Shown here: positions 1-64,000 of the stretch, in pieces | How positions within the stretch are numbered: position 1 is the stretch's first letter | Layout of the letters: every line of letters starts with the position of its first letter | Source of the DNA: Bacteroidota bacterium | GTDB taxonomy: Bacteria > Bacteroidota > Bacteroidia > JACCXN01 | Assembly (NCBI GenBank): GCA_013696965.1 | Contig: JACCXN010000010.1 | Location: 62,001-126,000, forward strand | DNA: 64,000 bases | Reading direction: 5' to 3' | The notes under the pieces: generated by a model | What the model saw: the letters and a program-made list of their open reading frames with translations, nothing else | What the model was told of the DNA's origin: nothing | Database searches by the model: none | Position numbers and translations under genes: made by a program

Positions 1-311
1 AAGAATTAAAAATGGATGATTTAAGTGAAATTTCAAATAGGGAAAAATCAAAGAGCCTTCAACTTTTGCTATATTCTCTGTTATTTTTAAGCAAAAATCC
101 TGATTCAAGTGTAAACTCCGGAATAATTAGTTTTAAAAAGCTAAGTGCAGGAGTAATGAATTTCTCCTTAGCCGGAGAAACTACTATCAATAAAGAATTA
201 ATTGAAAATTTCGAAAGTGAATTATCGAAAATAATCAATTTTTTATTTGACAAAGAAATTGCTTTTGAACATCACCCCGATTCTTTATATTGTCCTTTTT
301 GTGCTTGTTGA
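1..311 (+). CDS. C-terminal end of a PD-(D/E)XK / AddB-like nuclease (partial)
   Basis: The reading frame is open to the left edge of the window, so this is the last ~103 codons of a longer gene; the ATG at 12 is probably internal. The visible part has a helical stretch with QLLLYSLLF, a strand-like GIISFKKL segment, and an acidic helix leading to the terminal CPFCAC. A final region with GI-S and a cysteine cluster ending in CxxCxC is what the C-terminus of AddB/RecB-type PD-(D/E)XK nucleases looks like, where cysteines bind an Fe-S cluster. If right, the protein acts in double-strand break repair. The catalytic core lies outside the window, so the call rests on the tail only. It ends 17 bases before the converging response regulator gene. 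Confidence 0.5.
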   Translation, partial: ELKMDDLSEISNREKSKSLQLLLYSLLFLSKNPDSSVNSGIISFKKLSAGVMNFSLAGETTINKELIENFESELSKIINFLFDKEIAFEHHPDSLYCPFCAC

Positions 312-328
312 ATTTGATTAAAAAAAGA

Positions 329-1012
329 TCAACTTGTAAACTTATACCCTACTCCTCTTATAGAGTGGAAGTATCTAGCTTTTTTAGTGTTTTCTTCAAA
401 GTATTTTCTAAAAGCTAATATATAATTATCAATTGTCCTTGAGGATGGGTAAACATCATCTCCCCAAATTTCATCTAATATTTCGTTCCGTGAAACAACC
501 ATATTGTTTCTTTCGATTAATAATTTGAGTAATTGGAGTTCTTTTTTGTTGATTGAAAAAATTTTTCCGTATTTATCCTTTACCTGATAGGTTTGAAAAT
601 TAATGAAATTATCACCGAAATGAAACATTGTAAATTCCTTTTCTTTTGAAGCTCTTTTTAGCAAAATATTCACTCTTAATAAAAGCTCCTCTAAATTAAA
701 TGGTTTTGTTAAATAATCATCCGCACCCAACTTAAGCCCCTTTACCCTGTCTTCACCTGAGCTTTTTGCTGTTAAAAACAAAACAGGTGTTGAAACATCT
801 GTTTTTCTTATCTCTTCACAAATTTCAAAACCAGAAATTTCTGGAAGCATAACATCTAAAATCAAAAGATTATACTTGTTTTGGCAAAACAAAGACAATG
901 CATCTTTCCCATTGGAGCAAACATCTACTTTATGTCCTTCCAATTGTAAATTCAATGCAATGATTTCACTTAAATTCTCTTCATCCTCAACCAACAATAT
1001 TTTATTTTCCAT
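329..1012 (-). CDS. OmpR/PhoB-family DNA-binding response regulator
   Basis: Two-component transcription regulator. Numbered from the ATG at 1012 (227 aa), the receiver domain covers ~1-115: acidic pair E9-D10, phosphoacceptor D53 in ILDVMLP, the switch Thr in FLTAK, and K103 in LTKPF. The C-terminal ~130-227 is a winged-helix effector domain with the typical SRTIDNYILAFRKYF recognition helix and RGVGYKF wing. A TTG two codons upstream (1018) is possible, but MENKILLVEDEE is a standard start. A near-consensus promoter box lies ~25 bases upstream. No histidine kinase is adjacent in the window, so its partner is encoded elsewhere; its regulon cannot be inferred. Confidence 0.9.
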   Translation of the reverse strand: MENKILLVEDEENLSEIIALNLQLEGHKVDVCSNGKDALSLFCQNKYNLLILDVMLPEISGFEICEEIRKTDVSTPVLFLTAKSSGEDRVKGLKLGADDYLTKPFNLEELLLRVNILLKRASKEKEFTMFHFGDNFINFQTYQVKDKYGKIFSINKKELQLLKLLIERNNMVVSRNEILDEIWGDDVYPSSRTIDNYILAFRKYFEENTKKARYFHSIRGVGYKFTS

Positions 1013-1018
1013 TTTCAA

Positions 1019-1336
1019 TGATTCGTATTTTTTTTGTAAAGGTAAATTTTAAAAAAAAGAAAACTATAATTGCAGGGATGAATTAGATTTTTTACCCTAA
1101 TAATCCAATTATTCGATGCTTTAAATTTTAAGATCCCAATTTTAATTAAAAAAAATTTTGTTTTTAAGGGATATAAAATGTAGGTTTGAAATTTATAAAA
1201 CAGAAATTAATTACCGTAAATTAAATCAAATTTCACCATTTTTAATTTAACTTTTGTTTTTATACTCAAGTACTAACGTATAATATTATTCCTTCATATT
1301 ATAACAAAAAATAAAATAACCTCTAATAGCAACAAC
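1019..1336. other. AT-rich divergent intergenic region, 318 bp
   Basis: Separates the minus-strand response regulator from the plus-strand metalloprotease. It is extremely AT-rich, with A and T runs, and carries no convincing ORF, tRNA or strong hairpin. Besides the box at 1037-1044 no TAnnTTTG element close to the metalloprotease start was found, so the position of that promoter is unresolved. Confidence 0.6.
1037..1044 (-). promoter_or_regulatory. Possible -7 box (TACCTTTA) for the response regulator
   Basis: Minus-strand TACCTTTA matches the Bacteroidota -7 element TAnnTTTG at all but the last position and sits 24 bases before the ATG at 1012. No clear -33 TTTG at the usual spacing was found. 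Confidence 0.3.
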
Positions 1337-3490
1337 ATGAAAAGAACCCTTACTCAATTTTCAACCTTGAAAAAATTATTTTTTCTATCAGCAATACTCT
1401 TTTTTTCCACTTCCTTCTCTTTCGGACAAAGAACCTGTGGTACTATGGAAAACCTTGAAATGCGAATGCAACAAGATCCTGGCCTGAAAATGAGAATGGA
1501 AGAAATGGAAAATGATATTAAGAATATTAAGGGCAACAATTCAGGATCAAGAGCTGTATTTACAATTCCTGTTGTATTTCATGTTGTTTACAGAACCGCT
1601 ACAGAGAATATTTCAGATGCAAGGTTAATTGAGCAATTAAATATATTAACAGAAGATTTCAGGAGATTAAACGCAGACAAGACAAACACTCCTGCAGGAT
1701 TTCTAGGAATTGCCGGAGATACAGAAATTGAATTTTGCCTTGCCCAACAAGACCCACTAGGAAACCCTTCAACAGGAATTACCAGAACACTTACCACTGT
1801 AACTGCATTCAACACTAATGATGCGGTAAAATTTAATGCACAAGGCGGAAAAGATGTTTGGGACAGAAATAAATATTTAAATATATGGGTTTGTAATTTA
1901 GGTAACAGTTTGTTAGGTTATGCCCAGTTTCCAGGTGGAGCTGCTGCAACTGATGGAGTTGTATGTCATTATAAATACACAGGAAAAACAGGCGCTACAG
2001 CTCCTTTTAACAAGGGTAGGACTGCAACTCATGAAGTTGGCCATTTTTTCAATTTGAGGCATATTTGGGGAGATGCGAATTGTGGGAATGATCAGGTAGC
2101 TGATACACCGGTTCAACAGGATGAAAATTATGGTTGTCCAACTTATCCTTTAAGTCCTAATTCATGTTCAACTACAAATTCAAATGGAGACATGTTCATG
2201 AATTACATGGATTATTCAGATGATGGATGTATGAATGCTTTTTCTGTAGGACAGGGAACAAGAATGCAAGCATCATTAAATCTTGCATCGCGTGTTGGTT
2301 TAAAAAATTCGATCGGTTGCCAGCCTGTTAATTTGGCCCTAAATGATGCCGGAATTTCTGCAATTATATCACCTTCAGGATCTTCTTGTGATCTTACTTT
2401 TATTCCAGTTGTTACTTTGAAAAATTTTGGTTCAAACACACTTACATCTGCAATAATAAATTTCAATATTGACGGAGGCACTAACCAAACATTCAATTAT
2501 AGTGGAACACTTGCATCTCAGGCTACTGTAAACATTACTTTAACTAGTATGACAACAAATGCAGGAAACCATACTTTTAATGCATTTACCACAATGCCAA
2601 ATGGTGTTGCTGATTCACAAAGTTCCAACGACAACTTCTCAGCCATTTTTACAATTTTAGGAGGTGCAACGTCCGTAGCATTGCCTTATCTTGAAAGTTT
2701 TGAAGGCACATTCGTACCATCAGGATGGCAATTAGTAAACCCTGACAATAATTTAACCTGGACAAAATCAGCTGCGGCAGGTGGATTTGCAAATACACCA
2801 TCGAGTGCCAAAATGGATAATTTTACTTCTACTGCAAATATTTCAGGACAAAGTGATTATTTGTACACACCCTTTTTCAACCTGAGCTCGGCACAATTAC
2901 CAATAACTCTTGATTTTAGCGTAGCCTATGCAAGATGGAGCAATACTTATCATGATTCTCTAATTGTAAACTTAAGTACTGATTGTGGCGGAACCTGGTC
3001 AAGAATCTTTGCAAAAGGCAATCTGGGTCTTGCAACAAATGGAGGTGCAAATGACACAAATCTTTTTGTTCCAACAGCTTCACAGTGGAGAGCCGAATCA
3101 ATTAATCTAAATGCATATGTTGGGAATCCTAATGTAAGAATTTCATTTCAAGCAAAAAGCGGATGGGGAAACAACTTATACATTGATGATATAGCAGTTA
3201 ATGAATCTTCTATTACAGGAATGGAAAAAAGCCAGTCCGTTAAGGGAGTTTCAGTTTATCCTAATCCTAGTAAGGGACAATTGTTTATTCAAACTGATAA
3301 TGAAGATAAGAATGCAGTTAAAATAAGCATATTTAATACACTGGGTGAAATTATTGCCAATGAAAGCAACAGCAATAACAAATCAGGAAATTATTATTTT
3401 GACATGAACAATTATCCAAATGGAATTTATTTGATAAATATTGAAACTTCTAAAGGAGTTACAGTCAAAAAAATGATTTTGGCCAAGTAA
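1337..3490 (+). CDS. Secreted M43-family zinc metalloprotease with T9SS type A sorting domain
   Basis: 717 aa. A Sec signal peptide (~1-30, ending SFSFGQ) is followed by a pro-region and an M43 (pappalysin/cytophagalysin-like) catalytic domain with the zinc motif HEVGHFFNLRH (H232, E233, H236, H242) and a Met-turn NYMDY (289-293). After this come a CARDB/Ig-like segment (~345-445), a jelly-roll region resembling MAM/choice-of-anchor domains (~455-620), and a Por secretion tail beginning near VSVYPNPSKG (~637-717). The family cleaves extracellular proteins; the tail directs export through the type IX system and surface attachment or release. The gene is monocistronic, bounded by a 318-bp AT-rich spacer and a strong terminator. 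Confidence 0.93.
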   Translation: MKRTLTQFSTLKKLFFLSAILFFSTSFSFGQRTCGTMENLEMRMQQDPGLKMRMEEMENDIKNIKGNNSGSRAVFTIPVVFHVVYRTATENISDARLIEQLNILTEDFRRLNADKTNTPAGFLGIAGDTEIEFCLAQQDPLGNPSTGITRTLTTVTAFNTNDAVKFNAQGGKDVWDRNKYLNIWVCNLGNSLLGYAQFPGGAAATDGVVCHYKYTGKTGATAPFNKGRTATHEVGHFFNLRHIWGDANCGNDQVADTPVQQDENYGCPTYPLSPNSCSTTNSNGDMFMNYMDYSDDGCMNAFSVGQGTRMQASLNLASRVGLKNSIGCQPVNLALNDAGISAIISPSGSSCDLTFIPVVTLKNFGSNTLTSAIINFNIDGGTNQTFNYSGTLASQATVNITLTSMTTNAGNHTFNAFTTMPNGVADSQSSNDNFSAIFTILGGATSVALPYLESFEGTFVPSGWQLVNPDNNLTWTKSAAAGGFANTPSSAKMDNFTSTANISGQSDYLYTPFFNLSSAQLPITLDFSVAYARWSNTYHDSLIVNLSTDCGGTWSRIFAKGNLGLATNGGANDTNLFVPTASQWRAESINLNAYVGNPNVRISFQAKSGWGNNLYIDDIAVNESSITGMEKSQSVKGVSVYPNPSKGQLFIQTDNEDKNAVKISIFNTLGEIIANESNSNNKSGNYYFDMNNYPNGIYLINIETSKGVTVKKMILAK

Positions 3491-3511
3491 TTTTTTGCTG
3501 TTTCAGCAAAC

Positions 3512-3549
3512 AAAAAAGGCATTCTGCAGAAAAGCAGGATGCCTTTTTT
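3512..3549 (+). terminator. Rho-independent terminator after the M43 protease gene
   Basis: A 16-bp stem (left arm 3512-3527, right arm 3534-3549, one G-T wobble) with a six-base loop AGAAAA. The GC-rich core GGCAT-CTGC is followed by a T tract. It is the strongest hairpin seen in the window. Confidence 0.9.
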
Positions 3550-3578
3550 TGTTATTCAGGCTTTTAGGATTAACTTCG
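3548..3578 (+). promoter_or_regulatory. Promoter for mqnE (TTTG-N19-TAACTTCG)
   Basis: A -33-like TTTG at 3548-3551 and a -7-like TAACTTCG at 3571-3578 (one mismatch to TAnnTTTG) are separated by 19 bases, the spacing known for Bacteroidota sigma-ABfr promoters. The -33 element is made from the last T's of the preceding terminator. The mqnE ATG follows 18 bases after the box. Confidence 0.55.
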
Positions 3579-3596
3579 TCCTAAAATCATTTAGAA

Positions 3597-4772
3597 ATGG
3601 ATACAACACATTTAAAAGCACTTATTGATAAAGGGAAATTATCACCGGAATTAAAAATTACAAGCCTTAAAGTTTTAAACAATGAAAGGTTGGATTTTAA
3701 TGAAGGCGTGCTTTTATATAAGCAAGCGGATTTGGGACTTTTGGGTTTGCTAGCCAATTTTGTAAGAGAAAACAAAAATGGAAACTTCACCTATTTTAAT
3801 CGCAATTTCCATGTAGAACCAACCAACCTCTGTGTTTTTGATTGCAAATTTTGTTCTTATTCTAAAAACTTCAAGCATAAAGGTGAAGCCTGGGAATTAT
3901 CTGAAGAAAAAATTTATGAGATTATCCGAAGCTATGATGGCAAACCTGTTACAGAGGTTCATATTGTAGGAGGTGTGCATCCAAAAATGGGGCTGCTTTA
4001 TTTTGCAAAGATGATCCAAAACATAAAGAAAATAAGACCGGAAATCCACGTAAAAGCTTTTACTGCGGTAGAACTTGAATATATGTGCCGCAAAGCCAAG
4101 GTTAGTTTTCATGAAGGGCTTTCAATTCTCAAGGAACATGGTCAGGATTCTTTACCCGGTGGTGGCGCTGAAATTTTTGATGAAAAAATTAGAAGTGAAA
4201 TTTGTGATGATAAATGTAGTTCAGCTGAGTGGTTAGAAATTCATGAAACAGCACATAAATTAGGTATGCCCTCTAATGCGACAATTCTTTACGGACATAT
4301 AGAAAATTATGAGCACCGCATTGATCATATGCAACGGTTGCGAACATTACAAGATAAGACCAGGGGCTTTAATACTTTTATTCCTCTTAAATTCAGAAAC
4401 AAGGACAATCAAATGTCGCATATTAATGAGGTTTCTATTATTGAAGATTTGAGAAACTATGCTATTTCCAGAATTTTTATGGATAACTTCCAACACATAA
4501 AAGCATATTGGCCAATGATTGGAAGAGAGACTGCAGCTTTATCCATGGCATTTGGAGTGGATGATATAGATGGTACAATTGATGATTCCACAAAAATATA
4601 TACTATGGCTGGATCAGAGGAACAAACTCCTGCAATGAGCACTAAGGATTTAGTTCAACTTATTAAAGATAACGGGAGACATCCAATTGAAAGGGATACT
4701 TTATACAATGTTGTTACTGATTACAATTGCTATGATTTTGAAAAGGAAGAGTTAAAAGAAAGCATTGTATAA
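3597..4772 (+). CDS. mqnE: Aminodeoxyfutalosine synthase (radical SAM), menaquinone futalosine pathway
   Basis: 391 aa, full length for MqnE. The radical-SAM cluster motif CxxxCxxC is C79, C83, C86 within CVFDCKFC, followed by HIVGGVHP, KAFTAVE, LPGGGAEIF and NATILYGH, a combination that separates MqnE from the related MqnC and from CofH. The enzyme joins 3-[(1-carboxyvinyl)oxy]benzoate with the SAM-derived adenosyl radical to make 6-amino-6-deoxyfutalosine in the cytoplasm. Its presence implies menaquinone is made by the futalosine route rather than by MenF-MenD. No other mqn gene is in the window. It has its own promoter and converges on rluD. Confidence 0.92.
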   Translation: MDTTHLKALIDKGKLSPELKITSLKVLNNERLDFNEGVLLYKQADLGLLGLLANFVRENKNGNFTYFNRNFHVEPTNLCVFDCKFCSYSKNFKHKGEAWELSEEKIYEIIRSYDGKPVTEVHIVGGVHPKMGLLYFAKMIQNIKKIRPEIHVKAFTAVELEYMCRKAKVSFHEGLSILKEHGQDSLPGGGAEIFDEKIRSEICDDKCSSAEWLEIHETAHKLGMPSNATILYGHIENYEHRIDHMQRLRTLQDKTRGFNTFIPLKFRNKDNQMSHINEVSIIEDLRNYAISRIFMDNFQHIKAYWPMIGRETAALSMAFGVDDIDGTIDDSTKIYTMAGSEEQTPAMSTKDLVQLIKDNGRHPIERDTLYNVVTDYNCYDFEKEELKESIV

Positions 4773-4809
4773 GTTTGATGAACTTTTTAAAATGAGTTTC
4801 ACTCAGCTT

Positions 4810-5853
4810 TTATGTAATGCTCGCAACGGAATAAATTCTCCATTTTTCAATAACCTGTTGCATATCATCAGGAATTTCAGAATCAAAAAACATATCCTTT
4901 CCAGTGTCGGGGTGTACAAAGCCCAATGATTTTGCGTGGAGTGCATGACGAGGCATAATTTTAAAGCAGTTTTCAATAAACTGCTTGTATTTTGTAAAAG
5001 TTGTGCCTTTTAATATTTTATCTCCTCCATATAATTCATCATTGAACAAGGGATGTCCAAGGTGTTTGAAATGAACTCTAATTTGATGTGTTCTTCCTGT
5101 TTCAAGCTTACATTGCACCAAAGTAACATAGCCAAATCTTTCCAAAACTTTGTAATGAGAAACAGCATGTTTGCCCAAGTCTCCTTCGGGGAAAACATCC
5201 ATCTTTTTTCTATCCTTTATATTTCTTCCAATATTGCCTACAATTGTTCCTTCATCTTCTTTTATATCGCCCCAAACAAGTGCAAAATAAGTCCTTTTTG
5301 TAGTTCTGTCAAAAAATTGTTTAGCCAATTTAGCCAGGGCAATTTCATTGGTGGCCAGCACCATAATACCTGAAGTATTTTTATCCAATCGATGAACAAG
5401 GCCAGGACGCGGATCCTGAGTTTTAAACATGGGTAAATTACTAAAATGGTACATTAATCCATTAACCAGAGTACCTGAATAATTTCCGTATCCGGGATGA
5501 ACAACAAGGCCTGGTTGTTTATTAACTACAACAAGCCAATTATCTTCATATACAATGTTAAGGGGTATGTTCTGGGGTATTATTTCTCTATCTCTAGGAG
5601 GTTGAGCCAAAACAATGGTAATAACATCGAGAGGCTTTATCCTGTAATTTGGCTTAACAGCTTTTCCGTTTACCAAAACATTTCCAGCTAATGCTGCACT
5701 TTGAATCTTACTGCGACTTGCATTTTGTATTCGGTTCATCAGGAATTTATCAATCCTGAGCATATCTTGTCCTGGATCTACTTTAATTCTAAAATGTTCA
5801 TACATTTCATCATCTTCCTGGGCAATATCTTCTGTATATTCTTCTTCAATCAA
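4810..5853 (-). CDS. rluD: RluA/RluD-family 23S rRNA pseudouridine synthase
   Basis: 347 aa. An S4 RNA-binding domain (~31-90) precedes the RluA catalytic domain with HRLDKNTSG, where D157 is the expected catalytic aspartate, and GRTHQIRVH further on. The family isomerises uridines in large-subunit rRNA (positions 1911/1915/1917 for RluD). The start is uncertain: the frame has no ATG before Met17, so a TTG at 5853 gives the acidic N-terminal extension usual in Bacteroidota homologues; the alternative is ATG at 5805. It lies 13 bases after the T9SS gene and is probably the last gene of the PASTA / T9SS / rluD transcript. The exact rRNA target is inferred from family similarity. Confidence 0.85.
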   Translation of the reverse strand: MIEEEYTEDIAQEDDEMYEHFRIKVDPGQDMLRIDKFLMNRIQNASRSKIQSAALAGNVLVNGKAVKPNYRIKPLDVITIVLAQPPRDREIIPQNIPLNIVYEDNWLVVVNKQPGLVVHPGYGNYSGTLVNGLMYHFSNLPMFKTQDPRPGLVHRLDKNTSGIMVLATNEIALAKLAKQFFDRTTKRTYFALVWGDIKEDEGTIVGNIGRNIKDRKKMDVFPEGDLGKHAVSHYKVLERFGYVTLVQCKLETGRTHQIRVHFKHLGHPLFNDELYGGDKILKGTTFTKYKQFIENCFKIMPRHALHAKSLGFVHPDTGKDMFFDSEIPDDMQQVIEKWRIYSVASIT

Positions 5854-5866
5854 TTTAATTGGGGAA

Positions 5867-8068
5867 TTAATTCGAAATTATTATTTTTTGACTTTGACTT
5901 TTTCCTGTTAAAGAATTATCAATTTTTACAATATAAATTCCATTAGAAAAACCAGAAACATCAATAAATGTTAATTCCTGATTTTCATGTATAAAAACAT
6001 TTTTTCCATACATATCAAATATATTTATTCTGGTATGGCTGTAATCCGAAATTCCGTCAAAAAACAAGTGGTTATTTGCAGGATTAGGGAATATTGTGAT
6101 TAATTTTTCTTCATTGGATGCATTTTGAAAAGGTTCATCAATTCCTACTGAAGGATCCCTGGAAACCCCAAAAACTGGTCGCATTAACAGAGATCCGTTA
6201 AACTGGGTATTTTGCCAATTTCCATTGAGGTTATAAAATATTTTATCCTTCTGATTGTTGTTTTTATCAAAGCCAATATTTAATTCAGTAGCATTTACCT
6301 GCACCCACCCAACATAAATAATACCTGAGGCGACAAGGGGTGTTGATAAAACATACTCATTAAAGCCATTTATGTTTCCTGCAGTACCAGGGTAAGAAAA
6401 ATTATCATCCTGATAAAGTATGGTTTCAGGATTAAGATTACTCCAAACAGTAAGTTTAAAAGGGGCATACTGTACGTTACTATTTACAGGGGTAAAATGC
6501 ATGGCAACAGCAGTTAGTGTATCCAGGGTATTGAGCGTAAATTTATAGGCCAGTTTAGCTCCCATTTTGTTAAGTCCAAAACCAGACTCAGGAACACCAT
6601 CATCATAAGCATAATAATTATCAAACCTTTGAAGGTGTCTGATAGTGTCATTACTGCGGTTAACATCAATAACAGAATAAATTGAATTTGAAATTTCAAA
6701 TTCCTCATATAAATTGTTATTAATAGGAAATATAAAACCTGGAGTATTACTGTAGGTAAAATTAGTATTAGGGGATTCACTACCTGCGGAGGTATTTGTT
6801 AATAGTGTATTGCCACTTCTATCCTTAATGTTATAGGTGTAATTAATAACTTTGCCTATACTGCTTAAGTTGTTTAAATTTACGGTTATATCGCTTGCCA
6901 TTTCATTTCCAGGGTTTGCCACAAACTGCTTCCAGGGCATTTCCCTGAAATTTTTAAGGATTGTATTAGCAGGAGAAACAAAAGCCACGTCTTCAGGATT
7001 AACATGAGCATTAAGACCTTTTTCAAGCCTTACATAATCAAGGTTCCAATGATCTAAATTTCCTGAAAGGTTTGCATAGTTTTTAAAACGAAATTGAAAA
7101 CCATCCTGAAGAAATCCCTGTTGCATAATAGGAATCAGAACTTGTTTGAAAACATGATTTGCTTCTCCTTTTGCGCTCCATATTCGCTTCCAAAGCGAAT
7201 CAAGTGGAGAGTAGAATTCCAATACAAGCGAATCATTCGATTCTGGCATATTTCCAATTCCTTGTGGTTGATAATAAAAAGAAAAGTAAAGAGAATCTGA
7301 AGCTGGAAAATTCAAAAAGATAGGCTTTGATGTTAAGTGATCAGCAATGCCATGAGCAAGTACCTGACCAGGCGCATATGCTGAACCATTGCTAGAAAGG
7401 CCATCAAAAGTTACAACGCCAATGGTTGGCGGAGAAATCGCAAAAGAAGTATTAATATAAACATCATTGTCAAGCCATAAACTGTTTTTGGCACTTACAA
7501 AGGCAACCTTATTTACAATTGTATCTAGGATAAGTACTTTAAAAGGAACAAACGCATAATCCAGTTCATTTTGGGAATTAATATAAGCTCTTGAATAAGC
7601 AGGCCAGGCAGTAATTATTTTTGAAGGAATAAAAGGATTATTCGGAAAAGGGCCTTCTTCATAAAATGATAACTGAAATGAAGGTTTAGCAGTAGAATCA
7701 ATTTCATTGGTTATTGAATCATAGGTATAATCCCAACTTACGGTTTCAATGTATTTTAGGCTATCTACTATATTTCCATCTATTTTGAAATTCACTGCCA
7801 CAGAATCTGCGGTTTGATCAGCAAGGTAAATTGGCAGATAATAATAGGTAAACCGATCAACAGAGAAATCATCCACAAATGGTAGATTCAAGGTATCAAT
7901 AATAAAATATTGTTTATGGGCTGATCGGGAAGATTTTAATTCTAGCTGCGGTGTGTTTTTTATTAAATCAAGGTTATAATCAATGTCAATTAAATATTCG
8001 CCCTGACTATAAGCATTTAAGGCAAAGCAGAGAAAACAAAAAAACAAACCTGATGCTTTATTTCTCAT
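5867..8068 (-). CDS. Large secreted protein with T9SS type A sorting domain
   Basis: 733 aa. A signal peptide (~1-21, ending NAYSQG) is followed by a long beta-rich body without catalytic motif that I can recognise. It contains a segment resembling the choice-of-anchor/MAM-like jelly roll (DSLVLEFYSPLDSLWKRIW and DHWNLDYVRL, ~275-345) and a Por secretion tail from about residue 650 with ITIFPNPAN. The protein should reach the cell surface through the type IX system. The gene is tightly packed (7 and 13 base gaps) between the PASTA-protein gene and rluD, which suggests co-transcription, although no functional link to ribosome or wall metabolism can be seen. Confidence 0.85.
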   Translation of the reverse strand: MRNKASGLFFCFLCFALNAYSQGEYLIDIDYNLDLIKNTPQLELKSSRSAHKQYFIIDTLNLPFVDDFSVDRFTYYYLPIYLADQTADSVAVNFKIDGNIVDSLKYIETVSWDYTYDSITNEIDSTAKPSFQLSFYEEGPFPNNPFIPSKIITAWPAYSRAYINSQNELDYAFVPFKVLILDTIVNKVAFVSAKNSLWLDNDVYINTSFAISPPTIGVVTFDGLSSNGSAYAPGQVLAHGIADHLTSKPIFLNFPASDSLYFSFYYQPQGIGNMPESNDSLVLEFYSPLDSLWKRIWSAKGEANHVFKQVLIPIMQQGFLQDGFQFRFKNYANLSGNLDHWNLDYVRLEKGLNAHVNPEDVAFVSPANTILKNFREMPWKQFVANPGNEMASDITVNLNNLSSIGKVINYTYNIKDRSGNTLLTNTSAGSESPNTNFTYSNTPGFIFPINNNLYEEFEISNSIYSVIDVNRSNDTIRHLQRFDNYYAYDDGVPESGFGLNKMGAKLAYKFTLNTLDTLTAVAMHFTPVNSNVQYAPFKLTVWSNLNPETILYQDDNFSYPGTAGNINGFNEYVLSTPLVASGIIYVGWVQVNATELNIGFDKNNNQKDKIFYNLNGNWQNTQFNGSLLMRPVFGVSRDPSVGIDEPFQNASNEEKLITIFPNPANNHLFFDGISDYSHTRINIFDMYGKNVFIHENQELTFIDVSGFSNGIYIVKIDNSLTGKSQSQKIIISN

Positions 8069-8075
8069 TCTTATT

Positions 8076-8846
8076 CTATTTTTCAGGTGACTGAGTGATG
8101 AAAATATCTACAGGAGAGCCCATGTTTATCATTGATTCACTGCTAAATTGTGGAATTTGCTTATATACTCTTGCTTGGGTAGAATCTTTTACCGTTTCAT
8201 CTTTTATTACGGAACCCAGGTTTAAGGAACTGGCAAATAAGGCTTCAATAGCCTCTGCATAGGTAAGATTTAATAAGTTTGGTAATAAAACCATTTCATC
8301 ACTTACTCCTTTGCCTAAAACAAGATCAATGGAAGAACCCCGGAAGATTTCTTTCCCCGGTTCAATTTTCATTCCTTTAAATTCTTGTGATAGCACTGCA
8401 TTGTGGGCAATATCAGGAATGTACTTTAAATTTCCTACAACCAAACCTGCAGATTCAATAATTGCAATTGCTTGTCTTAATGAAAAATCAATAAGATCAG
8501 GCATTTTAACTTTTGGTGGTGTTTTTGTATTAATGGTTAAATAAAGCATCCGCTGTTCCTTAACCTGCAAATCGGCCTTTGGCTCCTGATCAATTACTAT
8601 CCCCGGTTTGCTTTTGCTGTCGTAAACAGAGTCTACAATGATATATCTAAAACCTTTTTGATTTAATATTTGATCCAATTCCTCTGCTTGATATCCCCTT
8701 AATTCAGGAACTGTAATTGTTTCACCATGCAAAGTATAGGAACTAAGGAACTGAAGCACTACCCAGGAAAGCGTAGCCAATAAAAAGAGAGCAGCAAAAA
8801 GATTAATAAAAAAGATCTTACTAATTAAAAATCTAAAAAAATTCAT
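8076..8846 (-). CDS. Membrane-anchored protein with three PASTA domains
   Basis: 256 aa. One N-terminal transmembrane helix (~10-35) is followed by three PASTA repeats of ~67 residues (~42-108, 112-178, 185-252), each with the typical VPxLxGxxxxxA start and a final strand (for example LYLTIN, IDLVLGKG). PASTA domains bind peptidoglycan stem peptides or lipid II. Bacteroidota carry them as stand-alone envelope proteins, not on a Ser/Thr kinase or PBP, and this gene fits that: no kinase domain is present. Its place downstream of ddl and upstream of rluD is a conserved arrangement as I recall it, in keeping with a role in cell-wall assembly. Confidence 0.85.
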   Translation of the reverse strand: MNFFRFLISKIFFINLFAALFLLATLSWVVLQFLSSYTLHGETITVPELRGYQAEELDQILNQKGFRYIIVDSVYDSKSKPGIVIDQEPKADLQVKEQRMLYLTINTKTPPKVKMPDLIDFSLRQAIAIIESAGLVVGNLKYIPDIAHNAVLSQEFKGMKIEPGKEIFRGSSIDLVLGKGVSDEMVLLPNLLNLTYAEAIEALFASSLNLGSVIKDETVKDSTQARVYKQIPQFSSESMINMGSPVDIFITQSPEK

Positions 8847-8934
8847 AGGACTGAATTAAAAACTGCTTAAATTAAACAGCTTTATTGATTAATTATTGTT
8901 TTTTTTTGATGAAAAATGAATTCATTGTATAAAG

Positions 8935-8963
8935 ATAAATGAAATTATCAGAACTTCATTTAT
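8935..8963 (-). terminator. Inverted repeat just after ddl (weak terminator or attenuator)
   Basis: A perfect 9-bp inverted repeat (8935-8943 with 8955-8963, ATAAATGAA/TTCATTTAT) with an 11-base loop begins two bases after the ddl stop codon. It is AT-only apart from one pair and lacks a long T tract, so it may be a weak terminator, an mRNA 3' stabiliser, or chance. Confidence 0.3.
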
Positions 8964-8964
8964 A

Positions 8965-11646
8965 CTACTTTAACAATGCCTGTTTACTAAAAGCAAACTC
9001 AATTATTTTATCAATAAAATCAATGGGTTTATAATGATTTAATGCGCTCTGATGAAAAATACAAGTAGCGGGAGTCATTCCAGGCAAGGAATTTACTTCA
9101 ATAAAAACTACTTCTACTTTACTGCTGTTGTATATCCTAACAAAGGCATCTATTCTACAATATCCCTGAATATTTAGTATTCTGGCGGCTGAACCTAATT
9201 TCTCCTTAACTATTTCAGAAATTGCCTGTCGTTCCAAAGGGTTAGAGGCATATCGAGCCGGTGTTATATTCTGACCTTGTCCTGCAAGGAATTTTTCCTC
9301 AAGGGACAATACTTCTCCTTCTGAAAGCGCTTCAGATGCTTCAAACACTTCATAAATGATCTTTCCAGAATCATCAAATTTAGTTAACATCCCTCCTGTA
9401 ATTTCCAAAAAATGCTTTGAATCTTTCCTTGAAATTAATTCTTCAACCAGAAATACATTTTTTACAGGAAATTCTTCCTTTGGTTTTATTTGCAATAGAA
9501 ATGCACTTTGGGAATCAAATTCATTTTCGTTCCTGAAAATCAGCTTGGCAAAGGCCAATAATTCATCTTTGTTTTTTATTTTTTTTACAGCTGAACTACA
9601 TCCATCGTCAACAGGTTTGGCAATAAAAGGGAATTCAATCCTGGCCGCTATTTTCTCTATTTCTTGCTGTGGATTATTCTCCCAATCCTGCTTTTGCACC
9701 AACAAATGTTCAGCAATAAGAAATCCATTTTGTTTTAAAATTTCATTCGTAACAAATTTATTAATTGTTATTTGCGAACTCTCCACATCTGAACCATTAA
9801 AGGGTAAATTCACCCTGTTTAATTCCACTTGTACTGCTCCATCCTCCCCTGGTCTTCCATGAAGGGCTATAAATACAGCATCTGCTCTTTCAGCCAATTC
9901 TTTGTAATTTATTTTCGAAGGTTTAGCAAGACTTCCGGCAGAAGAATAACGATTGGTAATTGTTTTGCATTCTTCAATAATTTCGGCTATCGTAGCATGC
10001 GTTTCATAATGATCAATTTTTTCTTTAATATCATCCGCATTATCCTTTAAAAGAATGTTTACAGGAATCTGATATAACTTATGTTCGTTTTCATCTCCTG
10101 TTAAGAATATTGGGAGCGGATCATATTTTATGGATGATGCAAGTTTTTCATAAATATTTCTGCCGCTTTCCACTGAAATATGTCTTTCAGAGGAAAAGCC
10201 TCCGAGTAAAACCGCAATTTTCTTTTTTTCCTCTCCAGAGGTTTCAGTATTCAGTGCCTTATCAAGCTTGTGTAACAGTTTTTTTGCATTTAACGCATGC
10301 TTGCCTTTTAAGGAACGTTGCAGGAGGGAAGTGCGGATAATATAACTAAGAAATTGTGAAGGGTTTAGTCCTATTTCAGCAGCCTGGTGAAAAAAGAATG
10401 AAGAAGGCATCATTCCAGAAGTTGTGTTTGGGTCATTCAGGAAAACTTTATCGTTTGAAATAAAGCCATCAATGCGGGCATAAACATCAAAATTTAAATA
10501 ATGAAATAGCCTTTCACATTCCTGTCTTATAGCCTGTATTTGATCGGCAGGAACATCGATTGGTGTAATTTTCCTGGATAAGCCAGGCAGGTATTTACTG
10601 CGGTAATCAAACAGCTCATTCCCTTTTCTGATTTCGGTTGGTGGAAGTGCAATTGCCTTTTTACCTTCTCCCTCGTTTTGAATAACTATGCAGGAAAACT
10701 CTTTCCCTTTTATAAACTGCTCAATAATAACCTCTGCTTCCCCATCAAGTGCTTCGAGTAAAATATTTTCTTGTTCATCCAGATTCTTATTTAAGAAATC
10801 AATCAGCTCATCTGGGTGATAAATAACCACCTCCCCTACTCTTACAGGAATTCCGATTCCTTCACGAATATCAGTTAAAACCCGGATAAATTCTATTTTC
10901 TCTGAATCATTTAATTTGCTCCACGCATTCCCGCTTAATTCAGAAGTAAAAAAGCTTCTGTTTACAGCCTGTTCGAATTCAATTTCATTACTGGCATTAA
11001 TAATACTCACTCCAATTGAAGAGCCTTGCGTTGCTGATTTTACAACCAAAGGAAAAGCTATTTTTTCTTTGGCTTTTTCAAAAAAAGATTTGCTACCAGA
11101 TCTAAACCATTCGTGCCTATCAATAATAAAAAATTCTGGACCAGCAAAACCTCCATCCCTCATCAGACTCTTTTGAATAACCTTGTCGATTCCTATTGCG
11201 GAGGGCAAAATTCCTGAACCTGAATAAGGCATTCCAATATAATCCAACAATCCCTGAATTTTTCCATCCTCTCCCATTGGGCCATGTAAAGCAAGAAAAG
11301 CGAAATCGATGTAATTACTCAATTGCTCAACAGGAATGCGTTTTCCTATTTTATTAATAAGTTCTTCTTGTTTTTCAAGGCTTAAATCACCTAGGCATTC
11401 AGAATACACCTGGAAATCACCATTAGAATAAGGGATGCAATCCACAGGAGGATAAAAATCCCGAATACTTCCTTTGTAAATAAATTCCCAGTTTAGTAGA
11501 ACAAAATTGTCAAAACTGTCAATGAAAACAGGTACAGCATCAAATAATGATTTATTCAGGTTGTCATAAACAGTTCTGCCACCGGCAAAGGAAATTTCCC
11601 GTTCTTTTGAACTACCACCGAAAAAAATTCCTGTTTTAATTTTCAT
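8965..11646 (-). CDS. ddl: Tandem (double) D-alanine--D-alanine ligase-like protein
   Basis: 893 aa, about 2.7 times a normal Ddl, because two complete ligase modules follow each other. Module 1 (~1-455) has FFGGSSKEREIS, LHGPMGEDGKIQG, VKSATQGSSIGV, DYRSKYL and ARIDGF, but its metal-site strand reads FLNDPNTTSGM where Ddl normally has L-E-x-N. Module 2 (~473-893) has LLGGFSSERHIS, LHGRPGEDGAVQ, AKPVDDGCSSAV, EEKFL, CRIDAF and a canonical FIEVNSLPGM. Each module also has an insertion of several tens of residues in the ATP-grasp region. Ddl joins two D-alanines with ATP for peptidoglycan. The position upstream of PASTA and rluD is the usual ddl locus, so this is likely the cell's Ddl; whether both modules are active is unknown. 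Confidence 0.85.
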   Translation of the reverse strand: MKIKTGIFFGGSSKEREISFAGGRTVYDNLNKSLFDAVPVFIDSFDNFVLLNWEFIYKGSIRDFYPPVDCIPYSNGDFQVYSECLGDLSLEKQEELINKIGKRIPVEQLSNYIDFAFLALHGPMGEDGKIQGLLDYIGMPYSGSGILPSAIGIDKVIQKSLMRDGGFAGPEFFIIDRHEWFRSGSKSFFEKAKEKIAFPLVVKSATQGSSIGVSIINASNEIEFEQAVNRSFFTSELSGNAWSKLNDSEKIEFIRVLTDIREGIGIPVRVGEVVIYHPDELIDFLNKNLDEQENILLEALDGEAEVIIEQFIKGKEFSCIVIQNEGEGKKAIALPPTEIRKGNELFDYRSKYLPGLSRKITPIDVPADQIQAIRQECERLFHYLNFDVYARIDGFISNDKVFLNDPNTTSGMMPSSFFFHQAAEIGLNPSQFLSYIIRTSLLQRSLKGKHALNAKKLLHKLDKALNTETSGEEKKKIAVLLGGFSSERHISVESGRNIYEKLASSIKYDPLPIFLTGDENEHKLYQIPVNILLKDNADDIKEKIDHYETHATIAEIIEECKTITNRYSSAGSLAKPSKINYKELAERADAVFIALHGRPGEDGAVQVELNRVNLPFNGSDVESSQITINKFVTNEILKQNGFLIAEHLLVQKQDWENNPQQEIEKIAARIEFPFIAKPVDDGCSSAVKKIKNKDELLAFAKLIFRNENEFDSQSAFLLQIKPKEEFPVKNVFLVEELISRKDSKHFLEITGGMLTKFDDSGKIIYEVFEASEALSEGEVLSLEEKFLAGQGQNITPARYASNPLERQAISEIVKEKLGSAARILNIQGYCRIDAFVRIYNSSKVEVVFIEVNSLPGMTPATCIFHQSALNHYKPIDFIDKIIEFAFSKQALLK

Positions 11647-11760
11647 TTAGCTATTTATTTTTTTCTAATCAATGGAAACCTACTGTTTAAATAGTTGTTT
11701 TTTCAAAACAAAACATTGATCTATATTTATTATTGTACCTTAATTATCAAAATATCAAGG

Positions 11761-11768
11761 CAAAGATA
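11761..11768 (-). promoter_or_regulatory. -7 box (TATCTTTG) upstream of ddl
   Basis: Perfect minus-strand TAnnTTTG match in the 228-bp gap between rdgB and ddl, leaving a 5' leader of about 110 bases before the ddl ATG at 11646. No -33 TTTG at the usual spacing. The rest of the gap is AT-rich without other recognisable signals. Confidence 0.45.
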
Positions 11769-11874
11769 ATCAATAAGGGTGTGCTAAATTATAAAGGAAT
11801 TGCATGAATGATTATAATTTTCACAGGTAAATTGTGAATAACTGTTGGATCCCTGATTATTAAATCGGTAAAAA

Positions 11875-12456
11875 TTATTCTACAATAGAATTTAAATATA
11901 CAACCATCTTATTTATAGCCAATGCTCTGTGGCTGATCTCATTTTTTACCTCTGCTGGCATTTGAGCAAAAGTTAGTGGATAACCTTCAGGTTTAAAAAC
12001 AGGATCATAACCGAAACCCTCTTCACCTTCTTTCTTTTGTGTGATTTCACCGTTTACAAGCCCTTGGAAAGTATGTATTTCTCCCCCTATTATTAATGAC
12101 ACAACAGTAATAAATCGGGCCTTCCGGTTTTCTTTACCCTCTAACTCATTCAATAATTTGTTCATGTTATCCTCTGAATCCTTCCCCTCTCCGGCATAAC
12201 GAGCCGAATACACTCCTGGCCTGCCTTCTAGAGCCTCTACCTCAAGGCCTGTATCATCAGCAAAGCAATTATAACCATATTTTTCAAAAACATACTTGGC
12301 CTTTTGAATCGCATTTCCCTCGATGGTTGCAGATGTTTCAGGAATTTCTTCCTTGCAATTTATTTCCTCAAGACTAAGAATGCCTATATTTTGGTTTAAA
12401 ATTGCAGCTACTTCTTTTACTTTGTTTTTGTTGTTTGTAGCAAAAACCAATTGCAT
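11875..12456 (-). CDS. rdgB: XTP/dITP diphosphatase (HAM1/RdgB family)
   Basis: 193 aa, standard length. Diagnostic motifs are FATNNKNKVKE near the N-terminus, EGNAIQKA (46-53), FADDTGLEV (65-73), GRPGVYSARYAG (78-89), then GFGYDPVF and the C-terminal SHRALA. The enzyme hydrolyses deaminated purine NTPs (dITP, XTP) to monophosphates and pyrophosphate, keeping them out of DNA and RNA. The ATG at 12456 lies only three bases after the stop codon of the upstream PKD gene, so the two may be co-transcribed, an odd pairing of surface protein and nucleotide-pool cleanser. Confidence 0.95.
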   Translation of the reverse strand: MQLVFATNNKNKVKEVAAILNQNIGILSLEEINCKEEIPETSATIEGNAIQKAKYVFEKYGYNCFADDTGLEVEALEGRPGVYSARYAGEGKDSEDNMNKLLNELEGKENRKARFITVVSLIIGGEIHTFQGLVNGEITQKKEGEEGFGYDPVFKPEGYPLTFAQMPAEVKNEISHRALAINKMVVYLNSIVE

Positions 12457-12459
12457 AAT

Positions 12460-15400
12460 TTAATTATCTCCTTTTATAAATTTACGGGTAAAAACCTGGC
12501 CGTTATAAGTCAATTTAATTGTATATGAACCCGCTTGCAAAGAATTTGCATTAAAGTAAAGAGTATTAATGCCTTTTGATCCAGTGTTTGGTAAATTACT
12601 GTTAATCATTTTACCCTGATGGTTTAAAATTTCGAGTTTAATTTCACTTGCAACAGGCAGAAAAAACCTTATTGTTAATTGATCATTAACAGGATTAGGG
12701 AAAGGATCCATTAAAACAAGGTCATTGTTTCCTAAAAGTTTACAATATTCGTTATTTTCAAAATTTGTATCATTTGATTTATTGGGATTCAGGGCTAAAA
12801 CACAAACATAATCCTGAATGTTTTCATTTAATGGATTAATTTCGGCCTTAAATTCATACAAAAGTTTTTTTCCTGAATGAAAATCCCCAGTCCACAATTC
12901 CTTAATTCTTCTGCCATTCTTTTGTTCCAGGATAAGGTCGATTTCCTGAATTGCTACTGTACCATAATTTGTTAATTCAGCTGTAATATTTAAATAATTA
13001 CCTTTTGTAATTACAAAAATATTGGTTACTGCAATATCTAAATTAGCTGTTATAACATTTAAGGTTCTTGAAAAAGATTGATTACATCCATATTGGCTTT
13101 GGGCAGAAAGAATTATTTGATAAGTGTTTTCAAAAGAATAAGTATGCTCCAAATCAATTAAATTACTACTTGTTCCATCTCCTAATCCCCAACTGTAATT
13201 TTGGGCTCCATTTGAAAGATTTTTTAATTTCATTGGTTGCCCAGGAATAACAACCTGTGGTTCAATAGTAAACAAAGGAATTGGAAGTGGATGTATTTTA
13301 ACCACCCTTACAACTGAATCCTTACACTCATTTATAGTATTAACTTTTAAAGAAACGAAATAAACATCTACTTCTTCGAAATTTACTATTGGGTTTTTTA
13401 TTGAAAAGCTCTGAAGATCGTTAAAATTCCAAATCCATGAATTAATTGAATTATCTGCAATGATGCTTAAATCTTTGAATTCAACTGCTGAATTAACGCA
13501 TACATCAACAGGTTCAAACCATGCAGTTGGTTTATGATAAACTTCCACCGCTTTTTGAATTTCTGAAACACAACCATTATTTGCCGAAACCACAAGCGAA
13601 ACATTATGCATACCCGGAGCATCAAAAAGAAACGAAGGATTTGCACTGCTTGAGGCTGTATTGCCAAAATCCCAATTATAAGAACTAATAATAGAAGGTA
13701 ATGTTAGGGATGAATTATTAATGAAATCAATAGGAGTACCCGAACAAACGGATTGAAAAGTAAAATCAGCTATTGGACTTTCATAAACTACTATTGGTTT
13801 GATTGTGGAATCAACACATCCGAAAAGGGTTGTAACAATTAGTTTAACATTATAAACTCCGGGAAGCTGATATGCATGAAATGGATTTTGATCATTTGAA
13901 AAATTTTCCAGACCAGAGGGTGCATTACCAAAATTCCAATTCCATTGAACAACTGTGTTATTTAAAGCTGAACTTGTATCTGTAAATTGAACTTCAAATC
14001 CTGAACAAGCCAAAGGAGAACTAAAACCCACTTTTGGTAAATAGTGTACCATTACAGTTTGCAGATATTCATCCTGGCATCCTGTTGCAGTAGTTGCAAC
14101 TAATTTTACAAGGTAATTTCCTGGTGCATTAAAAAAATGTACGGGATTTTTATCTATGGATAAGTTTCCATCTCCAAAATCCCAATTCCATAGTTCAATA
14201 GTCTCTCCAGAAGGAGGAACGGAACCATCAATAAAACGCATAGAATCACCAAGACACACATTGCTGAAACTGAATAGAGCTTCAGGGGCAATTCCCTGGA
14301 TGGTTACATTAATGGTGTCTGAGGCAATACAATCGTTATTGCTGGATACCTGAACCCAATATTGTCCGGCATTCATAATTTCAAAGTATGGCAGATTGGA
14401 ATTATCATTCCAAATATATGATTGAACCAGGGACTCTCCTTGAATTAATTTAATTACATTACCTTGGCAGAGGACAGTGTCGGAGCCAAGGGAGATTTGT
14501 TGTTGAATATTGTCAAAAACGACATCGATAGTATCTGAGGTCAACGAACAACCAAAAGTATCAGTTACATTAACCCAATATTGACTGGCTTGATTAATAT
14601 TTAATAAACTATCTGAAGATAAATCAGGCCAAATAAAAGTAAAACTTGTTTTATCCAAATTGGTATTCCAAAGAAGTGTTTGACCAGGGCAAAGAATTGT
14701 ATCTGCGATCTGATTGATATTATAATTGTATGAAAACTCAATGGTATCTAATGATTGTAGGCCGAAAACATCGGTTACGGTTAACCAGTATTTACCTGGT
14801 GTAGAGATGATTATTGAATCCGCCGTGCTGCCTGTTGACCATAAATAATCTATAAAATGTTTTGGAGCAGATAGAACTGTATCACAAAAATTTTTTAGAA
14901 CAATATCCGAACCTAAATTAACAGGGGGGGCATATTTATTTTTTAAATAATTAAAAACTTCATCATGTTCAACCTGATTAAGCGGGTGATCATATAAAAT
15001 AATTTCAGCTATATCACCTGTTAAATAGGAAGGAAACTGGCAAAGACGTCCAACAATAAAATCTGCGAATGTGACTGGATTAGAACTAGTAACAGCTGAT
15101 GCTATTTTATAATTTTCTATAGGAGAAGAGTTGATTGTTTGAACATTGTTAATTTTATAATCTGAGATATTAAAACTAATATCTGCTTGAACATCATACA
15201 AATTAGTTGAAGAGCCTTTCACTCCCAAGGCTACTGTATTAGAAGTAAAAACTTGTTGAGTAAGTATCCCGATATTTATTGGGTAATTTGATAATGCTCC
15301 ATTCCAATTAAAAACTACAAAAATAGAACCTACTACCGAAGATGAATTAATAGTTAAAAAATCATTCCCATCAAAACGCAGTGCAGAATTATCTGCAAGC

Positions 15401-15654
15401 ATATCAATATTAGTAACCCATTTAGGTTGGCTTGCAGGGTCGTTTTGAATAGCATGATTGTTGTTCCCAGACATATCATTCCAGCTACTAACTTCAGAAC
15501 CATTTAATGTTATTCCACTATCTGATCTTAACCATAAAGATAAGCCAAAGATTGTATTTGGCTGAGAAAAAAGCGCTGAAACATTAAAAAAATACAAGAA
15601 TAAAACTCCTGTTATTGTCAAAAAAAACTTATTAGGAAACTCAAATAGAAACAT
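12460..15654 (-). CDS. PKD-repeat surface protein with LamG-like head and T9SS type A tail
   Basis: 1064 aa. A signal peptide (~1-31) leads to a concanavalin/LamG-like domain (~33-242: GLSLWLRSDSG, WNDMSGNNNHA, LRFDGND). Three Ig-like repeats ending in motifs such as GKYWLTVTD or QYWVNVTD span ~260-455. Five PKD domains follow (~455-870), each with a WNWDFGDG-type motif and a conserved Cys (VCLGD, ACSG, VCSG, VCVN). A CARDB-like segment (~870-970) precedes the Por secretion tail (~980-1064, PFPNPVNDQL). The architecture is that of adhesins or glycan-binding surface proteins exported by the type IX system. No enzymatic motif is visible; ligand unknown. Confidence 0.88.
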   Translation of the reverse strand: MFLFEFPNKFFLTITGVLFLYFFNVSALFSQPNTIFGLSLWLRSDSGITLNGSEVSSWNDMSGNNNHAIQNDPASQPKWVTNIDMLADNSALRFDGNDFLTINSSSVVGSIFVVFNWNGALSNYPINIGILTQQVFTSNTVALGVKGSSTNLYDVQADISFNISDYKINNVQTINSSPIENYKIASAVTSSNPVTFADFIVGRLCQFPSYLTGDIAEIILYDHPLNQVEHDEVFNYLKNKYAPPVNLGSDIVLKNFCDTVLSAPKHFIDYLWSTGSTADSIIISTPGKYWLTVTDVFGLQSLDTIEFSYNYNINQIADTILCPGQTLLWNTNLDKTSFTFIWPDLSSDSLLNINQASQYWVNVTDTFGCSLTSDTIDVVFDNIQQQISLGSDTVLCQGNVIKLIQGESLVQSYIWNDNSNLPYFEIMNAGQYWVQVSSNNDCIASDTINVTIQGIAPEALFSFSNVCLGDSMRFIDGSVPPSGETIELWNWDFGDGNLSIDKNPVHFFNAPGNYLVKLVATTATGCQDEYLQTVMVHYLPKVGFSSPLACSGFEVQFTDTSSALNNTVVQWNWNFGNAPSGLENFSNDQNPFHAYQLPGVYNVKLIVTTLFGCVDSTIKPIVVYESPIADFTFQSVCSGTPIDFINNSSLTLPSIISSYNWDFGNTASSSANPSFLFDAPGMHNVSLVVSANNGCVSEIQKAVEVYHKPTAWFEPVDVCVNSAVEFKDLSIIADNSINSWIWNFNDLQSFSIKNPIVNFEEVDVYFVSLKVNTINECKDSVVRVVKIHPLPIPLFTIEPQVVIPGQPMKLKNLSNGAQNYSWGLGDGTSSNLIDLEHTYSFENTYQIILSAQSQYGCNQSFSRTLNVITANLDIAVTNIFVITKGNYLNITAELTNYGTVAIQEIDLILEQKNGRRIKELWTGDFHSGKKLLYEFKAEINPLNENIQDYVCVLALNPNKSNDTNFENNEYCKLLGNNDLVLMDPFPNPVNDQLTIRFFLPVASEIKLEILNHQGKMINSNLPNTGSKGINTLYFNANSLQAGSYTIKLTYNGQVFTRKFIKGDN

Positions 15655-15832
15655 TAAATTTAAATTTAAACAAAACTGGTTACCTTACCTTTTCATCTTT
15701 TTTTTAATCTTAAAAAATTGTTTATTACAAATATAGCTTAAAATAATATATACACTATATTAAGTATATAAGAGTTATAAAAGAAAAAGTCAATTTTCAC
15801 TTTAAAAACCACTATCATTGATATTTTAATAG

Positions 15833-15840
15833 TAATTTTG
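15833..15840 (+). promoter_or_regulatory. -7 box (TAATTTTG) in the spacer before polysaccharide island 1
   Basis: Perfect TAnnTTTG match 53 bases before the TTG start of the flippase gene, within a 239-bp, very AT-rich divergent spacer (15655-15893) that separates the PKD gene from the island. A TTG lies 12 bases upstream of the box, shorter than the usual ~19. It is a plausible promoter for the first island operon. Confidence 0.45.
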
Positions 15841-15893
15841 CTAAAACCTCTATAATAATTGTTAAACAAAACTGATAGTTAACCCTCTTAAGA

Positions 15894-17243
15894 TTGTCAA
15901 TAAGTAAAAATATAATCAATCAGTTTATAGTCCAATCAACAGGAATTATTTCTGGGTTTTTCATTTCTATAATAATTGCTAAAATATTAGGGCCAGCAGG
16001 AAGGGGTGAATTTGCTGTTTTTGTAACTTCCCTTACCTTTATCTCTATATTCTTAAGTTTAAGTATAAATCATAGTATTTTATATGCAATTTCTTCAAAC
16101 AAATTTCCCATAGACAAAATATTTTACACTTGTTTGCTTTTTTCGCTAGGACTTATTTTTGTTAATATTATTTTTTTCTGGACTGAATTTTTATTTCATT
16201 CAAACTTCCTTTTTTCCAATGAATCAATTACAGCAAACGCTTTAATGATATTAGGATTTACCATTTACCTTTTTATAAGTATAATAAATGCTGTTATGGC
16301 AGGTTTGAAAATTTTCAAATTACAACAATTACTTTCTATCCTATTTTCAATTTTAAATATTATACTTTTTGGAGGATATTTTTTTATAAAAGTTTATGTT
16401 TCACCCACTGTCCAGATTCAATTTAACGATTTTCTTTATTTTTACACCTTTACCCAGATAATAATACTGATTATTACCTTATATTTTTTTTTTAAGGAAA
16501 CTCCAATTTCTTTTAATATTTCATTTTTAAATTTTAAAGATTTTAAATTTTTAATAGCGTTCTCTTTAACAGCATACCTTGCAAATTTATTTCAATTTTT
16601 AACTTATAAAATCGACATTTCATTTGTAGACTTTTATTTAGGCAAAAGCCAATTAGGAGTTTATTCTCTCGCAACTAACTTAACAAGAATGTTTTGGGTT
16701 TTGCCAGTCTCGATTTCAACAATTCTTATTCCTTATAATGCAACAGATGAATTAAGCAGGTCAACTATTAACATAAATAAATTAACAAGAACAACTATTT
16801 TCATGATTGTTGTTATTATCGCTTTTAGCTTACCTTTAATTGATCTATTTATTCCATTTATTTATGGTAATGAGTTTTCTGAGGCTTCTACTATATTAAA
16901 AATATTAATTTTTGGATTAATACCATTTGCTGCAACTAATATTGTTCTTTCTTTTTTTAGTGGTCGAGGTTTGGTTAAACATAATCTTATTTTTGCCTTT
17001 ATTGTATTTATTTTGACCATTACAGGTGATTATTTTCTTATAAATTCTTTCGGAACAGTTGGCGCCTCTATTACTAATGTCTTAAGCTATACTCTAGGCT
17101 TTATATACCCTTTGGTAATTTATATCAATTATACCAATGCAAGTTTATCTGATTTATTAATAGTTAAAAAACTGGATTTTGTAGAAGTAAAAAAGAAACT
17201 TTCTGCTAATTTAAAATTAAACATTTTCAAAACTCCTAAATGA
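15894..17243 (+). CDS. Polysaccharide flippase, Wzx-like (MATE/PST superfamily)
   Basis: 449 aa with about 12 to 14 predicted membrane helices and the family's N-terminal signature QFIVQSTGIISGFF...AKILGPAGRGEFAVF. Proteins of this type flip undecaprenyl-linked oligosaccharides across the inner membrane for O-antigen or capsule assembly. The start is taken as TTG at 15894: an in-frame TAG at 15876 rules out anything longer, and the next Met would remove the conserved first helix. It overlaps the next glycosyltransferase gene by four bases (ATGA), so it opens a polysaccharide operon. The substrate cannot be predicted. Confidence 0.85.
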   Translation: MSISKNIINQFIVQSTGIISGFFISIIIAKILGPAGRGEFAVFVTSLTFISIFLSLSINHSILYAISSNKFPIDKIFYTCLLFSLGLIFVNIIFFWTEFLFHSNFLFSNESITANALMILGFTIYLFISIINAVMAGLKIFKLQQLLSILFSILNIILFGGYFFIKVYVSPTVQIQFNDFLYFYTFTQIIILIITLYFFFKETPISFNISFLNFKDFKFLIAFSLTAYLANLFQFLTYKIDISFVDFYLGKSQLGVYSLATNLTRMFWVLPVSISTILIPYNATDELSRSTININKLTRTTIFMIVVIIAFSLPLIDLFIPFIYGNEFSEASTILKILIFGLIPFAATNIVLSFFSGRGLVKHNLIFAFIVFILTITGDYFLINSFGTVGASITNVLSYTLGFIYPLVIYINYTNASLSDLLIVKKLDFVEVKKKLSANLKLNIFKTPK

Positions 17244-18379
17244 GAAAGATTTTAATTCTATCATATTCAAATCTTAATAGCGACCCTAGGGTTATAAGGC
17301 AAATTTCTGCTCTCAAAAGTGATAATGAAATTTCAATAGCTGGATATTCATCTGTACAAGAAAAAAATGTACAATTTTTTCCTATTTATTCTGCGCCACC
17401 TTTTTCTTTAAAAAGAAAGATGAAAAGATTTGTACAATTTTTATTTAGAAGATATGATCTTTATTATTGGGATGCAGGAAAAATTTCTTTTTACAAGAAA
17501 ATAATAAAGGAACAGTTTAATGTGATTGTTTCAAATGATATTATGACATTACCCTTAGCTTTAAAAATTGCTGATAAAACAAATGCTAAAGTATGGTTTG
17601 ATGCTCATGAGTTTCATCCAAGGGAATTCGAAGATAATTGGAAATGGAGAGTTTTGTATCAAAAGTATATAAGTCATCTATGTAAAAAATATATTCCTCA
17701 TGCACAAGTTTTTTCGACTGTTTGCGATGGAATAGCCCAGGAATACTTTAATTACATAGGCATTTTACCTCAGATTATTACCAATGCATCCAATAGAATA
17801 CAACTAAAGCCTTTTATTACTAAAAAAAATAATATTAAATTAGTTCATCATGGAGCAGCAATACGTTCAAGGAAAATAGAATTAATGATCCAAATGATGT
17901 CTTTTCTAGATAATCGATTTACTATTGATTTCATATTAACAGGAAGTGATTTAAAGTATATAAACGAATTAAGGAAATTGTCTAAAAAAAATAAAAATAT
18001 TCGTTTCATACCACCTGTCGAATTTAGTCAAATTTGCAATTTGTTAAATCCCTATGATATAGGAGTCTTTCTTTTACCCCCTGTAAATTTAAATTACAAA
18101 TTTGCCCTACCAAATAAAATATTTGAGTTTATTCAAGCAAGATTATGTATAGCGGTATCACCATCTCCGGAAATGGCTAATTTAGTGCGTACTAATAATT
18201 TAGGTGTAGTATCAAAAGAATATACTCCGAAAGCCATGGCACAAGTTATAAATGAGTTAAATGAAGATAAAATATCCAATTTTAAAAATAATGCTCACAT
18301 TGCAGCTAATAATATTTCTGCTGAAAAGAATTTTGTTAAAATGAATGATATTGTAGAAAGTTTAATTAATAATAAATAA
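17240..18379 (+). CDS. Glycosyltransferase, GT-B fold, family 4-like
   Basis: 379 aa. The N-terminal half starts with a typical Rossmann strand (KILILSYSNLNSDPRV, the SDPRV loop being common in GT4 proteins acting near O-antigen loci) and has DAHEFHPREFE (~120). The C-terminal half carries the donor-binding motif PNKIFEF (291-297) with the conserved Glu296. It should transfer a sugar from a nucleotide donor to a lipid-linked acceptor in the cytoplasm. It overlaps the flippase gene by four bases and is followed ten bases later by asnB. Sugar specificity unknown. Confidence 0.82.
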   Translation: MRKILILSYSNLNSDPRVIRQISALKSDNEISIAGYSSVQEKNVQFFPIYSAPPFSLKRKMKRFVQFLFRRYDLYYWDAGKISFYKKIIKEQFNVIVSNDIMTLPLALKIADKTNAKVWFDAHEFHPREFEDNWKWRVLYQKYISHLCKKYIPHAQVFSTVCDGIAQEYFNYIGILPQIITNASNRIQLKPFITKKNNIKLVHHGAAIRSRKIELMIQMMSFLDNRFTIDFILTGSDLKYINELRKLSKKNKNIRFIPPVEFSQICNLLNPYDIGVFLLPPVNLNYKFALPNKIFEFIQARLCIAVSPSPEMANLVRTNNLGVVSKEYTPKAMAQVINELNEDKISNFKNNAHIAANNISAEKNFVKMNDIVESLINNK

Positions 18380-18389
18380 TTTCAAAAGC

Positions 18390-20216
18390 ATGTGTGGAAT
18401 TTCCGGAATATTATCTTTCAACAAAAAAATTGAAGCTGTATCTTTAAAGAAAATGATTGATACACTTGATCATAGAGGCCCTGATGGAGAAGGTATCTGG
18501 TTAAATGAAAAACAGCAGGTAGGATTAGGGCATAAACGGCTTTCAATTATAGATTTAACTGATTCAGGAAAGCAGCCCATGCATTATTGTAATGGTCGGT
18601 ATTCTATTACTTTTAATGGAGAAATATATAATTATATAGAAATTAGAGAAAACTTAATAAAACAAGGTTTTAAATTTGTATCAAATTCTGATACAGAAGT
18701 GTTACTTGCTCTTTATGAGTATAAAAAAGAAAAGGCGCTGGAAGATTTGGATGGGATGTTTGCTTTTGCAATTTGGGATGAAAAGGAACAAACTTTATTT
18801 TGTGCAAGGGACAGGTTTGGTGAAAAGCCTTTCTTTTATCACCGTGATAAAAGTACTTTTTCATTTGCTTCGGAAATGAAAGCCCTTTTTCAATTTATTG
18901 GTAAAAGAAATATTGACAACAAACATATTTACAATTATTTTCTGTATAGTATTATTGAAGATCCGAATAATCCAACTACAACCTTTTTTCAGGATATTCA
19001 TCAGCTCCCTCCAGCACATTATATAGTTATTGACAGCAATAATAATATGACTGGAAGAAAGTATTGGGATGTTGATTTAAATTACCAGGTAAATTATTCA
19101 ATAGAAGAAGCTAAAGAAAAATTCATCTCTTTATTCACCCAATCCATTACCAGAAGGCTTCGAAGCGATGTGACTGTTGGAAGCAGCTTGTCAGGAGGAA
19201 TTGATTCCTCCAGTATAGTAATGATGATTGATCGATTGAAAGGAACGGGCCAAATTCAAAAAACCTTTTCAGCAAGATTTCATAATTTCGAAAAAGATGA
19301 GGGGAAATTTATGGAAATGGTAATTAAAAATAGCAAGGTTGAACCACATTATGTTTACCCAACTGCTGAATCAGCGTTAGAGAATCTTCAAAAAATAATG
19401 TACCATCAGGAAATGCCCTTTGGCAGTACCAGCATTGCAGCACAATACGAGGTAATGAAACTTGCCAGAGAAAATAAAGTAACAGTACTTTTGGATGGGC
19501 AAGGTGCGGATGAATATCTTGCAGGCTATTCAAATTACTGGCCTTCTTATTTAATGCAGTTATATCGTGAAAACAGAAATAAATTTCATCAGGTAAATCA
19601 ACATTTAAAATCTCTTCATAATTTTGATAGCTTAGAACAAAATTTTGATTTTAAGCTAAAAACATATAGCTATGCTGCTTATAAAAAATATGGAGATATT
19701 ATGCGTAGGTATAAAAATCCTTCTTCGGATTATTTTATGGGTTTAAATCCTGAAATCACAAGACAATATCAGTCTGGAAGAAATCCTTTATACAAACCAC
19801 CTCATCTCAAGAAACAACTATACCAGTCAACGCTCAAAACTGACCTGGCCAATTTGTTGAGATATGCGGATAGAAATTCAATGGCAAACTCCATTGAAGT
19901 AAGACTCCCTTTCTTGTCACATAAACTTGTAGAATTTGTATTTAGCTTGAATGATGATTTTAAAATAAATAATGGCTGGACAAAGTATATTCTAAGAAAA
20001 AGCATGGAAGGCATTCTCCCCGATGAAATAACATGGAGAAAAGATAAAATAGGTTATGAACCTCCTCAACAAGAATGGTTAAATAAAAATGCTTTTCAGA
20101 GCTTGTTTAAGGAAGCTGCGGAAGACTTAAAAAAGGACAGAATAATTACAAAAGAATCAGACATGCTAAACTGGTCATACTTGATGATTTATTTACTGAA
20201 AAAATCTTTTAATTAA
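18390..20216 (+). CDS. AsnB-type glutamine amidotransferase 1 (asparagine synthase family)
   Basis: 608 aa. An N-terminal class II glutaminase domain starts with the catalytic Cys2 (MCGISG) and has RLSIIDL, NGEIYNY and SDTEV for glutamine binding. The synthetase domain has the PP-loop SGGIDSS (268-274). The second ATP-site motif reads DGQGADE (369-375) where E. coli AsnB has SGEGSDE, so the catalytic Glu348 equivalent is Gln371. Embedded in a glycan operon (it overlaps the next gene by one base), it may amidate a sugar acid rather than aspartate, as AsnB homologues in O-antigen loci are thought to do. That function is inference. Confidence 0.85.
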   Translation: MCGISGILSFNKKIEAVSLKKMIDTLDHRGPDGEGIWLNEKQQVGLGHKRLSIIDLTDSGKQPMHYCNGRYSITFNGEIYNYIEIRENLIKQGFKFVSNSDTEVLLALYEYKKEKALEDLDGMFAFAIWDEKEQTLFCARDRFGEKPFFYHRDKSTFSFASEMKALFQFIGKRNIDNKHIYNYFLYSIIEDPNNPTTTFFQDIHQLPPAHYIVIDSNNNMTGRKYWDVDLNYQVNYSIEEAKEKFISLFTQSITRRLRSDVTVGSSLSGGIDSSSIVMMIDRLKGTGQIQKTFSARFHNFEKDEGKFMEMVIKNSKVEPHYVYPTAESALENLQKIMYHQEMPFGSTSIAAQYEVMKLARENKVTVLLDGQGADEYLAGYSNYWPSYLMQLYRENRNKFHQVNQHLKSLHNFDSLEQNFDFKLKTYSYAAYKKYGDIMRRYKNPSSDYFMGLNPEITRQYQSGRNPLYKPPHLKKQLYQSTLKTDLANLLRYADRNSMANSIEVRLPFLSHKLVEFVFSLNDDFKINNGWTKYILRKSMEGILPDEITWRKDKIGYEPPQQEWLNKNAFQSLFKEAAEDLKKDRIITKESDMLNWSYLMIYLLKKSFN

Positions 20217-21322
20217 TGTTAAAAAAAAGAAAAAAAATACTTTTTGCTGCGGTTGATATTGGTTATAGAATAGAAGTTTACACAAATTTTATTGAGAAAA
20301 ACCTTGATGGTCAGCTCCAGGCAGATTCTTTTTCAAAATACGTTCTTCCAAAAGAACACTACAAAACTCAATATACATACACTTGTCCTATTGACAAAAC
20401 ACATCCCTGGATCCTATATTCATACTCTTTTATATTTTTTATTTTTAGTCTATTCAAATATGATATTTTTCACTTTTTTTCAGGCGAAACCATCCTTACA
20501 AGAAAATTAAGAAGATTTGAATTTTTTATATACAAATTATTAGGTAAGAGAATTATAATGCATTTTGTTGGCGCGGATATTAGAAACCCGAATTATTTAA
20601 TATGGAAAGAAAAAAATATTGACGAATTCCTAAAAGGGAAAAAACCAATTCCCTTAACATTGAAATGGCAGGATAAATTAATAAAAGACAGTTTAAAATA
20701 TGCAGATGAAATTTTAGTTTCAACTCCTGATTTATTAAAAATTATTCCTACTGCAAAGTTTTATCCTGTGGTAATTGATTTAGATAAATTCTTTACTGAA
20801 GTGGGCAAGGTGGAAATCAAGGAAAACTGTAAAACTTATAATATCCTCCATGCTCCATCAAACACAGCTGTAAAAGGAACTAATTCAATCCATAAAAAAC
20901 TGTCTGAATTCAAAAACAAAAATCAAAATAAAATCCAATTGATGTTGCCTGGAGAAAATATTATGAATTCAAAAAAACTATATTCGGTTTCAAGATATGA
21001 ATTGTTTAAGCTTTTCATTGAATCGGATATAGTAATAGATCAGATTATTATTGGTTGGTATGGTTTGCAATCCATAGAGGGATTACTGACAGGAAATCAT
21101 GTACTGTGTTATATTGAGGATGATTTGAAAAAATATTCCTTTGATGAATGCCCGGTAATTAATATAAATACTTTGAATTTTGAACAGGTTCTTGAAGAAG
21201 TAATTTCAAATGGAAACAGGAATAAATCAGAAATTGCCAAAAACAACTTGAAATGGGTTGAAAAACATCATACTATTGAAAACAACAATAAAATTTTATT
21301 GGACGCTTGGAATGTGAATTAA
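20216..21322 (+). CDS. Putative glycosyltransferase (GT-B type)
   Basis: 368 aa. The start ATG overlaps the asnB stop (TAATG). It opens with a Rossmann-type strand (KKILFAAVDIGYR), has LLGKRIIMHFVGADIR and ADEILVSTPDLL in the N-terminal half, then HAPSNTAVKGT (from H212), which in GT4 proteins is the start of the donor-binding half, and GLQSIEGLLTGN near the C-terminus. Motifs are weaker than in the neighbouring transferases and no E-x7-E pair is clear, so the call rests on fold-like features plus context. It probably adds one sugar or modified group to the island 1 glycan. Confidence 0.65.
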   Translation: MLKKRKKILFAAVDIGYRIEVYTNFIEKNLDGQLQADSFSKYVLPKEHYKTQYTYTCPIDKTHPWILYSYSFIFFIFSLFKYDIFHFFSGETILTRKLRRFEFFIYKLLGKRIIMHFVGADIRNPNYLIWKEKNIDEFLKGKKPIPLTLKWQDKLIKDSLKYADEILVSTPDLLKIIPTAKFYPVVIDLDKFFTEVGKVEIKENCKTYNILHAPSNTAVKGTNSIHKKLSEFKNKNQNKIQLMLPGENIMNSKKLYSVSRYELFKLFIESDIVIDQIIIGWYGLQSIEGLLTGNHVLCYIEDDLKKYSFDECPVININTLNFEQVLEEVISNGNRNKSEIAKNNLKWVEKHHTIENNNKILLDAWNVN

Positions 21323-21334
21323 ACAATAAAAATT

Positions 21335-22207
21335 ATGGTAAAAGGAAATAAAATTTTTGATTTATTTAGAACTGTTTTAATATTTACTTCTTTGGATAGA
21401 TATTATTCTCGTTTAATAAGGGGAAAAAAACACGATTCATTTATAGGTAAAATGGCTCCGAATAATTATCAATACAAAAAAGGCACATATAGAATTGCAC
21501 GCCTTAATAACAACATAAAATTATCAGTTGATTTACATGACTATTTAGGCCATTACATTTATTTTGGATACAAGGACCAATCGCAAGATGCATTATTAAA
21601 ATTAGTTGAGGAGAATTATAGTGTTTTGGATATCGGTACTAATATTGGAAATACTGCTTTATTATTTGCAGACAAAGTTAAAGCGGCAGGCAGAGTTATT
21701 GGCTTTGAACCAGACCCGGAAACATACCAATTATGCATGAAAAATTTAGAATTAAACAGTTTTGAAAATCTCAAGGTTCACAATATTGGATTTGGAGATA
21801 ATAATTCTTCTTTTTTTATTGAAAGCCTTATAGATTCAAACATTAGTGGAAATAGGATCAACGAGAAATTAACGCAAGGGCAAAAACAGGTTAGTGTAAA
21901 AAGGTTGGATGATGTGTTTTTTGATTTTAATTTAAAAAAGGTTGATTTAGTGAAAATTGATGTAGAAGGGTACGAAATGAAAGTATTAATAGGAGCAAAA
22001 GAAACCATTCAAAAATTTAAACCAACTTTGTTTATTGAAATTGATGACAATAACCTTAGAGATCAAAAATCATCTGCTCAAGAACTTCTCGACTTTTTAG
22101 AAAAAAACAATTACACTAGTGTAGAAGCTGTATCAAACAAGCCAATTAACAGCAATTATAATTTTAAAGATTGTCATTTTGATATTATTAGTACCTCTAA
22201 TTGTTAA
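21335..22207 (+). CDS. FkbM-family SAM-dependent methyltransferase
   Basis: 290 aa. Motif I VLDIGTNIGN (97-106) binds S-adenosylmethionine, GFEPDPETY is motif II, and KIDVEGYE (207-214) is the characteristic FkbM motif. In glycan loci FkbM proteins O-methylate sugars or other hydroxyls; the exact position is not predictable. The gene lies 12 bases after the preceding transferase gene and is read in the same direction, so it is part of the island 1 operon. A second FkbM gene lies in island 2 at 43872. Confidence 0.88.
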   Translation: MVKGNKIFDLFRTVLIFTSLDRYYSRLIRGKKHDSFIGKMAPNNYQYKKGTYRIARLNNNIKLSVDLHDYLGHYIYFGYKDQSQDALLKLVEENYSVLDIGTNIGNTALLFADKVKAAGRVIGFEPDPETYQLCMKNLELNSFENLKVHNIGFGDNNSSFFIESLIDSNISGNRINEKLTQGQKQVSVKRLDDVFFDFNLKKVDLVKIDVEGYEMKVLIGAKETIQKFKPTLFIEIDDNNLRDQKSSAQELLDFLEKNNYTSVEAVSNKPINSNYNFKDCHFDIISTSNC

Positions 22208-22297
22208 AAAAACAGGACAAAAAAACAGTTTAATTCCCAATAATTTTATTGCAGAAAAACGCTTTAATTAATAGGAAGACAACACTTTCAAAAAAAA

Positions 22298-23461
22298 ATG
22301 ATGGATTTTTATAAAAAATCTGCTTCCATGAAAAATGATAAAATAACCGTAGTTAAAATTATTTCTGGTATTGATAAAGCATTGGCATTTGAATGGATTG
22401 CAACTTTAACATCCACGGAAAAGATTCAATTTTACTTTATTTTTTTAAATAACAAAGTTCCTCAGTTGCATCATTTCATGGTGCAAAACAATATACCATC
22501 TAATTTCATTAAATTTAGTTCAAAACTTGATTTTTTCTTTGTATTGCCCCGACTTTTTTTTATGTTGAGAAAAATAAAGCCAAGCGTAGTACATACCCAT
22601 TTATATGAAGCCAACTTACTCGGAATATTTATTTCGTTTATCTTAAGGGTTCCCAAAAGAATACACACAAGGCACCATTCAACCTTTCACCACCAATATC
22701 ACCCTAAACATGTTAAAATAGATCGGCTTATCAATTATCTTTCAACAGATATTATTGCAATTAGCGAAAATGTTAAACTTGTTTTAACTGATTTAGAAAA
22801 AGTTCCTGAGAAAAAAATACATTTAATACGTCATGGATTTGACCTAAAAGGGTTTAATAGTGTTTCGGAGGAACGCATAAACAAAATAAGAGAAAAGTAT
22901 AACCTAAAGGATTCCATGAGACCAGTAATTGGAGTTATATCAAGATATTTGAATCTAAAAGGTATTCAATATATAATTCCTGCATTTAAAAACATTCTTG
23001 TTAAATATCCTCATGCACTACTGATTTTAGCAAACGCTAAGGGTTCATATGAAAAAGAAATAAAACTTTTATTGAAACAAATACCAACTGAGAATTACCT
23101 GGAAATAATTTTCGAAGAAGATATTTTTGCCTTATATAAAAGCTTTGATTTATTTATTCATGTCCCAATCAATAAGCAAGTCGAAGCATTTGGCCAAACA
23201 TATGTAGAGGCATTAGCAGCAAAAATCCCTTCTGTGTTTACCCTTTCTGGAATAGCGCCCGAATTTATTACCCATAAACAAAATGCCCTTATTGTTGATT
23301 ATGCAAATTCTGATCAAATATATAAAGCTATTGAACTTATTTTATCAGATAAAGAATTAGCAATTGATCTTACAAATAAAGGACTTATATCAATAAACCC
23401 ATTTAACATTGAAAGATTTATTGATTCATTAACCCAATTGTATAGCAGTAATAACCAATAA
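22298..23461 (+). CDS. Glycosyltransferase family 4
   Basis: 387 aa. The N-terminal acceptor half contains VVHTHLYEANLLG and the His-rich HTRHHSTFHHQYHP; the C-terminal half has GVISRYLNLKGIQYIIPAF (the typical G-R-x-x-x-x-K-G segment), LILANAKGSYEKEI and the E-x7-E motif EAFGQTYVE (E296, E304). This is a retaining GT4 enzyme, expected to act in the cytoplasm on a lipid-linked intermediate. There are 90 bases before it and 178 after it, looser packing than at the start of the operon. The first of several near-adjacent Met codons is chosen as start; Met11 is a possible alternative. Confidence 0.87.
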   Translation: MMDFYKKSASMKNDKITVVKIISGIDKALAFEWIATLTSTEKIQFYFIFLNNKVPQLHHFMVQNNIPSNFIKFSSKLDFFFVLPRLFFMLRKIKPSVVHTHLYEANLLGIFISFILRVPKRIHTRHHSTFHHQYHPKHVKIDRLINYLSTDIIAISENVKLVLTDLEKVPEKKIHLIRHGFDLKGFNSVSEERINKIREKYNLKDSMRPVIGVISRYLNLKGIQYIIPAFKNILVKYPHALLILANAKGSYEKEIKLLLKQIPTENYLEIIFEEDIFALYKSFDLFIHVPINKQVEAFGQTYVEALAAKIPSVFTLSGIAPEFITHKQNALIVDYANSDQIYKAIELILSDKELAIDLTNKGLISINPFNIERFIDSLTQLYSSNNQ

Positions 23462-23639
23462 AAAGAAAATTAATTTAAAGATTTGTTTTATTATCACACC
23501 CTTGATTGTTGGTAAATAATCCTCAGGGAAGAAAAATGGATAGCAATAAATAAAAAAACCAAAAACAGAAAATAACTAAAAATGTTCATAATCTCCATCA
23601 TTGTAATAATTTTGTTGTACAAACAGTTAAATGAAATAA

Positions 23640-24512
23640 ATGTTTTTTTCAATCATTATCCCAACTTATAATCGGGCAAGTTTTATTCAAAAGGCAATTG
23701 AATCTGCAATTAATCAAAATTTCAAGGATTTTGAAATAATTATTGTAGATGATGGGAGTATTGATAATACAGAAGAAACTGTTAAAAAAATAATTGATGA
23801 AAGAATCAGATACTTTAAAATTTCAAATAGCGAAAGGGCTGCCGCAAGAAATTATGGAGCGAAAAAGGCAAATGGAAAATTCTTGACTTTTTTAGATTCA
23901 GATGACCTTTTATATAACAACTATTTAAAAAATGCATTTGAATTGATCCAAAAAAATCCGCAAAATTCTTTTTTTCATTTGCCTTATGCCATTAAATCAA
24001 AAAACAATACAAAAAAAATATTTATTCCAAATCCTGATTCTCCACTATTTTTAGCTAAAGGGAATCCTTTAAGTTGTATTGGGATAATTGTTGAAAAGAA
24101 TGCGTTTTTAGCAAAATTGTTTAACGAAAACAGGCTTTTATCAGGATCAGAAGATTGGGAATTATGGCTCAGGATTTTTTCTAAATATGGATTAATTACA
24201 GGAAATGACATTTCAGCTTGTTTGTTTAATCACAATGATAGGAGTGTTTTTAATTTCTCAGAAAAGGAATTAGTAACAAGAAAGGAATTGGCAATTAATT
24301 CTGCCTTTTCAGATATTGATGTTAAAAGAGTTTTTTCTCGTTATAGAAATACAATGGAAGCATATTGCGATTCATACATTGCGCTGCATTTAATGCTTTC
24401 TAAAAATAAAATAAGGGGATTGTTTTATTTATATAATTCAATAAAAATTTGTCCTGAAACAATCTTAACCAGAAGGTTTTTGGGAATATTAAAACACCTG
24501 ATAATATCCTAA
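23640..24512 (+). CDS. Glycosyltransferase family 2 (GT-A fold)
   Basis: 290 aa. It begins MFFSIIIPTYNR and carries the nucleotide-binding VDDGS (D37, D38) and a metal-binding FLDSDD (D86-D89), the standard GT2 features. A later SGSEDWELWLR segment matches the catalytic region with ED and W. It is an inverting transferase and presumably elongates the island 1 glycan. The 178-bp gap before it (23462-23639) holds only short broken frames, including a 29-codon frame starting MFIISIIV at 23582, and no clear regulatory signal. asnB copy 2 follows three bases after its stop. Confidence 0.9.
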   Translation: MFFSIIIPTYNRASFIQKAIESAINQNFKDFEIIIVDDGSIDNTEETVKKIIDERIRYFKISNSERAAARNYGAKKANGKFLTFLDSDDLLYNNYLKNAFELIQKNPQNSFFHLPYAIKSKNNTKKIFIPNPDSPLFLAKGNPLSCIGIIVEKNAFLAKLFNENRLLSGSEDWELWLRIFSKYGLITGNDISACLFNHNDRSVFNFSEKELVTRKELAINSAFSDIDVKRVFSRYRNTMEAYCDSYIALHLMLSKNKIRGLFYLYNSIKICPETILTRRFLGILKHLIIS

Positions 24513-24515
24513 CAT

Positions 24516-26396
24516 ATGTGTGGAATAACTGGATTTTATGCATTTAAGGGGAGCCTTCCGGAAGTTGATTTCAAAAAATTCAACGATCTGTTGATTCATC
24601 GGGGTCCTGATTCCCAAGGAGTTTTTTCCGATGATTCGATTTTTTTGGGTCATACCCGGTTAAGTATTCTTGATCTCTCAGCAAGTGGAAACCAGCCCAT
24701 GACCTCGCATAATGGAAGGTTTGTGATGGTTTACAACGGTGAAATTTACAATTACAGGGATATTGCAAATGAAATAAAAACGCATACTTCACAAGAGGAT
24801 ACTATCCTTTTCAATTCATCCTCTGACACTGAAGTAATTCTGGAAGCTTTTGTTTTATGGGGCCCTGAATTTGTTCATAGATTAAATGGCATGTTTTCAA
24901 TAGCAATCTATGACACCATTGATAAAGAATTATTTCTTTTCAGAGATCGGCTAGGAATAAAACCTCTTTATTACTGCTTACATGAAGATACAATTGTATT
25001 TTCCTCTGAATTAAAAGCTATTCAGTCCTTGGATTTTATCCCTAAAACACTTAACAAAGCAGCTATTTTCAATTTCCTCAATCTAGGTTACATCCCTGCT
25101 CCCCATTCCATTTACAATGAAATAAAAAAATTGCAATCCGGCTGTTATCTCAAAATAAATTCAGCAGGTTCCGAATCAATTAAGTACTGGAACCTATATT
25201 CTCAACTTACTGACGAGGTAATCCATGAGGAAAAAAAGGCTCTTATTTTATTGAGTGATCTTCTTGTAAGTTCGGTGCAATATCAATTAAAAAGCGATGT
25301 TCCGGTTGGAATTTTTTTAAGTGGTGGAATTGATTCAAGTTTAATAGCAGCTCAAGCAGCAGGTTTATCTTCCACTCAAATTAATACTTTTTCAATTGGT
25401 TTTGAAAACAATAAGAGCAATGAAACACCTTATGCCCGAAAAGTTGCCCAACAGCTTAAGACTTGCCATTCTGATCTGATTGTTTCTGAGAAAGAAGCAT
25501 TTGGATATTTTGAAGAATTAACTTCAGTTTATGATGAACCTTTTTCTGATTCCTCTGCAATTCCGGCAATGATTATATCGAAATTAGCTAAAGGTTCAGT
25601 TACCGTAACACTTTCGGGAGAAGGGGGTGATGAATTGTTTTTTGGTTATGGCTCCTATAAATGGGCAGAAAGATTAGATAATTCAATAGTCCGAAATATA
25701 GGTAAGTCCTTATATCCTGTTCTAAATAAAACTAGTAACAATAGATTAAAGCGGGCTGTTAATCTATTTAATTATTCAAGTAATGCTCGAATTATGAGGC
25801 ATATATTTTCTCAGGAGCAATATAATTTTTCAGATAAAGAGATTACTTCATTATTAGAAAAGAATTACAAAAACATTTCCTGGGACTTGAATGAAAACCC
25901 TTATATAAAACTAAATAAAAGGAAGTTGCAGGCATCTGAAAAACAAGCCTTATTTGATTTGGAATATTATCTGCAAGATGACCTTTTAACCAAGGTTGAC
26001 AGGGCAAGCATGAAATATTCAGTTGAAACAAGGGTTCCTTTTCTTGATCATAGGGTTGTTGAATTTGCTTTAAATATTTCACCTGAATTGAAAATTAAAA
26101 ATGGTGTTTCTAAATATTTATTAAAGGAAATATTGTATCAATACCTTCCTAAAGAACTATTTAACCGTCCAAAACAAGGGTTTTCTATTCCATTGGGAAA
26201 ATGGTTGAAAGGGGGATTATTTAGTAATTTGATAGAAATGTATTTATCAGAAGAAACAGTGAAACATTTTGGTATTGTTAATCATCTTAAGGTAAAAGAG
26301 CTTATTTTTCGTTTTAAAAATGGGGAAGACTATTTGTACCAGAGGATTTGGTTACTTATTACCCTCCATAAGTGGTTAAAACAAAACCACAATTGA
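24516..26396 (+). CDS. asnB: Asparagine synthase (glutamine-hydrolysing), AsnB copy 2
   Basis: 626 aa. Class II glutaminase domain with Cys2 (MCGITG), RLSILDL, NGEIYNY and SDTEV, followed by the synthetase domain with SGGIDSS (269-275) and SGEGGDE (367-373). Here the catalytic Glu (E369, E. coli E348 equivalent) is retained, unlike in the other two copies in this window. The C-terminal RPKQGFSIPLGKWL motif is typical of AsnB proteins in polysaccharide and wall-modification loci. It could make asparagine or amidate a glycan carboxylate; of the three copies it is the most likely true asparagine synthetase by motif. It closes the plus-strand part of island 1 and is followed by a hairpin. Confidence 0.88.
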   Translation: MCGITGFYAFKGSLPEVDFKKFNDLLIHRGPDSQGVFSDDSIFLGHTRLSILDLSASGNQPMTSHNGRFVMVYNGEIYNYRDIANEIKTHTSQEDTILFNSSSDTEVILEAFVLWGPEFVHRLNGMFSIAIYDTIDKELFLFRDRLGIKPLYYCLHEDTIVFSSELKAIQSLDFIPKTLNKAAIFNFLNLGYIPAPHSIYNEIKKLQSGCYLKINSAGSESIKYWNLYSQLTDEVIHEEKKALILLSDLLVSSVQYQLKSDVPVGIFLSGGIDSSLIAAQAAGLSSTQINTFSIGFENNKSNETPYARKVAQQLKTCHSDLIVSEKEAFGYFEELTSVYDEPFSDSSAIPAMIISKLAKGSVTVTLSGEGGDELFFGYGSYKWAERLDNSIVRNIGKSLYPVLNKTSNNRLKRAVNLFNYSSNARIMRHIFSQEQYNFSDKEITSLLEKNYKNISWDLNENPYIKLNKRKLQASEKQALFDLEYYLQDDLLTKVDRASMKYSVETRVPFLDHRVVEFALNISPELKIKNGVSKYLLKEILYQYLPKELFNRPKQGFSIPLGKWLKGGLFSNLIEMYLSEETVKHFGIVNHLKVKELIFRFKNGEDYLYQRIWLLITLHKWLKQNHN

Positions 26397-26406
26397 ACAA
26401 AGAGTG

Positions 26407-26434
26407 AACTAAATTTCTTTAGTTTGGTTTTTTT
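26407..26434 (+). terminator. Probable rho-independent terminator after asnB copy 2
   Basis: Stem AACTAAA (26407-26413) pairs perfectly with TTTAGTT (26418-26424) around a TTTC loop, followed by TGG and seven T's. It overlaps the last codons of the converging membrane-protein gene. The stem is short and AT-rich. Confidence 0.5.
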
Positions 26435-27744
26435 GCCTTGAGATAAAAATCATTAAGAAGAAACAGACTTGCAACAAAAAATGGTATTGCCGGAATTTTC
26501 AATCGAACAAGGGAACCGAAATTGGATATGGATATGCCCACTGAAAATGCAAAGAAAAGGGAAAACAAAACTGCGAACAACATCAGGGGGTTTTTCCAGA
26601 TTATACTAAAAAACCCTATAAATTTCAGCTTTATCAAAAGAAATATCGTCAGGAACATTATGTAGGTGTTCTCAAGAGCAGAAATTAACATAACAGGATT
26701 TCTAACATCTAACAATGTAGGCCGGAAATACGCTGCAAATAAAGCCTGGGGTGCTTTTAAAAACATACCTCCAATGCTTGCATCAAAATCGCCAATATCA
26801 AATGTATTACCCCCATAATAATCCTGTTTCATGTCATTCTGTGTAATGGTTGCTCTTTCCATAACACTATCCATGGCGTATAATCCAAGCAAATCACTCA
26901 TTTGCAACAATGCGAAATACCCCATGGCTGAACCAATTAAAATCAAAAACGGGGATGTTAATGCAATCATTATTTTACTTTCAAATCTTGATGATATTTG
27001 ATTAGACATCCAGATTAAACAACCTGGTAATAGCGCAAATAATATATAGGGTTTAATTGCTAAAATAAGCCAACTACTAATTACCAGAAAGACTATACTT
27101 TTTGCCAAATCTTCTCTTTTAATTACAGAGGTATAAAAGGCATATGTAAACCATCCAACGGCAGCTAAAGTTATTGTATCTTTTAATATGCCTGAACCCC
27201 AAAAAACAACTGAAGGAACAAACAAAATGGCAATAGCAAACTTTTTATACAGATGAGGAAATTCTGAACAAAAGACTTGATATAATTTCCAAATTCCAGT
27301 ATAACACAACCAAGCCAATAAAAAGGAAGAAACTAAATAGCTTTTTAAGCCCAAAAAAACAAATGGAGTTAAAAATTTAACCACAAAAACAGCATGATAG
27401 TCACGTGGAGCATAAATAATATAACCAGTATCATAATTGAAGCATGCATTGGTTTCTATTGTATAACCAGTTGTAACAATTTCCCAAAAACAAGAGAAAT
27501 TGAAATACATAAGATTAATCAGTGCCCTTGCAGAAAGAAAATAATTTAAAGTATCTCCCCCTGTATAATAAAAATTGTAAATAAGACCTAACATTAATGC
27601 CCCGAACAATTTTGCTAATAGCCCGGGGATGTAATATTGATAAATAGGATTGTGTTGATTTTTTTTTCTAATATACCAGGAAACAGCTAGAATTAAACCT
27701 AAATAAAAAGGCGTTAGTAAAACATCCCAAAAGGTAAAAACCAT
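26419..27744 (-). CDS. Polytopic membrane protein, possible Wzy/EpsG-like polysaccharide polymerase
   Basis: 441 aa with about ten hydrophobic helices. Features include YYTGGDTLNYF after the second helix and PSVVFWGSGILKDTI in the middle, reminiscent of EpsG/Wzy-type proteins where a charged loop after a G-D motif precedes the catalytic helices. No conserved domain can be named with certainty. It is the only candidate polymerase in the island, read against the surrounding glycosyltransferase genes: its start faces the next transferase gene across 81 bases and its end overlaps the asnB terminator. If a polymerase, it would join repeat units at the periplasmic face. It could also be a membrane glycosyltransferase. 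Confidence 0.55.
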   Translation of the reverse strand: MVFTFWDVLLTPFYLGLILAVSWYIRKKNQHNPIYQYYIPGLLAKLFGALMLGLIYNFYYTGGDTLNYFLSARALINLMYFNFSCFWEIVTTGYTIETNACFNYDTGYIIYAPRDYHAVFVVKFLTPFVFLGLKSYLVSSFLLAWLCYTGIWKLYQVFCSEFPHLYKKFAIAILFVPSVVFWGSGILKDTITLAAVGWFTYAFYTSVIKREDLAKSIVFLVISSWLILAIKPYILFALLPGCLIWMSNQISSRFESKIMIALTSPFLILIGSAMGYFALLQMSDLLGLYAMDSVMERATITQNDMKQDYYGGNTFDIGDFDASIGGMFLKAPQALFAAYFRPTLLDVRNPVMLISALENTYIMFLTIFLLIKLKFIGFFSIIWKNPLMLFAVLFSLFFAFSVGISISNFGSLVRLKIPAIPFFVASLFLLNDFYLKAKKPN

Positions 27745-27825
27745 TTATTAATAATTTAAAGCTGTTTTTTCTACTAACAAATGTAATAGATTATTATTAT
27801 TATTGTTCTTGATAATTATAAACGA

Positions 27826-29016
27826 ATGAATATTCTCTATATTTCTTATGACGGGATGACAGACCAATTGGGTCAATCTCAAGTACTGCCATATCTTATG
27901 GGTTTGTCGGGAAAGGGATATAAAATAACTTTAATTAGCTGCGAGAAACCATCAACTTTTCAAAAAGGGAGAAAGAACATTGAATCAATTATTTCAAATA
28001 ACATATTCTGGATTCCTATTCCCTATTCAAATAAATATCCGATATTTTCCCAAGCTTTAACATTTCTGAGTTTAAAAAAAAAGGTTTTTACCACCTATAA
28101 AAACCAAGGTTTTGATATTGTCCATTGCAGAAGTTATATGGTCTCTTTAATCGGTTTGGAATTGAAAAAAAAATATGGAACAAAATTCATATTTGATATG
28201 CGCGGATTTTGGGCAGATGAAAGATTGGAAGGGGATATTTGGAGGCTTTCAAATCCAATTCATAAATTCTTATATTATTATTTTAAAGAAAAAGAGAATG
28301 AATTTCTTGCTAATGCCGATCAAATAGTGAGTTTAACTCATGCTGCTAAAAGAGAAATACTGCAATGGGAAGGGTTAAACATCCCCTCAGAAAACATTTC
28401 AGTAATACCTTGCTGTACGGACCTCAATTTATTCTCAAATGATATAAATACTGAAAAATTCAAGGAATTCACTCTTACTTATCTTGGCTCATTAGGCACT
28501 TGGTATATGCTTACAGAGATGCTTGTTTTCTTTAAACATTTGTTGGTTTTTAAACCCCAGGCAAATTTTTTATTTATCACAAAAGATCCTGCTGAAAAAA
28601 TTTTAATTAAAGCCAGGGAATTAAATATTCCAGAGCATTTAATAAGAATTAAACCTGCTGAGAGAAAAGAGGTTCCAGCTTTATTATCTAAAAGCCATGT
28701 TTCAATTTTTTTCATAAAACCAGTATTTTCAAAAAAAGCATCCTCACCAACAAAAATGGGAGAGATAATAGCTACAGGTATTCCATTGATTACAAATTCA
28801 GGAACCGGAGATATTGATGAAATAATTCAAGAAACAGGTTGTGGCATTGTTGTAAAAAGTTTTGAGGAAAATGAATTGAAAAAAGTTGCAGAAGAAATTG
28901 ATTCACTTTTAGAAATCCCTGTTGAAAAGCTCAGAAGCACTGCTAAAGAATTGTTTTCTTTAGAAAAAGGAATCGAAACATATAACACCATTTACAAAAA
29001 GCTTGGCCTAAAATGA
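27826..29016 (+). CDS. Glycosyltransferase family 4-like
   Basis: 396 aa. N-terminal MNILYISYDGMTDQLGQSQ is a recognisable start for a Bacteroidota GT4 group, with GFDIVHCRSYM, FDMRGFWADER and ADQIVSLTHAA in the acceptor half. The donor half contains VIPCCTDLNLF, LGSLGTWY and SPTKMGEIIATG followed by GTGDIDEII, where K and E correspond to the sugar-nucleotide site. It overlaps the next transferase gene by four bases (ATGA). The 81-bp divergent spacer upstream contains a short ATT triplet run (27791-27804) and must hold the promoters for this pair and for the membrane protein. Confidence 0.85.
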   Translation: MNILYISYDGMTDQLGQSQVLPYLMGLSGKGYKITLISCEKPSTFQKGRKNIESIISNNIFWIPIPYSNKYPIFSQALTFLSLKKKVFTTYKNQGFDIVHCRSYMVSLIGLELKKKYGTKFIFDMRGFWADERLEGDIWRLSNPIHKFLYYYFKEKENEFLANADQIVSLTHAAKREILQWEGLNIPSENISVIPCCTDLNLFSNDINTEKFKEFTLTYLGSLGTWYMLTEMLVFFKHLLVFKPQANFLFITKDPAEKILIKARELNIPEHLIRIKPAERKEVPALLSKSHVSIFFIKPVFSKKASSPTKMGEIIATGIPLITNSGTGDIDEIIQETGCGIVVKSFEENELKKVAEEIDSLLEIPVEKLRSTAKELFSLEKGIETYNTIYKKLGLK

Positions 29017-30107
29017 AAATCCTTTTTTTAACCCCCTACCCCGAAAAAGAGGCTCCTAGCCAAAGGTTCAGATTCGAGCAATACCTGGACTTTTTTGAGC
29101 AAAATGGAATTACCTGTAAAATTGAATCCTTTTTAAATAAAAAAACCTGGAGTGTTTTTTATTCTCCAGGAAATAAATTCATGAAAACATGGGGCGTTTG
29201 CATGGGAATTACAAAACGTTTTTTGCTCCTTTTTAAACTTCATCAATATGATTTGATTTTTATCCACAGGGAAACTTGTTTTATCGGTCCTGCCATTTTT
29301 GAAAAATGGTATGCTCATCTTTCCGATAAAAAAATTATCTATGATTTTGATGATTCCATCTGGCTTCATGATGTATCTGATGCCAACGAAAAACTTGGTT
29401 GGCTTAAATCACCTTCAAAAACAGCCCATATTATAAAATATTCAGGACATGTAATTGCAGGAAACAATTATTTAGCTTCTTATGCTAAAAAATTTAATGA
29501 TAATGTAAGTGTTATTCCCACTACCATTGACACTTCTTACCATCATCCTTTTGTTCATGAGAATAAAAAAGGAATTACAATTGGTTGGACTGGATCTGAA
29601 ACAACAGTAAGGCATTTTGAACTTATTATCCCCATACTTAAACGATTAAAGGAAAAATACGATCAAAAGGTAAATTTTCTTCTTATCTCAAATAAACCGT
29701 CAAAGACATCTGATTTAGAAATTGAATTTATTAAATGGTCTAAAGAAACAGAAATAGAGAATCTTTCAAAAATTGATATTGGAATAATGCCTTTACCTGA
29801 CGATATGTGGGCAAAAGGTAAATGTGGTTTTAAGGGCCTGCAATATATGGCTCTTGAAATTCCTGCAGTAATGTCTCCTGTTGGTGTTAATGCTGAAATA
29901 ATTGAAGATGGAGTAAACGGTTTCATTGCTTTAGATGATGTTCAATGGATTGAAAAACTATCTAAGCTTATCGAATCTGAAGAATTACGAAAAGAAATCG
30001 GAAGAAAAGGAAGAGAAACAGTAATCGAAAAATACTCGGTTGAATCACAAAAAGAGCGGTATTTGGAAGTATTTAATAAGGTTTTCAACCTGCCAAAAAA
30101 ACTATAG
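29013..30107 (+). CDS. Glycosyltransferase family 4
   Basis: 364 aa. N-terminal KILFLTPYPEKEAPSQRFR, then IIYDFDDSIWL (~108) and GHVIAGNNYLA; donor half with VIPTTIDT, IGWTGSETT, KIDIGIMPLP and GKCGFKGLQYMALEIP, followed by SPVGVNAEII and GVNGF. The K-G-F-K-G-L-Q-Y segment replaces the usual P-x-K-x-x-E-Y motif and is typical of this GT4 subgroup. It is the last glycosyltransferase of island 1 and translationally coupled to its neighbour. After its TAG stop the same frame stays open for another 65 codons (to 30305) without an initiation codon. Confidence 0.85.
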   Translation: MKILFLTPYPEKEAPSQRFRFEQYLDFFEQNGITCKIESFLNKKTWSVFYSPGNKFMKTWGVCMGITKRFLLLFKLHQYDLIFIHRETCFIGPAIFEKWYAHLSDKKIIYDFDDSIWLHDVSDANEKLGWLKSPSKTAHIIKYSGHVIAGNNYLASYAKKFNDNVSVIPTTIDTSYHHPFVHENKKGITIGWTGSETTVRHFELIIPILKRLKEKYDQKVNFLLISNKPSKTSDLEIEFIKWSKETEIENLSKIDIGIMPLPDDMWAKGKCGFKGLQYMALEIPAVMSPVGVNAEIIEDGVNGFIALDDVQWIEKLSKLIESEELRKEIGRKGRETVIEKYSVESQKERYLEVFNKVFNLPKKL

Positions 30108-30355
30108 AATTTCGAATTCAATTCCTATGTTGTTCTTTTTCAGGATGGTGTAGTTAAAAAAATTTTTTTAGCAATAACTAATTCAAGTAAAAGTGATTCA
30201 ATTGGTTCTGAAAAATTAAGTGATTTTTTAATACAAAGCAAATGCAATCTTCTGAATCTTTTCTTTTCCAATAATTACCTTCCTTTGTTTTCCATTTTTT
30301 ATTGAAGTATGTTCAATTAAGTATATCAACTTAATAAAAAGATTAAATTTGATAG
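30108..30355. other. Intergenic region between island 1 and the repeat protein, 248 bp
   Basis: No gene can be supported. The plus-strand frame that continues the preceding glycosyltransferase is stop-free for 65 codons (30108-30302), reading coding-like text (VVLFQDGVVKKIF) but lacking a start codon, so it may be a decayed coding remnant. The last bases hold a TAnnTTTG match at 30344-30351. Confidence 0.4.
30344..30351 (+). promoter_or_regulatory. TAAATTTG box immediately before the signal-peptide start at 30356
   Basis: Perfect TAnnTTTG match whose G is only five bases before the ATG at 30356. If used, transcription would start at or very near that ATG (leaderless) and the message would begin with the displaced signal-peptide frame. 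No -33 TTTG at the usual distance, so chance is possible. Confidence 0.3.
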
Positions 30356-30561
30356 ATGAGAATTGAAAAAGAAAAAGTGGTTTTGATAGTTTTAATTTAT
30401 GTGTATTTTTTATTACTGTTTCCAATTCTTTCGGTAATACTATTTATACAGTATGTAATGGAAATTGGGACAACCCAAATATATGGCAAGGTGGAACTTT
30501 ACCTACAGCAGGAGACTCTATTTTTATCATTCACAAGGTTAAATTAACATCAAATCTTAGT
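30356..30561 (+). pseudogene. N-terminal part of the T9SS type B repeat protein, out of frame (frameshift)
   Basis: The frame from ATG 30356 encodes a signal-peptide-like MRIEKEKVVLIVLIYVYF and then derails. The frame of the downstream repeat protein is open from 30367 and, after the T run at 30406-30411, reads FITVSNSFGNTIYTVCNG and WDNPNIWQGGTLPTAGDS, typical mature N-terminal text, straight into the TTG at 30562. One extra T in the six-T run would join signal peptide and mature protein seamlessly. So the true gene very likely spans 30356-32148, broken by a one-base deletion, slippage or an assembly error. Confidence 0.6.
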
Positions 30562-32148
30562 TTGATCAACAATTTTTTGAGCATTTCAACTAACTCAGAG
30601 GTATGTGGACTTTTTACCCTTAATGTTGATGCTGGATCTTTTGTAATTATTAATGGGAGTGCTCGATTAAAAGGAGTTAGCATCTATGGTCAAGTGACTA
30701 TCAATGGGTCCTTAGCGACAAATTCTCTTGCTGTGAATGGTTTACTAATTAATAATGGTATTTTAGTAAATGGTTGGAATGGCGTTTGTGCTGCTATAAG
30801 CAGTTCAACTATAAATGCAACGACTTGTAACAGTTATACTTCTCCTAGTGGTAATTATGTCTGGACTTCTTCAGGTATTTATATGGATACTATTTCAAGT
30901 TCTACTGGTTGTGATTCTATCCTAACTGTTAACCTGACGATCAATAATAGTAGTGTAACTGTTAATAAAATGGCTTGTAATAGCTACACTTCACCAAGTG
31001 GCAACTATATCTGGACTATTTCAGGCTCCTATATTGACACAATTCCTACTGCTTTTGGTTGTGATTCTGTCATCACTATAAACCTAACTATCAATGACAA
31101 TAGTTCTGTGATTATAAATGAAACAGCTTGTGCCAGTTACTCCTCTCCTAGCGGTAATCATATTTGGACCTCCACAGGCTCTTATATTGATACTATTCCA
31201 AATAATTCAGGATGCGATTCTGTTATAACAATAAATCTAATTGTAATTGACAACAGTTTTGTGACCATTAATAAAACTGTTTGTGCCAACTACACTTCGC
31301 CAAGTAACAACTATTATTGGTCTTCTTCAGGTACTTATACTGATACTATTTCCAGTGCTTCCGGTTGTGATTCTATTATTACTGTCAACTTGACTATTAA
31401 TAATGTCATTTCAACCATTAGCGTAACAGCCTGTGTCAGTTACACTTCTCCAAGTGGAAACTATATATGGACTACTTCTGGTACATTTACCGACACTATT
31501 CCAACTTCATTCGGTTGCGATTCTATCCTAATTATCAATCTGATTATTGATAATAGCCCTGTAACACTGAATGAAACGGCTTGTATAAGTTTTACTTCCC
31601 CAAGCGGAAACTATAGCTGGACATCTTCAGGAACTTATTTTGATACTATTCAAACTTCTTTAGGTTGTGATTCAATCCTAATAATCAATCTTATTATTAA
31701 TAATAGCCCTGTAACAATATATAAAACGACCTGTATAAGTTTTACATCCCCAAGCGGAAGTTATACCTGGACAGCTTCAGGAACTTATTTTGATACTATT
31801 CCAACAGCTTTCGGTTGCGATTCAATTATAACTGTGGAACTTATAATTAGTGATGAGAATAAATATGATTTTCAAATACCTAATGTGTTTACACCTAATG
31901 ATGATGGTATAAATGATACATTTATAATTAATTATGAAGGTGTTTTAATAAATTTAGATTTAAAAATTTATACTAGATGGGGAACCTTGATTTTTCAAGG
32001 TGGAATTGATGATTACTGGAAGGGCGATACTCCTTCGGGAAATAAATCTCCAGAAGGAGTATATTTTTATGTAGTACAATCTAAAATAGAGATTTGTGAC
32101 GAAATAACTCCACATTTTTTTCAAGGCACAGTCTCTTTATTGCGATAA
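30562..32148 (+). CDS. Seven-repeat surface protein with T9SS type B (CHU_C) sorting domain
   Basis: 528 aa from the TTG at 30562, but the coding frame clearly extends upstream (see the preceding entry), so this start is nominal. The first ~85 residues are a beta-helix-like stretch (NGSLATNSLAVNGLLINNG). Seven ~50-residue repeats follow, each with SPSGNYIW, SGTYxDTI and GCDSIITINLTI and two conserved cysteines. The C-terminal ~95 residues, from IPNVFTPNDDGINDTF to the end, form the gliding-motility-associated type B sorting domain (IYTRWGTLIF, PEGVYFY). Export through the type IX system to the cell surface is expected; repeats of this kind occur in adhesin-like Bacteroidota proteins. Without the signal peptide it could not be secreted. 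Confidence 0.85.
   Translation: MINNFLSISTNSEVCGLFTLNVDAGSFVIINGSARLKGVSIYGQVTINGSLATNSLAVNGLLINNGILVNGWNGVCAAISSSTINATTCNSYTSPSGNYVWTSSGIYMDTISSSTGCDSILTVNLTINNSSVTVNKMACNSYTSPSGNYIWTISGSYIDTIPTAFGCDSVITINLTINDNSSVIINETACASYSSPSGNHIWTSTGSYIDTIPNNSGCDSVITINLIVIDNSFVTINKTVCANYTSPSNNYYWSSSGTYTDTISSASGCDSIITVNLTINNVISTISVTACVSYTSPSGNYIWTTSGTFTDTIPTSFGCDSILIINLIIDNSPVTLNETACISFTSPSGNYSWTSSGTYFDTIQTSLGCDSILIINLIINNSPVTIYKTTCISFTSPSGSYTWTASGTYFDTIPTAFGCDSIITVELIISDENKYDFQIPNVFTPNDDGINDTFIINYEGVLINLDLKIYTRWGTLIFQGGIDDYWKGDTPSGNKSPEGVYFYVVQSKIEICDEITPHFFQGTVSLLR
30811..31866 (+). repeat. Seven tandem in-frame repeats of 150-153 bp
   Basis: Units start at about 30811, 30961, 31114, 31267, 31417, 31567 and 31717, with spacing 150, 153, 153, 150, 150 and 150 bases. 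They encode the SPSGNY / GCDS repeat. Units 5-7 are most alike at the protein level (ACISFTSPSG), units 1-4 more diverged, so the last units look like the most recent duplicates. Confidence 0.9.
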
Positions 32149-32356
32149 TAATAACAAAAAAACAACTAATTAAAAAATTCTATTTTAGCATTACCTGAAA
32201 ACAGGTGGCTTGAAGTGAGAACACATGCTTTTAATATTGAAGGCACCAGGGTTTGAAGAAATAAGCTCTGCTCGAGGGATTTTCGTTCCTATATGCTTGC
32301 TGTCCATATTGAAGTTTCATAATTTCATCCCCTAGCATCCTAACGGTTATATCGTA
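32149..32356. other. Intergenic region with a GC-richer patch, 208 bp
   Basis: Lies between the converging repeat-protein and rlmH genes. About 150 bases (32200-32350) are visibly richer in G and C than the surrounding spacers and contain short open stretches on both strands (plus strand RWLEVRTHAFNIEGTRV; minus strand ATG-started frames of ~29 and ~38 codons), but no frame is long enough or recognisable. A small CCTG-AAAA-CAGG hairpin lies near 32208-32219. It may be a gene remnant or a small repeat element. Confidence 0.3.
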
Positions 32357-32830
32357 TCATTCATGATGGTACTTCTCCCCTTTTAAAATACTCATGGCCC
32401 GGTACAATTGTTCAACAAAAAAAAGTCGAACCATTTGATGGGAAAAAGTCATTTTCGATAGGGATATTTTTTCATTTGCCCTATTGTAAACATCCTGTGA
32501 AAAACCAAAAGGACCGCCTGTTACAAACACAAATCTTTTTATTCCTGAATTCATTTTCTGATTTATGTAACCTGAAAAGTCAAGGGAGGAATAGTGTTTT
32601 CCATGTTCATCCAAAAGGACAACAATATCAGAAGAAGATAAATTTGCTAGTATCATCTCCCCCTCTTTTTTCTTTAATATATCAATTGAAAGGTTTTTAG
32701 CGTTTTTTATTACAGGTAGAATAAGTGTTTCAAAATTAATGTAATGCTTTAGCCTGTTTGTATAAATTAAAAAGCCTTGCTCCAGCCATTGTTCATCATT
32801 TTTTCCCACAACAATTAAAACTATATTCAT
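32357..32830 (-). CDS. rlmH: 23S rRNA (pseudouridine(1915)-N3)-methyltransferase
   Basis: 157 aa, standard length for this SPOUT-class enzyme. Motifs: MNIVLIVVGK at the start, LLDEHGK (72-78), GGPFGFS (105-111) forming the SAM-binding knot, LSKMTFSHQMVRLFFVEQLYRA and the conserved YHHE C-terminus. It methylates pseudouridine 1915 in helix 69 of 23S rRNA in assembled ribosomes; the RluD-type synthase that makes such pseudouridines is encoded at 4810-5853 in this window. It is transcribed divergently from the DUF4783-nadC-yihY group with a promoter box at 32865-32872. Confidence 0.96.
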   Translation of the reverse strand: MNIVLIVVGKNDEQWLEQGFLIYTNRLKHYINFETLILPVIKNAKNLSIDILKKKEGEMILANLSSSDIVVLLDEHGKHYSSLDFSGYINQKMNSGIKRFVFVTGGPFGFSQDVYNRANEKISLSKMTFSHQMVRLFFVEQLYRAMSILKGEKYHHE

Positions 32831-32848
32831 TATATCAACTCAATATAT

Positions 32849-32856
32849 TATTTTTG
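32849..32856 (+). promoter_or_regulatory. -7 box (TATTTTTG) for the DUF4783-nadC-yihY operon
   Basis: Perfect TAnnTTTG match 77 bases before the ATG at 32934, facing the rlmH box nine bases further on. The TTG codon at 32901 falls in the expected leader. No -33 TTTG at consensus spacing. Confidence 0.45.
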
Positions 32857-32864
32857 TACTTTCA

Positions 32865-32872
32865 CAAAAGTA
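32865..32872 (-). promoter_or_regulatory. -7 box (TACTTTTG) for rlmH
   Basis: Perfect minus-strand TAnnTTTG match 34 bases upstream of the rlmH ATG at 32830, giving a leader of about 28 bases. The two opposing boxes lie within 24 bp, so the divergent transcripts probably interfere or are co-controlled. Confidence 0.5.
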
Positions 32873-32933
32873 AAAGAAAACACAAGCTTTGGCTTAAAAT
32901 TTGAGAAAAGAAAACGTTAAAACAGTCTTAATC

Positions 32934-33320
32934 ATGAAAAACATTATTCTTATATCAATTTTATTTGTTTCTCATTTAACAATAAAAGCCCAAACCTTGA
33001 ATTCTGAGGCTATTGCACAGGCTTTTAAATCTGGAAACGCGAAGGAACTATCCAAATATTTCAGTCCAAATGTTGAGCTTAAAGTTTTTAACAAGGAAGA
33101 TGTTTACAGCAAAACACAAGCTGAAATCATAGTTAAGGATTTTTTTACAAAAAACCCTCCAAAAAATTATGTTGAAGTTCACAATGGAACCTCCAAGGCC
33201 GGAGCCCAATATATTATAGGACAACTCACTACAGCAAACGGAACCTTCAGAATCAATTATTTCCTTAAAAAAAGTAGCGATTCCTATTTTATTCAGGAAC
33301 TTAGATTTGAAGAGGAATAA
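32934..33320 (+). CDS. DUF4783 family exported protein
   Basis: 128 aa from the ATG at 32934; an upstream TTG at 32901 would put 11 charged residues before the signal peptide (MKNIILISILFVSHLTIKAQ) and is rejected. The mature part (~20-128) is a small alpha+beta domain of NTF2-like appearance: IAQAFKSGNAKELSKYF, KTQAEIIVKDFF, GTFRINYFLKK and a final QELRFEEE. It matches my recollection of DUF4783, a Bacteroidota family commonly beside nadC. It should be periplasmic or outer-membrane associated; function unknown. nadC begins one base after its stop codon. Confidence 0.8.
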   Translation: MKNIILISILFVSHLTIKAQTLNSEAIAQAFKSGNAKELSKYFSPNVELKVFNKEDVYSKTQAEIIVKDFFTKNPPKNYVEVHNGTSKAGAQYIIGQLTTANGTFRINYFLKKSSDSYFIQELRFEEE

Positions 33321-33321
33321 A

Positions 33322-34167
33322 ATGGAGCATTTTTCTATTACGGATTTTATTAAACGTGCTTTTGAAGAAGATTCAGGGGATGGAGATCACACCTCTTTGG
33401 CATGTATTCCTTTTGAAGCAACTGGAAAAGCAAATCTTATTGTCAAGGAAGAAGGGATATTGGCAGGAATGGAACTTGCAGAACAAATATTCTTTTATGC
33501 TGATCAAAACATCCAGTTTATTCCCTATATAAAAGATGGAAGTATAATTAAACCAGGTGATATAGCGTTTTTAGTTATAGGAAAAACACAAGCTATTTTA
33601 AAAGCAGAGCGAATTGCTTTAAATTGCCTGCAAAGAATGAGTGGAATAGCAACTCAGACACGAAATATTGTCAATAAGCTTGAAGGCTTAAACACCCGCG
33701 TTTTAGATACCAGAAAAACCACACCGGGAATGCGTTATTTTGAAAAATTATCTGTTAAGGCCGGTGGAGGTGAAAATCACAGATTTGGCCTTTACGATAT
33801 GATTATGATAAAAGACAACCATATTGATTATGCCGGAGGAATTAAACAGGCAATTGATTTAACACATAATTATTTAAAGAGGACAGGTAAAAATTTAAAA
33901 ATCGAAATTGAAACCAGAAATTTAAATGAACTCCAACAGGTTTTAAATCAAGGAGGAATTGACAGAATAATGTTGGACAATTTTTCACCCTTGGATTTAA
34001 AAAAAGCCATTGCGATGATAAATAAAGAATATGAAACTGAAGCATCAGGAGGCATTACCGAAGAAACTATAAGGGATTATGCTTTATCAGGTGTTGATTA
34101 CATTTCTATAGGTGCACTTACCCACCATATTAAGAGTCTTGATTTAAGCCTAAAGGCAATAAAATAA
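33322..34167 (+). CDS. nadC: Nicotinate-nucleotide pyrophosphorylase (carboxylating)
   Basis: 281 aa from ATG 33322; a TTG at 33307 lies inside the preceding gene and is not needed. Core motifs are GDGDHTS near the N-terminus, LNCLQRMSGIAT, DTRKTTPG (129-136), KAGGGENHR and MIKDNH, then IEIETRN, MLDNF and EASGGIT. The enzyme converts quinolinate and phosphoribosyl pyrophosphate to nicotinate mononucleotide in de novo NAD synthesis, in the cytoplasm. It is sandwiched without spacing between DUF4783 and yihY, so all three are co-transcribed. Confidence 0.96.
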   Translation: MEHFSITDFIKRAFEEDSGDGDHTSLACIPFEATGKANLIVKEEGILAGMELAEQIFFYADQNIQFIPYIKDGSIIKPGDIAFLVIGKTQAILKAERIALNCLQRMSGIATQTRNIVNKLEGLNTRVLDTRKTTPGMRYFEKLSVKAGGGENHRFGLYDMIMIKDNHIDYAGGIKQAIDLTHNYLKRTGKNLKIEIETRNLNELQQVLNQGGIDRIMLDNFSPLDLKKAIAMINKEYETEASGGITEETIRDYALSGVDYISIGALTHHIKSLDLSLKAIK

Positions 34168-35097
34168 ATGCAACAAAAAATTTTCAACTACCTAAAAGGC
34201 CTCAGAACAATTTCTGCTGCTATTGATTGGAGTAAACACCTAATCCTTCCTGGCTTTGACGGGACACCACTTTATTCTGTTATTAAGTTTTTTATTCAGG
34301 GTGTCAAAAAAAGTTCGCTAACAACCCGCGCCTCTGCTCTGGCTTTTAATTTCTTTATTGCCATTTTTCCAGGGCTCATATTTCTTTTCACACTAATTCC
34401 CTATATCCCCATTGATGATTTTCAAAATCAGTTGCTGCTTTTAATGAAAGACATTCTGCCTTACAATGCCTATGAATCAATTAAAATAACAATAGAAGAT
34501 TTGGTACTCAGGCAAAGAGGAGGACTACTTTCCATTGGCTTTTTTCTTGCGGTTTATTTTGCCACCAATGGTTTTAGTTCAATGATTGATGCATTTAACA
34601 ATTCCTTTTATATTGCTGAAACAAGAAGTACACTCATGCAATTTATTATTTCTGTTGCCCTTGTTTTTATTATTACGATATTAATCTTAATTGCCATTAC
34701 CTTCATTGTTTTCAGCAGTTTAACTTTAAATTACCTATTAGAGAAGGGAATTTTACAGGATAACTACCATGTATCCTTGCTACATATAGGAAAATGGCTT
34801 GTAATTGTAGCCTTACTTTTCTTTTGTTTCTCCTTTATGTATTATATTGGACCGAGCAAAAAATCAAAGTTTAGATTTATTTCTGCAGGCTCCTCACTTT
34901 CCACCCTGCTTTCTATACTCACTTCTATTGGTTTTGCCTATTATGTCAATAATTTCGGACAGTACAATAAACTTTACGGTTCTATCGGAACCATTATTGT
35001 TATCCTCCTTTGGATGCAGTTTAATTCACTTATCCTGCTTATTGGTTTTGAATTGAATGCCAGCATTAAACAAGGAAGGTTAGATAGGGAGGAATAA
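34168..35097 (+). CDS. YihY/BrkB-family inner membrane protein
   Basis: 309 aa, with six hydrophobic helices and the family patterns SLTTRASALAFNFFIAIFPGLIFL, AVYFATNGFSSMIDAFN and, near the end, LYGSIGTIIVILLWMQFNSLILLIGFELNA. Its function is not established; members were once called RNase BN by mistake and are now treated as transporters or envelope proteins of unknown substrate. The ATG is directly adjacent to the nadC stop codon (TAAATG), indicating translational coupling. Confidence 0.9.
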   Translation: MQQKIFNYLKGLRTISAAIDWSKHLILPGFDGTPLYSVIKFFIQGVKKSSLTTRASALAFNFFIAIFPGLIFLFTLIPYIPIDDFQNQLLLLMKDILPYNAYESIKITIEDLVLRQRGGLLSIGFFLAVYFATNGFSSMIDAFNNSFYIAETRSTLMQFIISVALVFIITILILIAITFIVFSSLTLNYLLEKGILQDNYHVSLLHIGKWLVIVALLFFCFSFMYYIGPSKKSKFRFISAGSSLSTLLSILTSIGFAYYVNNFGQYNKLYGSIGTIIVILLWMQFNSLILLIGFELNASIKQGRLDREE

Positions 35098-35200
35098 TGT
35101 ATTAATTTCCCTTTATTTTACTCTATTATACCATTTCCAGGTATAATATACAGTATTTTATTTCTTTTCTTTTTGTTTTCCCTTAGATAAAAAAAAAAAT

Positions 35201-35208
35201 TAACTTCG
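35201..35208 (+). promoter_or_regulatory. Possible -7 box (TAACTTCG) before the M1 peptidase gene
   Basis: Same octamer as the mqnE box, 30 bases before the ATG at 35239. A TTTTG lies upstream at 35171-35175, but 25 bases away, longer than the usual 19-21. Confidence 0.35.
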
Positions 35209-35238
35209 CCTCTGTAAATATCTTAACCCACAGGCATA

Positions 35239-38200
35239 ATGAAGAAAATTTTACTATCCTTAGCTATAATAATAATCTTTCATACAAGTGTTTTCTCACA
35301 AACTTACGATGCCCTTCAGCCTCCTAACACTTACAGGAATGCTGACAATCCTTATTATTGGCAGAATCGAAAACCTCACCCAACATACTGGCAACAGGAT
35401 GTACATTATACCATTAAGGCCAATATTGATGAGAAAACAGATATAATTACTGCTGTTGAAGAATTGGTATATTGGAATAATTCTCCGGACGAACTTAATT
35501 TTGTTTTTTTTCATCTTTTTCAAAATGCATTTCAGCCTGATTCTTATTATGATAAACTTCACAAGGAAAATAAGGTAAATCCCAAATATGGCAAATACGA
35601 AAGCCAGAGGTTAGGCACCCAAATATCGAAAATTACTGTTGATGGCAAGGAGGTTAAAACCGAATTGGATAATACAGTTTTGAAAGTTTATTTGCCAAAA
35701 GGTTTAAAAAGTGGAGAATCAATAAAGTTTAATATTGATTTTAAAACCTATTTCGACAAGGGAGGGGATGTAAGAAGAAGGATGAAAATATTTAATGCTT
35801 ATGGTTACAAGCACTATGACGGAGTGCATTGGTATCCCCGAATTTCTGTTTATGATAATAAATTTGGCTGGTCGCCCGATCAACATTTAGGTAGGGAGTT
35901 TTATGGAAACTTTGGAACCTATGATGTTGAACTTACTTTTGCCAATAATTTTATTTTAGATGCCACTGGTAATTTAATAAACAGGAATGAAGTTCTTCCT
36001 TCCGAATTGCTTAAAAAGTTAGATATCCGGAATTTTAAGGATAAACCACTTTATGAAACTCCTTCAGTGATTATTCCATACGACAGCACCATAAGAAAGA
36101 CCTGGAAGTTTCATGCTGAAAACGTTCATGATTTTGCTTTTACCTCTGACCCAACTTATAGAATAGGTGAAGCTGAATGGAATGGTATAAAAACTATTGC
36201 ACTTGCCCAGGAGCCCCATGCATCCAGATGGCAGAATGCAGCAGAATTTGCAGCCAAAGTTATACAGGTTTATTCTGAGGATATTGGAATGTATGCCTAT
36301 CCTAAAATGATTGTAGCTGATGCACAGGATGGAATGGAATATCCTATGTTGACTTTAGATGGAGGATTCGAACCTGATAATCATGGTTTATTGGCTCATG
36401 AAATAGCCCATAACTGGTTTTATGGCATGGTTGCAAGTAATGAAACCTACAGGGCTTTCATGGATGAGGGCTTTACTCAATTTCTAACCTCATGGAGCTT
36501 AAGGCGAATCGAGGGGGAGGAAATGACACTTTCGCCCCCAGCATCTCCTTATGTTAGAAAATTCAAGGAGCCAGCAAACACAATGGACAGAAATGTATAT
36601 TCAGGTTATATGGCAGATGCCATACTTACATCTGATGATGCTTGCTTAAATACACATTCTGATCAATTTGGCGGAGCTTTAAGGCACGGTGGAGGATACA
36701 GGCAAGTATATTATAAAACAGCCACCATGCTTTACAACCTGCAATATGTTTTAGGGGATAGCTTGTTTTGGAATGCTATGCAACATTATTTTAACCAATG
36801 GAAATTTGCTCACCCCTATCCTGAGGACTTTCGTAATTCAATTATTAATTATACTAAAGTGGATTTGAACTGGTTTTTTGACCAGTGGTTAGAAACCACA
36901 AAAAAGATTGATTACAAAGTAAAATCTATAAAAAAGGGAGATGGGAAAGACAACTACCTGATTACTTTTAAAAGAAAAGAGAGGATGCAAATGCCTTTAG
37001 ACTTTGATGTAATTGCAAAAAACGACTCTGTTTATAGTTTTCACATTCCTAATAATTGGTTTGAAAAGCAAACTACTGCTACAATTCTCCCCAGATGGAT
37101 TGGATGGGATATATTACAACCAAATTACACAGCGCAGGTAAGTATTCCATGGGGAATAAAAAATATAGTAATTGATCCTACAGAAAGACTTGCAGATGTT
37201 TATATGCTAAACAACAGCAAAAAAACTCCTGTTTCTTTAAAACTTGATCATAAGATATACAATGCTCCGAGTTGGAAAAAATATGAACTTTTTGCTCGTC
37301 CGGATGTATGGTACAATGGTTATGACGGAATAAAAGCGGGTTTTCATGTAAACGGAAATTATTTTAATAAACATCATATTTTTGATTTGTCTGCCTGGTA
37401 TAATACTGGCATTTTACAAAATCAGCAAATGGCCAGCCCTGCACCAAATGATTATGATTTAATTAATTTTCGTTTATCTTATAAAACTTCAATTGACAAA
37501 TTAATTAAGAAAAGCAATTTCTTTTTGTCTGCTCGCTCCCTTGATGGTTTACGCATGCTTACCACTGGTGTTGAAAGATTTAACAAGCATGGGAACAACA
37601 GGGTTTATAGCTATTTTAAAACAATGGTAAGGCCTGATACAAGTGATACTTATTACCTTTTATTTCCAAATGAATGGATTCCTAATAAATTCAATAACAC
37701 CATTAATTTTGGAATGGATCACAACTACTTTTATCAGAAAGGTAAAGGAATGATCAATTTGAATTTAAAAAGCTCGGCTTTTGGGGATTATGATTATTCT
37801 ATACTCTCCTTAAATGTGGTAAACTACAACAAATTGGGAAAATTTGATATAAACACAAGGACTTTTGCTCAGTTTGGCGCAGCAAGATCATTGCCCAGAG
37901 AATCTGCCTTGTATTTATACGGTGCTAATCCTGAAGAATTAATGGAAAATAAATATACGCGTTCGGCAGGCATTTTCCCTCCCGAATGGGGTGGATTCGG
38001 AGTAACTACGAATCACTTCCATCATGGTGGCGGATTGAACCTGAGAGGATATTCCGGATATGTTGCTCCTGCAATAAATAATGAAACGGATTTAGTTTTG
38101 GCATACAAAGGACTTACAGGTGCGGCATTCAATATTGAAATTGAATTTGATAGATTAATTGCACTTATGCCAAGAAGGTTAAGAAATACTTTTAAAATTG

Positions 38201-38466
38201 ATTCATATCTTTTTGCTGATGCTGGAGTGATTAATACAAACTTGCCGGGAGAAAGGCTTAGGTTTGATTACCTTAGAGCTGATGCAGGAATTGGCACAGC
38301 CCTTACTATTAAAAAATGGGGACCACTGCAAATGGTAAACCCTTTGACCATTCGCTTTGACGTTCCTTTCTTTATTAATAGAACTCCTGCAGTTGATCCA
38401 GAACCAATTGAACCTTTAGACTACATTCGATTTAGATGGGTAATTGCTGTGAGCAGGGCTTTTTAA
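35239..38466 (+). CDS. M1-family zinc aminopeptidase with C-terminal Omp85-like beta-barrel
   Basis: 1075 aa. Signal peptide 1-21 (ending SVFSQ). Residues ~40-620 are an M1 metallopeptidase: HEIAH (H387, E388, H391) with the third zinc ligand E410 in FMDEGF exactly 19 residues on, and QDGMEYP in place of GxMEN. From ~676 to the end (400 aa) the chain changes to alternating, aromatic-rich strands. It includes NLRGYSGY (LRGY 935-938), the L6-loop R-G-Y/F motif of Omp85 proteins, about 139 residues before the C-terminus as in BamA (~150); FADAGV; and a beta-signal-like RFRWVIAVSRAF ending in Phe. I infer a peptidase tethered to an outer-membrane barrel. Its substrate is unknown. Monocistronic. 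Confidence 0.85.
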   Translation: MKKILLSLAIIIIFHTSVFSQTYDALQPPNTYRNADNPYYWQNRKPHPTYWQQDVHYTIKANIDEKTDIITAVEELVYWNNSPDELNFVFFHLFQNAFQPDSYYDKLHKENKVNPKYGKYESQRLGTQISKITVDGKEVKTELDNTVLKVYLPKGLKSGESIKFNIDFKTYFDKGGDVRRRMKIFNAYGYKHYDGVHWYPRISVYDNKFGWSPDQHLGREFYGNFGTYDVELTFANNFILDATGNLINRNEVLPSELLKKLDIRNFKDKPLYETPSVIIPYDSTIRKTWKFHAENVHDFAFTSDPTYRIGEAEWNGIKTIALAQEPHASRWQNAAEFAAKVIQVYSEDIGMYAYPKMIVADAQDGMEYPMLTLDGGFEPDNHGLLAHEIAHNWFYGMVASNETYRAFMDEGFTQFLTSWSLRRIEGEEMTLSPPASPYVRKFKEPANTMDRNVYSGYMADAILTSDDACLNTHSDQFGGALRHGGGYRQVYYKTATMLYNLQYVLGDSLFWNAMQHYFNQWKFAHPYPEDFRNSIINYTKVDLNWFFDQWLETTKKIDYKVKSIKKGDGKDNYLITFKRKERMQMPLDFDVIAKNDSVYSFHIPNNWFEKQTTATILPRWIGWDILQPNYTAQVSIPWGIKNIVIDPTERLADVYMLNNSKKTPVSLKLDHKIYNAPSWKKYELFARPDVWYNGYDGIKAGFHVNGNYFNKHHIFDLSAWYNTGILQNQQMASPAPNDYDLINFRLSYKTSIDKLIKKSNFFLSARSLDGLRMLTTGVERFNKHGNNRVYSYFKTMVRPDTSDTYYLLFPNEWIPNKFNNTINFGMDHNYFYQKGKGMINLNLKSSAFGDYDYSILSLNVVNYNKLGKFDINTRTFAQFGAARSLPRESALYLYGANPEELMENKYTRSAGIFPPEWGGFGVTTNHFHHGGGLNLRGYSGYVAPAINNETDLVLAYKGLTGAAFNIEIEFDRLIALMPRRLRNTFKIDSYLFADAGVINTNLPGERLRFDYLRADAGIGTALTIKKWGPLQMVNPLTIRFDVPFFINRTPAVDPEPIEPLDYIRFRWVIAVSRAF

Positions 38467-38556
38467 ATTATTTTATTTCTCAACAAAAGTAGCTCAAAAC
38501 TCCTTTTACCATTGAGCATTTAAAATATGACAATTAAATGACAAAAACAGTTTTTG

Positions 38557-39831
38557 TTATTTCACTAAAGCTGCAAAATACAGCACCAAATCTGGAAATA
38601 CAGTAACAAGAGCAAGGGTTAAAACCAGGCAAAGCATAAATGGAAGAGAAGCTGTTACAACCTGATTAAAGGGCTTATTGAATAAACCACTGGAAACAAA
38701 AAGATTAATTCCTATTGGAGGTGTCATATAGCCTATTTCAAGGGCGAGAATAAAAATAATACCCAAATGAATCAGGTCAACATCATAAAACAAGGCTGTT
38801 GGAACAAGTAAAGGGGCAAGAATAAGTATAGCGGAAATTACATCCATAAATAGTCCTGCTATTAAAAGAACCAAAATTGTAAGAAACAGGAACATGTATT
38901 TAGAAGTAACCATTTCAGTCATAAAATCAACAAGCATGAATGGAATATCCTGAAGGGTGAGAAAATAGTTAAAGACAGTTGCCATGGCAATTATTATAAA
39001 AATAATTCCAAGAACAATAACAGAATCATAAAGAGTTTGAACTAAATCCTTAATTTTCATTTCTCTAAACACGAACATTTCTATAATAATGGCATAAACT
39101 GCAGCTACTGCAGCGGCCTCGGTAACGGTATAAATTCCAGCATAAATACCACCAAGAATAATTACAGGCATCATAATAGCCGGTATTCCCTTGGCAAAAC
39201 TAACAGCAGCAAGCCTTGCAGAAAACTTTACCGTAGGCAGATTAAGCTTAAATCCATAATAAAGACACATAATCATCAATAATACCCCTGCAATTGCACC
39301 AGGAACAATACCTGCTATGAATAATTTATTTACGTTGGCACCGGTTACCATAGCAAAAACAATAAGCGGAATGCTTGGGGGAATGAGTATACCAAGGGAA
39401 CCTGAAACAGTTAATGCTCCCAGTGAAAGATTTTCGGGATAACCATTTTTTATTAATGCTGGGTACATAATTGTTCCAATTGCAATTAGGGTTACTGGGG
39501 AAGAACCGGAAATGGCGGCAAAAAATATACAAGCAATCACGCTGGCAACAGCTAAACCACCCTTCATCCATCCAAAAGTGCTTAAGGCTAAATCGATCAA
39601 TCGCCCTGCTATTACTCCTCGCGCCATGATGGCCCCGGCAAAAACATACAAAGGAATTGCCAGTAACGCTGATTTATTTACTGAATCAAACATAGTTTTG
39701 GTTACAGCAAACATTGGGATATCAATATAAAGGTAAAAAAGCAGCAGGGAAATTCCACCAATGACTAAAAACAACTGGGCGCCTAAAAAAACCAGCACCA
39801 ATAGGGCAACTAAAACAATTAGCAGTTCCAT
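38557..39831 (-). CDS. dctM: TRAP transporter large permease (DctM family)
   Basis: 424 aa with about 12 membrane helices, including the family patterns AISGSSPVTLIAIGTIMYPALIK (an A-x-x-G-S-S motif), SGSLGILIPPSIPLIVFA and EIGYMTPPIGINLFV. It is the Na+-coupled transport subunit of a tripartite ATP-independent periplasmic system. ATG at 39831 overlaps the dctQ stop by one base (TGATG); a TTG one codon upstream is less likely. It closes the TatT-dctP-dctQ-dctM operon and converges on the M1 peptidase gene, with only a 90-bp spacer and no convincing terminator. Confidence 0.95.
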   Translation of the reverse strand: MELLIVLVALLVLVFLGAQLFLVIGGISLLLFYLYIDIPMFAVTKTMFDSVNKSALLAIPLYVFAGAIMARGVIAGRLIDLALSTFGWMKGGLAVASVIACIFFAAISGSSPVTLIAIGTIMYPALIKNGYPENLSLGALTVSGSLGILIPPSIPLIVFAMVTGANVNKLFIAGIVPGAIAGVLLMIMCLYYGFKLNLPTVKFSARLAAVSFAKGIPAIMMPVIILGGIYAGIYTVTEAAAVAAVYAIIIEMFVFREMKIKDLVQTLYDSVIVLGIIFIIIAMATVFNYFLTLQDIPFMLVDFMTEMVTSKYMFLFLTILVLLIAGLFMDVISAILILAPLLVPTALFYDVDLIHLGIIFILALEIGYMTPPIGINLFVSSGLFNKPFNQVVTASLPFMLCLVLTLALVTVFPDLVLYFAALVK

Positions 39832-40364
39832 CAAATCATTTGTTTTTGAACTATTTCTTCTTCCTGTCTTCGCCCGGAATATACATCATACCATAAAAGA
39901 CTTGAAAAGGCATATCGAATAGCAGAAAGCAAAAAACTAAGCGGTACAATGAGTATTATCCACCATATTGGAATACCCAGAACAACATCAATATCGTTCA
40001 TCTCTTTACTAATTTGCATGTATTCATAGGAAAGTAAGCAAATAATAAAAAGGAAAACTGAAGCCAAAAAACAAGTAACAATATTCATTAAATATTTTGT
40101 TTTAGGCTTTACTTTGGCTTTTATAAATTCAATTTCAACATGGCGTAATTTGGATGTCGCAATTTGAAATCCAATAAAACCCAGCCATACCATCAGATAA
40201 GTAGCAAGTCGGTCAACACCGAATAAGGGTTCTTTTAATGCATACCGGGAAACAGTACCGGCAAAAACTATAACTACAATGGCAGTAATAACAGCAACAG
40301 CAAAATATTTTTCGAAAATTTCAAATTTTGCATTCGCTTTCAGGTAATAACCTGTTAAGGACAT
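39831..40364 (-). CDS. dctQ: TRAP transporter small permease (DctQ family)
   Basis: 177 aa with four membrane helices. The loop with ATYLMVWLGFIGFQIATSKLRHVEIEFI holds the characteristic W-x-G-F and H-x-x-x motifs of DctQ. It forms the complex with the large permease in the inner membrane. Spacing is tight on both sides: five bases after dctP and one base of overlap with dctM. The C-terminus is rather charged (GRRQEEEIVQKQ). Confidence 0.92.
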   Translation of the reverse strand: MSLTGYYLKANAKFEIFEKYFAVAVITAIVVIVFAGTVSRYALKEPLFGVDRLATYLMVWLGFIGFQIATSKLRHVEIEFIKAKVKPKTKYLMNIVTCFLASVFLFIICLLSYEYMQISKEMNDIDVVLGIPIWWIILIVPLSFLLSAIRYAFSSLLWYDVYSGRRQEEEIVQKQMI

Positions 40365-40369
40365 ATATT

Positions 40370-41365
40370 CTATTTTTTAGATTGCCTGTATTTCTGAATT
40401 TCATTGTTCATGCGTTGCATAATACCTGTTCCAATCTTTTTTTCCATAATAGCATAAACGGGCTTTGTTGCTTTTTTAAACTCCTCTCTTTGGGCATCAG
40501 TAAGCCTGATTAACTTAACTCCTGAAATCTCCTCCATTGAGTTTACCATTTCTGCATCATCATCACGCACATATTTATTTGATCTTTTTTGAAGGTTTAC
40601 TTTTGCAGCAGAGGCAATAATTGCAGTTTGAGCATGTGGGGGAAGTTTATCATAGAACTTCTTTGATATTACAATAGCACCTGGTTGATAAATATGATTG
40701 GATAAAGTAAAATGTTTGCTTGCAGTTGTCCAGCCTGTAGATATTGAAAAAATCGGTGTTTGATCAAAACCATCAACCATTCCTGACTTTAAAGAAACGA
40801 GAACATCCGGAGTTGAAATTGGCACAGGGGTAGCTCCAAGTGACTTGTAAAAATTAATATAAACATCTGATTCCTGGGAACGCATTTTTAATCCTTTCAA
40901 ATCCTCAGGTTTTGTTATTGGTTTATGGCGTGTTCCAAAACTCCTCCAACCGTTGGATCCCCACATTACCAGCATGAGGCCTTTTTTTTCTAAAATATCA
41001 GACATGGGCTTGAACATTGCGTCCATTACATGGTCAGCTTCTGCATCAGATTCAAAAAGAAAAGGCAGTTCAAACACTTGTAATTCTGGAATTCCTAGAG
41101 CTTCTGCAAGGGCTGCGGTTGTAAATCCTCCAGCCTCAAGTGTGCCCATTGCTACACTTTTTATCATTTCAACCTCGCCTCCAAGCTGTCCACCTAAATA
41201 GGTTTTAAACTTTAAAGCCCCTTGGGCTTTACCCTCTGCATAAGTGATGTATTCATTCAAACCGGTTTCCCAGGGACTATCCTTGGGAATTACACTTCCG
41301 AATTTAACTTTGAATTCTTGGGTTGTAAAAACAACAACAACTATTAGGGCCAGGAATGTTTTCAT
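40370..41365 (-). CDS. dctP: TRAP transporter substrate-binding protein (DctP family)
   Basis: 331 aa from ATG 41365 (a TTG two codons upstream is rejected). After a signal peptide come VKFGSVIPKDSPWETGLNEY, the typical start of DctP, LGGQLGGEVEMI, FELPFLF and LKGLKMRSQES, where R162 is in the position that salt-bridges the substrate carboxylate in this family, then SLGATPVPI and DGFDQTP. It delivers a carboxylate-bearing ligand to DctQM in the periplasm. Because a TatT-type partner gene lies upstream, the ligand may be hydrophobic or be shuttled through a TatT trimer, as proposed for the Treponema pallidum Tp0956/Tp0957 pair. Confidence 0.93.
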   Translation of the reverse strand: MKTFLALIVVVVFTTQEFKVKFGSVIPKDSPWETGLNEYITYAEGKAQGALKFKTYLGGQLGGEVEMIKSVAMGTLEAGGFTTAALAEALGIPELQVFELPFLFESDAEADHVMDAMFKPMSDILEKKGLMLVMWGSNGWRSFGTRHKPITKPEDLKGLKMRSQESDVYINFYKSLGATPVPISTPDVLVSLKSGMVDGFDQTPIFSISTGWTTASKHFTLSNHIYQPGAIVISKKFYDKLPPHAQTAIIASAAKVNLQKRSNKYVRDDDAEMVNSMEEISGVKLIRLTDAQREEFKKATKPVYAIMEKKIGTGIMQRMNNEIQKYRQSKK

Positions 41366-41430
41366 AAACAAATAGTATTAAATAATTAATTTGAGAATAA
41401 GCAATTTTGAAATTCTCATTGCTTTTTCAC

Positions 41431-42270
41431 TTATTCAAACAAACTTTTTTCATCTTTCAAAAGTCTTTCAGCCTTGATTTTTGCAATTGTATTTTCCGCA
41501 TAAATAGCTGGATAGCCCGAAATATCAGCCGACACCACATCATTTAGCAATTTTTTAAACAACTCGCGATCCTTTATTTTGGCATGTGTGCAATAGGCTT
41601 CTGCAAATAGAATCTTTGTTTCCAAATATTCAGGAGATGCAGCAATCGCTTTTTCAAACATTTCTTTGGCTTTAATGGGATCCTGATCACCCGTTATAGT
41701 TGGGACTAAGGCATAATAACCCCCAAAAAAACGGTAAGAACCTCCGTAAAAATAGTCCGGATCCAATTCAGTTACTCTATCCCATAAATATCTAACTCTG
41801 GCCTTAGATGCCACTTTCTTAGTAAAAGGCGCAAACTTAGCCCATTTGGCTATATTTGCAGCAGTCCAATAAATAGCATCCAGATTTTCTTTGGTTACCA
41901 ATTTAATTGCATCTTCCTCCTTTTTTGAAAGGTTAAAAGATTTGGCAAACATTTCAACTTGATTCATTGCTACCTCCCCAGCTTTAACGCCCTTGTCATA
42001 TATTTCCAATTTTTGAACATTGTTTTCAGCATGTTCTCCTAAAAAGTAGTAAGCTCTGGATAATAAAACAGAAAGTTCATAATCATTTCCTTTTAATAAA
42101 ATATCTTCAATTAAACGGATAGATTCCTCCAATTTAATTTTATCCTGTCTCTGGTTGAATAGCTCAAAGGCTTTAGCTTTGTTTGGATTATCATTTGGAT
42201 TAGCCTTAGTTGGAGAATGATTTAAGGAAATCAATAAAACTAGTGTCAGAAAAATACTTTTTAAATGCAT
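41431..42270 (-). CDS. tatT: TRAP-associated TPR protein, TatT (T component) family
   Basis: 279 aa. Signal peptide (~1-23, ending PTKAN) without a lipobox cysteine. The rest is helical with degenerate TPR-like repeats: LSVLLSRAYYFLGEHAE, DAIYWTAANIAKWAKF and YLETKILFAEAYCTHA. The segment DYFYGGSYRFFGGYYALVP matches the signature of the TatT family (Treponema Tp0956), whose trimers bind a DctP-like protein and have a ligand-conducting pore. It is the first gene of the TRAP operon, 65 bases before dctP. It is likely periplasmic or held at the outer membrane by contacts other than lipid, since Tp0956 is a lipoprotein and this one appears not to be. Confidence 0.82.
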   Translation of the reverse strand: MHLKSIFLTLVLLISLNHSPTKANPNDNPNKAKAFELFNQRQDKIKLEESIRLIEDILLKGNDYELSVLLSRAYYFLGEHAENNVQKLEIYDKGVKAGEVAMNQVEMFAKSFNLSKKEEDAIKLVTKENLDAIYWTAANIAKWAKFAPFTKKVASKARVRYLWDRVTELDPDYFYGGSYRFFGGYYALVPTITGDQDPIKAKEMFEKAIAASPEYLETKILFAEAYCTHAKIKDRELFKKLLNDVVSADISGYPAIYAENTIAKIKAERLLKDEKSLFE

Positions 42271-42346
42271 ATTTGTTTGTTTTTTTTATTCAGGGTTAAA
42301 ATTAATAATTAAATTTTAAAGTTAAAAGTTTAAAAAAAACGAGGCT

Positions 42347-43813
42347 TTATCTAAAAAAAGACTTGACAGTGTCGTTTAACTCCTTATCCACTTTCCAAAA
42401 GAACGCAAGTAGAACATAAATCAGTGTAACAAGAATAGATTTATATATTATTGTTAAAACAGCATTGGAATAAAAAGGAAGAAAATACCCAATAAAAAAT
42501 ACAAGGAAAATAATGCTCAAAACCTTAAGCGAGCTAAAATCAAAGGGTTGCATTTTAAATTGCTTCCAAATAAACAAATATTTTAAAAGATTGTAAATAA
42601 AACTGGAAATGGCAGTAGCCAATGCCGCTCCTTCAATACCCAAAATTGGAATTAAAACAACATTGCTTACAAAGGCAATTACAACCAATAATATCAACAG
42701 GAAAGCACCAAATTTATATTTGTCAGAATTGAAAATAATTGCAGTATTTGAACCTCCTGCCATTGTGAAAAAAGTGCCTATGCTTATAATGAGTACAACC
42801 ATTCCCCCTTGTGCAAAATCAGCAGGAAGCAAAGAAAGCAGGGAACTAATATTTATATTTATTCCTATAAATAGCAATCCTCCCGCTAAAAGCATATAAC
42901 GGGAGGATTTATAATAGATTTCCTGAATTTCTATTCGATTATTAACTGACAAGGCTTGTGATATTTTTGTTCCGGCTATTTTATCCAAAGCGAAAAGAGG
43001 TGCTTCTATTACTGTGGGTATAAAAGCTGCTATGGTATATATACCAACTGCCGTTAAAGGCAAAAAACGAGCAATCATTATGCTATCCAGGTATTTCAGT
43101 CCTAGAGAAGCTATTGAGGCAAAAGAGAGTAGAAATCCATATTGTAAAATCTCATTTAAGTTTTGACTTTTAACCATTTTAAAGTCAACTTTAAAACCGG
43201 GTTTGTCAATAATAAAAATGTAAATAAGCAGCAGTATTAACTGCAAGCCATAAACAAATACAAAACAAAAAACAAACTGCTCTAGGTTAAGTAGTTTAAT
43301 AAAATAGGCTGCTATTACAAGAATTGTGAAAATTCTAGAAACAACATCATTGAGTACGGATGGAAAGGTGGTTCGAAACAATGAAAAAGCATAAATATTA
43401 AGCACATTTATTAATCCCAGGAACAGCGACAATGGGAATATATAATCAAAAAATTCAACAAAAAGGGCTGATTGATCAATGTACTGACCAATAAAAAAAT
43501 CTCTGGAAAGATAGAGTGCAGCTGTGATTATTAAAAAACCGGCAACCGGAAAAAGCAACATAAAACCAAAATAGCCATGGTGTTTTTTCTCTGCATTCCT
43601 GAATTTAGGAAAATATTTAACAGTTATATTTCCAATGCCAAGTGGAAGAAACACAGCAATAAGGGAAGAGAAAGAAAACAAAACGCGTGTTAAGCCTATT
43701 TCTTCTGTTGTTAAAAATAGGGGCTGGAAAACAAGTAAGTTTGCAAAGCCCAGGATTATTCCAAAATAAGTAACTATTGTGTTCTGTATTCCTTGTTTTT
43801 TTATTATTCCCAC
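42347..43813 (-). CDS. Polysaccharide flippase, Wzx-like, island 2
   Basis: 488 aa with about 14 membrane helices, start GTG at 43813 (KKQGIQNTIVTYFGIILGFAN is the typical first amphipathic segment and helix). PLFLTTEEIGLTRVLFS and the mid-protein SIMIARFLPLTAVGIYTIAAFIP are typical of this MATE-like oligosaccharide exporter group. It is divergent from the FkbM gene with a 58-bp spacer. It differs clearly from the island 1 flippase in sequence, so the two islands likely export different glycans. Confidence 0.85.
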   Translation of the reverse strand: MGIIKKQGIQNTIVTYFGIILGFANLLVFQPLFLTTEEIGLTRVLFSFSSLIAVFLPLGIGNITVKYFPKFRNAEKKHHGYFGFMLLFPVAGFLIITAALYLSRDFFIGQYIDQSALFVEFFDYIFPLSLFLGLINVLNIYAFSLFRTTFPSVLNDVVSRIFTILVIAAYFIKLLNLEQFVFCFVFVYGLQLILLLIYIFIIDKPGFKVDFKMVKSQNLNEILQYGFLLSFASIASLGLKYLDSIMIARFLPLTAVGIYTIAAFIPTVIEAPLFALDKIAGTKISQALSVNNRIEIQEIYYKSSRYMLLAGGLLFIGININISSLLSLLPADFAQGGMVVLIISIGTFFTMAGGSNTAIIFNSDKYKFGAFLLILLVVIAFVSNVVLIPILGIEGAALATAISSFIYNLLKYLFIWKQFKMQPFDFSSLKVLSIIFLVFFIGYFLPFYSNAVLTIIYKSILVTLIYVLLAFFWKVDKELNDTVKSFFR

Positions 43814-43871
43814 AGTTCTTTTACAATTTTTTCTTACAATTGTAGTAATTATTTCCGAAGCAGTTAACTAA

Positions 43872-44756
43872 ATGAAACAACTTATTCTTTCTTTTTTCAA
43901 ATTCTATTTCAGGCATTTCCCAATTCGAAAAGGAAAAATACCTATTTTAAACCTATTAGACAGGCTTTCATTAACAAAGAACGTGTCTGCAACTGTGAAA
44001 TTTGACGATAATATAAATGTAAATGTAAATCTGAATGATTGGATTCAAAAGCAAATTTATTTTTTTGGAATTTATGAGATTGAAAAAACCGAAACTTATT
44101 TTTGGAAAAAAATAATAAAACCAGGGTTTATAATCCTTGATATTGGAGCTAATATAGGATACTATAGTCTCCTTGCCTCAAAACTAACTGGAATACAAGG
44201 AAAAATATATTCATTTGAACCAGTGAAAGCAACTTTCAATAAGTTATTAAACAATATCCAGCTAAATAATTTCCAAAACATTTTTATAAATAACATTGCC
44301 ATTTCTGATATTGAAGGCGAAATTGAACTATTCGTTGCTGATGATTTAAATACCGGAACTTCAAGCATTACCCTCCACCACAATTTTTCGGGTCAAAAAG
44401 AAATTGCAAAATCTTTGCCCTTAGACTCATTTGTTCAAAGCAATAAAGAAATTCATAAAATAGACTTAATCAAAATAGATGTTGAAGGAAGTGAATTTCA
44501 TGTATTAAAGGGGATGAAATATGTATTATCAGAATTCCAGCCATTCATTTTAATTGAAATATTGGATGAAAAGCTGAATTTAGTAAACACGAATAAGGAA
44601 GAAGTATATGCTTACATGGAAAAATTTAACTATTTCCCTTTTGAGATAATCTCTTCAGATAAGGTTAAACCAATACTTGTTCCAAAAGAAGGTGGACTTC
44701 TATTATTCAAACACGCAAAAAAGGATTTACCTGCCGGCATCATAATAGAGAAATAA
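43872..44756 (+). CDS. FkbM-family SAM-dependent methyltransferase, island 2
   Basis: 294 aa. SAM motif ILDIGANIGYYS (from I88), FEPVKATFNK, and the FkbM signature KIDVEGSEF (201-209). It has the same family arrangement as the island 1 copy but a different N-terminal third, so it is probably not a recent duplicate. It is presumed to methylate a sugar hydroxyl or acid in the glycan made by this cluster. Its TAA stop overlaps the next ATG by one base (TAATG). Confidence 0.88.
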   Translation: MKQLILSFFKFYFRHFPIRKGKIPILNLLDRLSLTKNVSATVKFDDNINVNVNLNDWIQKQIYFFGIYEIEKTETYFWKKIIKPGFIILDIGANIGYYSLLASKLTGIQGKIYSFEPVKATFNKLLNNIQLNNFQNIFINNIAISDIEGEIELFVADDLNTGTSSITLHHNFSGQKEIAKSLPLDSFVQSNKEIHKIDLIKIDVEGSEFHVLKGMKYVLSEFQPFILIEILDEKLNLVNTNKEEVYAYMEKFNYFPFEIISSDKVKPILVPKEGGLLLFKHAKKDLPAGIIIEK

Positions 44757-45910
44757 TGCATGTACTTATAATTGCAAATGCATATCCTGACCAGAAGAGC
44801 AATTTGCCTGGAATATTTATTGAACAACAAGCCATTGCCCTTAAAGAAAAAGAAATTAAAATTGGGGTAATTACCGTAGAACTTAAGAAGCTAAACAAGA
44901 TAGTAAAACAGCCATTTCTGGCAAAATCAGAAGAAACAGTTTATACAAGGGAAGATATTCCGGTTTTTAAAAAATCAGCATTAAATTTAACTCCATTTCT
45001 TCACTACTTTCCTAAATATTATATTCCATTAAATTCATTAAAACTTTTTGAAAAATATATTGAAAAGTATGGTAAACCTCAATTAATTCATGCTCATTTT
45101 GGGCTATGGTCAGGCTATGCAGCAATGAAAATACATGAAAAATATAAAATACCCTATATTATCACTGAGCACACCTCCTATTTTGTAGAAAAAAAATACA
45201 ATGGATATGAATTAAGGGCCATATCAAAAGCCTATGATAAATCATCTGCAATAATAACAGTGAGCTCTGCTTTAAAAAAGGAAGTGATTAAAAACACACA
45301 TAATAAAGAAGTAAGGATTATTCCAAATATGATTGATACTAGTTTTTTTAAACCTGATTATTCCGTAATCAAAGAAGATATGATTTTCAGTTTGGGAAAC
45401 TTAATAAAAACAAAAGGGCAAGATATTCTAATAAAAGCATTTGCATTAATTGCTCCTGCAATTCCTTCATACAAACTAGTTATAGGAGGCGATGGGCCTG
45501 AGAAAGAAAATTTAATTGAATTAGCTACTCAGTTAGCTATACAAGAAAAAATAATTTTCCCAGGCAATTTAACCAGAATAGAAATTAGAAATTACTTACA
45601 CAAATCAAAATGTTTTGCATTACCCAGTAAATTCGAAACATTTGGCATTGTTTATATGGAAGCCATTGCTTGTGGTGTACCTGTTGTAGCTACAAAATGT
45701 GGGGGACCAGAGGATTTCATTAACCAAAACAATGGAATTCTTTGTGAGACAGACAATATAGAAGAAATTGCCCATGCCATGAAAAGCATTTTAATGAATT
45801 TAAATTCCTACAATTTAACAGAAATGCACAGTTTTGTAAATCGAAATTATTCAAAGGAAAACATAAGTCAAATGCTAGTGAACTTATACCAAGAAAAGAT
45901 TAAGGGTTAA
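44756..45910 (+). CDS. Glycosyltransferase family 4, island 2
   Basis: 384 aa. Classical GT4 (GT-B) features: LPGIFIEQQAIAL at the N-terminus, HAHFGLWSGYAAMKI, ITEHTSYF, then donor half LGNLIKTKGQDILIKAF, IGGDGPEKENL and the E-x7-E motif in ETFGIVYME (E294, E302), followed by ACGVPVVATKCGGPEDFI and NGIL. Overlap with the FkbM gene implies co-translation. The 83-bp space to the converging asnB contains only weak AT inverted repeats (around 45926-45959). Confidence 0.93.
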   Translation: MHVLIIANAYPDQKSNLPGIFIEQQAIALKEKEIKIGVITVELKKLNKIVKQPFLAKSEETVYTREDIPVFKKSALNLTPFLHYFPKYYIPLNSLKLFEKYIEKYGKPQLIHAHFGLWSGYAAMKIHEKYKIPYIITEHTSYFVEKKYNGYELRAISKAYDKSSAIITVSSALKKEVIKNTHNKEVRIIPNMIDTSFFKPDYSVIKEDMIFSLGNLIKTKGQDILIKAFALIAPAIPSYKLVIGGDGPEKENLIELATQLAIQEKIIFPGNLTRIEIRNYLHKSKCFALPSKFETFGIVYMEAIACGVPVVATKCGGPEDFINQNNGILCETDNIEEIAHAMKSILMNLNSYNLTEMHSFVNRNYSKENISQMLVNLYQEKIKG

Positions 45911-45993
45911 GCGTTTATTTTGAATGTGAATATTACTCTTCTGATTTAATATTCAAAATCTGTAATTAGTCTCAGAAACTATCTAAGCAATAA

Positions 45994-47835
45994 TTAATTA
46001 TTCTTCAACCACATATTCAAAACAACTATACGCCAAACTAGTTTAGCTTTGGAATTGTCACCATCTTTATACCTTTTAATGGTTTCATAAAGACCTTTCC
46101 TTGAAAACCAATATTCAAGTTTGGAGAAATCTTCATCCAGCAAATGCTTCAAGGGGCCCCTTAACCATTTGTTTTCCCCTGGGGTTACAAAACCTTTTTT
46201 ATCTTTTCTGTCTCGAATGGCATCCGGCAAAACTCCACTTAATGATTTCCGTAGAATATATTTTGTTTCTGCACCCCTAATCCTATCTTCCAATGGAAGT
46301 GAAAAGCCATATTCTACCAGTCTATGATCAAGGAATGGAACTCTTGATTCCAATGAAAAGGCCATTGAATTTCGATCTTCATAATGTAACAGAGATGGAA
46401 GGCTGGTTGAAAAAAGCAGATTATAAAAAAAATTGTCGATTTTATTTGGGTGTGCATCCAAAAGATCAATTATTCCACTCATATCTTTGAATTTACTATT
46501 CAATAAAGATTTGATTCGGTTTAATTCAAAATTAAAAACACCAGCTTCATTATGACTGGAGGTGTAAATGGATTTCAACAAAGTCATTGCAACTTCTTTG
46601 CCTGACAACCCATGTTCTTTTTTATGCAACTGAAGAAGCTTAATGGCTTTGAAAAACTCTCTATTATGGAAATGACTTCCAATAATCCGGTTAAAAGTAT
46701 GCATATAACCCCCTAGGTACTCATCAGCCCCCTGCCCATCAAGCAAAACAGTAACCTTATTTTGTTTTGCAAGATTCATTACAAAATATTGTGATATCGC
46801 TGATGAGCCTGAAATTGGCGCATCCTGATGGAATAAAACCTTATTAAGGGCATCGGCCAGTTCATCATCTTTTGGAGAATAATAATAGGGCTCAATATTT
46901 TTATACTTTTTTACTAGTTCGTAAACAAAAGGTCTTTCATCAACCGCACCTGAACCTTCATAAAATATATTGAACGCTTTAATGTTTTTTTCAGGAAACA
47001 TTTTGGCTGCCACAGACACTATGGAAGAACTATCAATCCCTCCACTCAGTGCTGCCCCAACTTCAACATCACTTCTGAAATGCATTTTTATAGAATCTTC
47101 AAAAAGGGATTTAAATTTTTCTTTTCTTCCTTCAAAATTGTCTTCAGAAATTATTTGCTTTTGTGATAAATCCCAGTATCGTTTAATTTCTACTTTGCCG
47201 TTTTTGAAAATCAGATTTGATGCTTCTGGCAAGGATTTTACTGATTCATAAAAGGTCTCATTCTTATAATCAACCCAACCTAATTGTAAAAGGCGAATTA
47301 CCTGTCTGTTATTTATCTGGCCATCAAATAATGGGGATTTTTTAATTGCTTTTACTTCAGATGCAAAATAAAAAGCACCGGCTCCGGAAACATAATAAAA
47401 AGGCTTAATCCCAAACCTATCCCTTGAACAAAAAAGCACCCTTCTTACTTTATCCCAAATTGCAAAGGCCCACATTCCCATGAATTTTTGAACACAATCT
47501 TCTCCCCAGGCTTTATATGCTGCAAGAATTACTTCAGTGTCGGAATGTGTAGAGAATTTATAGCCAAGGCTTAAAAGCTCCTCTTTAATCTCCAGGTAAT
47601 TGTAAATTTCTCCATTGAAAGAAATTACATAATCCTCATAATGTAAGGGTTGATTAGAGTTTTCGGTAAGATCAATAATACTTAGTCGGTTATGACCTTG
47701 AGTTACGGGAAACTCGCTCCAATGACCACTGAAATCAGGGCCACGGTGAGCTATAGTCATAAGCATTTCTTTAATAAGATGATCTGCTTTTGAAGTGCTT
47801 AAGGAAGTATCAATAAAGCCTGCTATTCCGCACAT
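45994..47835 (-). CDS. AsnB-type glutamine amidotransferase 3, island 2
   Basis: 613 aa. Glutaminase domain with Cys2 (MCGIAG), RLSIIDL, NGEIYNY and SDTEV; synthetase domain with SGGIDSS (264-270). Like copy 1 it has DGQGADE (367-373), with Gln369 in the position of the catalytic Glu348 of E. coli AsnB. It also shares LFHQDAPISGSSA / KQNKVTVLLDGQGADEYLGGY features with copy 1, so these two form a subgroup apart from copy 2. It lies two bases after a glycosyltransferase gene and is probably used for amidating a glycan component. Substrate unknown. Confidence 0.85.
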   Translation of the reverse strand: MCGIAGFIDTSLSTSKADHLIKEMLMTIAHRGPDFSGHWSEFPVTQGHNRLSIIDLTENSNQPLHYEDYVISFNGEIYNYLEIKEELLSLGYKFSTHSDTEVILAAYKAWGEDCVQKFMGMWAFAIWDKVRRVLFCSRDRFGIKPFYYVSGAGAFYFASEVKAIKKSPLFDGQINNRQVIRLLQLGWVDYKNETFYESVKSLPEASNLIFKNGKVEIKRYWDLSQKQIISEDNFEGRKEKFKSLFEDSIKMHFRSDVEVGAALSGGIDSSSIVSVAAKMFPEKNIKAFNIFYEGSGAVDERPFVYELVKKYKNIEPYYYSPKDDELADALNKVLFHQDAPISGSSAISQYFVMNLAKQNKVTVLLDGQGADEYLGGYMHTFNRIIGSHFHNREFFKAIKLLQLHKKEHGLSGKEVAMTLLKSIYTSSHNEAGVFNFELNRIKSLLNSKFKDMSGIIDLLDAHPNKIDNFFYNLLFSTSLPSLLHYEDRNSMAFSLESRVPFLDHRLVEYGFSLPLEDRIRGAETKYILRKSLSGVLPDAIRDRKDKKGFVTPGENKWLRGPLKHLLDEDFSKLEYWFSRKGLYETIKRYKDGDNSKAKLVWRIVVLNMWLKNN

Positions 47836-47837
47836 AA

Positions 47838-49130
47838 TTATTTTTTAATGATTTTAGCCAAACTAGCTGTTAAATTTTTTCTTGAAAACTTCAAATAGTG
47901 TTGTTTCCTTGTTTCGCCTCCACTTTTTAAAAGCCAGTATTGATAGTGTTTTTGAAGCAATTGCTCCATTTTTTTTTGTTCATCATAATCAACTACTTCT
48001 CCTGCATCACAATCATTTATAATTTTAGCTGCATCTCCATTCTTAGGGGCTGTGCAAATAATTGGCCTCTGACTTGCAAGATATTCAAATAATTTTCCAG
48101 TTAAAATTCCTTTATTGTTCTCTACATCAGGAATAGACAGGAACAATACAGCTGCTTTATGCATAATTTCAATGGATCCTGAATGGCTAATATATCCTTT
48201 AAACTCTGTGATTGATTTTATTCCTGCCTTTTCTGCCTCTTCAACCACATCCGGGTCTGGGCTTCCTGCCAGTATAAATTTTATTTTTCCATTAGTTGAA
48301 TCTGCTAAATTTTTTATTGCTTTAAAAAATGCTTGTGGCCTATATTTTAAGGTCATTGAACCTGTATAGGCTATTGTAAAATATTCATTATCCTCCTTTT
48401 GGCCTGCTGTAAAATCTTCGGCATCAAAGCCATTTGGAATAACTACAATATTTAAGGGATCAATTTTCTTGTCTTTTTCTGTAAAAATCCTTTTAATATC
48501 TTCACTTACCACAATTACCTTATCAGCATTCAATAAAACCTTTTTCTCAAAAGCTGCATCTATTTTCCTGGCAATTGCTGTATGGTTAAGCTCCTTGTAA
48601 AAGTAGATGTCGGTCCAGGGATCGCGCATATCGGCAATCCAATTAATGTTAAATTTCTTTTTTAAATAAAGACCAACAAGTTGTGTTGAATGAGGAGGAG
48701 ATGTAGTTATAACAGTGTCAATTCCTTCATTTACTATAATTTCAGAAGCTTTCTTAATCACATATTTATTCCAACCACGTCTTGCATCTGGAATAAACAA
48801 GTTTCCCCTTATGAATCGAAAAAAATTAGATTTAAATCCTGCTTTCCCTTCATTGGCAAACCCTCCAAAAGGAATTTCTTTTTTTCCTGAAATTTTTTTG
48901 TAAATCTCGAAGGGTTCAAATGTTTTTGTTTTAACTATTCTTAATGAAGGAGAAATCTCTTGTGTTAATTTATGATCCACTAATGCATAAGAAGCTTCAT
49001 TTTCATCTACTGTAAGCACAATTGGCTCAATTTGAAATTCAGGAAGATACTTTACAAACTTCAGCCACCTTTGAACTCCCGCTCCCCCACTTGGTGGCCA
49101 ATAATATGTAATTACAAGGACTTTCTTCAC
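47838..49130 (-). CDS. Glycosyltransferase, GT4-like, island 2
   Basis: 430 aa, GTG start at 49130 overlapping the upstream YfhO-like stop by four bases (GTGA). N-terminal YYWPPSGGAGVQRWLKF, then TSPPHSTQLVGLYLKK and IADMRDPWTDIYF are signatures of a GT4 subgroup frequent in Bacteroidota glycan loci. The donor half shows VIPNGFDAEDF, YTGSMTLKYRP and LTGKLFEYLASQRP followed by GDAAKII, with E in the F-E-Y position. It is expected to act on a lipid-linked or nucleotide-activated acceptor in the cytoplasm. Confidence 0.87.
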   Translation of the reverse strand: MKKVLVITYYWPPSGGAGVQRWLKFVKYLPEFQIEPIVLTVDENEASYALVDHKLTQEISPSLRIVKTKTFEPFEIYKKISGKKEIPFGGFANEGKAGFKSNFFRFIRGNLFIPDARRGWNKYVIKKASEIIVNEGIDTVITTSPPHSTQLVGLYLKKKFNINWIADMRDPWTDIYFYKELNHTAIARKIDAAFEKKVLLNADKVIVVSEDIKRIFTEKDKKIDPLNIVVIPNGFDAEDFTAGQKEDNEYFTIAYTGSMTLKYRPQAFFKAIKNLADSTNGKIKFILAGSPDPDVVEEAEKAGIKSITEFKGYISHSGSIEIMHKAAVLFLSIPDVENNKGILTGKLFEYLASQRPIICTAPKNGDAAKIINDCDAGEVVDYDEQKKMEQLLQKHYQYWLLKSGGETRKQHYLKFSRKNLTASLAKIIKK

Positions 49131-51619
49131 ACTTTTATTTTAGCTGTTGCTTGTTTTTCTTTCTCCGCATTATCCCTTAAATGATCATTTTTTATTTTTG
49201 CTCCATTTTTCTGTTCACTATATAATGCAAATCCAATAAATAAAAAGGCAAAAATAGAACCTGCAAGAGCTATTCTTTCTCCTACAATATAAGATGCAGG
49301 TTCAAATTTAAATTCAATTTTATGCTTTCCTTCAGGAACCCTCAATGCCCTTAATACATAATTAGCCCGAATATGATCTACGAGTTTATCATCAATATAG
49401 GCATTCCAGCCTTTATCGTAATAAACTTCAGAAAATACGGCCAGTTGTTCAGCAGATGTTGTGGATTCATAGGATAAATAATTGGGCTGGTATTTTGTTA
49501 ATTTAATACTTCCTTCATCTTTATTTTTCAATTGCAAACCCTTAAGGTATGCATCAAAACGCTGATCAACTATCGCAACCTCAGAGGGCGTAAAGGAAGA
49601 TAATGCGGTAATTTCAGAATCTGCATTTGCTACCATTTCATACTCATTTACAAACCATGCATTCCCTAAAGGTGCTGGATTTTTTTGCGCCACAGGACGT
49701 TTATCCTGTCCAGGAACAATAAAATATTTAGTGTTTAACATGTTAATAACATCCATATTGTTTTGACTTAAATGATATTCAATTAACTCCTGGTATCTTT
49801 TAAGCTTTGCTCCATGATAACCTCCTACCGATTTGTGAAAATAAGAAGTAGCTGCATCGTTAAATGTACTTGTAGTAACATTTAAAACTCTGTAATGAGG
49901 ATCAGGATCTTGTAATATCTGCAAATCGGCCTCACTTGGTTCAAAGGTCTGTGCTCTTACATTTTTACGCGTAAAATTATCCTCATTCATATAGCGCTTG
50001 GCAACTGTCCATTGGTCAATTGTAATAAGGGCAAGCAATCCTGATAGCATATATAAGCTTTTTAATTGGCCGCGCGAAAACAACCATACTAACAAAGCAC
50101 TTAAAGAAATGAAAATCCCACTTCTAGCAGCATCAGAGGTAAAAATGCTTTTTCTTGCTGATTCTAAATTATCCAACAGGAGATTTGCCTGGTCAGCTGG
50201 CCATTTGTTGGAAATTAACTGTTGCATAAGGTTAGCATTCTCCCCTTCTTTGAAAAAATCATTAAACATTCCTGGCATAAAATACATAAGGAATGACAAA
50301 CCACCTGTTAGTCCGAATGCCACTAAAAATTGTTTTTGCTTTTCCTTAATAATAGCTGGCTGTTCCATTATTTTTTTAATGGCAAGAAACCCCAATAATG
50401 GCATGGCAATTTGAGCAATTACAAGGGTCATGGAAACTGCTCTGAATTTATTATATCCTGGGACAAAATCCAGAAAAAAATCAGTTAAAGGCATAAAGTT
50501 TTTTCCCCATGCTAACATAACTGAAAGCAAAGTGGCAATCAACAACCACCATTTTAGATGGCCCTGAACAATAAAAAGACCCAGTATAAATAAGAAACAA
50601 ACAATAGCTCCAAAATAAACGGGGCCTGAAGTAAAGGGTTGATCTCCGAAATACCTATCCATCCCGGAAACATATTGCTTCATTTGTGGATCTACAACTT
50701 TCATCACACTTTTATCATTTCCTATTTGTCCACTTCCCCCACCTTTGAAATTAGGCACCATAAGAGTCATTGTTTCTCCAATTCCATAGCTCCATTGGGT
50801 TGCATAATCTTTGTCAAGACCGGAGGTTTTAACATCCGCATTTAATGTTAATTCTGATTTACCTCTAATTGTTTCTTTTCCATATTCCCATGTCATTAAT
50901 AAGGAGGTTATATTTGGTAAAACTCCAATAACAGCAGCAATAAAAAGAAAAGACACTGCTTTAAAATAATGTTTGTACGTTTTTTCCTTAATGTTTTTAA
51001 CTGTTTCAACAATGCCAAAAACCAACAACAAAACAAGGGTATAATAAGTAATTTGCAAATGATTTGCATTAACCTGAAAAGCCACACCAAGGGCCGCCAG
51101 GGCGCTACCCAACAAATATTTACCTCTAAAAGCCATCACAACCCCAATCACCACAATAGCCATGTAGCCAATTGCAAAGCCCTTGGTATTATGTCCTGCT
51201 TCAATAATAATCACATTATACGATGAAAAAGCAAAGGCTAAAGCACCTGCAACAGCTGCCAGAGGCGTTAAACCAAATGAAATCAACAGGAAATAAAAAG
51301 TCAACAAGGCAATGAAAATAATTTCTGAAGGACCTGGAAAAATTTTTGCAAGCGCCTGATCAATATGGGAAATTAAATTATTAGGGTAAAGAACTGAAAT
51401 TTGAAAGGCAGGCATTCCACTAAACATGGAATTTGTCCATAAAGGTTCCTCACCTTCCGACTTTCTGAAATCAATAATTTCTTTGGCCATTCCCTCCCAA
51501 CGCATTGTATCTTCCTGTTTAAGGTGTTTCCCTTGTAATAAAGGCCCGAAAAAGGCCATTGTTACTATTAAAAAAGTTACAATAGCTAATAAATGCGGCT
51601 GAAAGTATTTTAGATTCAT
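49127..51619 (-). CDS. YfhO-like polytopic membrane protein
   Basis: 830 aa. The first ~500 residues hold about 12 membrane helices with typical YfhO-like text (FGPLLQGKHLKQEDTMRW, EEPLWTNSMFSGMPAFQ, TKGFAIGYMAIVVIG). A long extracytoplasmic C-terminal part follows, with YLSYESTTSAEQLAVFSEVYYDKGWNAYID and VPEGKHKIEF, ending in one last helix. YfhO of Bacillus is a GT-C-like protein needed for glycosylation of lipoteichoic acid, so a role in adding sugars from lipid carriers at the outer face of the inner membrane is plausible. It starts the transcript containing the GT4 and asnB copy 3. Confidence 0.8.
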   Translation of the reverse strand: MNLKYFQPHLLAIVTFLIVTMAFFGPLLQGKHLKQEDTMRWEGMAKEIIDFRKSEGEEPLWTNSMFSGMPAFQISVLYPNNLISHIDQALAKIFPGPSEIIFIALLTFYFLLISFGLTPLAAVAGALAFAFSSYNVIIIEAGHNTKGFAIGYMAIVVIGVVMAFRGKYLLGSALAALGVAFQVNANHLQITYYTLVLLLVFGIVETVKNIKEKTYKHYFKAVSFLFIAAVIGVLPNITSLLMTWEYGKETIRGKSELTLNADVKTSGLDKDYATQWSYGIGETMTLMVPNFKGGGSGQIGNDKSVMKVVDPQMKQYVSGMDRYFGDQPFTSGPVYFGAIVCFLFILGLFIVQGHLKWWLLIATLLSVMLAWGKNFMPLTDFFLDFVPGYNKFRAVSMTLVIAQIAMPLLGFLAIKKIMEQPAIIKEKQKQFLVAFGLTGGLSFLMYFMPGMFNDFFKEGENANLMQQLISNKWPADQANLLLDNLESARKSIFTSDAARSGIFISLSALLVWLFSRGQLKSLYMLSGLLALITIDQWTVAKRYMNEDNFTRKNVRAQTFEPSEADLQILQDPDPHYRVLNVTTSTFNDAATSYFHKSVGGYHGAKLKRYQELIEYHLSQNNMDVINMLNTKYFIVPGQDKRPVAQKNPAPLGNAWFVNEYEMVANADSEITALSSFTPSEVAIVDQRFDAYLKGLQLKNKDEGSIKLTKYQPNYLSYESTTSAEQLAVFSEVYYDKGWNAYIDDKLVDHIRANYVLRALRVPEGKHKIEFKFEPASYIVGERIALAGSIFAFLFIGFALYSEQKNGAKIKNDHLRDNAEKEKQATAKIKV

Positions 51620-51696
51620 TTATTCTAATTTATTCGTTTTAAATCTTTTTTCTTGTTTTTTAATTCAAACACCTAAAGGTATTTGAGATTCATTTA

Positions 51697-51936
51697 TTAT
51701 TTGATTTCTTCATAATCCACATAATCTCCATCACTGCGCTTGGCTTTTTTCTCTTTATTAAATTCTATCGTGATTTCTCCTTCAGGCTTCTTGTTTGAAT
51801 TAAAACTCTGATGCTGAAACTCTTGCTGCTTCTTTTGGATATATGTTTTTAGTAAATATGGCAGGAGTGTTCTTACCACGAGTTTAAATAAAAAATAAAT
51901 CGTTAGAAAAATTAATATTGTCTTTATAAATGCCAT
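51697..51936 (-). CDS. DUF4834 family small membrane protein
   Basis: 79 aa. One N-terminal membrane helix (FIKTILIFLTIYFLFKLVVRTLLPYLL) is followed by a charged, Gln/Lys-rich tail ending DGDYVDYEEIK. Size, helix and the terminal D-Y-V-D-Y-E-E motif match DUF4834, found in Bacteroidota next to YfhO-like genes, as here (77-bp gap). Function unknown; probably a bitopic inner membrane protein with a cytoplasmic tail. Confidence 0.8.
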   Translation of the reverse strand: MAFIKTILIFLTIYFLFKLVVRTLLPYLLKTYIQKKQQEFQHQSFNSNKKPEGEITIEFNKEKKAKRSDGDYVDYEEIK

Positions 51937-51994
51937 CTCATTAAAATAATTCGAATTTCAGCCATGCTATTAAGCGACTAAAATTCAATGTCTG

Positions 51995-54811
51995 TTACTT
52001 GCTTAAATATAAATTCCGTTCTGAATAAATCTTCACAAAAAACTCATCTTGCAGATTGTCTATGAATTGAATAGCTTCTCCTGTAGATTTCATTTCTGGA
52101 CCTAATTCCTTATTCACATTCGGAAACTTATCAAACGAAAATACAGGTATTTTAATTGCATATCCCTCCATACGTGGATTGAAATTAAAATCCTTCACTT
52201 TGCTATGTCCCAGCATAACTTTTGTAGCGTAATTTACATAAGGCTCATTATAGGCTTTGGCAATAAAAGGCACGGTTCTCGAAGCTCTTGGATTGGCTTC
52301 AATAATATAAACCACTTCATCTTTTATAGCAAATTGAATATTTATTAGGCCTACTGTTTCAAGAGCTAAGGCTATTTTTTTTGTATAGGTTTTTATTTGG
52401 TTAATTACATTTTCGCTTAAATTAAAAGGGGGTAAAACCGCATAAGAATCACCAGAATGGATTCCTGCAGGCTCTATATGCTCCATAATTCCAACAATAT
52501 AAACATCCGTACCGTCACAAATTGCATCAGATTCAGCCTCTATTGCCTTGTCTAAAAAATGATCAAGAAGTACTTTATTTCCTGGAATGTCTTTCAGTAT
52601 ATTAACAACATGCTGTTCAAGCTCTTCCTCATTGATAACAATTTTCATCCCCTGTCCACCTAAAACGTAAGAAGGCCTAACAAGTAAAGGAAAGTTAAGC
52701 TTCCTTGAAAGCTCTACCGCCTCCTCAGCACTCTCAATAACACCAAAATCAGGGTAAGGAATATTGTTCTGCTTTAACAATGCTGAAAAGCTTCCCCTAT
52801 CTTCAGCTAAATCCAATGCTTTATAACTGGTTCCTATAATTTTAATACCATACCTGTCTAGTTTTTCCGCTAGTTTCAAAGCTGTCTGTCCACCAAGTTG
52901 CACTATAACTCCTTCAGGCTTTTCATTTAAAATTATATCGTAGATATGTTCCCAAAAAACAGGTTCAAAATAAAGCCTGTCTGCTGTAGCAAAATCGGTA
53001 GATACGGTTTCAGGATTGCAATTTATCATTATGGTTTCATAACCACATTCCTTAGCAGCAAATACTCCATGCACGCAAGAATAATCAAATTCAATTCCTT
53101 GCCCAATCCTATTAGGACCTGAACCAAGAATTATAACTTTTTTCCTGTCCGATGGAATTGCTTCATTTTCTTCCTCAAAGGTAGAATAGAAATAAGGAGT
53201 CTGGGCCTCAAATTCTGCAGCGCAAGTATCTACCATTTTGTAAACACGCTTGATTCCCAATTCATTTCTTTTCTCCCAAACCTTACTCTCCAGGCAGTCC
53301 AACAAGTGGGCAATTTGCCTGTCAGCATAACCCTTTTGTTTTGCAGTTAAAAGCAGGCCTTTTGAAATATTATCCAGGCTATGCCTTTCAATTTCCTTTT
53401 CCAACACCACTAATTCTTCAATCTGATTTAAAAACCAGGGATCTATTTTAGTAAGCTTATGAATGGTTTTAAATGGAATTCCAAGTTTAAAAGCATCGTA
53501 AATATGAAACAATCTATTCCATGAGGGCCTTTCAAGGCTTTCAAGCAATTCTGCCTGATTCTTCAATTCCTTACCATCTGCACCTAATCCATTTCTTTTT
53601 ATTTCAAGAGACTGACATGCTTTTTGAAGAGCTTCCTGGAAACATCTGCCTATGCCCATTACCTCACCAACAGATTTCATCTGGAATCCCAAATGTCTGT
53701 CAGCACCTTTAAATTTATCAAAGTTCCAACGGGGTATTTTTACTATTACATAATCAAGAGTAGGTTCAAAAAGTGCAGAAGTAGTTTTGGTTATTTGATT
53801 TTCCAGTTCATCAAGGTTATAGCCTATTGCAAGTTTTGCTGCAATCTTAGCAATGGGATATCCTGTGGCTTTGCTAGCAAGAGCAGAAGAACGAGATACC
53901 CTGGGATTAATTTCGATGGCTATAATATCTTCGTTCTCATCAGGGCTAACTGCGAACTGAACATTACATCCTCCTGCGAAATTACCTATAGCGCGCATCA
54001 TCATTATTGCCAAAGTTCGCATCCTTTGATATGTTTTGTCTGACAGGGTCATAGCAGGGGCAACAGTAATTGAATCGCCAGTATGCACCCCCATTGGATC
54101 AAAATTTTCAATCGAACAAATAATTACAACATTGTCATTGTTGTCCCTGAGTAATTCCAGTTCATATTCCTTCCAACCCATTACTGCTTTATCAATCATC
54201 ACCTCATGAATAGGGGATGCGTGAAGCCCAACAGTTAATGCAGAATCAAAGTCTTCCTTTTTAAAAACCACTGCTCCTCCTGTTCCTCCAAGAGTATAGG
54301 ATGGCCTAATTACCAGAGGGAAGCCTAGTTCTTGTGCAGCATTTTTCCCATCAAGAAATGAATTTGCTGTTTTTGAAGGAGCAACCCCAACACCTAATTC
54401 AACCATTAATTTCCTGAATGCTTCCCGGTTTTCAGTTACTTCAATTGCAGCAATATCAACACCTATCATACGCACTCCATGCTTTTTCCAAATACCCATT
54501 TCCTCACATTTTATTGCCAGGTTCAAAGCAGTTTGGCCGCCCATAGTGGGCAATACAGCATCAATTTTATGCTTTTCCAGAATCTTAATAATTGATTGTG
54601 GGGTCAAAGGCAAAAGATATATGTTATCAGCTGTTACCTTATCCGTCATAATTGTAGCCGGATTGGAATTAATAAGTGTTACTTCAATTCCCTCCTCTCT
54701 TAATGACTTTGCTGATTGGGAACCTGAATAATCAAATTCTACCGCCTGACCAATAATGATGGGGCCGCTTCCAATTATTAACACTGATTTTATCGAATGA
54801 TCTCTTGGCAT
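51995..54811 (-). CDS. carB: Carbamoyl-phosphate synthase large subunit (short form without MGS domain)
   Basis: 938 aa against ~1070 in E. coli. The N-terminal half has LIIGSGPIIIGQAVEFDYSG, the ATP-grasp with RPSYTLGGTGG and INPRVSRSSALASKATGYPIA; a helical linker (~400-545) follows; the second half starts at ~555 with IILGSGPNRIGQGIEFDYS, then RPSYVLGGQGM and ANPRASRTVPF. The protein stops at ~residue 938, just after the second ATP-grasp, so the ~130-residue MGS-like allosteric domain is missing. It makes carbamoyl phosphate from bicarbonate, ammonia and two ATP for pyrimidines and arginine, with CarA (not in window). The absence suggests no UMP/IMP/ornithine control of the E. coli type. 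Confidence 0.96.
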   Translation of the reverse strand: MPRDHSIKSVLIIGSGPIIIGQAVEFDYSGSQSAKSLREEGIEVTLINSNPATIMTDKVTADNIYLLPLTPQSIIKILEKHKIDAVLPTMGGQTALNLAIKCEEMGIWKKHGVRMIGVDIAAIEVTENREAFRKLMVELGVGVAPSKTANSFLDGKNAAQELGFPLVIRPSYTLGGTGGAVVFKKEDFDSALTVGLHASPIHEVMIDKAVMGWKEYELELLRDNNDNVVIICSIENFDPMGVHTGDSITVAPAMTLSDKTYQRMRTLAIMMMRAIGNFAGGCNVQFAVSPDENEDIIAIEINPRVSRSSALASKATGYPIAKIAAKLAIGYNLDELENQITKTTSALFEPTLDYVIVKIPRWNFDKFKGADRHLGFQMKSVGEVMGIGRCFQEALQKACQSLEIKRNGLGADGKELKNQAELLESLERPSWNRLFHIYDAFKLGIPFKTIHKLTKIDPWFLNQIEELVVLEKEIERHSLDNISKGLLLTAKQKGYADRQIAHLLDCLESKVWEKRNELGIKRVYKMVDTCAAEFEAQTPYFYSTFEEENEAIPSDRKKVIILGSGPNRIGQGIEFDYSCVHGVFAAKECGYETIMINCNPETVSTDFATADRLYFEPVFWEHIYDIILNEKPEGVIVQLGGQTALKLAEKLDRYGIKIIGTSYKALDLAEDRGSFSALLKQNNIPYPDFGVIESAEEAVELSRKLNFPLLVRPSYVLGGQGMKIVINEEELEQHVVNILKDIPGNKVLLDHFLDKAIEAESDAICDGTDVYIVGIMEHIEPAGIHSGDSYAVLPPFNLSENVINQIKTYTKKIALALETVGLINIQFAIKDEVVYIIEANPRASRTVPFIAKAYNEPYVNYATKVMLGHSKVKDFNFNPRMEGYAIKIPVFSFDKFPNVNKELGPEMKSTGEAIQFIDNLQDEFFVKIYSERNLYLSK

Positions 54812-54950
54812 TATCCTAAAATTGATTTATGGTTTACTTTTATTCGCTGCGAATTTAAAGAAATCCATTTAAATGGCTCTTTAAATTCATTGGCAATCCT
54901 ATAAAAATTCTTTTTATTTTGAATTATGATCTTTTTTAAATAGAGAACAT

Positions 54951-54984
54951 AAAAAAAGGGTGCTATCTGAATTTGATAACACCC
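54951..54984 (-). terminator. Rho-independent terminator after rpmH
   Basis: On the minus strand GGGTGTTATC (54984-54975) and GATAGCACCC (54967-54958) form a 10-bp stem with one G-U pair and a seven-base loop, followed by seven T's (54957-54951). It lies 22 bases after the rpmH stop codon and separates rpmH from carB. Confidence 0.85.
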
Positions 54985-55006
54985 TCCTTGAAAAATCATT
55001 TAATAA

Positions 55007-55168
55007 TTACGATTTATGTCTTGCTTCATCTGAAACAGTTAATCTTGATCTTCCTTTTGCTCTCCTGGCAGCTAATACCCTTCTACCATTGGCACTGGCC
55101 ATTCTTTCCCTGAAACCATGCTTATTTATTCTTTTCTTAATTGACGGTTGAAACGTTCTTTGAGCCAT
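55007..55168 (-). CDS. rpmH: 50S ribosomal protein L34
   Basis: 53 aa, too short for most ORF scans but unmistakable: [19 protein letters not shown], then [20 protein letters not shown] and [12 protein letters not shown]. It is highly basic, with the L34 hallmark KHGFRERM. L34 binds 23S rRNA in the large subunit. It is framed by a consensus promoter (55209-55240) and a strong terminator (54951-54984), so it forms its own small transcript between the ABC exporter and carB. It is not adjacent to rnpA or dnaA here. A 63-codon frame on the opposite strand over the same bases is a shadow. Confidence 0.97.
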
Positions 55169-55208
55169 TATTTCTATGTTTTATTATATTTTCCCCTTAA
55201 AAGGACTG

Positions 55209-55240
55209 CAAAAATAACAGGTTTTTTTTATCCGGCAAAA
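55209..55240 (-). promoter_or_regulatory. Consensus Bacteroidota promoter for rpmH
   Basis: Minus strand TTTG (55240-55237 region, within TTTTG) and TATTTTTG (55216-55209) are separated by 19 bases, matching the -33 TTTG / -7 TAnnTTTG consensus exactly in sequence and spacing. The predicted start is about 35 bases before the ATG. This is the best promoter in the window and validates use of the motif elsewhere. Confidence 0.75.
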
Positions 55241-55322
55241 TTATTTTTAATTCTTTTTGTGATTTCTTCATTAAATATCATTAAACAGCCCTAAATACGC
55301 CTAATATTTGTAATTAATAACT

Positions 55323-55330
55323 TACCTTTG
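55323..55330 (+). promoter_or_regulatory. -7 box (TACCTTTG) for the ABC exporter
   Basis: Perfect TAnnTTTG, 15 bases before the ATG at 55346. It overlaps an in-frame TTG (55328), which therefore cannot be the translation start. The implied leader is only about 10 bases. Confidence 0.55.
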
Positions 55331-55345
55331 CGTAAATTATTGTAC

Positions 55346-57133
55346 ATGGCCCGTAAACAAAAGGGGGATGATTTGCCAAAAGCCAAAATCACTTCCGCCT
55401 CCTTAAAAACTGCATCAAGAATTTTCACATTTTTAAAACCTTACAAAGGGAAATTTATTCTTGGGTTGATTTTTTTGTTTCTTACAAGCTTAACTGCACT
55501 TGCCTTCCCCTTACTAATGGGCAAATTAATTGATGCAGCTGATGCAACTTTCGAAAACATAAATACTTATGGGTTAATTTTGCTGGCTATTTTCGTTGCT
55601 CAATCTGTATTTTCTTTTTTCAGGGTAGTTCTTTTTGTAAATGTTACAGAAAACATGCTGGCTACATTAAGACAAACCATTTACTCACATTTGATTACCC
55701 TACCCATGTCCTTTTTTGGACAAAGAAGAGTAGGTGAACTTAACAGCAGACTTTCTTCAGATATTACTCAATTACAAGATACTTTTACTACTACAATTGC
55801 AGAATTTTTAAGACAATTCTTATTGATTGTAGGCGGCATTGCTTTTTTATCCTATACTTCCGGGCAACTCACATTGATTATGCTTTCAATTGTACCGGTA
55901 GTTGCAATTCTAGCAGTTGTTTTCGGAAGGTACATTAGAAAAATTTCACGTTCCGTTCAGGATGCAACTGCTGGAGCAAATACAATAGTTGAAGAGACAT
56001 TGCAAGGTATTGCAAATGTTAAATCGTTCGCAAACGAGTTTTTTGAAACTCAGCGTTATAAAAAACAAACTTCAGAAATAGTTCGTATTGCTCTTAAAGG
56101 CGGAGTGGCAAGAGGAGCGTTTGCTTCCTTTATAATATTATGCCTCTTTGGTGCTATCGTATTTGTAATATGGTATGGGGTTAAAATGGTTAATATGGGC
56201 GAATTATCAATTGGGGCCATGTTTCAATTTGTTCTTTATTCCGTTTTTGTTGGCGCTTCAATTGGCGGCATTGCAGAGCTTTATGCTCAAATTCAAAAAG
56301 CATTCGGGGCTACGGAAAGAATTTTTGAAATTCTTGATGAACCAGCTGAAAACATTTCGCTGACCCAACAAATACAAATTGATAACAAATTAAATGGAAA
56401 AGTTGTTTTTAAAAATGTTGAATTTTCTTATCCTTCAAGAAAAGAGATTGTGGTACTTAAAAATATTTCTTTCGAAGCAAAAAGTGGTGAATTAATTGCT
56501 GTCGTGGGTCCTAGCGGGGCAGGAAAATCAACATTGGCTTCCTTGTTATTAAGGTTTTATGATGTTTCAAATGGCCAGATTTTAATTGACGATAAGGATA
56601 TAAAAAATTATTCTTTATCTGAACTTAGGTCTCAAATGGCATTAGTGCCTCAGGAAGTACTTTTATTTGGGGGTACAATAAAAGAAAATATAGTTTATGG
56701 TGCTCCGGGATCATCTATGGATGAGATTATAGAAGCTGCAAAAAAGGCAAATGCTCATTCGTTTATTGAACATTTTTCTGAAGGTTATGAAACAATAGTG
56801 GGTGAACGAGGAATTCAACTCTCTGGTGGCCAGCGTCAAAGGATTGCAATTGCCAGAGCGGTTTTAAAAAATCCAGCAATTCTTATCCTTGATGAAGCAA
56901 CCAGTTCACTTGATTCTGAATCAGAAAGATTAGTTCAGGACGCCCTGGAGAAACTTATGCGTGACAGAACATCTTTTGTTATTGCGCATCGCCTTTCAAC
57001 AATAGTTTCAGCTGATAAAATATTAGTAATTGATAAAGGGGAAGTTGTGGAGTCGGGAAGGCACGAAGAGTTAATGCAAAAAGAAAAGGGTTTATATAAA
57101 AACCTTAGCAGGATTCAGGTAGAATTGAATTAA
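55346..57133 (+). CDS. ABC exporter, fused permease and ATPase (MsbA-like half transporter)
   Basis: 595 aa from ATG 55346. An exporter-type transmembrane domain with six helices (~25-310; VGELNSRLSSDITQLQD coupling region) is followed by the nucleotide-binding domain: Walker A GPSGAGKST (388-396), signature LSGGQ (492-496), Walker B ILILDEATSSLD (D516, E517) and the H-loop IAHRLST. It functions as a homodimer or with a partner half transporter in the inner membrane. The sequence resembles lipid A or multidrug exporters (MsbA/BmrA/TAP group); the substrate cannot be assigned. It is monocistronic and converges on rsmG. Confidence 0.92.
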   Translation: MARKQKGDDLPKAKITSASLKTASRIFTFLKPYKGKFILGLIFLFLTSLTALAFPLLMGKLIDAADATFENINTYGLILLAIFVAQSVFSFFRVVLFVNVTENMLATLRQTIYSHLITLPMSFFGQRRVGELNSRLSSDITQLQDTFTTTIAEFLRQFLLIVGGIAFLSYTSGQLTLIMLSIVPVVAILAVVFGRYIRKISRSVQDATAGANTIVEETLQGIANVKSFANEFFETQRYKKQTSEIVRIALKGGVARGAFASFIILCLFGAIVFVIWYGVKMVNMGELSIGAMFQFVLYSVFVGASIGGIAELYAQIQKAFGATERIFEILDEPAENISLTQQIQIDNKLNGKVVFKNVEFSYPSRKEIVVLKNISFEAKSGELIAVVGPSGAGKSTLASLLLRFYDVSNGQILIDDKDIKNYSLSELRSQMALVPQEVLLFGGTIKENIVYGAPGSSMDEIIEAAKKANAHSFIEHFSEGYETIVGERGIQLSGGQRQRIAIARAVLKNPAILILDEATSSLDSESERLVQDALEKLMRDRTSFVIAHRLSTIVSADKILVIDKGEVVESGRHEELMQKEKGLYKNLSRIQVELN

Positions 57134-57162
57134 CTTTTTCTAATTTGTTCATTCCGCTTTTA

Positions 57163-57795
57163 CTAGAGCCTTATATAAACTAGCTTTTTAGTTTCAAAAA
57201 ATGCTTCTGAAAAATATTTCCCTAAATCGTATATCTTATATTTATAGTCTAAAGAGGATAACTCTTCCTTTAAATCTCCTCCTTTTAAGCACAAAACCCC
57301 ATTTGGAATATCATTAAAGCTTGTTTTTAAAACCTTTTTTCTAACCCATTCAACGAATTCAGGAAGTTGTGTAACAGCACGACTTACCACAAAATCAAAT
57401 TTATCATTTACCTGCTCCGCACGTGCTTGCTCGGCAAAAACGTTTTCCAAACCAAGGCTTTCTGCAACCGCCTTTACAACCTTTATTTTCTTACCAATGG
57501 AATCAACAAGATGGAAATTACATTCAGGAAACAGAATGGACAAAGGTATTCCTGGAAAACCACCTCCGGTTCCTACATCTAATATCTTGGTTTTAGGTTT
57601 AAATGCAATAACTTTTGCAATGCCTAAAGAATGCAGTATATGTCGCTCGTACAATTGATCGATGTCCTTCCGGGAGATTACATTTATTTGGGCATTCCAA
57701 TGAACATAAAGTTCATAGAGTTTTTCAAACTGTTCTTTTTGGTGTTTATTAATTTGAGGAAAATAATTGGAAAGTAGCGAAATATTACCTGACAT
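57163..57795 (-). CDS. rsmG: 16S rRNA (guanine(527)-N7)-methyltransferase
   Basis: 210 aa, normal length for RsmG/GidB. Motifs: NVISRKDIDQLYERHILHSLG, the SAM-binding DVGTGGGFPGIPL (73-85), VDSIGKKIKVVKAV, FVVSRAV and a conserved LKGGDLKEEL near the C-terminus. It methylates G527 in the 530 loop of 16S rRNA; loss gives low-level streptomycin resistance in other bacteria. The 112-bp gap upstream (57796-57907) separates it from the ECF sigma gene and contains no clear box. Confidence 0.96.
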   Translation of the reverse strand: MSGNISLLSNYFPQINKHQKEQFEKLYELYVHWNAQINVISRKDIDQLYERHILHSLGIAKVIAFKPKTKILDVGTGGGFPGIPLSILFPECNFHLVDSIGKKIKVVKAVAESLGLENVFAEQARAEQVNDKFDFVVSRAVTQLPEFVEWVRKKVLKTSFNDIPNGVLCLKGGDLKEELSSLDYKYKIYDLGKYFSEAFFETKKLVYIRL

Positions 57796-57907
57796 AAATT
57801 TTATTTGAAAATTCGAGCATTAGCGTGTTAGAAAAACCATGAAAATATCATTCCCTGGCATTATTTTCTGATGATGATAAAGTGCAAATGAAAAATAAAA
57901 ATACAGC

Positions 57908-58519
57908 TTAAATATTTTCTTTAGAATTTTTCATAATATTATAAAGAAATTCTCTTGCTCTGAATAATTGGGCCTTCACAGTCCCGAGCGGAATATCAAG
58001 CTTATCAGCAATTTCTTCATATGAATATTCCTGAAAATACCTTAGTTCAACCAATTCTCGATACCTGGGTTTGAGCTTTTCAACAACCTCATGCATTAGC
58101 TTTATTTTTTCTTTTTTAATCACTTTTTCTTCAGGATCAAGCATCGATGATTTCAAATCAATAGACATTTCTCCTCCCTCTTCATTTTCAAATGTTTTAT
58201 CAATTGAAAATGTCGATTTATTCTTCCTTTTCCTTATAAAATCAATACAGTTATTGGAAGCAATCTTAAACAACCAGGTGCTGAAGGCATAATTTGGAGT
58301 ATATTGACCAAGCCGCTTGAATGCTTTACCAAAAGCTTCTATAGTAAGATCATCTGCATCATCCCTGTTATTTACCATTTTCAGAAGCATGAAATAAATT
58401 GAATCGCGGTAGCGCATCATCAATTCAGCATATGCTTTCTGATCACCATTTTCAACGGCAAGTATTACTAATTTATAATCATGTTGGGCTTTTTCAGACA
58501 GATTTGATCCTACTTCCAT
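57908..58519 (-). CDS. ECF-type RNA polymerase sigma factor
   Basis: 203 aa. Sigma region 2 (~25-95) with YRDSIYFMLLKMVNNRDDADDLTIEAFGKAF and YAFSTWLFKIASNNCIDFIRKRK for core binding and -10 recognition; an acidic linker; sigma region 4 (~140-195) with LKPRYRELVELRYFQEYSYEEIADKLDIPLGTVKAQLFRAR, a helix-turn-helix. Regions 1 and 3 are absent, as in ECF factors. Its start overlaps the upstream GT2 gene by ten bases, so they share a transcript. No anti-sigma factor is next to it, so it may be constitutive or controlled from elsewhere. Confidence 0.92.
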   Translation of the reverse strand: MEVGSNLSEKAQHDYKLVILAVENGDQKAYAELMMRYRDSIYFMLLKMVNNRDDADDLTIEAFGKAFKRLGQYTPNYAFSTWLFKIASNNCIDFIRKRKNKSTFSIDKTFENEEGGEMSIDLKSSMLDPEEKVIKKEKIKLMHEVVEKLKPRYRELVELRYFQEYSYEEIADKLDIPLGTVKAQLFRAREFLYNIMKNSKENI

Positions 58520-59640
58520 TTACTTTGTTTTATAAAGGCCTTTGAAAAAAATAAATACGGATAATAAAAAATTAAAAACAAATCTAATAAAGGTGCTAGA
58601 AACCAAAGGTCTCTTTCACCCAATTTATCCATTGATTTCCTAAAGATAATCATTTGTACAGATAATTTAGTTAAAAAGATTATTACTATTAGATTAATTT
58701 GATAATTAAGCAGGATTAACGCAACAAATACAAGTATGAAAATAAAATTTGACACTCCTAACAACCCTAGTGCAAATTTGATTTTCAGTTTATATAATTT
58801 GCCGGTAGTAAGGTGTCGTCTTTTTTGCCTTACCCAATCTCTTAAGGTTCTTTTTGGTTTAGAAAAAGTATGTGAATCTATATCAAATTCAATTGCTGTG
58901 TTGTTTTCATTTGCAACTTTTCCAATAAATAAATCATCATCACCAGATGCAATATGAGTGTGTTTAGCAAAGCCTTTGTGCTTAAAAAAAAGACTTTTTT
59001 CATAAGAAAGATTCCTTCCAACTCCCATATAAGGATTCCCACATAAGGCAAATGAATAATATTGTAGAGCTATAAAAAATGTATCAAAGCGTATTAATTT
59101 ATTTAGTAACCCAGGCTTTTTTTCATACTTACCATAACCTAAAACAACTTCAATTCCTTCAGAATAATTAGAAGACATCCTTTTAATCCAATTATCGCTT
59201 TTAGGAAAACAATCTGCATCGATAAGCAGAATTCTTTCATGTTTTGCGCCTTTAATTCCCAGAGTTAATGGATATTTCTTACCTGTAGATTGAAGCCCTT
59301 CCTGTTTAATTGTTATTGCACGGAAATTACTGTGATTTAATTGAAATTGTTCAAGTACAAATTCAGTTTCATCTGTTGAAAAATCATTCACTACAATTAC
59401 TTCAAATTCTGGATAATCCTGCGCAAGTATTAGTGGCAAGTTTTTTCTTAGATTTTCTTCTTCATTTTTAGCAGCAATTACAACTGTTACGGGAGGGGTG
59501 GCTGAAACAACAGAACTTTGTTTTTTTTTGTAAAAAGCAAATTTTCCAAATACAAATAAGTAATAAAAAAGAAGAACCAAAAAAGTTGCAAAAAACACTA
59601 CAAATACAATGAATTCAATGCTAATGGAAAAATTAATCAT
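58510..59640 (-). CDS. Membrane-bound glycosyltransferase family 2
   Basis: 376 aa from ATG 59640. A TTG at 59697 lies upstream of the promoter box and is rejected. An N-terminal membrane helix (~8-32) is followed by a GT2 catalytic domain: VTVVIAAKNEEENLRKN, VNDFSTDET, LLIDADCFP (D-A-D metal site), SGDDDLF and RQKRRHLTTGK in place of the Q-x-x-R-W motif. Two to three C-terminal helices complete it, as in processive or polyprenyl-sugar transferases. The acceptor may be a lipid or a surface glycan. It is co-transcribed with the ECF sigma factor and divergent from tgt. Confidence 0.87.
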   Translation of the reverse strand: MINFSISIEFIVFVVFFATFLVLLFYYLFVFGKFAFYKKKQSSVVSATPPVTVVIAAKNEEENLRKNLPLILAQDYPEFEVIVVNDFSTDETEFVLEQFQLNHSNFRAITIKQEGLQSTGKKYPLTLGIKGAKHERILLIDADCFPKSDNWIKRMSSNYSEGIEVVLGYGKYEKKPGLLNKLIRFDTFFIALQYYSFALCGNPYMGVGRNLSYEKSLFFKHKGFAKHTHIASGDDDLFIGKVANENNTAIEFDIDSHTFSKPKRTLRDWVRQKRRHLTTGKLYKLKIKFALGLLGVSNFIFILVFVALILLNYQINLIVIIFLTKLSVQMIIFRKSMDKLGERDLWFLAPLLDLFLIFYYPYLFFSKAFIKQSKWK

Positions 59641-59670
59641 TTTAATAAAAGTTCGTTGTTGGTCATTATG

Positions 59671-59678
59671 CAAAAGTA
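59671..59678 (-). promoter_or_regulatory. -7 box (TACTTTTG) for the GT2-sigma operon
   Basis: Perfect minus-strand TAnnTTTG 31 bases before the ATG at 59640. Together with the tgt box at 59704-59711 it forms a compact divergent promoter pair within 41 bp. Confidence 0.5.
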
Positions 59679-59703
59679 ATATTATATTCTTGAGCAATAT
59701 CTT

Positions 59704-59711
59704 TATATTTG
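59704..59711 (+). promoter_or_regulatory. -7 box (TATATTTG) for tgt
   Basis: Perfect TAnnTTTG 20 bases before the tgt ATG at 59731; predicted leader of about a dozen bases. No consensus -33 element. Confidence 0.5.
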
Positions 59712-59730
59712 AACGTTTTTTTAAAATATT

Positions 59731-60861
59731 ATGAATTTCAAAATTTCCGCAACCGACAAAGAATCTCGTGCAAGAGCGGGAGAATTAATTACTGATCATG
59801 GAAGTATAAAAACTCCGATTTTCATGCCCGTAGGAACTGCAGGAACAGTAAAAGCAGTACATCAGAGAGAGCTTAAGGATGACATTAAAGCCCAAATTAT
59901 ATTAGGCAACACTTACCATCTTTATTTACGCCCAGGTTTAGATATTATTGAAAAAGCGGGTGGAATACATAAATTCAATGGCTGGGACCTACCTATTTTA
60001 ACCGATAGTGGTGGTTACCAGGTTTATTCTCTTTCCGGCCAGAGAAAAATCATTGAAGAAGGAGTAAAATTTACTTCTCATGTAGATGGTTCTAAACATT
60101 TTTTCACTCCTGAGAATGTAATGGATATACAAAGGGTTATTGGGGCTGATATTATTATGGCTTTTGATGAATGCACCCCTTATCCTTGTGAATTCAATTA
60201 TGCAAAAAAGTCTATGGAGATGACCCACAGATGGCTTAAGCGCTGCTGCGACAGGTTTGACTCTACCAATTCTAAATACCAGTACAATCAAGCCTTTTTT
60301 CCAATTGTACAAGGTAGTGTTTATAAAGATTTACGTATAAAATCAGCTGAAACCATTGCTTCATTTGAAAGAGAAGGAAATGCAATAGGTGGCTTGTCTG
60401 TAGGAGAACCAGCTGAGGACATGTATGCCATGACAGAAGTTGTATGCAATATATTGCCTGTGGACAAACCTCGTTATTTAATGGGCGTTGGAACACCTGA
60501 AAACATTTTAGAATGTATTGCCCTGGGCATAGACATGTTTGATTGTGTAATGCCAACGCGTAATGCAAGAAATGGAATGTTATTTACCAAAAATGGAACA
60601 ATGAACATGCGCAATGAAAAATGGAAGGCCGACTTTTCCCCCCTTGATCCAGAAGGAACTTGTTTTGTTGATTCCCAATATTCAAAAGCTTATTTAAGAC
60701 ATCTTATTATTTCAAAAGAAATTCTAGGTGCCCAAATTGCTACAATTCACAATTTAAACTTTTATTTATGGCTTGTTAACCAGGCAAGAGAAAAAATAAT
60801 TGAAGGCACTTTTAACCAATGGAAAAACACAATGGTAAAAAAGTTAAAGCAAAAGCTCTAA
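59731..60861 (+). CDS. tgt: tRNA-guanine transglycosylase, queuine/preQ1 incorporating
   Basis: 376 aa. Catalytic motifs: TDSGGYQVYSLS (D92, the general base) and FDCVMPTRNARNG (D271, the nucleophile), plus GGLSVGEP and ILGNTYHLYLRPG. The enzyme exchanges the wobble guanine 34 of GUN-anticodon tRNAs for preQ1. In the usual zinc site C-x-C-x2-C...H the text here reads EGTCFVD followed by YLRHL and IHNL. Only the middle cysteine (C311) and the histidine remain, so two zinc ligands are replaced. I recall the same in other Bacteroidota Tgt proteins. The LptF/LptG permease follows after 91 bases in the same direction, probably as one transcript. Confidence 0.96.
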   Translation: MNFKISATDKESRARAGELITDHGSIKTPIFMPVGTAGTVKAVHQRELKDDIKAQIILGNTYHLYLRPGLDIIEKAGGIHKFNGWDLPILTDSGGYQVYSLSGQRKIIEEGVKFTSHVDGSKHFFTPENVMDIQRVIGADIIMAFDECTPYPCEFNYAKKSMEMTHRWLKRCCDRFDSTNSKYQYNQAFFPIVQGSVYKDLRIKSAETIASFEREGNAIGGLSVGEPAEDMYAMTEVVCNILPVDKPRYLMGVGTPENILECIALGIDMFDCVMPTRNARNGMLFTKNGTMNMRNEKWKADFSPLDPEGTCFVDSQYSKAYLRHLIISKEILGAQIATIHNLNFYLWLVNQAREKIIEGTFNQWKNTMVKKLKQKL

Positions 60862-60952
60862 CTTTTAATAATTGAATCACAGGAATTAAGTAAATATTTC
60901 CCACAGGATAATATCAACATGTTTGAATAAGCAACGAAATGAATTATAGAAA

Positions 60953-62035
60953 TTGAAAATTCTTGACAAATATATTATCTCTAAATTCCTTGGAACATTT
61001 TTTTATGCGATTGCATTAATAATTTCCATTGCAATTATTTTTGATTTTTCTGAAAAAGTGGATGATTTCCTTCAACGGGAAGCTCCTGCAAGGGCCATTA
61101 TCTTTGATTACTACTTTAATTTCATTCCTTATTTTGTAAACCTGTTTAGTCCGCTCTTTACTTTTATTGCCGTTGTTTTCTTTACTTCAAAAATGGCATC
61201 AGATACTGAGATTGTGGCCATTTTGGCAAGTGGAGTAAGTTTTAAAAGAATGTTAAGGCCATACCTGGTGGCGGCATCTGTGTTGGCAATATTATCTTTT
61301 CTGCTTATTAACTTTATTATCCCTCCTGCAAATAAAACCAGATTAGAATTTGAGGAGCAATATATCCGTAATCCATACTTTAACAGGGAATATAATATCC
61401 ATAGACAAATAGGTCCGGGAAATTTCATCTATTTCGAAAGTTACAATAACCAACGTAACATTGGCTATAAATTTTCTATTGAACATATTGATAAGGAATC
61501 AGGTGAAATGAAATACAAATTAATGGCCGATGTCATTACTTGGGACACCATTATAAATAAATGGAAGCTTGAAAACTATTTTCACAGAACAATTGATGGA
61601 CTTAATGAAAATGTTGTTACAGGGCATACATTAGATACTCTTTTTAATTTTTATCCTGATGAATTCGGCAAGAGAATCAATAATATAGAAACAATGAATT
61701 ATTTTGAACTAAACGAATTCATTGAACAGGAAAAATTTAAGGGTTCTGATTATGTAGTTTATTACGAAATAGAGAAATACCAGCGCATGGCCTTGCCTTT
61801 TGCTACTTTTATTTTAACTATTATTGGCGTTTCCATTGCATCTCGTAAAGTAAGGGGCGGTATAGGTTTACATATTGGGCTTGGGTTGTTAATCAGTTTT
61901 ACCTACATATTATTTCTGCAAATTTCTACAACTTTTGCCACCAATGCCGGACTTGCACCTGTTATTGCAGTTTGGATTCCGAATATTCTCTATATGTTTC
62001 TCGGTATTTATCTTTTAAAACAAGCACCTAAATAA
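60953..62035 (+). CDS. LptF/LptG-family permease of the LPS exporter
   Basis: 360 aa, starting at TTG 60953 (KILDKYIISKFLGTFF is the typical LptF/LptG N-terminus, and no ATG is available). Six membrane helices, three on each side (~12-120 and ~275-360), flank a periplasmic beta-jelly-roll region with NFIYFESYNNQRN and RTIDGLNENVVTG. With a partner permease and the LptB ATPase it extracts lipopolysaccharide from the inner membrane. Whether this is the F or the G subunit cannot be decided here. It lies downstream of tgt, a common order in Bacteroidota as I recall it. Confidence 0.9.
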   Translation: MKILDKYIISKFLGTFFYAIALIISIAIIFDFSEKVDDFLQREAPARAIIFDYYFNFIPYFVNLFSPLFTFIAVVFFTSKMASDTEIVAILASGVSFKRMLRPYLVAASVLAILSFLLINFIIPPANKTRLEFEEQYIRNPYFNREYNIHRQIGPGNFIYFESYNNQRNIGYKFSIEHIDKESGEMKYKLMADVITWDTIINKWKLENYFHRTIDGLNENVVTGHTLDTLFNFYPDEFGKRINNIETMNYFELNEFIEQEKFKGSDYVVYYEIEKYQRMALPFATFILTIIGVSIASRKVRGGIGLHIGLGLLISFTYILFLQISTTFATNAGLAPVIAVWIPNILYMFLGIYLLKQAPK

Positions 62036-62058
62036 TCGCTAAATCAAAAAGAATAGTT

Positions 62059-62085
62059 AAAATAAAATAGCTTTCTTTTATTTTT
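62059..62085 (+). terminator. Weak candidate terminator after the LptF/LptG gene
   Basis: AAAATAAAA (62059-62067) pairs with TTTTATTTT (62076-62084) around an eight-base loop, followed by T and then A's. The stem is entirely A-T, so it could be chance in this AT-rich spacer between converging genes. Confidence 0.3.
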
Positions 62086-62119
62086 AAAGACCTTTTTAAC
62101 TCATTAAAATAAAAATTAA

Positions 62120-62944
62120 TTACAGCGTTTCCTCCCAAATCACATACTTTTTAAGCTCTGGATTTAGCTCAGGTTTTTCTCTGAAAAACCCATACAAGCT
62201 ACTTCCACTCCCACTCATAGCAGCATAAACAGCACCTGATAAATATAAATTTTGTTTCAATGATTGGAATTGCGGATATTTCTTAAAAATGCTTTCCTCA
62301 AAATCATTCCTGATTACTTCCTTCCAATTTTCAATTGGGGTTTCAACTATTAAGTTCTTCAACGATATATTTGGTTTTTTTGGCGTTACACCAGAATATG
62401 CATCAACTGTGCTTATGTGTATTTTTGGATTAATCAAAACCAAGTAAAGACCTTTCAAATCAATTAACAATGGGAATATTTTTTCACCTTTTCCCTGCGC
62501 AAAAGAAATTTTATTTTCAATAAAAAAGGGAGCGTCACTTCCGGCTTGTTCAGAATAATACAACTTTTTTTCTTTGTCAAGATTTAATTCACAAAGCGCA
62601 TCAATAATTTTTATAAAGAATGCCGCATCAGAAGATCCTCCCCCCAGCCCAGCTCCCACTGGAATAATTTTATGCAAATGAATTTTTAATGCAGGAAGGT
62701 TGAAATTTATTTTCAACTTCTCGTATATTTTTACACAAATATTTTCAGAGGGATTACCAGGAATAAAAATACCAGATGTTGAAAATTCCACGTGCTTTTC
62801 TTTACTTGCCTTATTAATAATAACCTCTAATATATCCGAAAGGCCAATGGGCAAAAACACGGTTTCAATGGTATGAAATCCATCCAGTCGCTTTTCAATT
62901 ACATGCAATCCTATATTAATCTTGGCATTTGGATAAACAATCAT
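62120..62944 (-). CDS. ispE: 4-(Cytidine 5'-diphospho)-2-C-methyl-D-erythritol kinase
   Basis: 274 aa GHMP kinase. Motif 1 with the conserved Lys (YPNAKINIGLHV), the ATP-binding glycine loop PVGAGLGGGSSDAA (95-108), GSDAPFFIEN, and the C-terminal MSGSGSSLYGFF motif 3 identify IspE. It phosphorylates CDP-methylerythritol in the MEP (non-mevalonate) isoprenoid pathway in the cytoplasm. Its presence shows that isopentenyl diphosphate is made by the MEP route in this organism. It converges on the LptF/LptG permease gene and stands divergent from accA. Confidence 0.96.
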   Translation of the reverse strand: MIVYPNAKINIGLHVIEKRLDGFHTIETVFLPIGLSDILEVIINKASKEKHVEFSTSGIFIPGNPSENICVKIYEKLKINFNLPALKIHLHKIIPVGAGLGGGSSDAAFFIKIIDALCELNLDKEKKLYYSEQAGSDAPFFIENKISFAQGKGEKIFPLLIDLKGLYLVLINPKIHISTVDAYSGVTPKKPNISLKNLIVETPIENWKEVIRNDFEESIFKKYPQFQSLKQNLYLSGAVYAAMSGSGSSLYGFFREKPELNPELKKYVIWEETL

Positions 62945-63191
62945 AAATATTCAATTTTAAATAAAAAAGATGACTATTGTTAATATTTCTATTGTAAAAA
63001 AACAAAACTAAGTTTTAAGAATACAAATATTTGATAAATATTTAAAGGATAACTGTTTATTGGGCTTTTTTTCCTTAATTAATTTATCCAATGCAATAGA
63101 ACAAAGGCTAAAACAAATTAAAAATGAAATAAAATAATGCCCTTTTCTTATCCAAAACCAATTATCTAAACACAAATTGCCATAAATTTTG

Positions 63192-63199
63192 TAAATTTG
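63192..63199 (+). promoter_or_regulatory. -7 box (TAAATTTG) for accA
   Basis: Perfect TAnnTTTG 22 bases before the accA ATG at 63221, in a 276-bp AT-rich divergent spacer (62945-63220). A second imperfect copy (TAAATTTT) begins nine bases earlier. A minus-strand frame of 66 codons crosses this spacer but shows no coding character. Confidence 0.5.
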
Positions 63200-63220
63200 C
63201 ACACTCAAATAAAAAAAAAC

Positions 63221-64000
63221 ATGGCTACTTACTTGGATTTTGAAAAACCAATTGAAAATTTAATTGAACAATTAGAGAAAGCCCGCGATATTTCTACCAA
63301 TAGTAAAGTAGACGTTTCTTCAACAATTGAAGAACTTGAAAACAAAATACAAGTTACTCAGAAAGAAATTTTTGAAAACCTTACACCTTGGCAAAGAGTT
63401 CAGGCTTCAAGACATCCTGACAGACCATATACTCTTGCATACATCAATGCAATTACTGACAATACATTTTTTGAATTACACGGTGATAGAACTGTAAAGG
63501 ATGATAAGGCAATGGTTGGAGGGTTTGGACTAATCGATGATCAAACGGTAATGTTTATTGGGCAGCAAAAAGGAATTAACACCAAAATGCGACAATATAG
63601 AAATTTTGGTATGCCCAACCCTGAAGGTTATCGAAAGGCATTAAGGTTAATGAAATTGGCTGAGAAATTCAATAAACCTATTGTTACTTTTATTGATACT
63701 CCAGGTGCTTATCCAGGAATTGAAGCAGAGGAACGAGGACAGGGAGAGGCAATTGCCAGAAATTTATTTGAAATGACTAAACTTAAAGTACCGGTAATTT
63801 GTATAATTATTGGTGAAGGCGCCTCAGGTGGGGCACTTGGAATTGGAATTGGGGACAAAGTTTTAATGCTTGAAAACACTTGGTATTCTGTTATTTCTCC
63901 TGAATCCTGCTCATCAATTCTATGGAGAAGCTGGGATTTTAAGGAAAAAGCTGCGGAAAATCTAAAACTTACCGCAATGGACATGAAAAAAAATAAATTA
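63221..64000 (+). CDS. accA: Acetyl-CoA carboxylase carboxyltransferase subunit alpha (partial, 3' end outside window)
   Basis: The ATG at 63221 opens a frame that runs to the right edge (260 codons of an expected ~317). Visible family features: [19 protein letters not shown] at the N-terminus, [71 protein letters not shown] and [15 protein letters not shown], ending in [13 protein letters not shown]. With AccD it transfers the carboxyl group from carboxybiotin to acetyl-CoA, giving malonyl-CoA for fatty acid synthesis. Only the C-terminal ~55 residues are missing. There is no sign of disruption. Confidence 0.97.

Follow-up and report, generated by a model that had tools for sequence, protein, structure and literature searches.

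Glutamine at the position of Glu348 marks a subfamily of AsnB-like proteins often encoded near glycan genes

Two of three AsnB-like proteins encoded in a stretch of Bacteroidota DNA carry glutamine at the position of Glu348 of E. coli AsnB, and sequence comparison identifies this glutamine as the signature of a large, unnamed AsnB-like subfamily and not as damage to an asparagine synthetase. The stretch, referred to as the window, comprises 64,000 nucleotides (contig JACCXN010000010.1, positions 62,001 to 126,000). The reading that we favour, at a probability of about 0.56, is that copies 1 and 3 are predicted active Gln-dependent amidotransferases acting on a glycan carboxylate, probably a uronate; that copy 2 is a uronamide synthase of the WbqG/WbpS type; and that the glutamine is part of a re-formed acceptor site. 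The motif, the branch, the intact catalytic residues and the gene contexts on which this reading builds are directly observed.

A single genome here offers a clean active-site contrast, with Glu or Asp versus Gln at position 348 and Ser versus Asp at position 346. Together with acid-free proteins that match a lasso-cyclase model, this contrast makes acceptor choice and adenylation in the fold testable, and it offers a starting point for uronamide annotation in the glycans of Bacteroidota. The NCBIfam "asparagine synthase" model accepts all six DGQ proteins that were scanned, so a large number of surface-glycan enzymes probably carry an asparagine synthetase annotation. Positions 346, 348, 351 and 449 are given in E. 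coli AsnB numbering throughout, D369 and Q371 of copy 1 corresponding to 346 and 348.

Three AsnB-like proteins in two glycan clusters

The three genes translate without internal stops, and each product combines a class II glutaminase domain with an Asn_synthase domain (PF13537/PF13522 and PF00733). A search of all six frames of the window with the pattern [SDA]GxGxDE returned three matches, one per AsnB copy. The first-pass annotation had reported DGQGADE in copies 1 and 3 and SGEGGDE in copy 2, which translation and alignment to E. coli AsnB confirmed: Q371 (copy 1), E369 (copy 2) and Q368 (copy 3) all align on E348. Its residue numbers hold for copies 1 and 2, whereas the Q369 given for copy 3 was one too high. 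A chance or frameshift artefact was considered and rejected, the reading frames being open and the motif columns conserved; the motif is more than chance because the branch described below has Gln at position 348 in 97 of its 100 rows. The features of the two clusters are as follows.

15894..17243, + strand: flippase-type polysaccharide transporter (Wzx-like), start of glycan cluster A (PF01943)
17240..18379, + strand: GT4-type glycosyltransferase (PF13692)
18390..20216, + strand: AsnB-like copy 1, DGQ subfamily, 608 aa (translation, Pfam, trees, alignment, AlphaFold2 model)
19494..19514, + strand: DGQGADE motif of copy 1 (D369-G-Q371-G-A-D-E), Q371 codon at 19500-19502 (translation, alignment)
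20216..21322, + strand: probable glycosyltransferase (no Pfam family over cut-off; BLAST clustering)
21335..22207, + strand: FkbM-family methyltransferase (PF05050, TIGR01444)
22298..23461, + strand: GT4 glycosyltransferase (PF00534)
23640..24512, + strand: GT2 glycosyltransferase (PF00535)
24516..26396, + strand: AsnB-like copy 2, 626 aa, SGEGGDE (E369), motif at 25614-25634 (translation, NCBIfam, trees)
26419..27744, - strand: possible O-antigen polymerase or ligase, 441 aa (simple window count: about 9 hydrophobic spans; without a Pfam family)
27826..30107, + strand: two GT4-type glycosyltransferases (27826-29016 and 29013-30107)
42347..43813, - strand: flippase-type transporter, glycan cluster B (PF01943)
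43872..44756, + strand: FkbM-family methyltransferase (PF05050)
44756..45910, + strand: GT4 glycosyltransferase (PF00534)
45994..47835, - strand: AsnB-like copy 3, DGQ subfamily, 613 aa, Q368 (translation, Pfam, trees, alignment)
46720..46740, - strand: DGQGADE motif of copy 3, Q368 codon at 46734-46732 (translation, alignment)
47838..49130, - strand: GT4 glycosyltransferase directly upstream of copy 3 (PF13439)
49127..51619, - strand: YfhO-like membrane protein, overlapping the glycosyltransferase gene 47838..49130 by 4 bases (PF09586)

Flippase, glycosyltransferase and FkbM methyltransferase genes accompany both DGQ copies, in agreement with the earlier placement of copies 1 and 3 inside two different glycan operons, and copy 2 shares cluster A with copy 1. 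The product of 20216..21322 is listed as a probable glycosyltransferase because BLAST clusters it with neighbour proteins that include GT4 matches.

Gln at position 348 defines a branch of the AsnB family

We aligned 226 family proteins, obtained from 262 HMM matches by removing those shorter than 450 aa and repeats (two near-identical E. coli O65 rows were kept); the set includes E. coli AsnB as well as the AsnB encoded in the O121 O-antigen locus of E. coli. Loci L007-L086 were picked by similarity to DGQ proteins (the best 80 of 586), and the 65 Bacteroidota rows from outside the own genome are a choice made by score and by hand from the match list rather than all matches. Position 348 is Gln in 112 rows, Asp in 41, Glu in 32 and some other residue in 41. 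In a FastTree tree from which the motif columns were left out, all 83 rows with D346 and Q348 fall into one 100-row side, the DGQ branch, whose SH value of 93 lies under the FastTree star threshold of 95; a 102-row set holding copy 3 reaches SH 97. Asp or Glu at 348 is found in none of the 100 branch rows, as against 73 of the 126 rows outside, where Gln occurs in 15. An 80-row IQ-TREE mixture tree, made with motif and signature columns removed and with ten long-branch rows barred from the random draw of the 226, unites 33 branch rows with three lasso-cyclase-model proteins and one DGHG row (SH-aLRT 100), and this 37-row side is free of acids at 348. On that tree the label "DGQ branch" needs three changes, and the starred branches force at least one. 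The suggestion that the swap marks a subfamily is thus borne out by the phylogeny, the 226-row tree placing all 83 DGQ rows in one branch.

Further residues distinguish the branch from the rest of the alignment. In copy 1 numbering, these are Q371 (97% of branch rows versus 12% of the rest), N496 (82 versus 0), D369 (83 versus 3), R258 (94 versus 18) and Q352 (80 versus 7), along with P324 and R536. By their alignment letters, copies 1 and 3 carry the equivalents of D369, Q371, N496, R258, P324 and Q352. Since N496, R258, P324, Q352 and R536 mark the branch besides D369 and Q371, the pocket appears to have changed as a set. Fourteen of the 100 branch rows have no acid at 346 either, so a relocated carboxylate would not be strictly needed. 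None of the 90 rows of the 226-row set with an acid at 346 has a second one at 348. We rejected a strict, family-wide rule that the two acids exclude each other, as the short PF00733 protein L321 reads DGDGGDE. A search for DG[DE]GxDE met a family ORF (E 1e-10) at 0 of the 30 loci given of a longer list; L321 is one of those 30, and two further places in the list fall within short PF00733 matches.

Judged by record titles, the 70 branch members from similarity-picked loci span 14 phyla, 38 of them being from Bacteroidota and five lacking a phylum assignment, and many come from MAGs. A DNA pattern for DGQGxDE is present in 47 of 296 Bacteroidota genomes, with AsnB-family genes (E 1e-10) at 22 of the 30 such loci given of a longer list. 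The label "catalytic Glu" for position 348, used in the first-pass annotation, suits asparagine synthetases and does not extend to the whole family, where E, D, Q, L, T and others occur. The literature searched yielded no description of the DGQ motif (hits on the motif strings were unrelated by title) and no DGQ-branch member with a demonstrated product.

Catalytic residues, fold and relatives of the DGQ proteins

Eleven catalytic positions (Cys1, Arg49, Asn74, Gly75, Asp98, S234, G236, D238, S239, D351 and K449) are all kept in 94 of the 100 branch rows, copies 1 and 3 among them, and the remaining six rows are gapped in the alignment at one or several of these positions. Dead enzymes are therefore unlikely. 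All three window copies possess the glutaminase Cys, Arg49, Asn74, Gly75 and Asp98, the SGGxDS PP-loop, D351 and K449. An AlphaFold2 model of copy 1 from a 40-row alignment (mean pLDDT 92.6, pTM 0.93) matches known structures from residue 2 to 608. Its top VIA scores are practically tied between the hydroxyamidotransferase TsnB9 (PDB 7ylz; Z 37.5, 511 residues, 2.2 A) and E. coli AsnB (1ct9; Z 37.3, 474 residues, 2.5 A), human ASNS following at Z 34.8. TsnB9, which we take to be a natural-product pathway enzyme, is also the best solved-structure match of copy 1 by sequence (2.9e-47), but its own motif, SGEAADE, has Glu where copies 1 and 3 have Gln.

Compared with E. coli AsnB and human ASNS, copies 1 and 3 share the whole fold, the glutaminase and PP-loop residues and K449. 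They differ in reading D-G-Q instead of the S346-G-E348 of E. coli AsnB and in having no counterpart of its TTIR segment. At position 348 (human Glu364), copy 2 has the Glu of AS-B/ASNS and copies 1 and 3 have Gln. Copies 1 and 3 score 466 and 474 bits against the asparagine synthase model TIGR01536 (cut-off 267). Meyer et al. in 2010 reportedly assigned Glu348 of E. coli AsnB a role in commitment. Modelling of human ASNS positions Ser362 at the 2'-OH of the ribose and Glu364, via a water molecule, at the alpha-carboxylate of aspartate, and the E364A and E364Q variants are inactive (PMC6748925). The pair 346/348 would therefore contact ribose and acceptor.

Lasso-peptide cyclases provide a second point of comparison. 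These are active amide-forming enzymes. Copies 1 and 3 score 377 and 342 bits against the cyclase model NF033535, below its cut-off of 525; six DGQ proteins reach 318-410 bits on this model, compared with 175-285 for six other AsnB proteins. The three proteins over the cut-off (L195-L197) read DGFD, DGID and TGID at the motif, with I or F at 348. Like the DGQ branch, they have no acid at 348, and two of the three carry Asp at 346; their PP-loop, D351 and K449 are intact as well, but the glutaminase Cys1, Arg49 and Asn74 that copies 1 and 3 retain are lost. Because these proteins have no such acid, an acid at 348 does not seem to be needed for acyl-adenylate chemistry in this fold. The 80-row mixture tree puts these proteins on the DGQ side, the 226-row FastTree tree outside that branch.

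Copy 2 and the uronamide-forming amidotransferases

Annotation of the E. coli O121 O-antigen locus shows one AsnB gene, which was taken as wbqG. Its product reads SGDAGDE, with Asp at 348, and the AsnB of the E. coli O65 O-antigen locus reads SADGGDE. Copy 2 groups with both proteins, in a set of 17 rows in the 226-row tree (SH 95) and of 12 rows in the 80-row tree (SH-aLRT 98). Sixteen of the 17 rows of this WbqG branch have Asp at 348, and only copy 2 has Glu. Copies 1 and 3 lie outside it and inside the DGQ branch in both trees. The best NCBIfam model for copy 2, unlike copies 1 and 3, is the XrtA/PEP-CTERM amidotransferase TIGR03108, although all three copies (518 bits for copy 2, 372 for copy 1, 383 for copy 3) and E. 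coli O65 AsnB (525) remain below its cut-off of 816.9. Copy 2 itself stands in a glycan operon, and GT4 matches occur at all 12 WbqG-branch loci analysed.

E. coli O65 presumably contains galacturonamide, an assumption for which the literature searched gave no confirmation. Uronamide formation in E. coli O121 reportedly depends on WbqG, and a P. gingivalis PGN_1234 mutant is described as lacking the uronamide (PMC7468200, citing King et al. 2010). For an H. pullorum wbpS mutant, the Discussion has HexNAcA replacing the uronamide and one Results sentence has HexNAcAN (PMC6025236). The Tannerella forsythia AsnB gene lies in the same cluster as wecB/wecC, and the glycan contains mannosaminuronamide; the authors suggest an acetamidino role (PMC6120980).

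The window copies resemble the uronamide-forming amidotransferases WbqG and WbpS in their AsnB architecture, their glycan operons and, for the O121 gene, their glutaminase and PP-loop residues. Copy 2 in addition belongs to the branch of the O121 protein, while the likeness to WbpS of P. aeruginosa, H. pullorum and P. gingivalis is by description only. Copies 1 and 3, with D346/Q348 and in the other branch, differ from the O121 protein and its Asp348. The one uronamide enzyme compared by sequence falls on the side of copy 2. The O121 WbqG candidate has Asp and groups with copy 2, so Gln alone is no mark of sugar amidation. A division in which Q stands for sugar amidation and E for asparagine synthesis was accordingly rejected in that form, the O121 and O65 proteins being acid types that group with copy 2.

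Gene neighbourhoods of the DGQ branch

Gene contexts were counted at the 113 loci whose flanks reach 4 kb or more in each direction (69 DGQ branch, 12 WbqG branch, 32 other), with neighbour families sought by home-made profiles, so that absences are soft, and with p values left uncorrected for kinship and for the number of families tried. A glycosyltransferase or flippase match lies within 5 kb at 55 of the 69 DGQ-branch loci, which supports a glycan context for the subfamily, and nine have a neighbourhood free of glycan matches within that distance. GT4 matches within 6 kb were found at 52/69 DGQ, 12/12 WbqG-branch and 20/32 other loci; a glycan setting is common to all AsnB groups and not specific to DGQ.

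PF02350-type epimerases (18/69 versus 1/44, p = 0.0006) and GFO/IDH proteins (10/69 versus 1/44, p = 0.048) are commoner at DGQ loci and SDR-type epimerases rarer (12/69 versus 18/44, p = 0.008), all uncorrected for kinship. WbuX-like N-acetyl-sugar amidotransferases (12/69 versus 2/44, p = 0.08), HisF-like (10/69 versus 2/44, p = 0.12) and HisH-like proteins (8/69 versus 1/44, p = 0.09) are likewise more frequent at DGQ loci by count. DegT, GT2, flippase and hexapeptide matches showed no difference between DGQ and other loci (p 0.19 to 1). Two candidate partners were rejected, UDP-sugar dehydrogenase with a reverse tendency within 6 kb (1/69 versus 4/44, p = 0.07) and FkbM methyltransferase (9/69 versus 3/44, p = 0.36). 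Taking as six markers the PF02350-type epimerase, GFO/IDH, WbuX-like, HisF-like, HisH-like and UDP-sugar dehydrogenase families, two or more occur at 16/69 DGQ loci versus 2/44 (p = 0.008, kinship uncorrected), three of the 16 being Chryseobacterium. The Bacteroidota sample, with few loci, has the PF02350-type epimerase at 6/21 DGQ versus 1/24 loci. By the home-made profiles, none of the six markers lies within 6 kb of window copies 1 and 3.

At individual loci, NCBIfam names include WbuX (L040, L043), HisH and the AglZ/HisF2 acetamidino protein (L043) and wecB (L043, L279). Matches at L279 run in the order DegT, hexapeptide, GFO, epimerase, GT4, WbuX-like, HisF, AsnB(DGQ), WbuX-like; the GFO/IDH protein there passes no NCBIfam model cut-off. 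L026 has a frame with a UDP-sugar dehydrogenase match, then GFO, hexapeptide, DegT, flippase, AsnB(DGQ) and epimerase. Judged from these matches, both gene sets look near-complete and Wbp-like (2,3-diamino-mannuronate type), Wbp-type genes presumably serving the 2,3-diamino-mannuronate pathway. The proposal of a sugar-carboxylate acceptor is therefore plausible, because some DGQ members have genes for 2,3-diamino-uronic acids and acetamidino sugars around them; what falls away is the idea that the Gln itself is its mark. A second AsnB gene lies within 5 kb at 12 of the 69 DGQ-branch loci, and DGQ and WbqG-branch genes are paired in the window, L008 and L012. Keeping two AsnB types together suggests two amidation steps. 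L008 shares several other genes with cluster A of the window by BLAST clustering.

Paralogues and asparagine supply

The own genome (3.86 Mb, 106 contigs, completeness 100) encodes three PF00733 proteins beyond the window copies, with D, L and Q at 348, which makes E, D, L, Q, Q and Q for the six paralogues. The TTIR segment of E. coli AsnB, of a type proposed to bind aspartate, is gapped or replaced in all six, with gap placement uncertain. The paralogue on contig C79 reads SGDGADE and is an alternative candidate for the asparagine synthetase. Two PF02350 epimerases are present, and contig C23 carries, beside GFO, hexapeptide and epimerase genes, a TviB-like dehydrogenase that scores below the TviB cut-off and above the general nucleotide-sugar dehydrogenase cut-off. 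AsnRS and GatB are present in this genome; no AsnA was found there, and no AsnB whose Pfam matches fall into the two pieces typical of the canonical enzyme. In two other genomes (G027 and G059), the sole PF00733 protein among the matches listed is of the DGQ type; GatB is present in both of these, as in the own genome (G000), so that Asn-tRNA amidation is possible in all three. G045 has AsnRS, neither AsnA nor GatB having been found, and three PF00733 proteins with L, D and T at 348, the T-type one inside the DGQ branch. If G045 makes its own asparagine, Glu348 is dispensable.

Proposed function and alternative explanations

For the activity of the DGQ proteins, their acceptor and the role of a relocated carboxylate, we infer the following route. 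As the conserved residues suggest, the N-terminal domain would hydrolyse glutamine, and the PP-loop domain would adenylate a carboxylate that ammonia then converts into a primary amide. Most members would have the acid of their AMP/acceptor loop at 346 (Asp) and not at 348 (Gln), and the exchange of Gln for Glu, with the other pocket changes, would amount to a re-formed acceptor site rather than a defect. The likeliest acceptor is a carboxylate of a glycan precursor, probably a (di)amino-uronic acid. We count against this reading the inactivity of human ASNS E364Q, the window copies without markers, the rarity of the dehydrogenase, L321, the exceptions at 346, an enrichment uncorrected for kinship, the small number of Bacteroidota loci, the differing placement of the lasso proteins between trees, the nine glycan-free loci and the lack, in the literature searched, of a branch member with a demonstrated product. 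A bolder version, possible though doubtful, sees in the DGQ proteins a hitherto undescribed class of uronamide synthases with 2,3-diamino-uronic sugars (acetamidino sugars included) as substrates. These enzymes would adenylate without Glu348 by means of the 346 carboxylate, would share an ancestor with lasso cyclases and in some cells would be paired with a WbqG-type enzyme for two sugars of one glycan.

We consider it unlikely, with some real chance of being right, that the Gln is a neutral lineage mark, copies 1 to 3 all making glycan uronamides by the same chemistry and 346/348 saying nothing of acceptor or mechanism. Q-type and D/E-type proteins do share glycan loci, at times a single one, and 348 varies across the family, with Q in 15 of 126 rows outside the branch; but a neutral mark fits poorly with the complete lack of Asp and Glu from the 100 branch rows, with the several pocket columns that change along with 348 and with the two AsnB types kept in one locus (window, L008, L012), which suggest different jobs. 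Quite unlikely, in our view, is that the DGQ copies are asparagine synthetases that tolerate Gln because Asp at 346 replaces Glu348. The TIGR01536 scores agree with it, as do the lone DGQ proteins of G027 and G059 and the residues of G045, and some paralogue may supply asparagine in the own genome, given its AsnRS without AsnA or a canonical-pattern AsnB. The missing TTIR counterpart in all six paralogues, the GatB of G000, G027 and G059, the C79 paralogue as another candidate and the glycan genes near 55 of 69 branch loci argue the other way.

Two further explanations concern the chemistry itself. That the synthetase site is dead and the proteins serve as glutaminases or scaffolds of the glycan machinery is highly improbable: inactive human E364Q would fit, but the 94 gap-free branch rows retain the equivalents of the PP-loop, D351 and K449, as do the lasso-cyclase-model proteins that have no acid at 348. 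It is improbable, too, that the amine which the subfamily couples to a glycan carboxylate is an amino acid or an amino sugar in place of ammonia, in the way that lasso cyclases link peptide groups. The higher NF033535 scores of DGQ proteins and the position of the lasso-cyclase-model proteins in the 80-row mixture tree are consistent with such a reaction, whereas the Cys1, Arg49 and Asn74 that copies 1 and 3 retain and L195-L197 have lost point to glutamine-derived ammonia, and the 226-row tree sets L195-L197 outside the branch.

Neighbourhoods and relatives of the DGQ proteins

Nine AsnB genes of the DGQ subfamily, to which copies 1 and 3 of the window belong, lie without glycan-gene neighbours (loci L015, L018, L021, L022, L024, L025, L049, L282 and L283, the last two from the Bacteroidota sample); some of them are, by title, from Chitinophagales. 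Their neighbours encode DUF2911, deoxyhypusine-synthase-like, Cys/Met PLP lyase, ACP phosphodiesterase and DUF2400 proteins, a set that is incomplete at some of the nine loci. Among the closest relatives of copy 1 is a protein with 52% identity (locus L009) on a contig labelled Candidatus Saccharibacteria, possibly through mis-binning or transfer. Acids at both motif positions occur in L321 (DGDGGDE), a 469-residue frame with a weak PF00733 match near 1103418 of G007:C2.

Asparagine supply in the source genome

None of the six PF00733 proteins of the source genome (G000) shows the canonical AsnB match pattern, and AsnA was not found there; AsnRS and GatB were both found. The paralogue on contig C79 (SGDGADE) is one candidate for asparagine supply.

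Other features of the window

Four further proteins were noted:

5867-8068 (-), large protein with a type IX secretion (T9SS) cargo tail
8965-11646 (-), D-Ala-D-Ala ligase-like protein, 893 residues, from domain matches
12460-15654 (-), large protein with a T9SS cargo tail
30562-32148 (+), large protein with a T9SS cargo tail

The tails match Por_Secre_tail and CHU_C, and one of the three proteins also carries PKD repeats. Together with copy 2, they recall P. gingivalis, in which the amidotransferase WbpS is tied to T9SS linking sugars. The ligase-like protein contains two N-terminal and four C-terminal stretches of D-Ala-D-Ala ligase domain and appears to consist of two ligase units fused in tandem.

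Follow-up and report, generated by a model that had tools for sequence, protein, structure and literature searches.

An M1 peptidase joined to a POTRA-less Omp85-type outer-membrane barrel in Bacteroidota

Characterised members of the Omp85 superfamily mostly assemble or translocate proteins by means of POTRA-linked barrels. POTRA domains are usual in the superfamily, not universal, and 'noNterm' members are devoid of them. The patatin-Omp85 (type Vd) protein PlpD joins an N-terminal enzyme to a C-terminal 16-strand Omp85 barrel. The enzyme domain of PlpD was long thought to be exported, and work published in 2024 shows that it resides exclusively in the periplasm (PMC11116518). Ten Omp85 subfamilies were distinguished by Heinz and Lithgow, including 'noNterm' and a 'Metallo' subfamily characterised by PF00149, which is termed a metalloprotease there; the word peptidase is absent from the main text (PMC4104836).

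The locus described here lies in a window of 64,000 nucleotides of a Bacteroidota genome (assembly GCA_013696965.1, contig JACCXN010000010.1, positions 62,001 to 126,000) and encodes an M1 peptidase followed by an Omp85-type barrel (Table 1). It shares with PlpD the order of the two domains and, probably, the periplasmic location of the enzyme. In contrast to PlpD, the enzyme is a zinc M1 peptidase and not a patatin lipase, POTRA is missing between enzyme and barrel, the protein occurs in Bacteroidota and its enzyme domain has been repeatedly lost. With M1 in place of the patatin domain and POTRA, the fusion falls outside the patatin-Omp85 (PlpD) family. The initial annotation had likened it to PlpD with a peptidase head, and the comparison stands: PlpD is the nearest known architecture, which the fusion resembles without being a member of that family.

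Other described proteins share either one of the two domains or a similar arrangement. TamL and BamA of Bacteroidota have the barrel fold, the RGY loop (RAW in TamL) and the FxDxG strand in common with the fusion, in which the M1 head replaces the POTRA domains and the PF01103 match is lacking. In the 'Metallo' subfamily, too, the head on the Omp85 barrel is a metal-dependent enzyme; this head differs in being PF00149, which we take to be a calcineurin-like phosphoesterase family, and not peptidase M1. The 'noNterm' subfamily, an Omp85 barrel without an N-terminal domain, corresponds to the stand-alone relatives of our barrel. PepN, ERAP1, IRAP and LTA4H share the HExxH-x18-E site, the catalytic tyrosine and the M1 fold, whereas the fusion has a membrane barrel for the all-helical C-terminal domain and GMEYP for GxMEN. 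We considered whether BamP, from the BAM complex of Flavobacterium johnsoniae, might be related and rejected it, as the paper on this complex lists no peptidase subunit and describes no M1 protein (PMC12611786).

No description of an M1-Omp85 protein was found in the open-access full texts searched, and we provisionally regard the combination as new. PlpD demonstrates that an Omp85 scaffold can carry an enzyme; the M1 fusion adds a second, unrelated one, without POTRA, and its family is common in a phylum with unusual outer-membrane biogenesis.

Table 1. Features of the fusion gene and its upstream neighbours (positions within the window)
Feature	Position	Strand	Remarks
M1 peptidase-Omp85 barrel protein	35239..38466	+	1075 aa, ATG start; 75 full-length orthologues
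Sec signal peptide, residues 1-20	35239..35298	+	sequence; helix 2-18 in AF2 model
M1 peptidase head, residues 54-645, domains I-III	35398..37173	+	PF01433, AF2, Foldseek
Zinc site HEIAH (387-391) and E410	36397..36468	+	invariant in 75 orthologues
GMEYP (365-369), variant of the GxMEN N-terminus-recognition motif	36331..36345	+	E367 invariant
Y491, predicted catalytic tyrosine	36709..36711	+	invariant in 75 orthologues
Short linker without POTRA, residues 646-681	37174..37281	+	AF2 secondary structure
Omp85-type 16-strand outer-membrane barrel, residues 682-1075	37282..38463	+	AF2, Foldseek, hhalign
Long extracellular loop L6, residues 885-960, strands 11/12	37891..38118	+	AF2 secondary structure
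R936-G937-Y938, L6 motif (BamA: VRGF/Y)	38044..38052	+	R and G invariant; Y in at least 90%
F992-A-D994-A-G996 in strand 13	38212..38226	+	F, D and G invariant; strand 985-999 (AF2)
C-terminal strand and beta-signal, RFRWVIAVSRAF	38428..38463	+	R1066 invariant; F1075 in at least 90%
YihY (UPF0761)-type inner-membrane protein gene (presumed), upstream neighbour	34168..35097	+	sequence reading
nadC-type gene (presumed), same recurring cluster	33307..34167	+	sequence reading

Peptidase head and barrel fold

The sole significant Pfam match in the 1075-aa protein is Peptidase_M1 (PF01433, E 2e-14), and the NCBIfam matches are weak and of the PepN type. Across 75 aligned sequences, H387, E388, H391, E410, E367 and Y491 are invariant, which bears out the placement of H387-E-I-A-H391 and E410 in the initial annotation. 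Both the HExxH-x18-E zinc site and the position of the catalytic tyrosine, by which peptidase family M1 is recognised, are present. Y491 is the predicted catalytic tyrosine; for this assignment VYYKT was aligned by eye to VYEKG of PepN, whose chains match profile positions 485-574. When the full-length AF2 model was compared with known structures by Foldseek, the best 50 matches were all M1 enzymes, among them IRAP/ERAP (E 5.8e-23). The all-helical C-terminal domain of the PepN/ERAP type is absent from the model and the barrel occupies its place, while free M1 relatives of ~613-658 aa stop at the position corresponding to residue 659-670 of the fusion. Since the GxMEN-type E367 and the full zinc site are retained in the 75 sequences, the head would be expected to act as an aminopeptidase; GGMEY or GMEY is present in distant and second-family fusions, too. 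The signal peptide contains no lipobox cysteine, and its cleavage would fall before Q21, which is kept in at least 90% of the 75 orthologues.

Full-length AF2 prediction from the 75-row alignment (pLDDT 88.7, pTM 0.85) places 16 strands (residues 682-1071) after the M1 domains and the linker, so that the soluble beta-sandwich once considered as an alternative for residues 670-1075 gives way to the 16-strand barrel that had been proposed. The only very long loop of this barrel is the one between strands 11 and 12 and carries NLRGYSGY, and FADAG is located in strand 13. In BamA, VRGF is part of L6, which joins strands 11 and 12, and the arginine of this motif touches FxDxG in strand 13; the layout of the motifs in the fusion agrees with that of BamA. 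R936 is exactly 139 residues from the end, where the initial annotation had put its loop motif at about this distance, and the FADAG and C-terminal phenylalanine that it listed are also in place. R936, G937, F992, D994 and G996 are invariant and F1075 is conserved in at least 90% of the 75 orthologues; with the motif and zinc residues invariant throughout this set, chance is excluded. No POTRA helix pair was found in residues 559-681 of the model, which consist of strands and coil apart from, at most, a single short helical turn (656-658). As only M1 enzymes appeared among the best 50 full-length matches, the barrel was also modelled alone (pLDDT 87.6), and all of its best 50 Foldseek matches are BamA chains (top E 4.2e-9), with modest TM-scores of 0.38-0.49 (by query length) and rmsd of 7-15.

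Distribution of the fusion and loss of the peptidase

The barrel was found in 192 of 396 sampled genomes of the same class, nearly always as the C-terminal end of a protein of ~1,050-1,170 aa, and in the phylum-wide sample it occurs both fused and alone. As we read the match table, ~27 of the 40 relatives searched encode a closely related protein of the full-length type, a count that includes a few proteins that are partial or cut by contig ends. A scan of GTDB genomes returned at least 80 loci with 51-63% identity. The fusion is intact in independent assemblies and is therefore not an assembly artefact. The split ORFs in L039 and L246 were taken as frameshifts and do not count as cases of separate peptidase and barrel genes.

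The same genome encodes a paralogue of 1002 aa (L025, ORF 256-3264, minus strand; G000 contig 41, 43508-45196) that has an intact M1 zinc site and counterparts in most genomes of the relatives. The C-terminus of this second family is related to the Omp85-type barrel (96.2%, E 2.4e-9 in hhalign), which suggests that the M1-barrel architecture is probably older than the split of the two families. Second-family barrels are mostly without RGY and, taken alone, score 3.6% to TamL and are not recognisably Omp85. The L025 paralogue adjoins a thioredoxin-fold lipoprotein-like gene.

In the barrel tree, at least three changes between the fused and the stand-alone state are needed on well-supported branches, the root and the long branches being uncertain and the direction of change in the deepest clade being left unproven. 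The two shallow changes are peptidase losses nested among fused forms. For instance, two genomes (G372 and G397) encode the barrel only; it carries a signal peptide of its own and immediately follows a yihY-type gene, the same junction at which the genus-mate G011 has the full fusion; the fusion is also retained in genus-mates G343, G420 and G441. No close M1 copy was found relocated in the head-less genomes, whose best M1 proteins are 32-33% identical. The idea that the peptidase had moved elsewhere in them was rejected, these proteins falling among the ordinary M1 proteins, free or of the second family, that the sister genomes also encode. At L242 (5517-6839) and L243 (5372-6694), both on the minus strand, the locus of the fusion holds the barrel only, with a fresh signal peptide, and the upstream yihY-type gene overlaps the barrel gene as it does in a genus-mate retaining the fusion.

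Two further proteins have an altered head. In G006 the catalytic domain is lost, and the barrel is kept together with what is, in an alignment by eye, the putative last M1 beta-sandwich. The protein of G003 (L188 1619-4657, minus strand) retains the M1 fold but neither of the zinc histidines, reading RELAF for HEIAH and SMDWP for GMEYP; its barrel motif is intact (GGLNLRGYSG), and it is a predicted natural pseudo-peptidase with a dead zinc site. Such natural peptidase-less or zinc-dead variants separate the barrel from the protease function without engineering. Stand-alone barrels of ~420 aa (L138-L166), with GANLRGY and YLFxDAG, form a diverse clade in another class; no M1 gene lies within 1.5 kb of them, and a Pfam scan of four of them gave no family. 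Where their flanks could be read, Nudix-like and acetate-kinase-like genes often adjoin.

Since head-less lineages keep the barrel, the simplest reading is that it has a role independent of the peptidase, which suggests a job of its own beyond that of a mere anchor. The function of the head-less barrel could differ from that of the fused form. Alternatively, the barrel would do nothing else than hold the peptidase under the outer membrane, with the head-less forms being relics or otherwise reused. We consider this unlikely, although the two parts stay fused in most class members with the barrel, the zinc site invariant in 75 orthologues indicates that the peptidase function is under selection, and the second M1 family of the same genome has a related barrel mostly without RGY. 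A headless pure anchor would be expected to decay, whereas NLRGYxGY, FxDxG and intact signal peptides are still present in the head-less orthologues that occupy the same locus, and the stand-alone clade of the other class is diverse and long-lived.

Location of the head and a proposed mechanism

The reading that we prefer, and regard as likely, is that of a periplasmic aminopeptidase tethered to the outer membrane by a POTRA-less Omp85 barrel that has its own function. According to it, the protein would be exported by Sec and its barrel would come to sit in the outer membrane, R936 and the FxDxG strand holding L6 fast within the barrel. The zinc M1 domain would hang in the periplasm below the barrel, fixed to the barrel mouth by the short linker; there, at the inner face of the outer membrane, it may trim peptides or unfolded proteins from their N-termini. 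The barrel, more than an anchor, would most likely aid the assembly or passage of clients at the outer membrane.

Two locations of the peptidase had been left open in the initial annotation, periplasmic or self-exported to the surface. Given the even number of strands and the N-terminal signal, we infer that both termini are periplasmic; together with the absence of POTRA and the precedent of PlpD, whose enzyme domain is exclusively periplasmic, this favours a periplasmic head and makes surface export unlikely. A type Vd-like protein, with a barrel that exports its own M1 head to the surface of the cell, appears quite improbable. Omp85 barrels are able to translocate proteins, as FhaC does, and PlpD itself was originally read as exporting its enzyme domain. 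However, the head of PlpD was found in the periplasm only (PMC11116518), the fusion has neither POTRA nor a passenger-type linker, the linker comprising just ~36 residues in the AF2 model, and a globular zinc enzyme of 590 residues is an improbable passenger.

Beyond this periplasmic, barrel-tethered peptidase, we tentatively put forward, as a possibility somewhat short of even, a new, phylum-wide Omp85 subfamily of POTRA-less barrels that act alone at the outer membrane and that bear, in most lineages, an M1 head for periplasmic processing. If this is true, the role of the barrel, be it in assembly, translocation or lipid transport, would represent a new Omp85 function or accessory route.

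Omp85 membership and gene neighbourhood

A PF01103 match predicted earlier for residues 670-1075 is absent, both from the 1075-aa protein and from all 75 barrel sequences, and single-sequence Pfam and NCBIfam searches gave no Omp85 link for the barrel. PF01103 is a curated model of an Omp85 subset, not a definition of the superfamily. The barrel profile was therefore broadened with stand-alone and distant fused barrels, and hhalign was run between it and profiles made from the TamL and BamA proteins of relatives, which are so labelled from our own reading of their PF01103 matches. The broad profile matched TamL with 94.1% (E 1.3e-7) and BamA with 83.1% (E 9e-6), and the yardstick comparison of TamL with BamA gave 92.7% (E 4.3e-7). 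Other outer-membrane barrel families remained at 0.2% (PorV) and 4.5% (PorP/SprF), reversed profiles at no more than 1.1% and column shuffles at no more than 0.4%. The narrow family profile alone reached E 0.31 with BamA and 44% with TamL. By this measure, the barrel is tied to the Omp85 superfamily as closely as TamL and BamA are tied to each other. The lack of an Omp85 profile match, which the initial annotation would have held against the barrel, thus applies to the Pfam profile and is overturned by hhalign and the fold comparison. That the C-terminus is a barrel of some other outer-membrane family, with RGY and FxDxG as chance likenesses, is largely refuted and extremely improbable: the Pfam result in 75 of 75 barrels and the narrow-profile scores point that way, but the broad-profile match equals that between TamL and BamA with PorV and PorP/SprF at 5% or less, BamA stands alone among the best 50 Foldseek matches, and the positions of the motifs relative to the strands fit BamA.

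The genes preceding the fusion belong to a cluster, rlmH - small secreted protein - nadC - yihY, that recurs upstream in part of the family. Among the 76 loci with enough upstream DNA, yihY is upstream in 29, in ~20 of these at most 152 bp from the gene, a nadC-type gene is upstream in 31, and none of the four cluster genes is upstream in 43. The gene neighbours offer no functional clue beyond the recurring rlmH-nadC-yihY cluster, which we treat as a lead to an inner-membrane partner and nothing further. Elsewhere in the window, a repeat-rich secreted protein (30562-32148, plus strand) was recognised by eye, with SYTSPSGNYIWTSSGTYTDTI..GCDSI-type repeats and a C-terminal domain resembling those of gliding-motility or type IX proteins. 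Directly downstream of the fusion gene, on the opposite strand (38557-41371, minus), lies a TRAP-type transporter set, also read by eye, with large and small membrane subunits and a substrate-binding protein.
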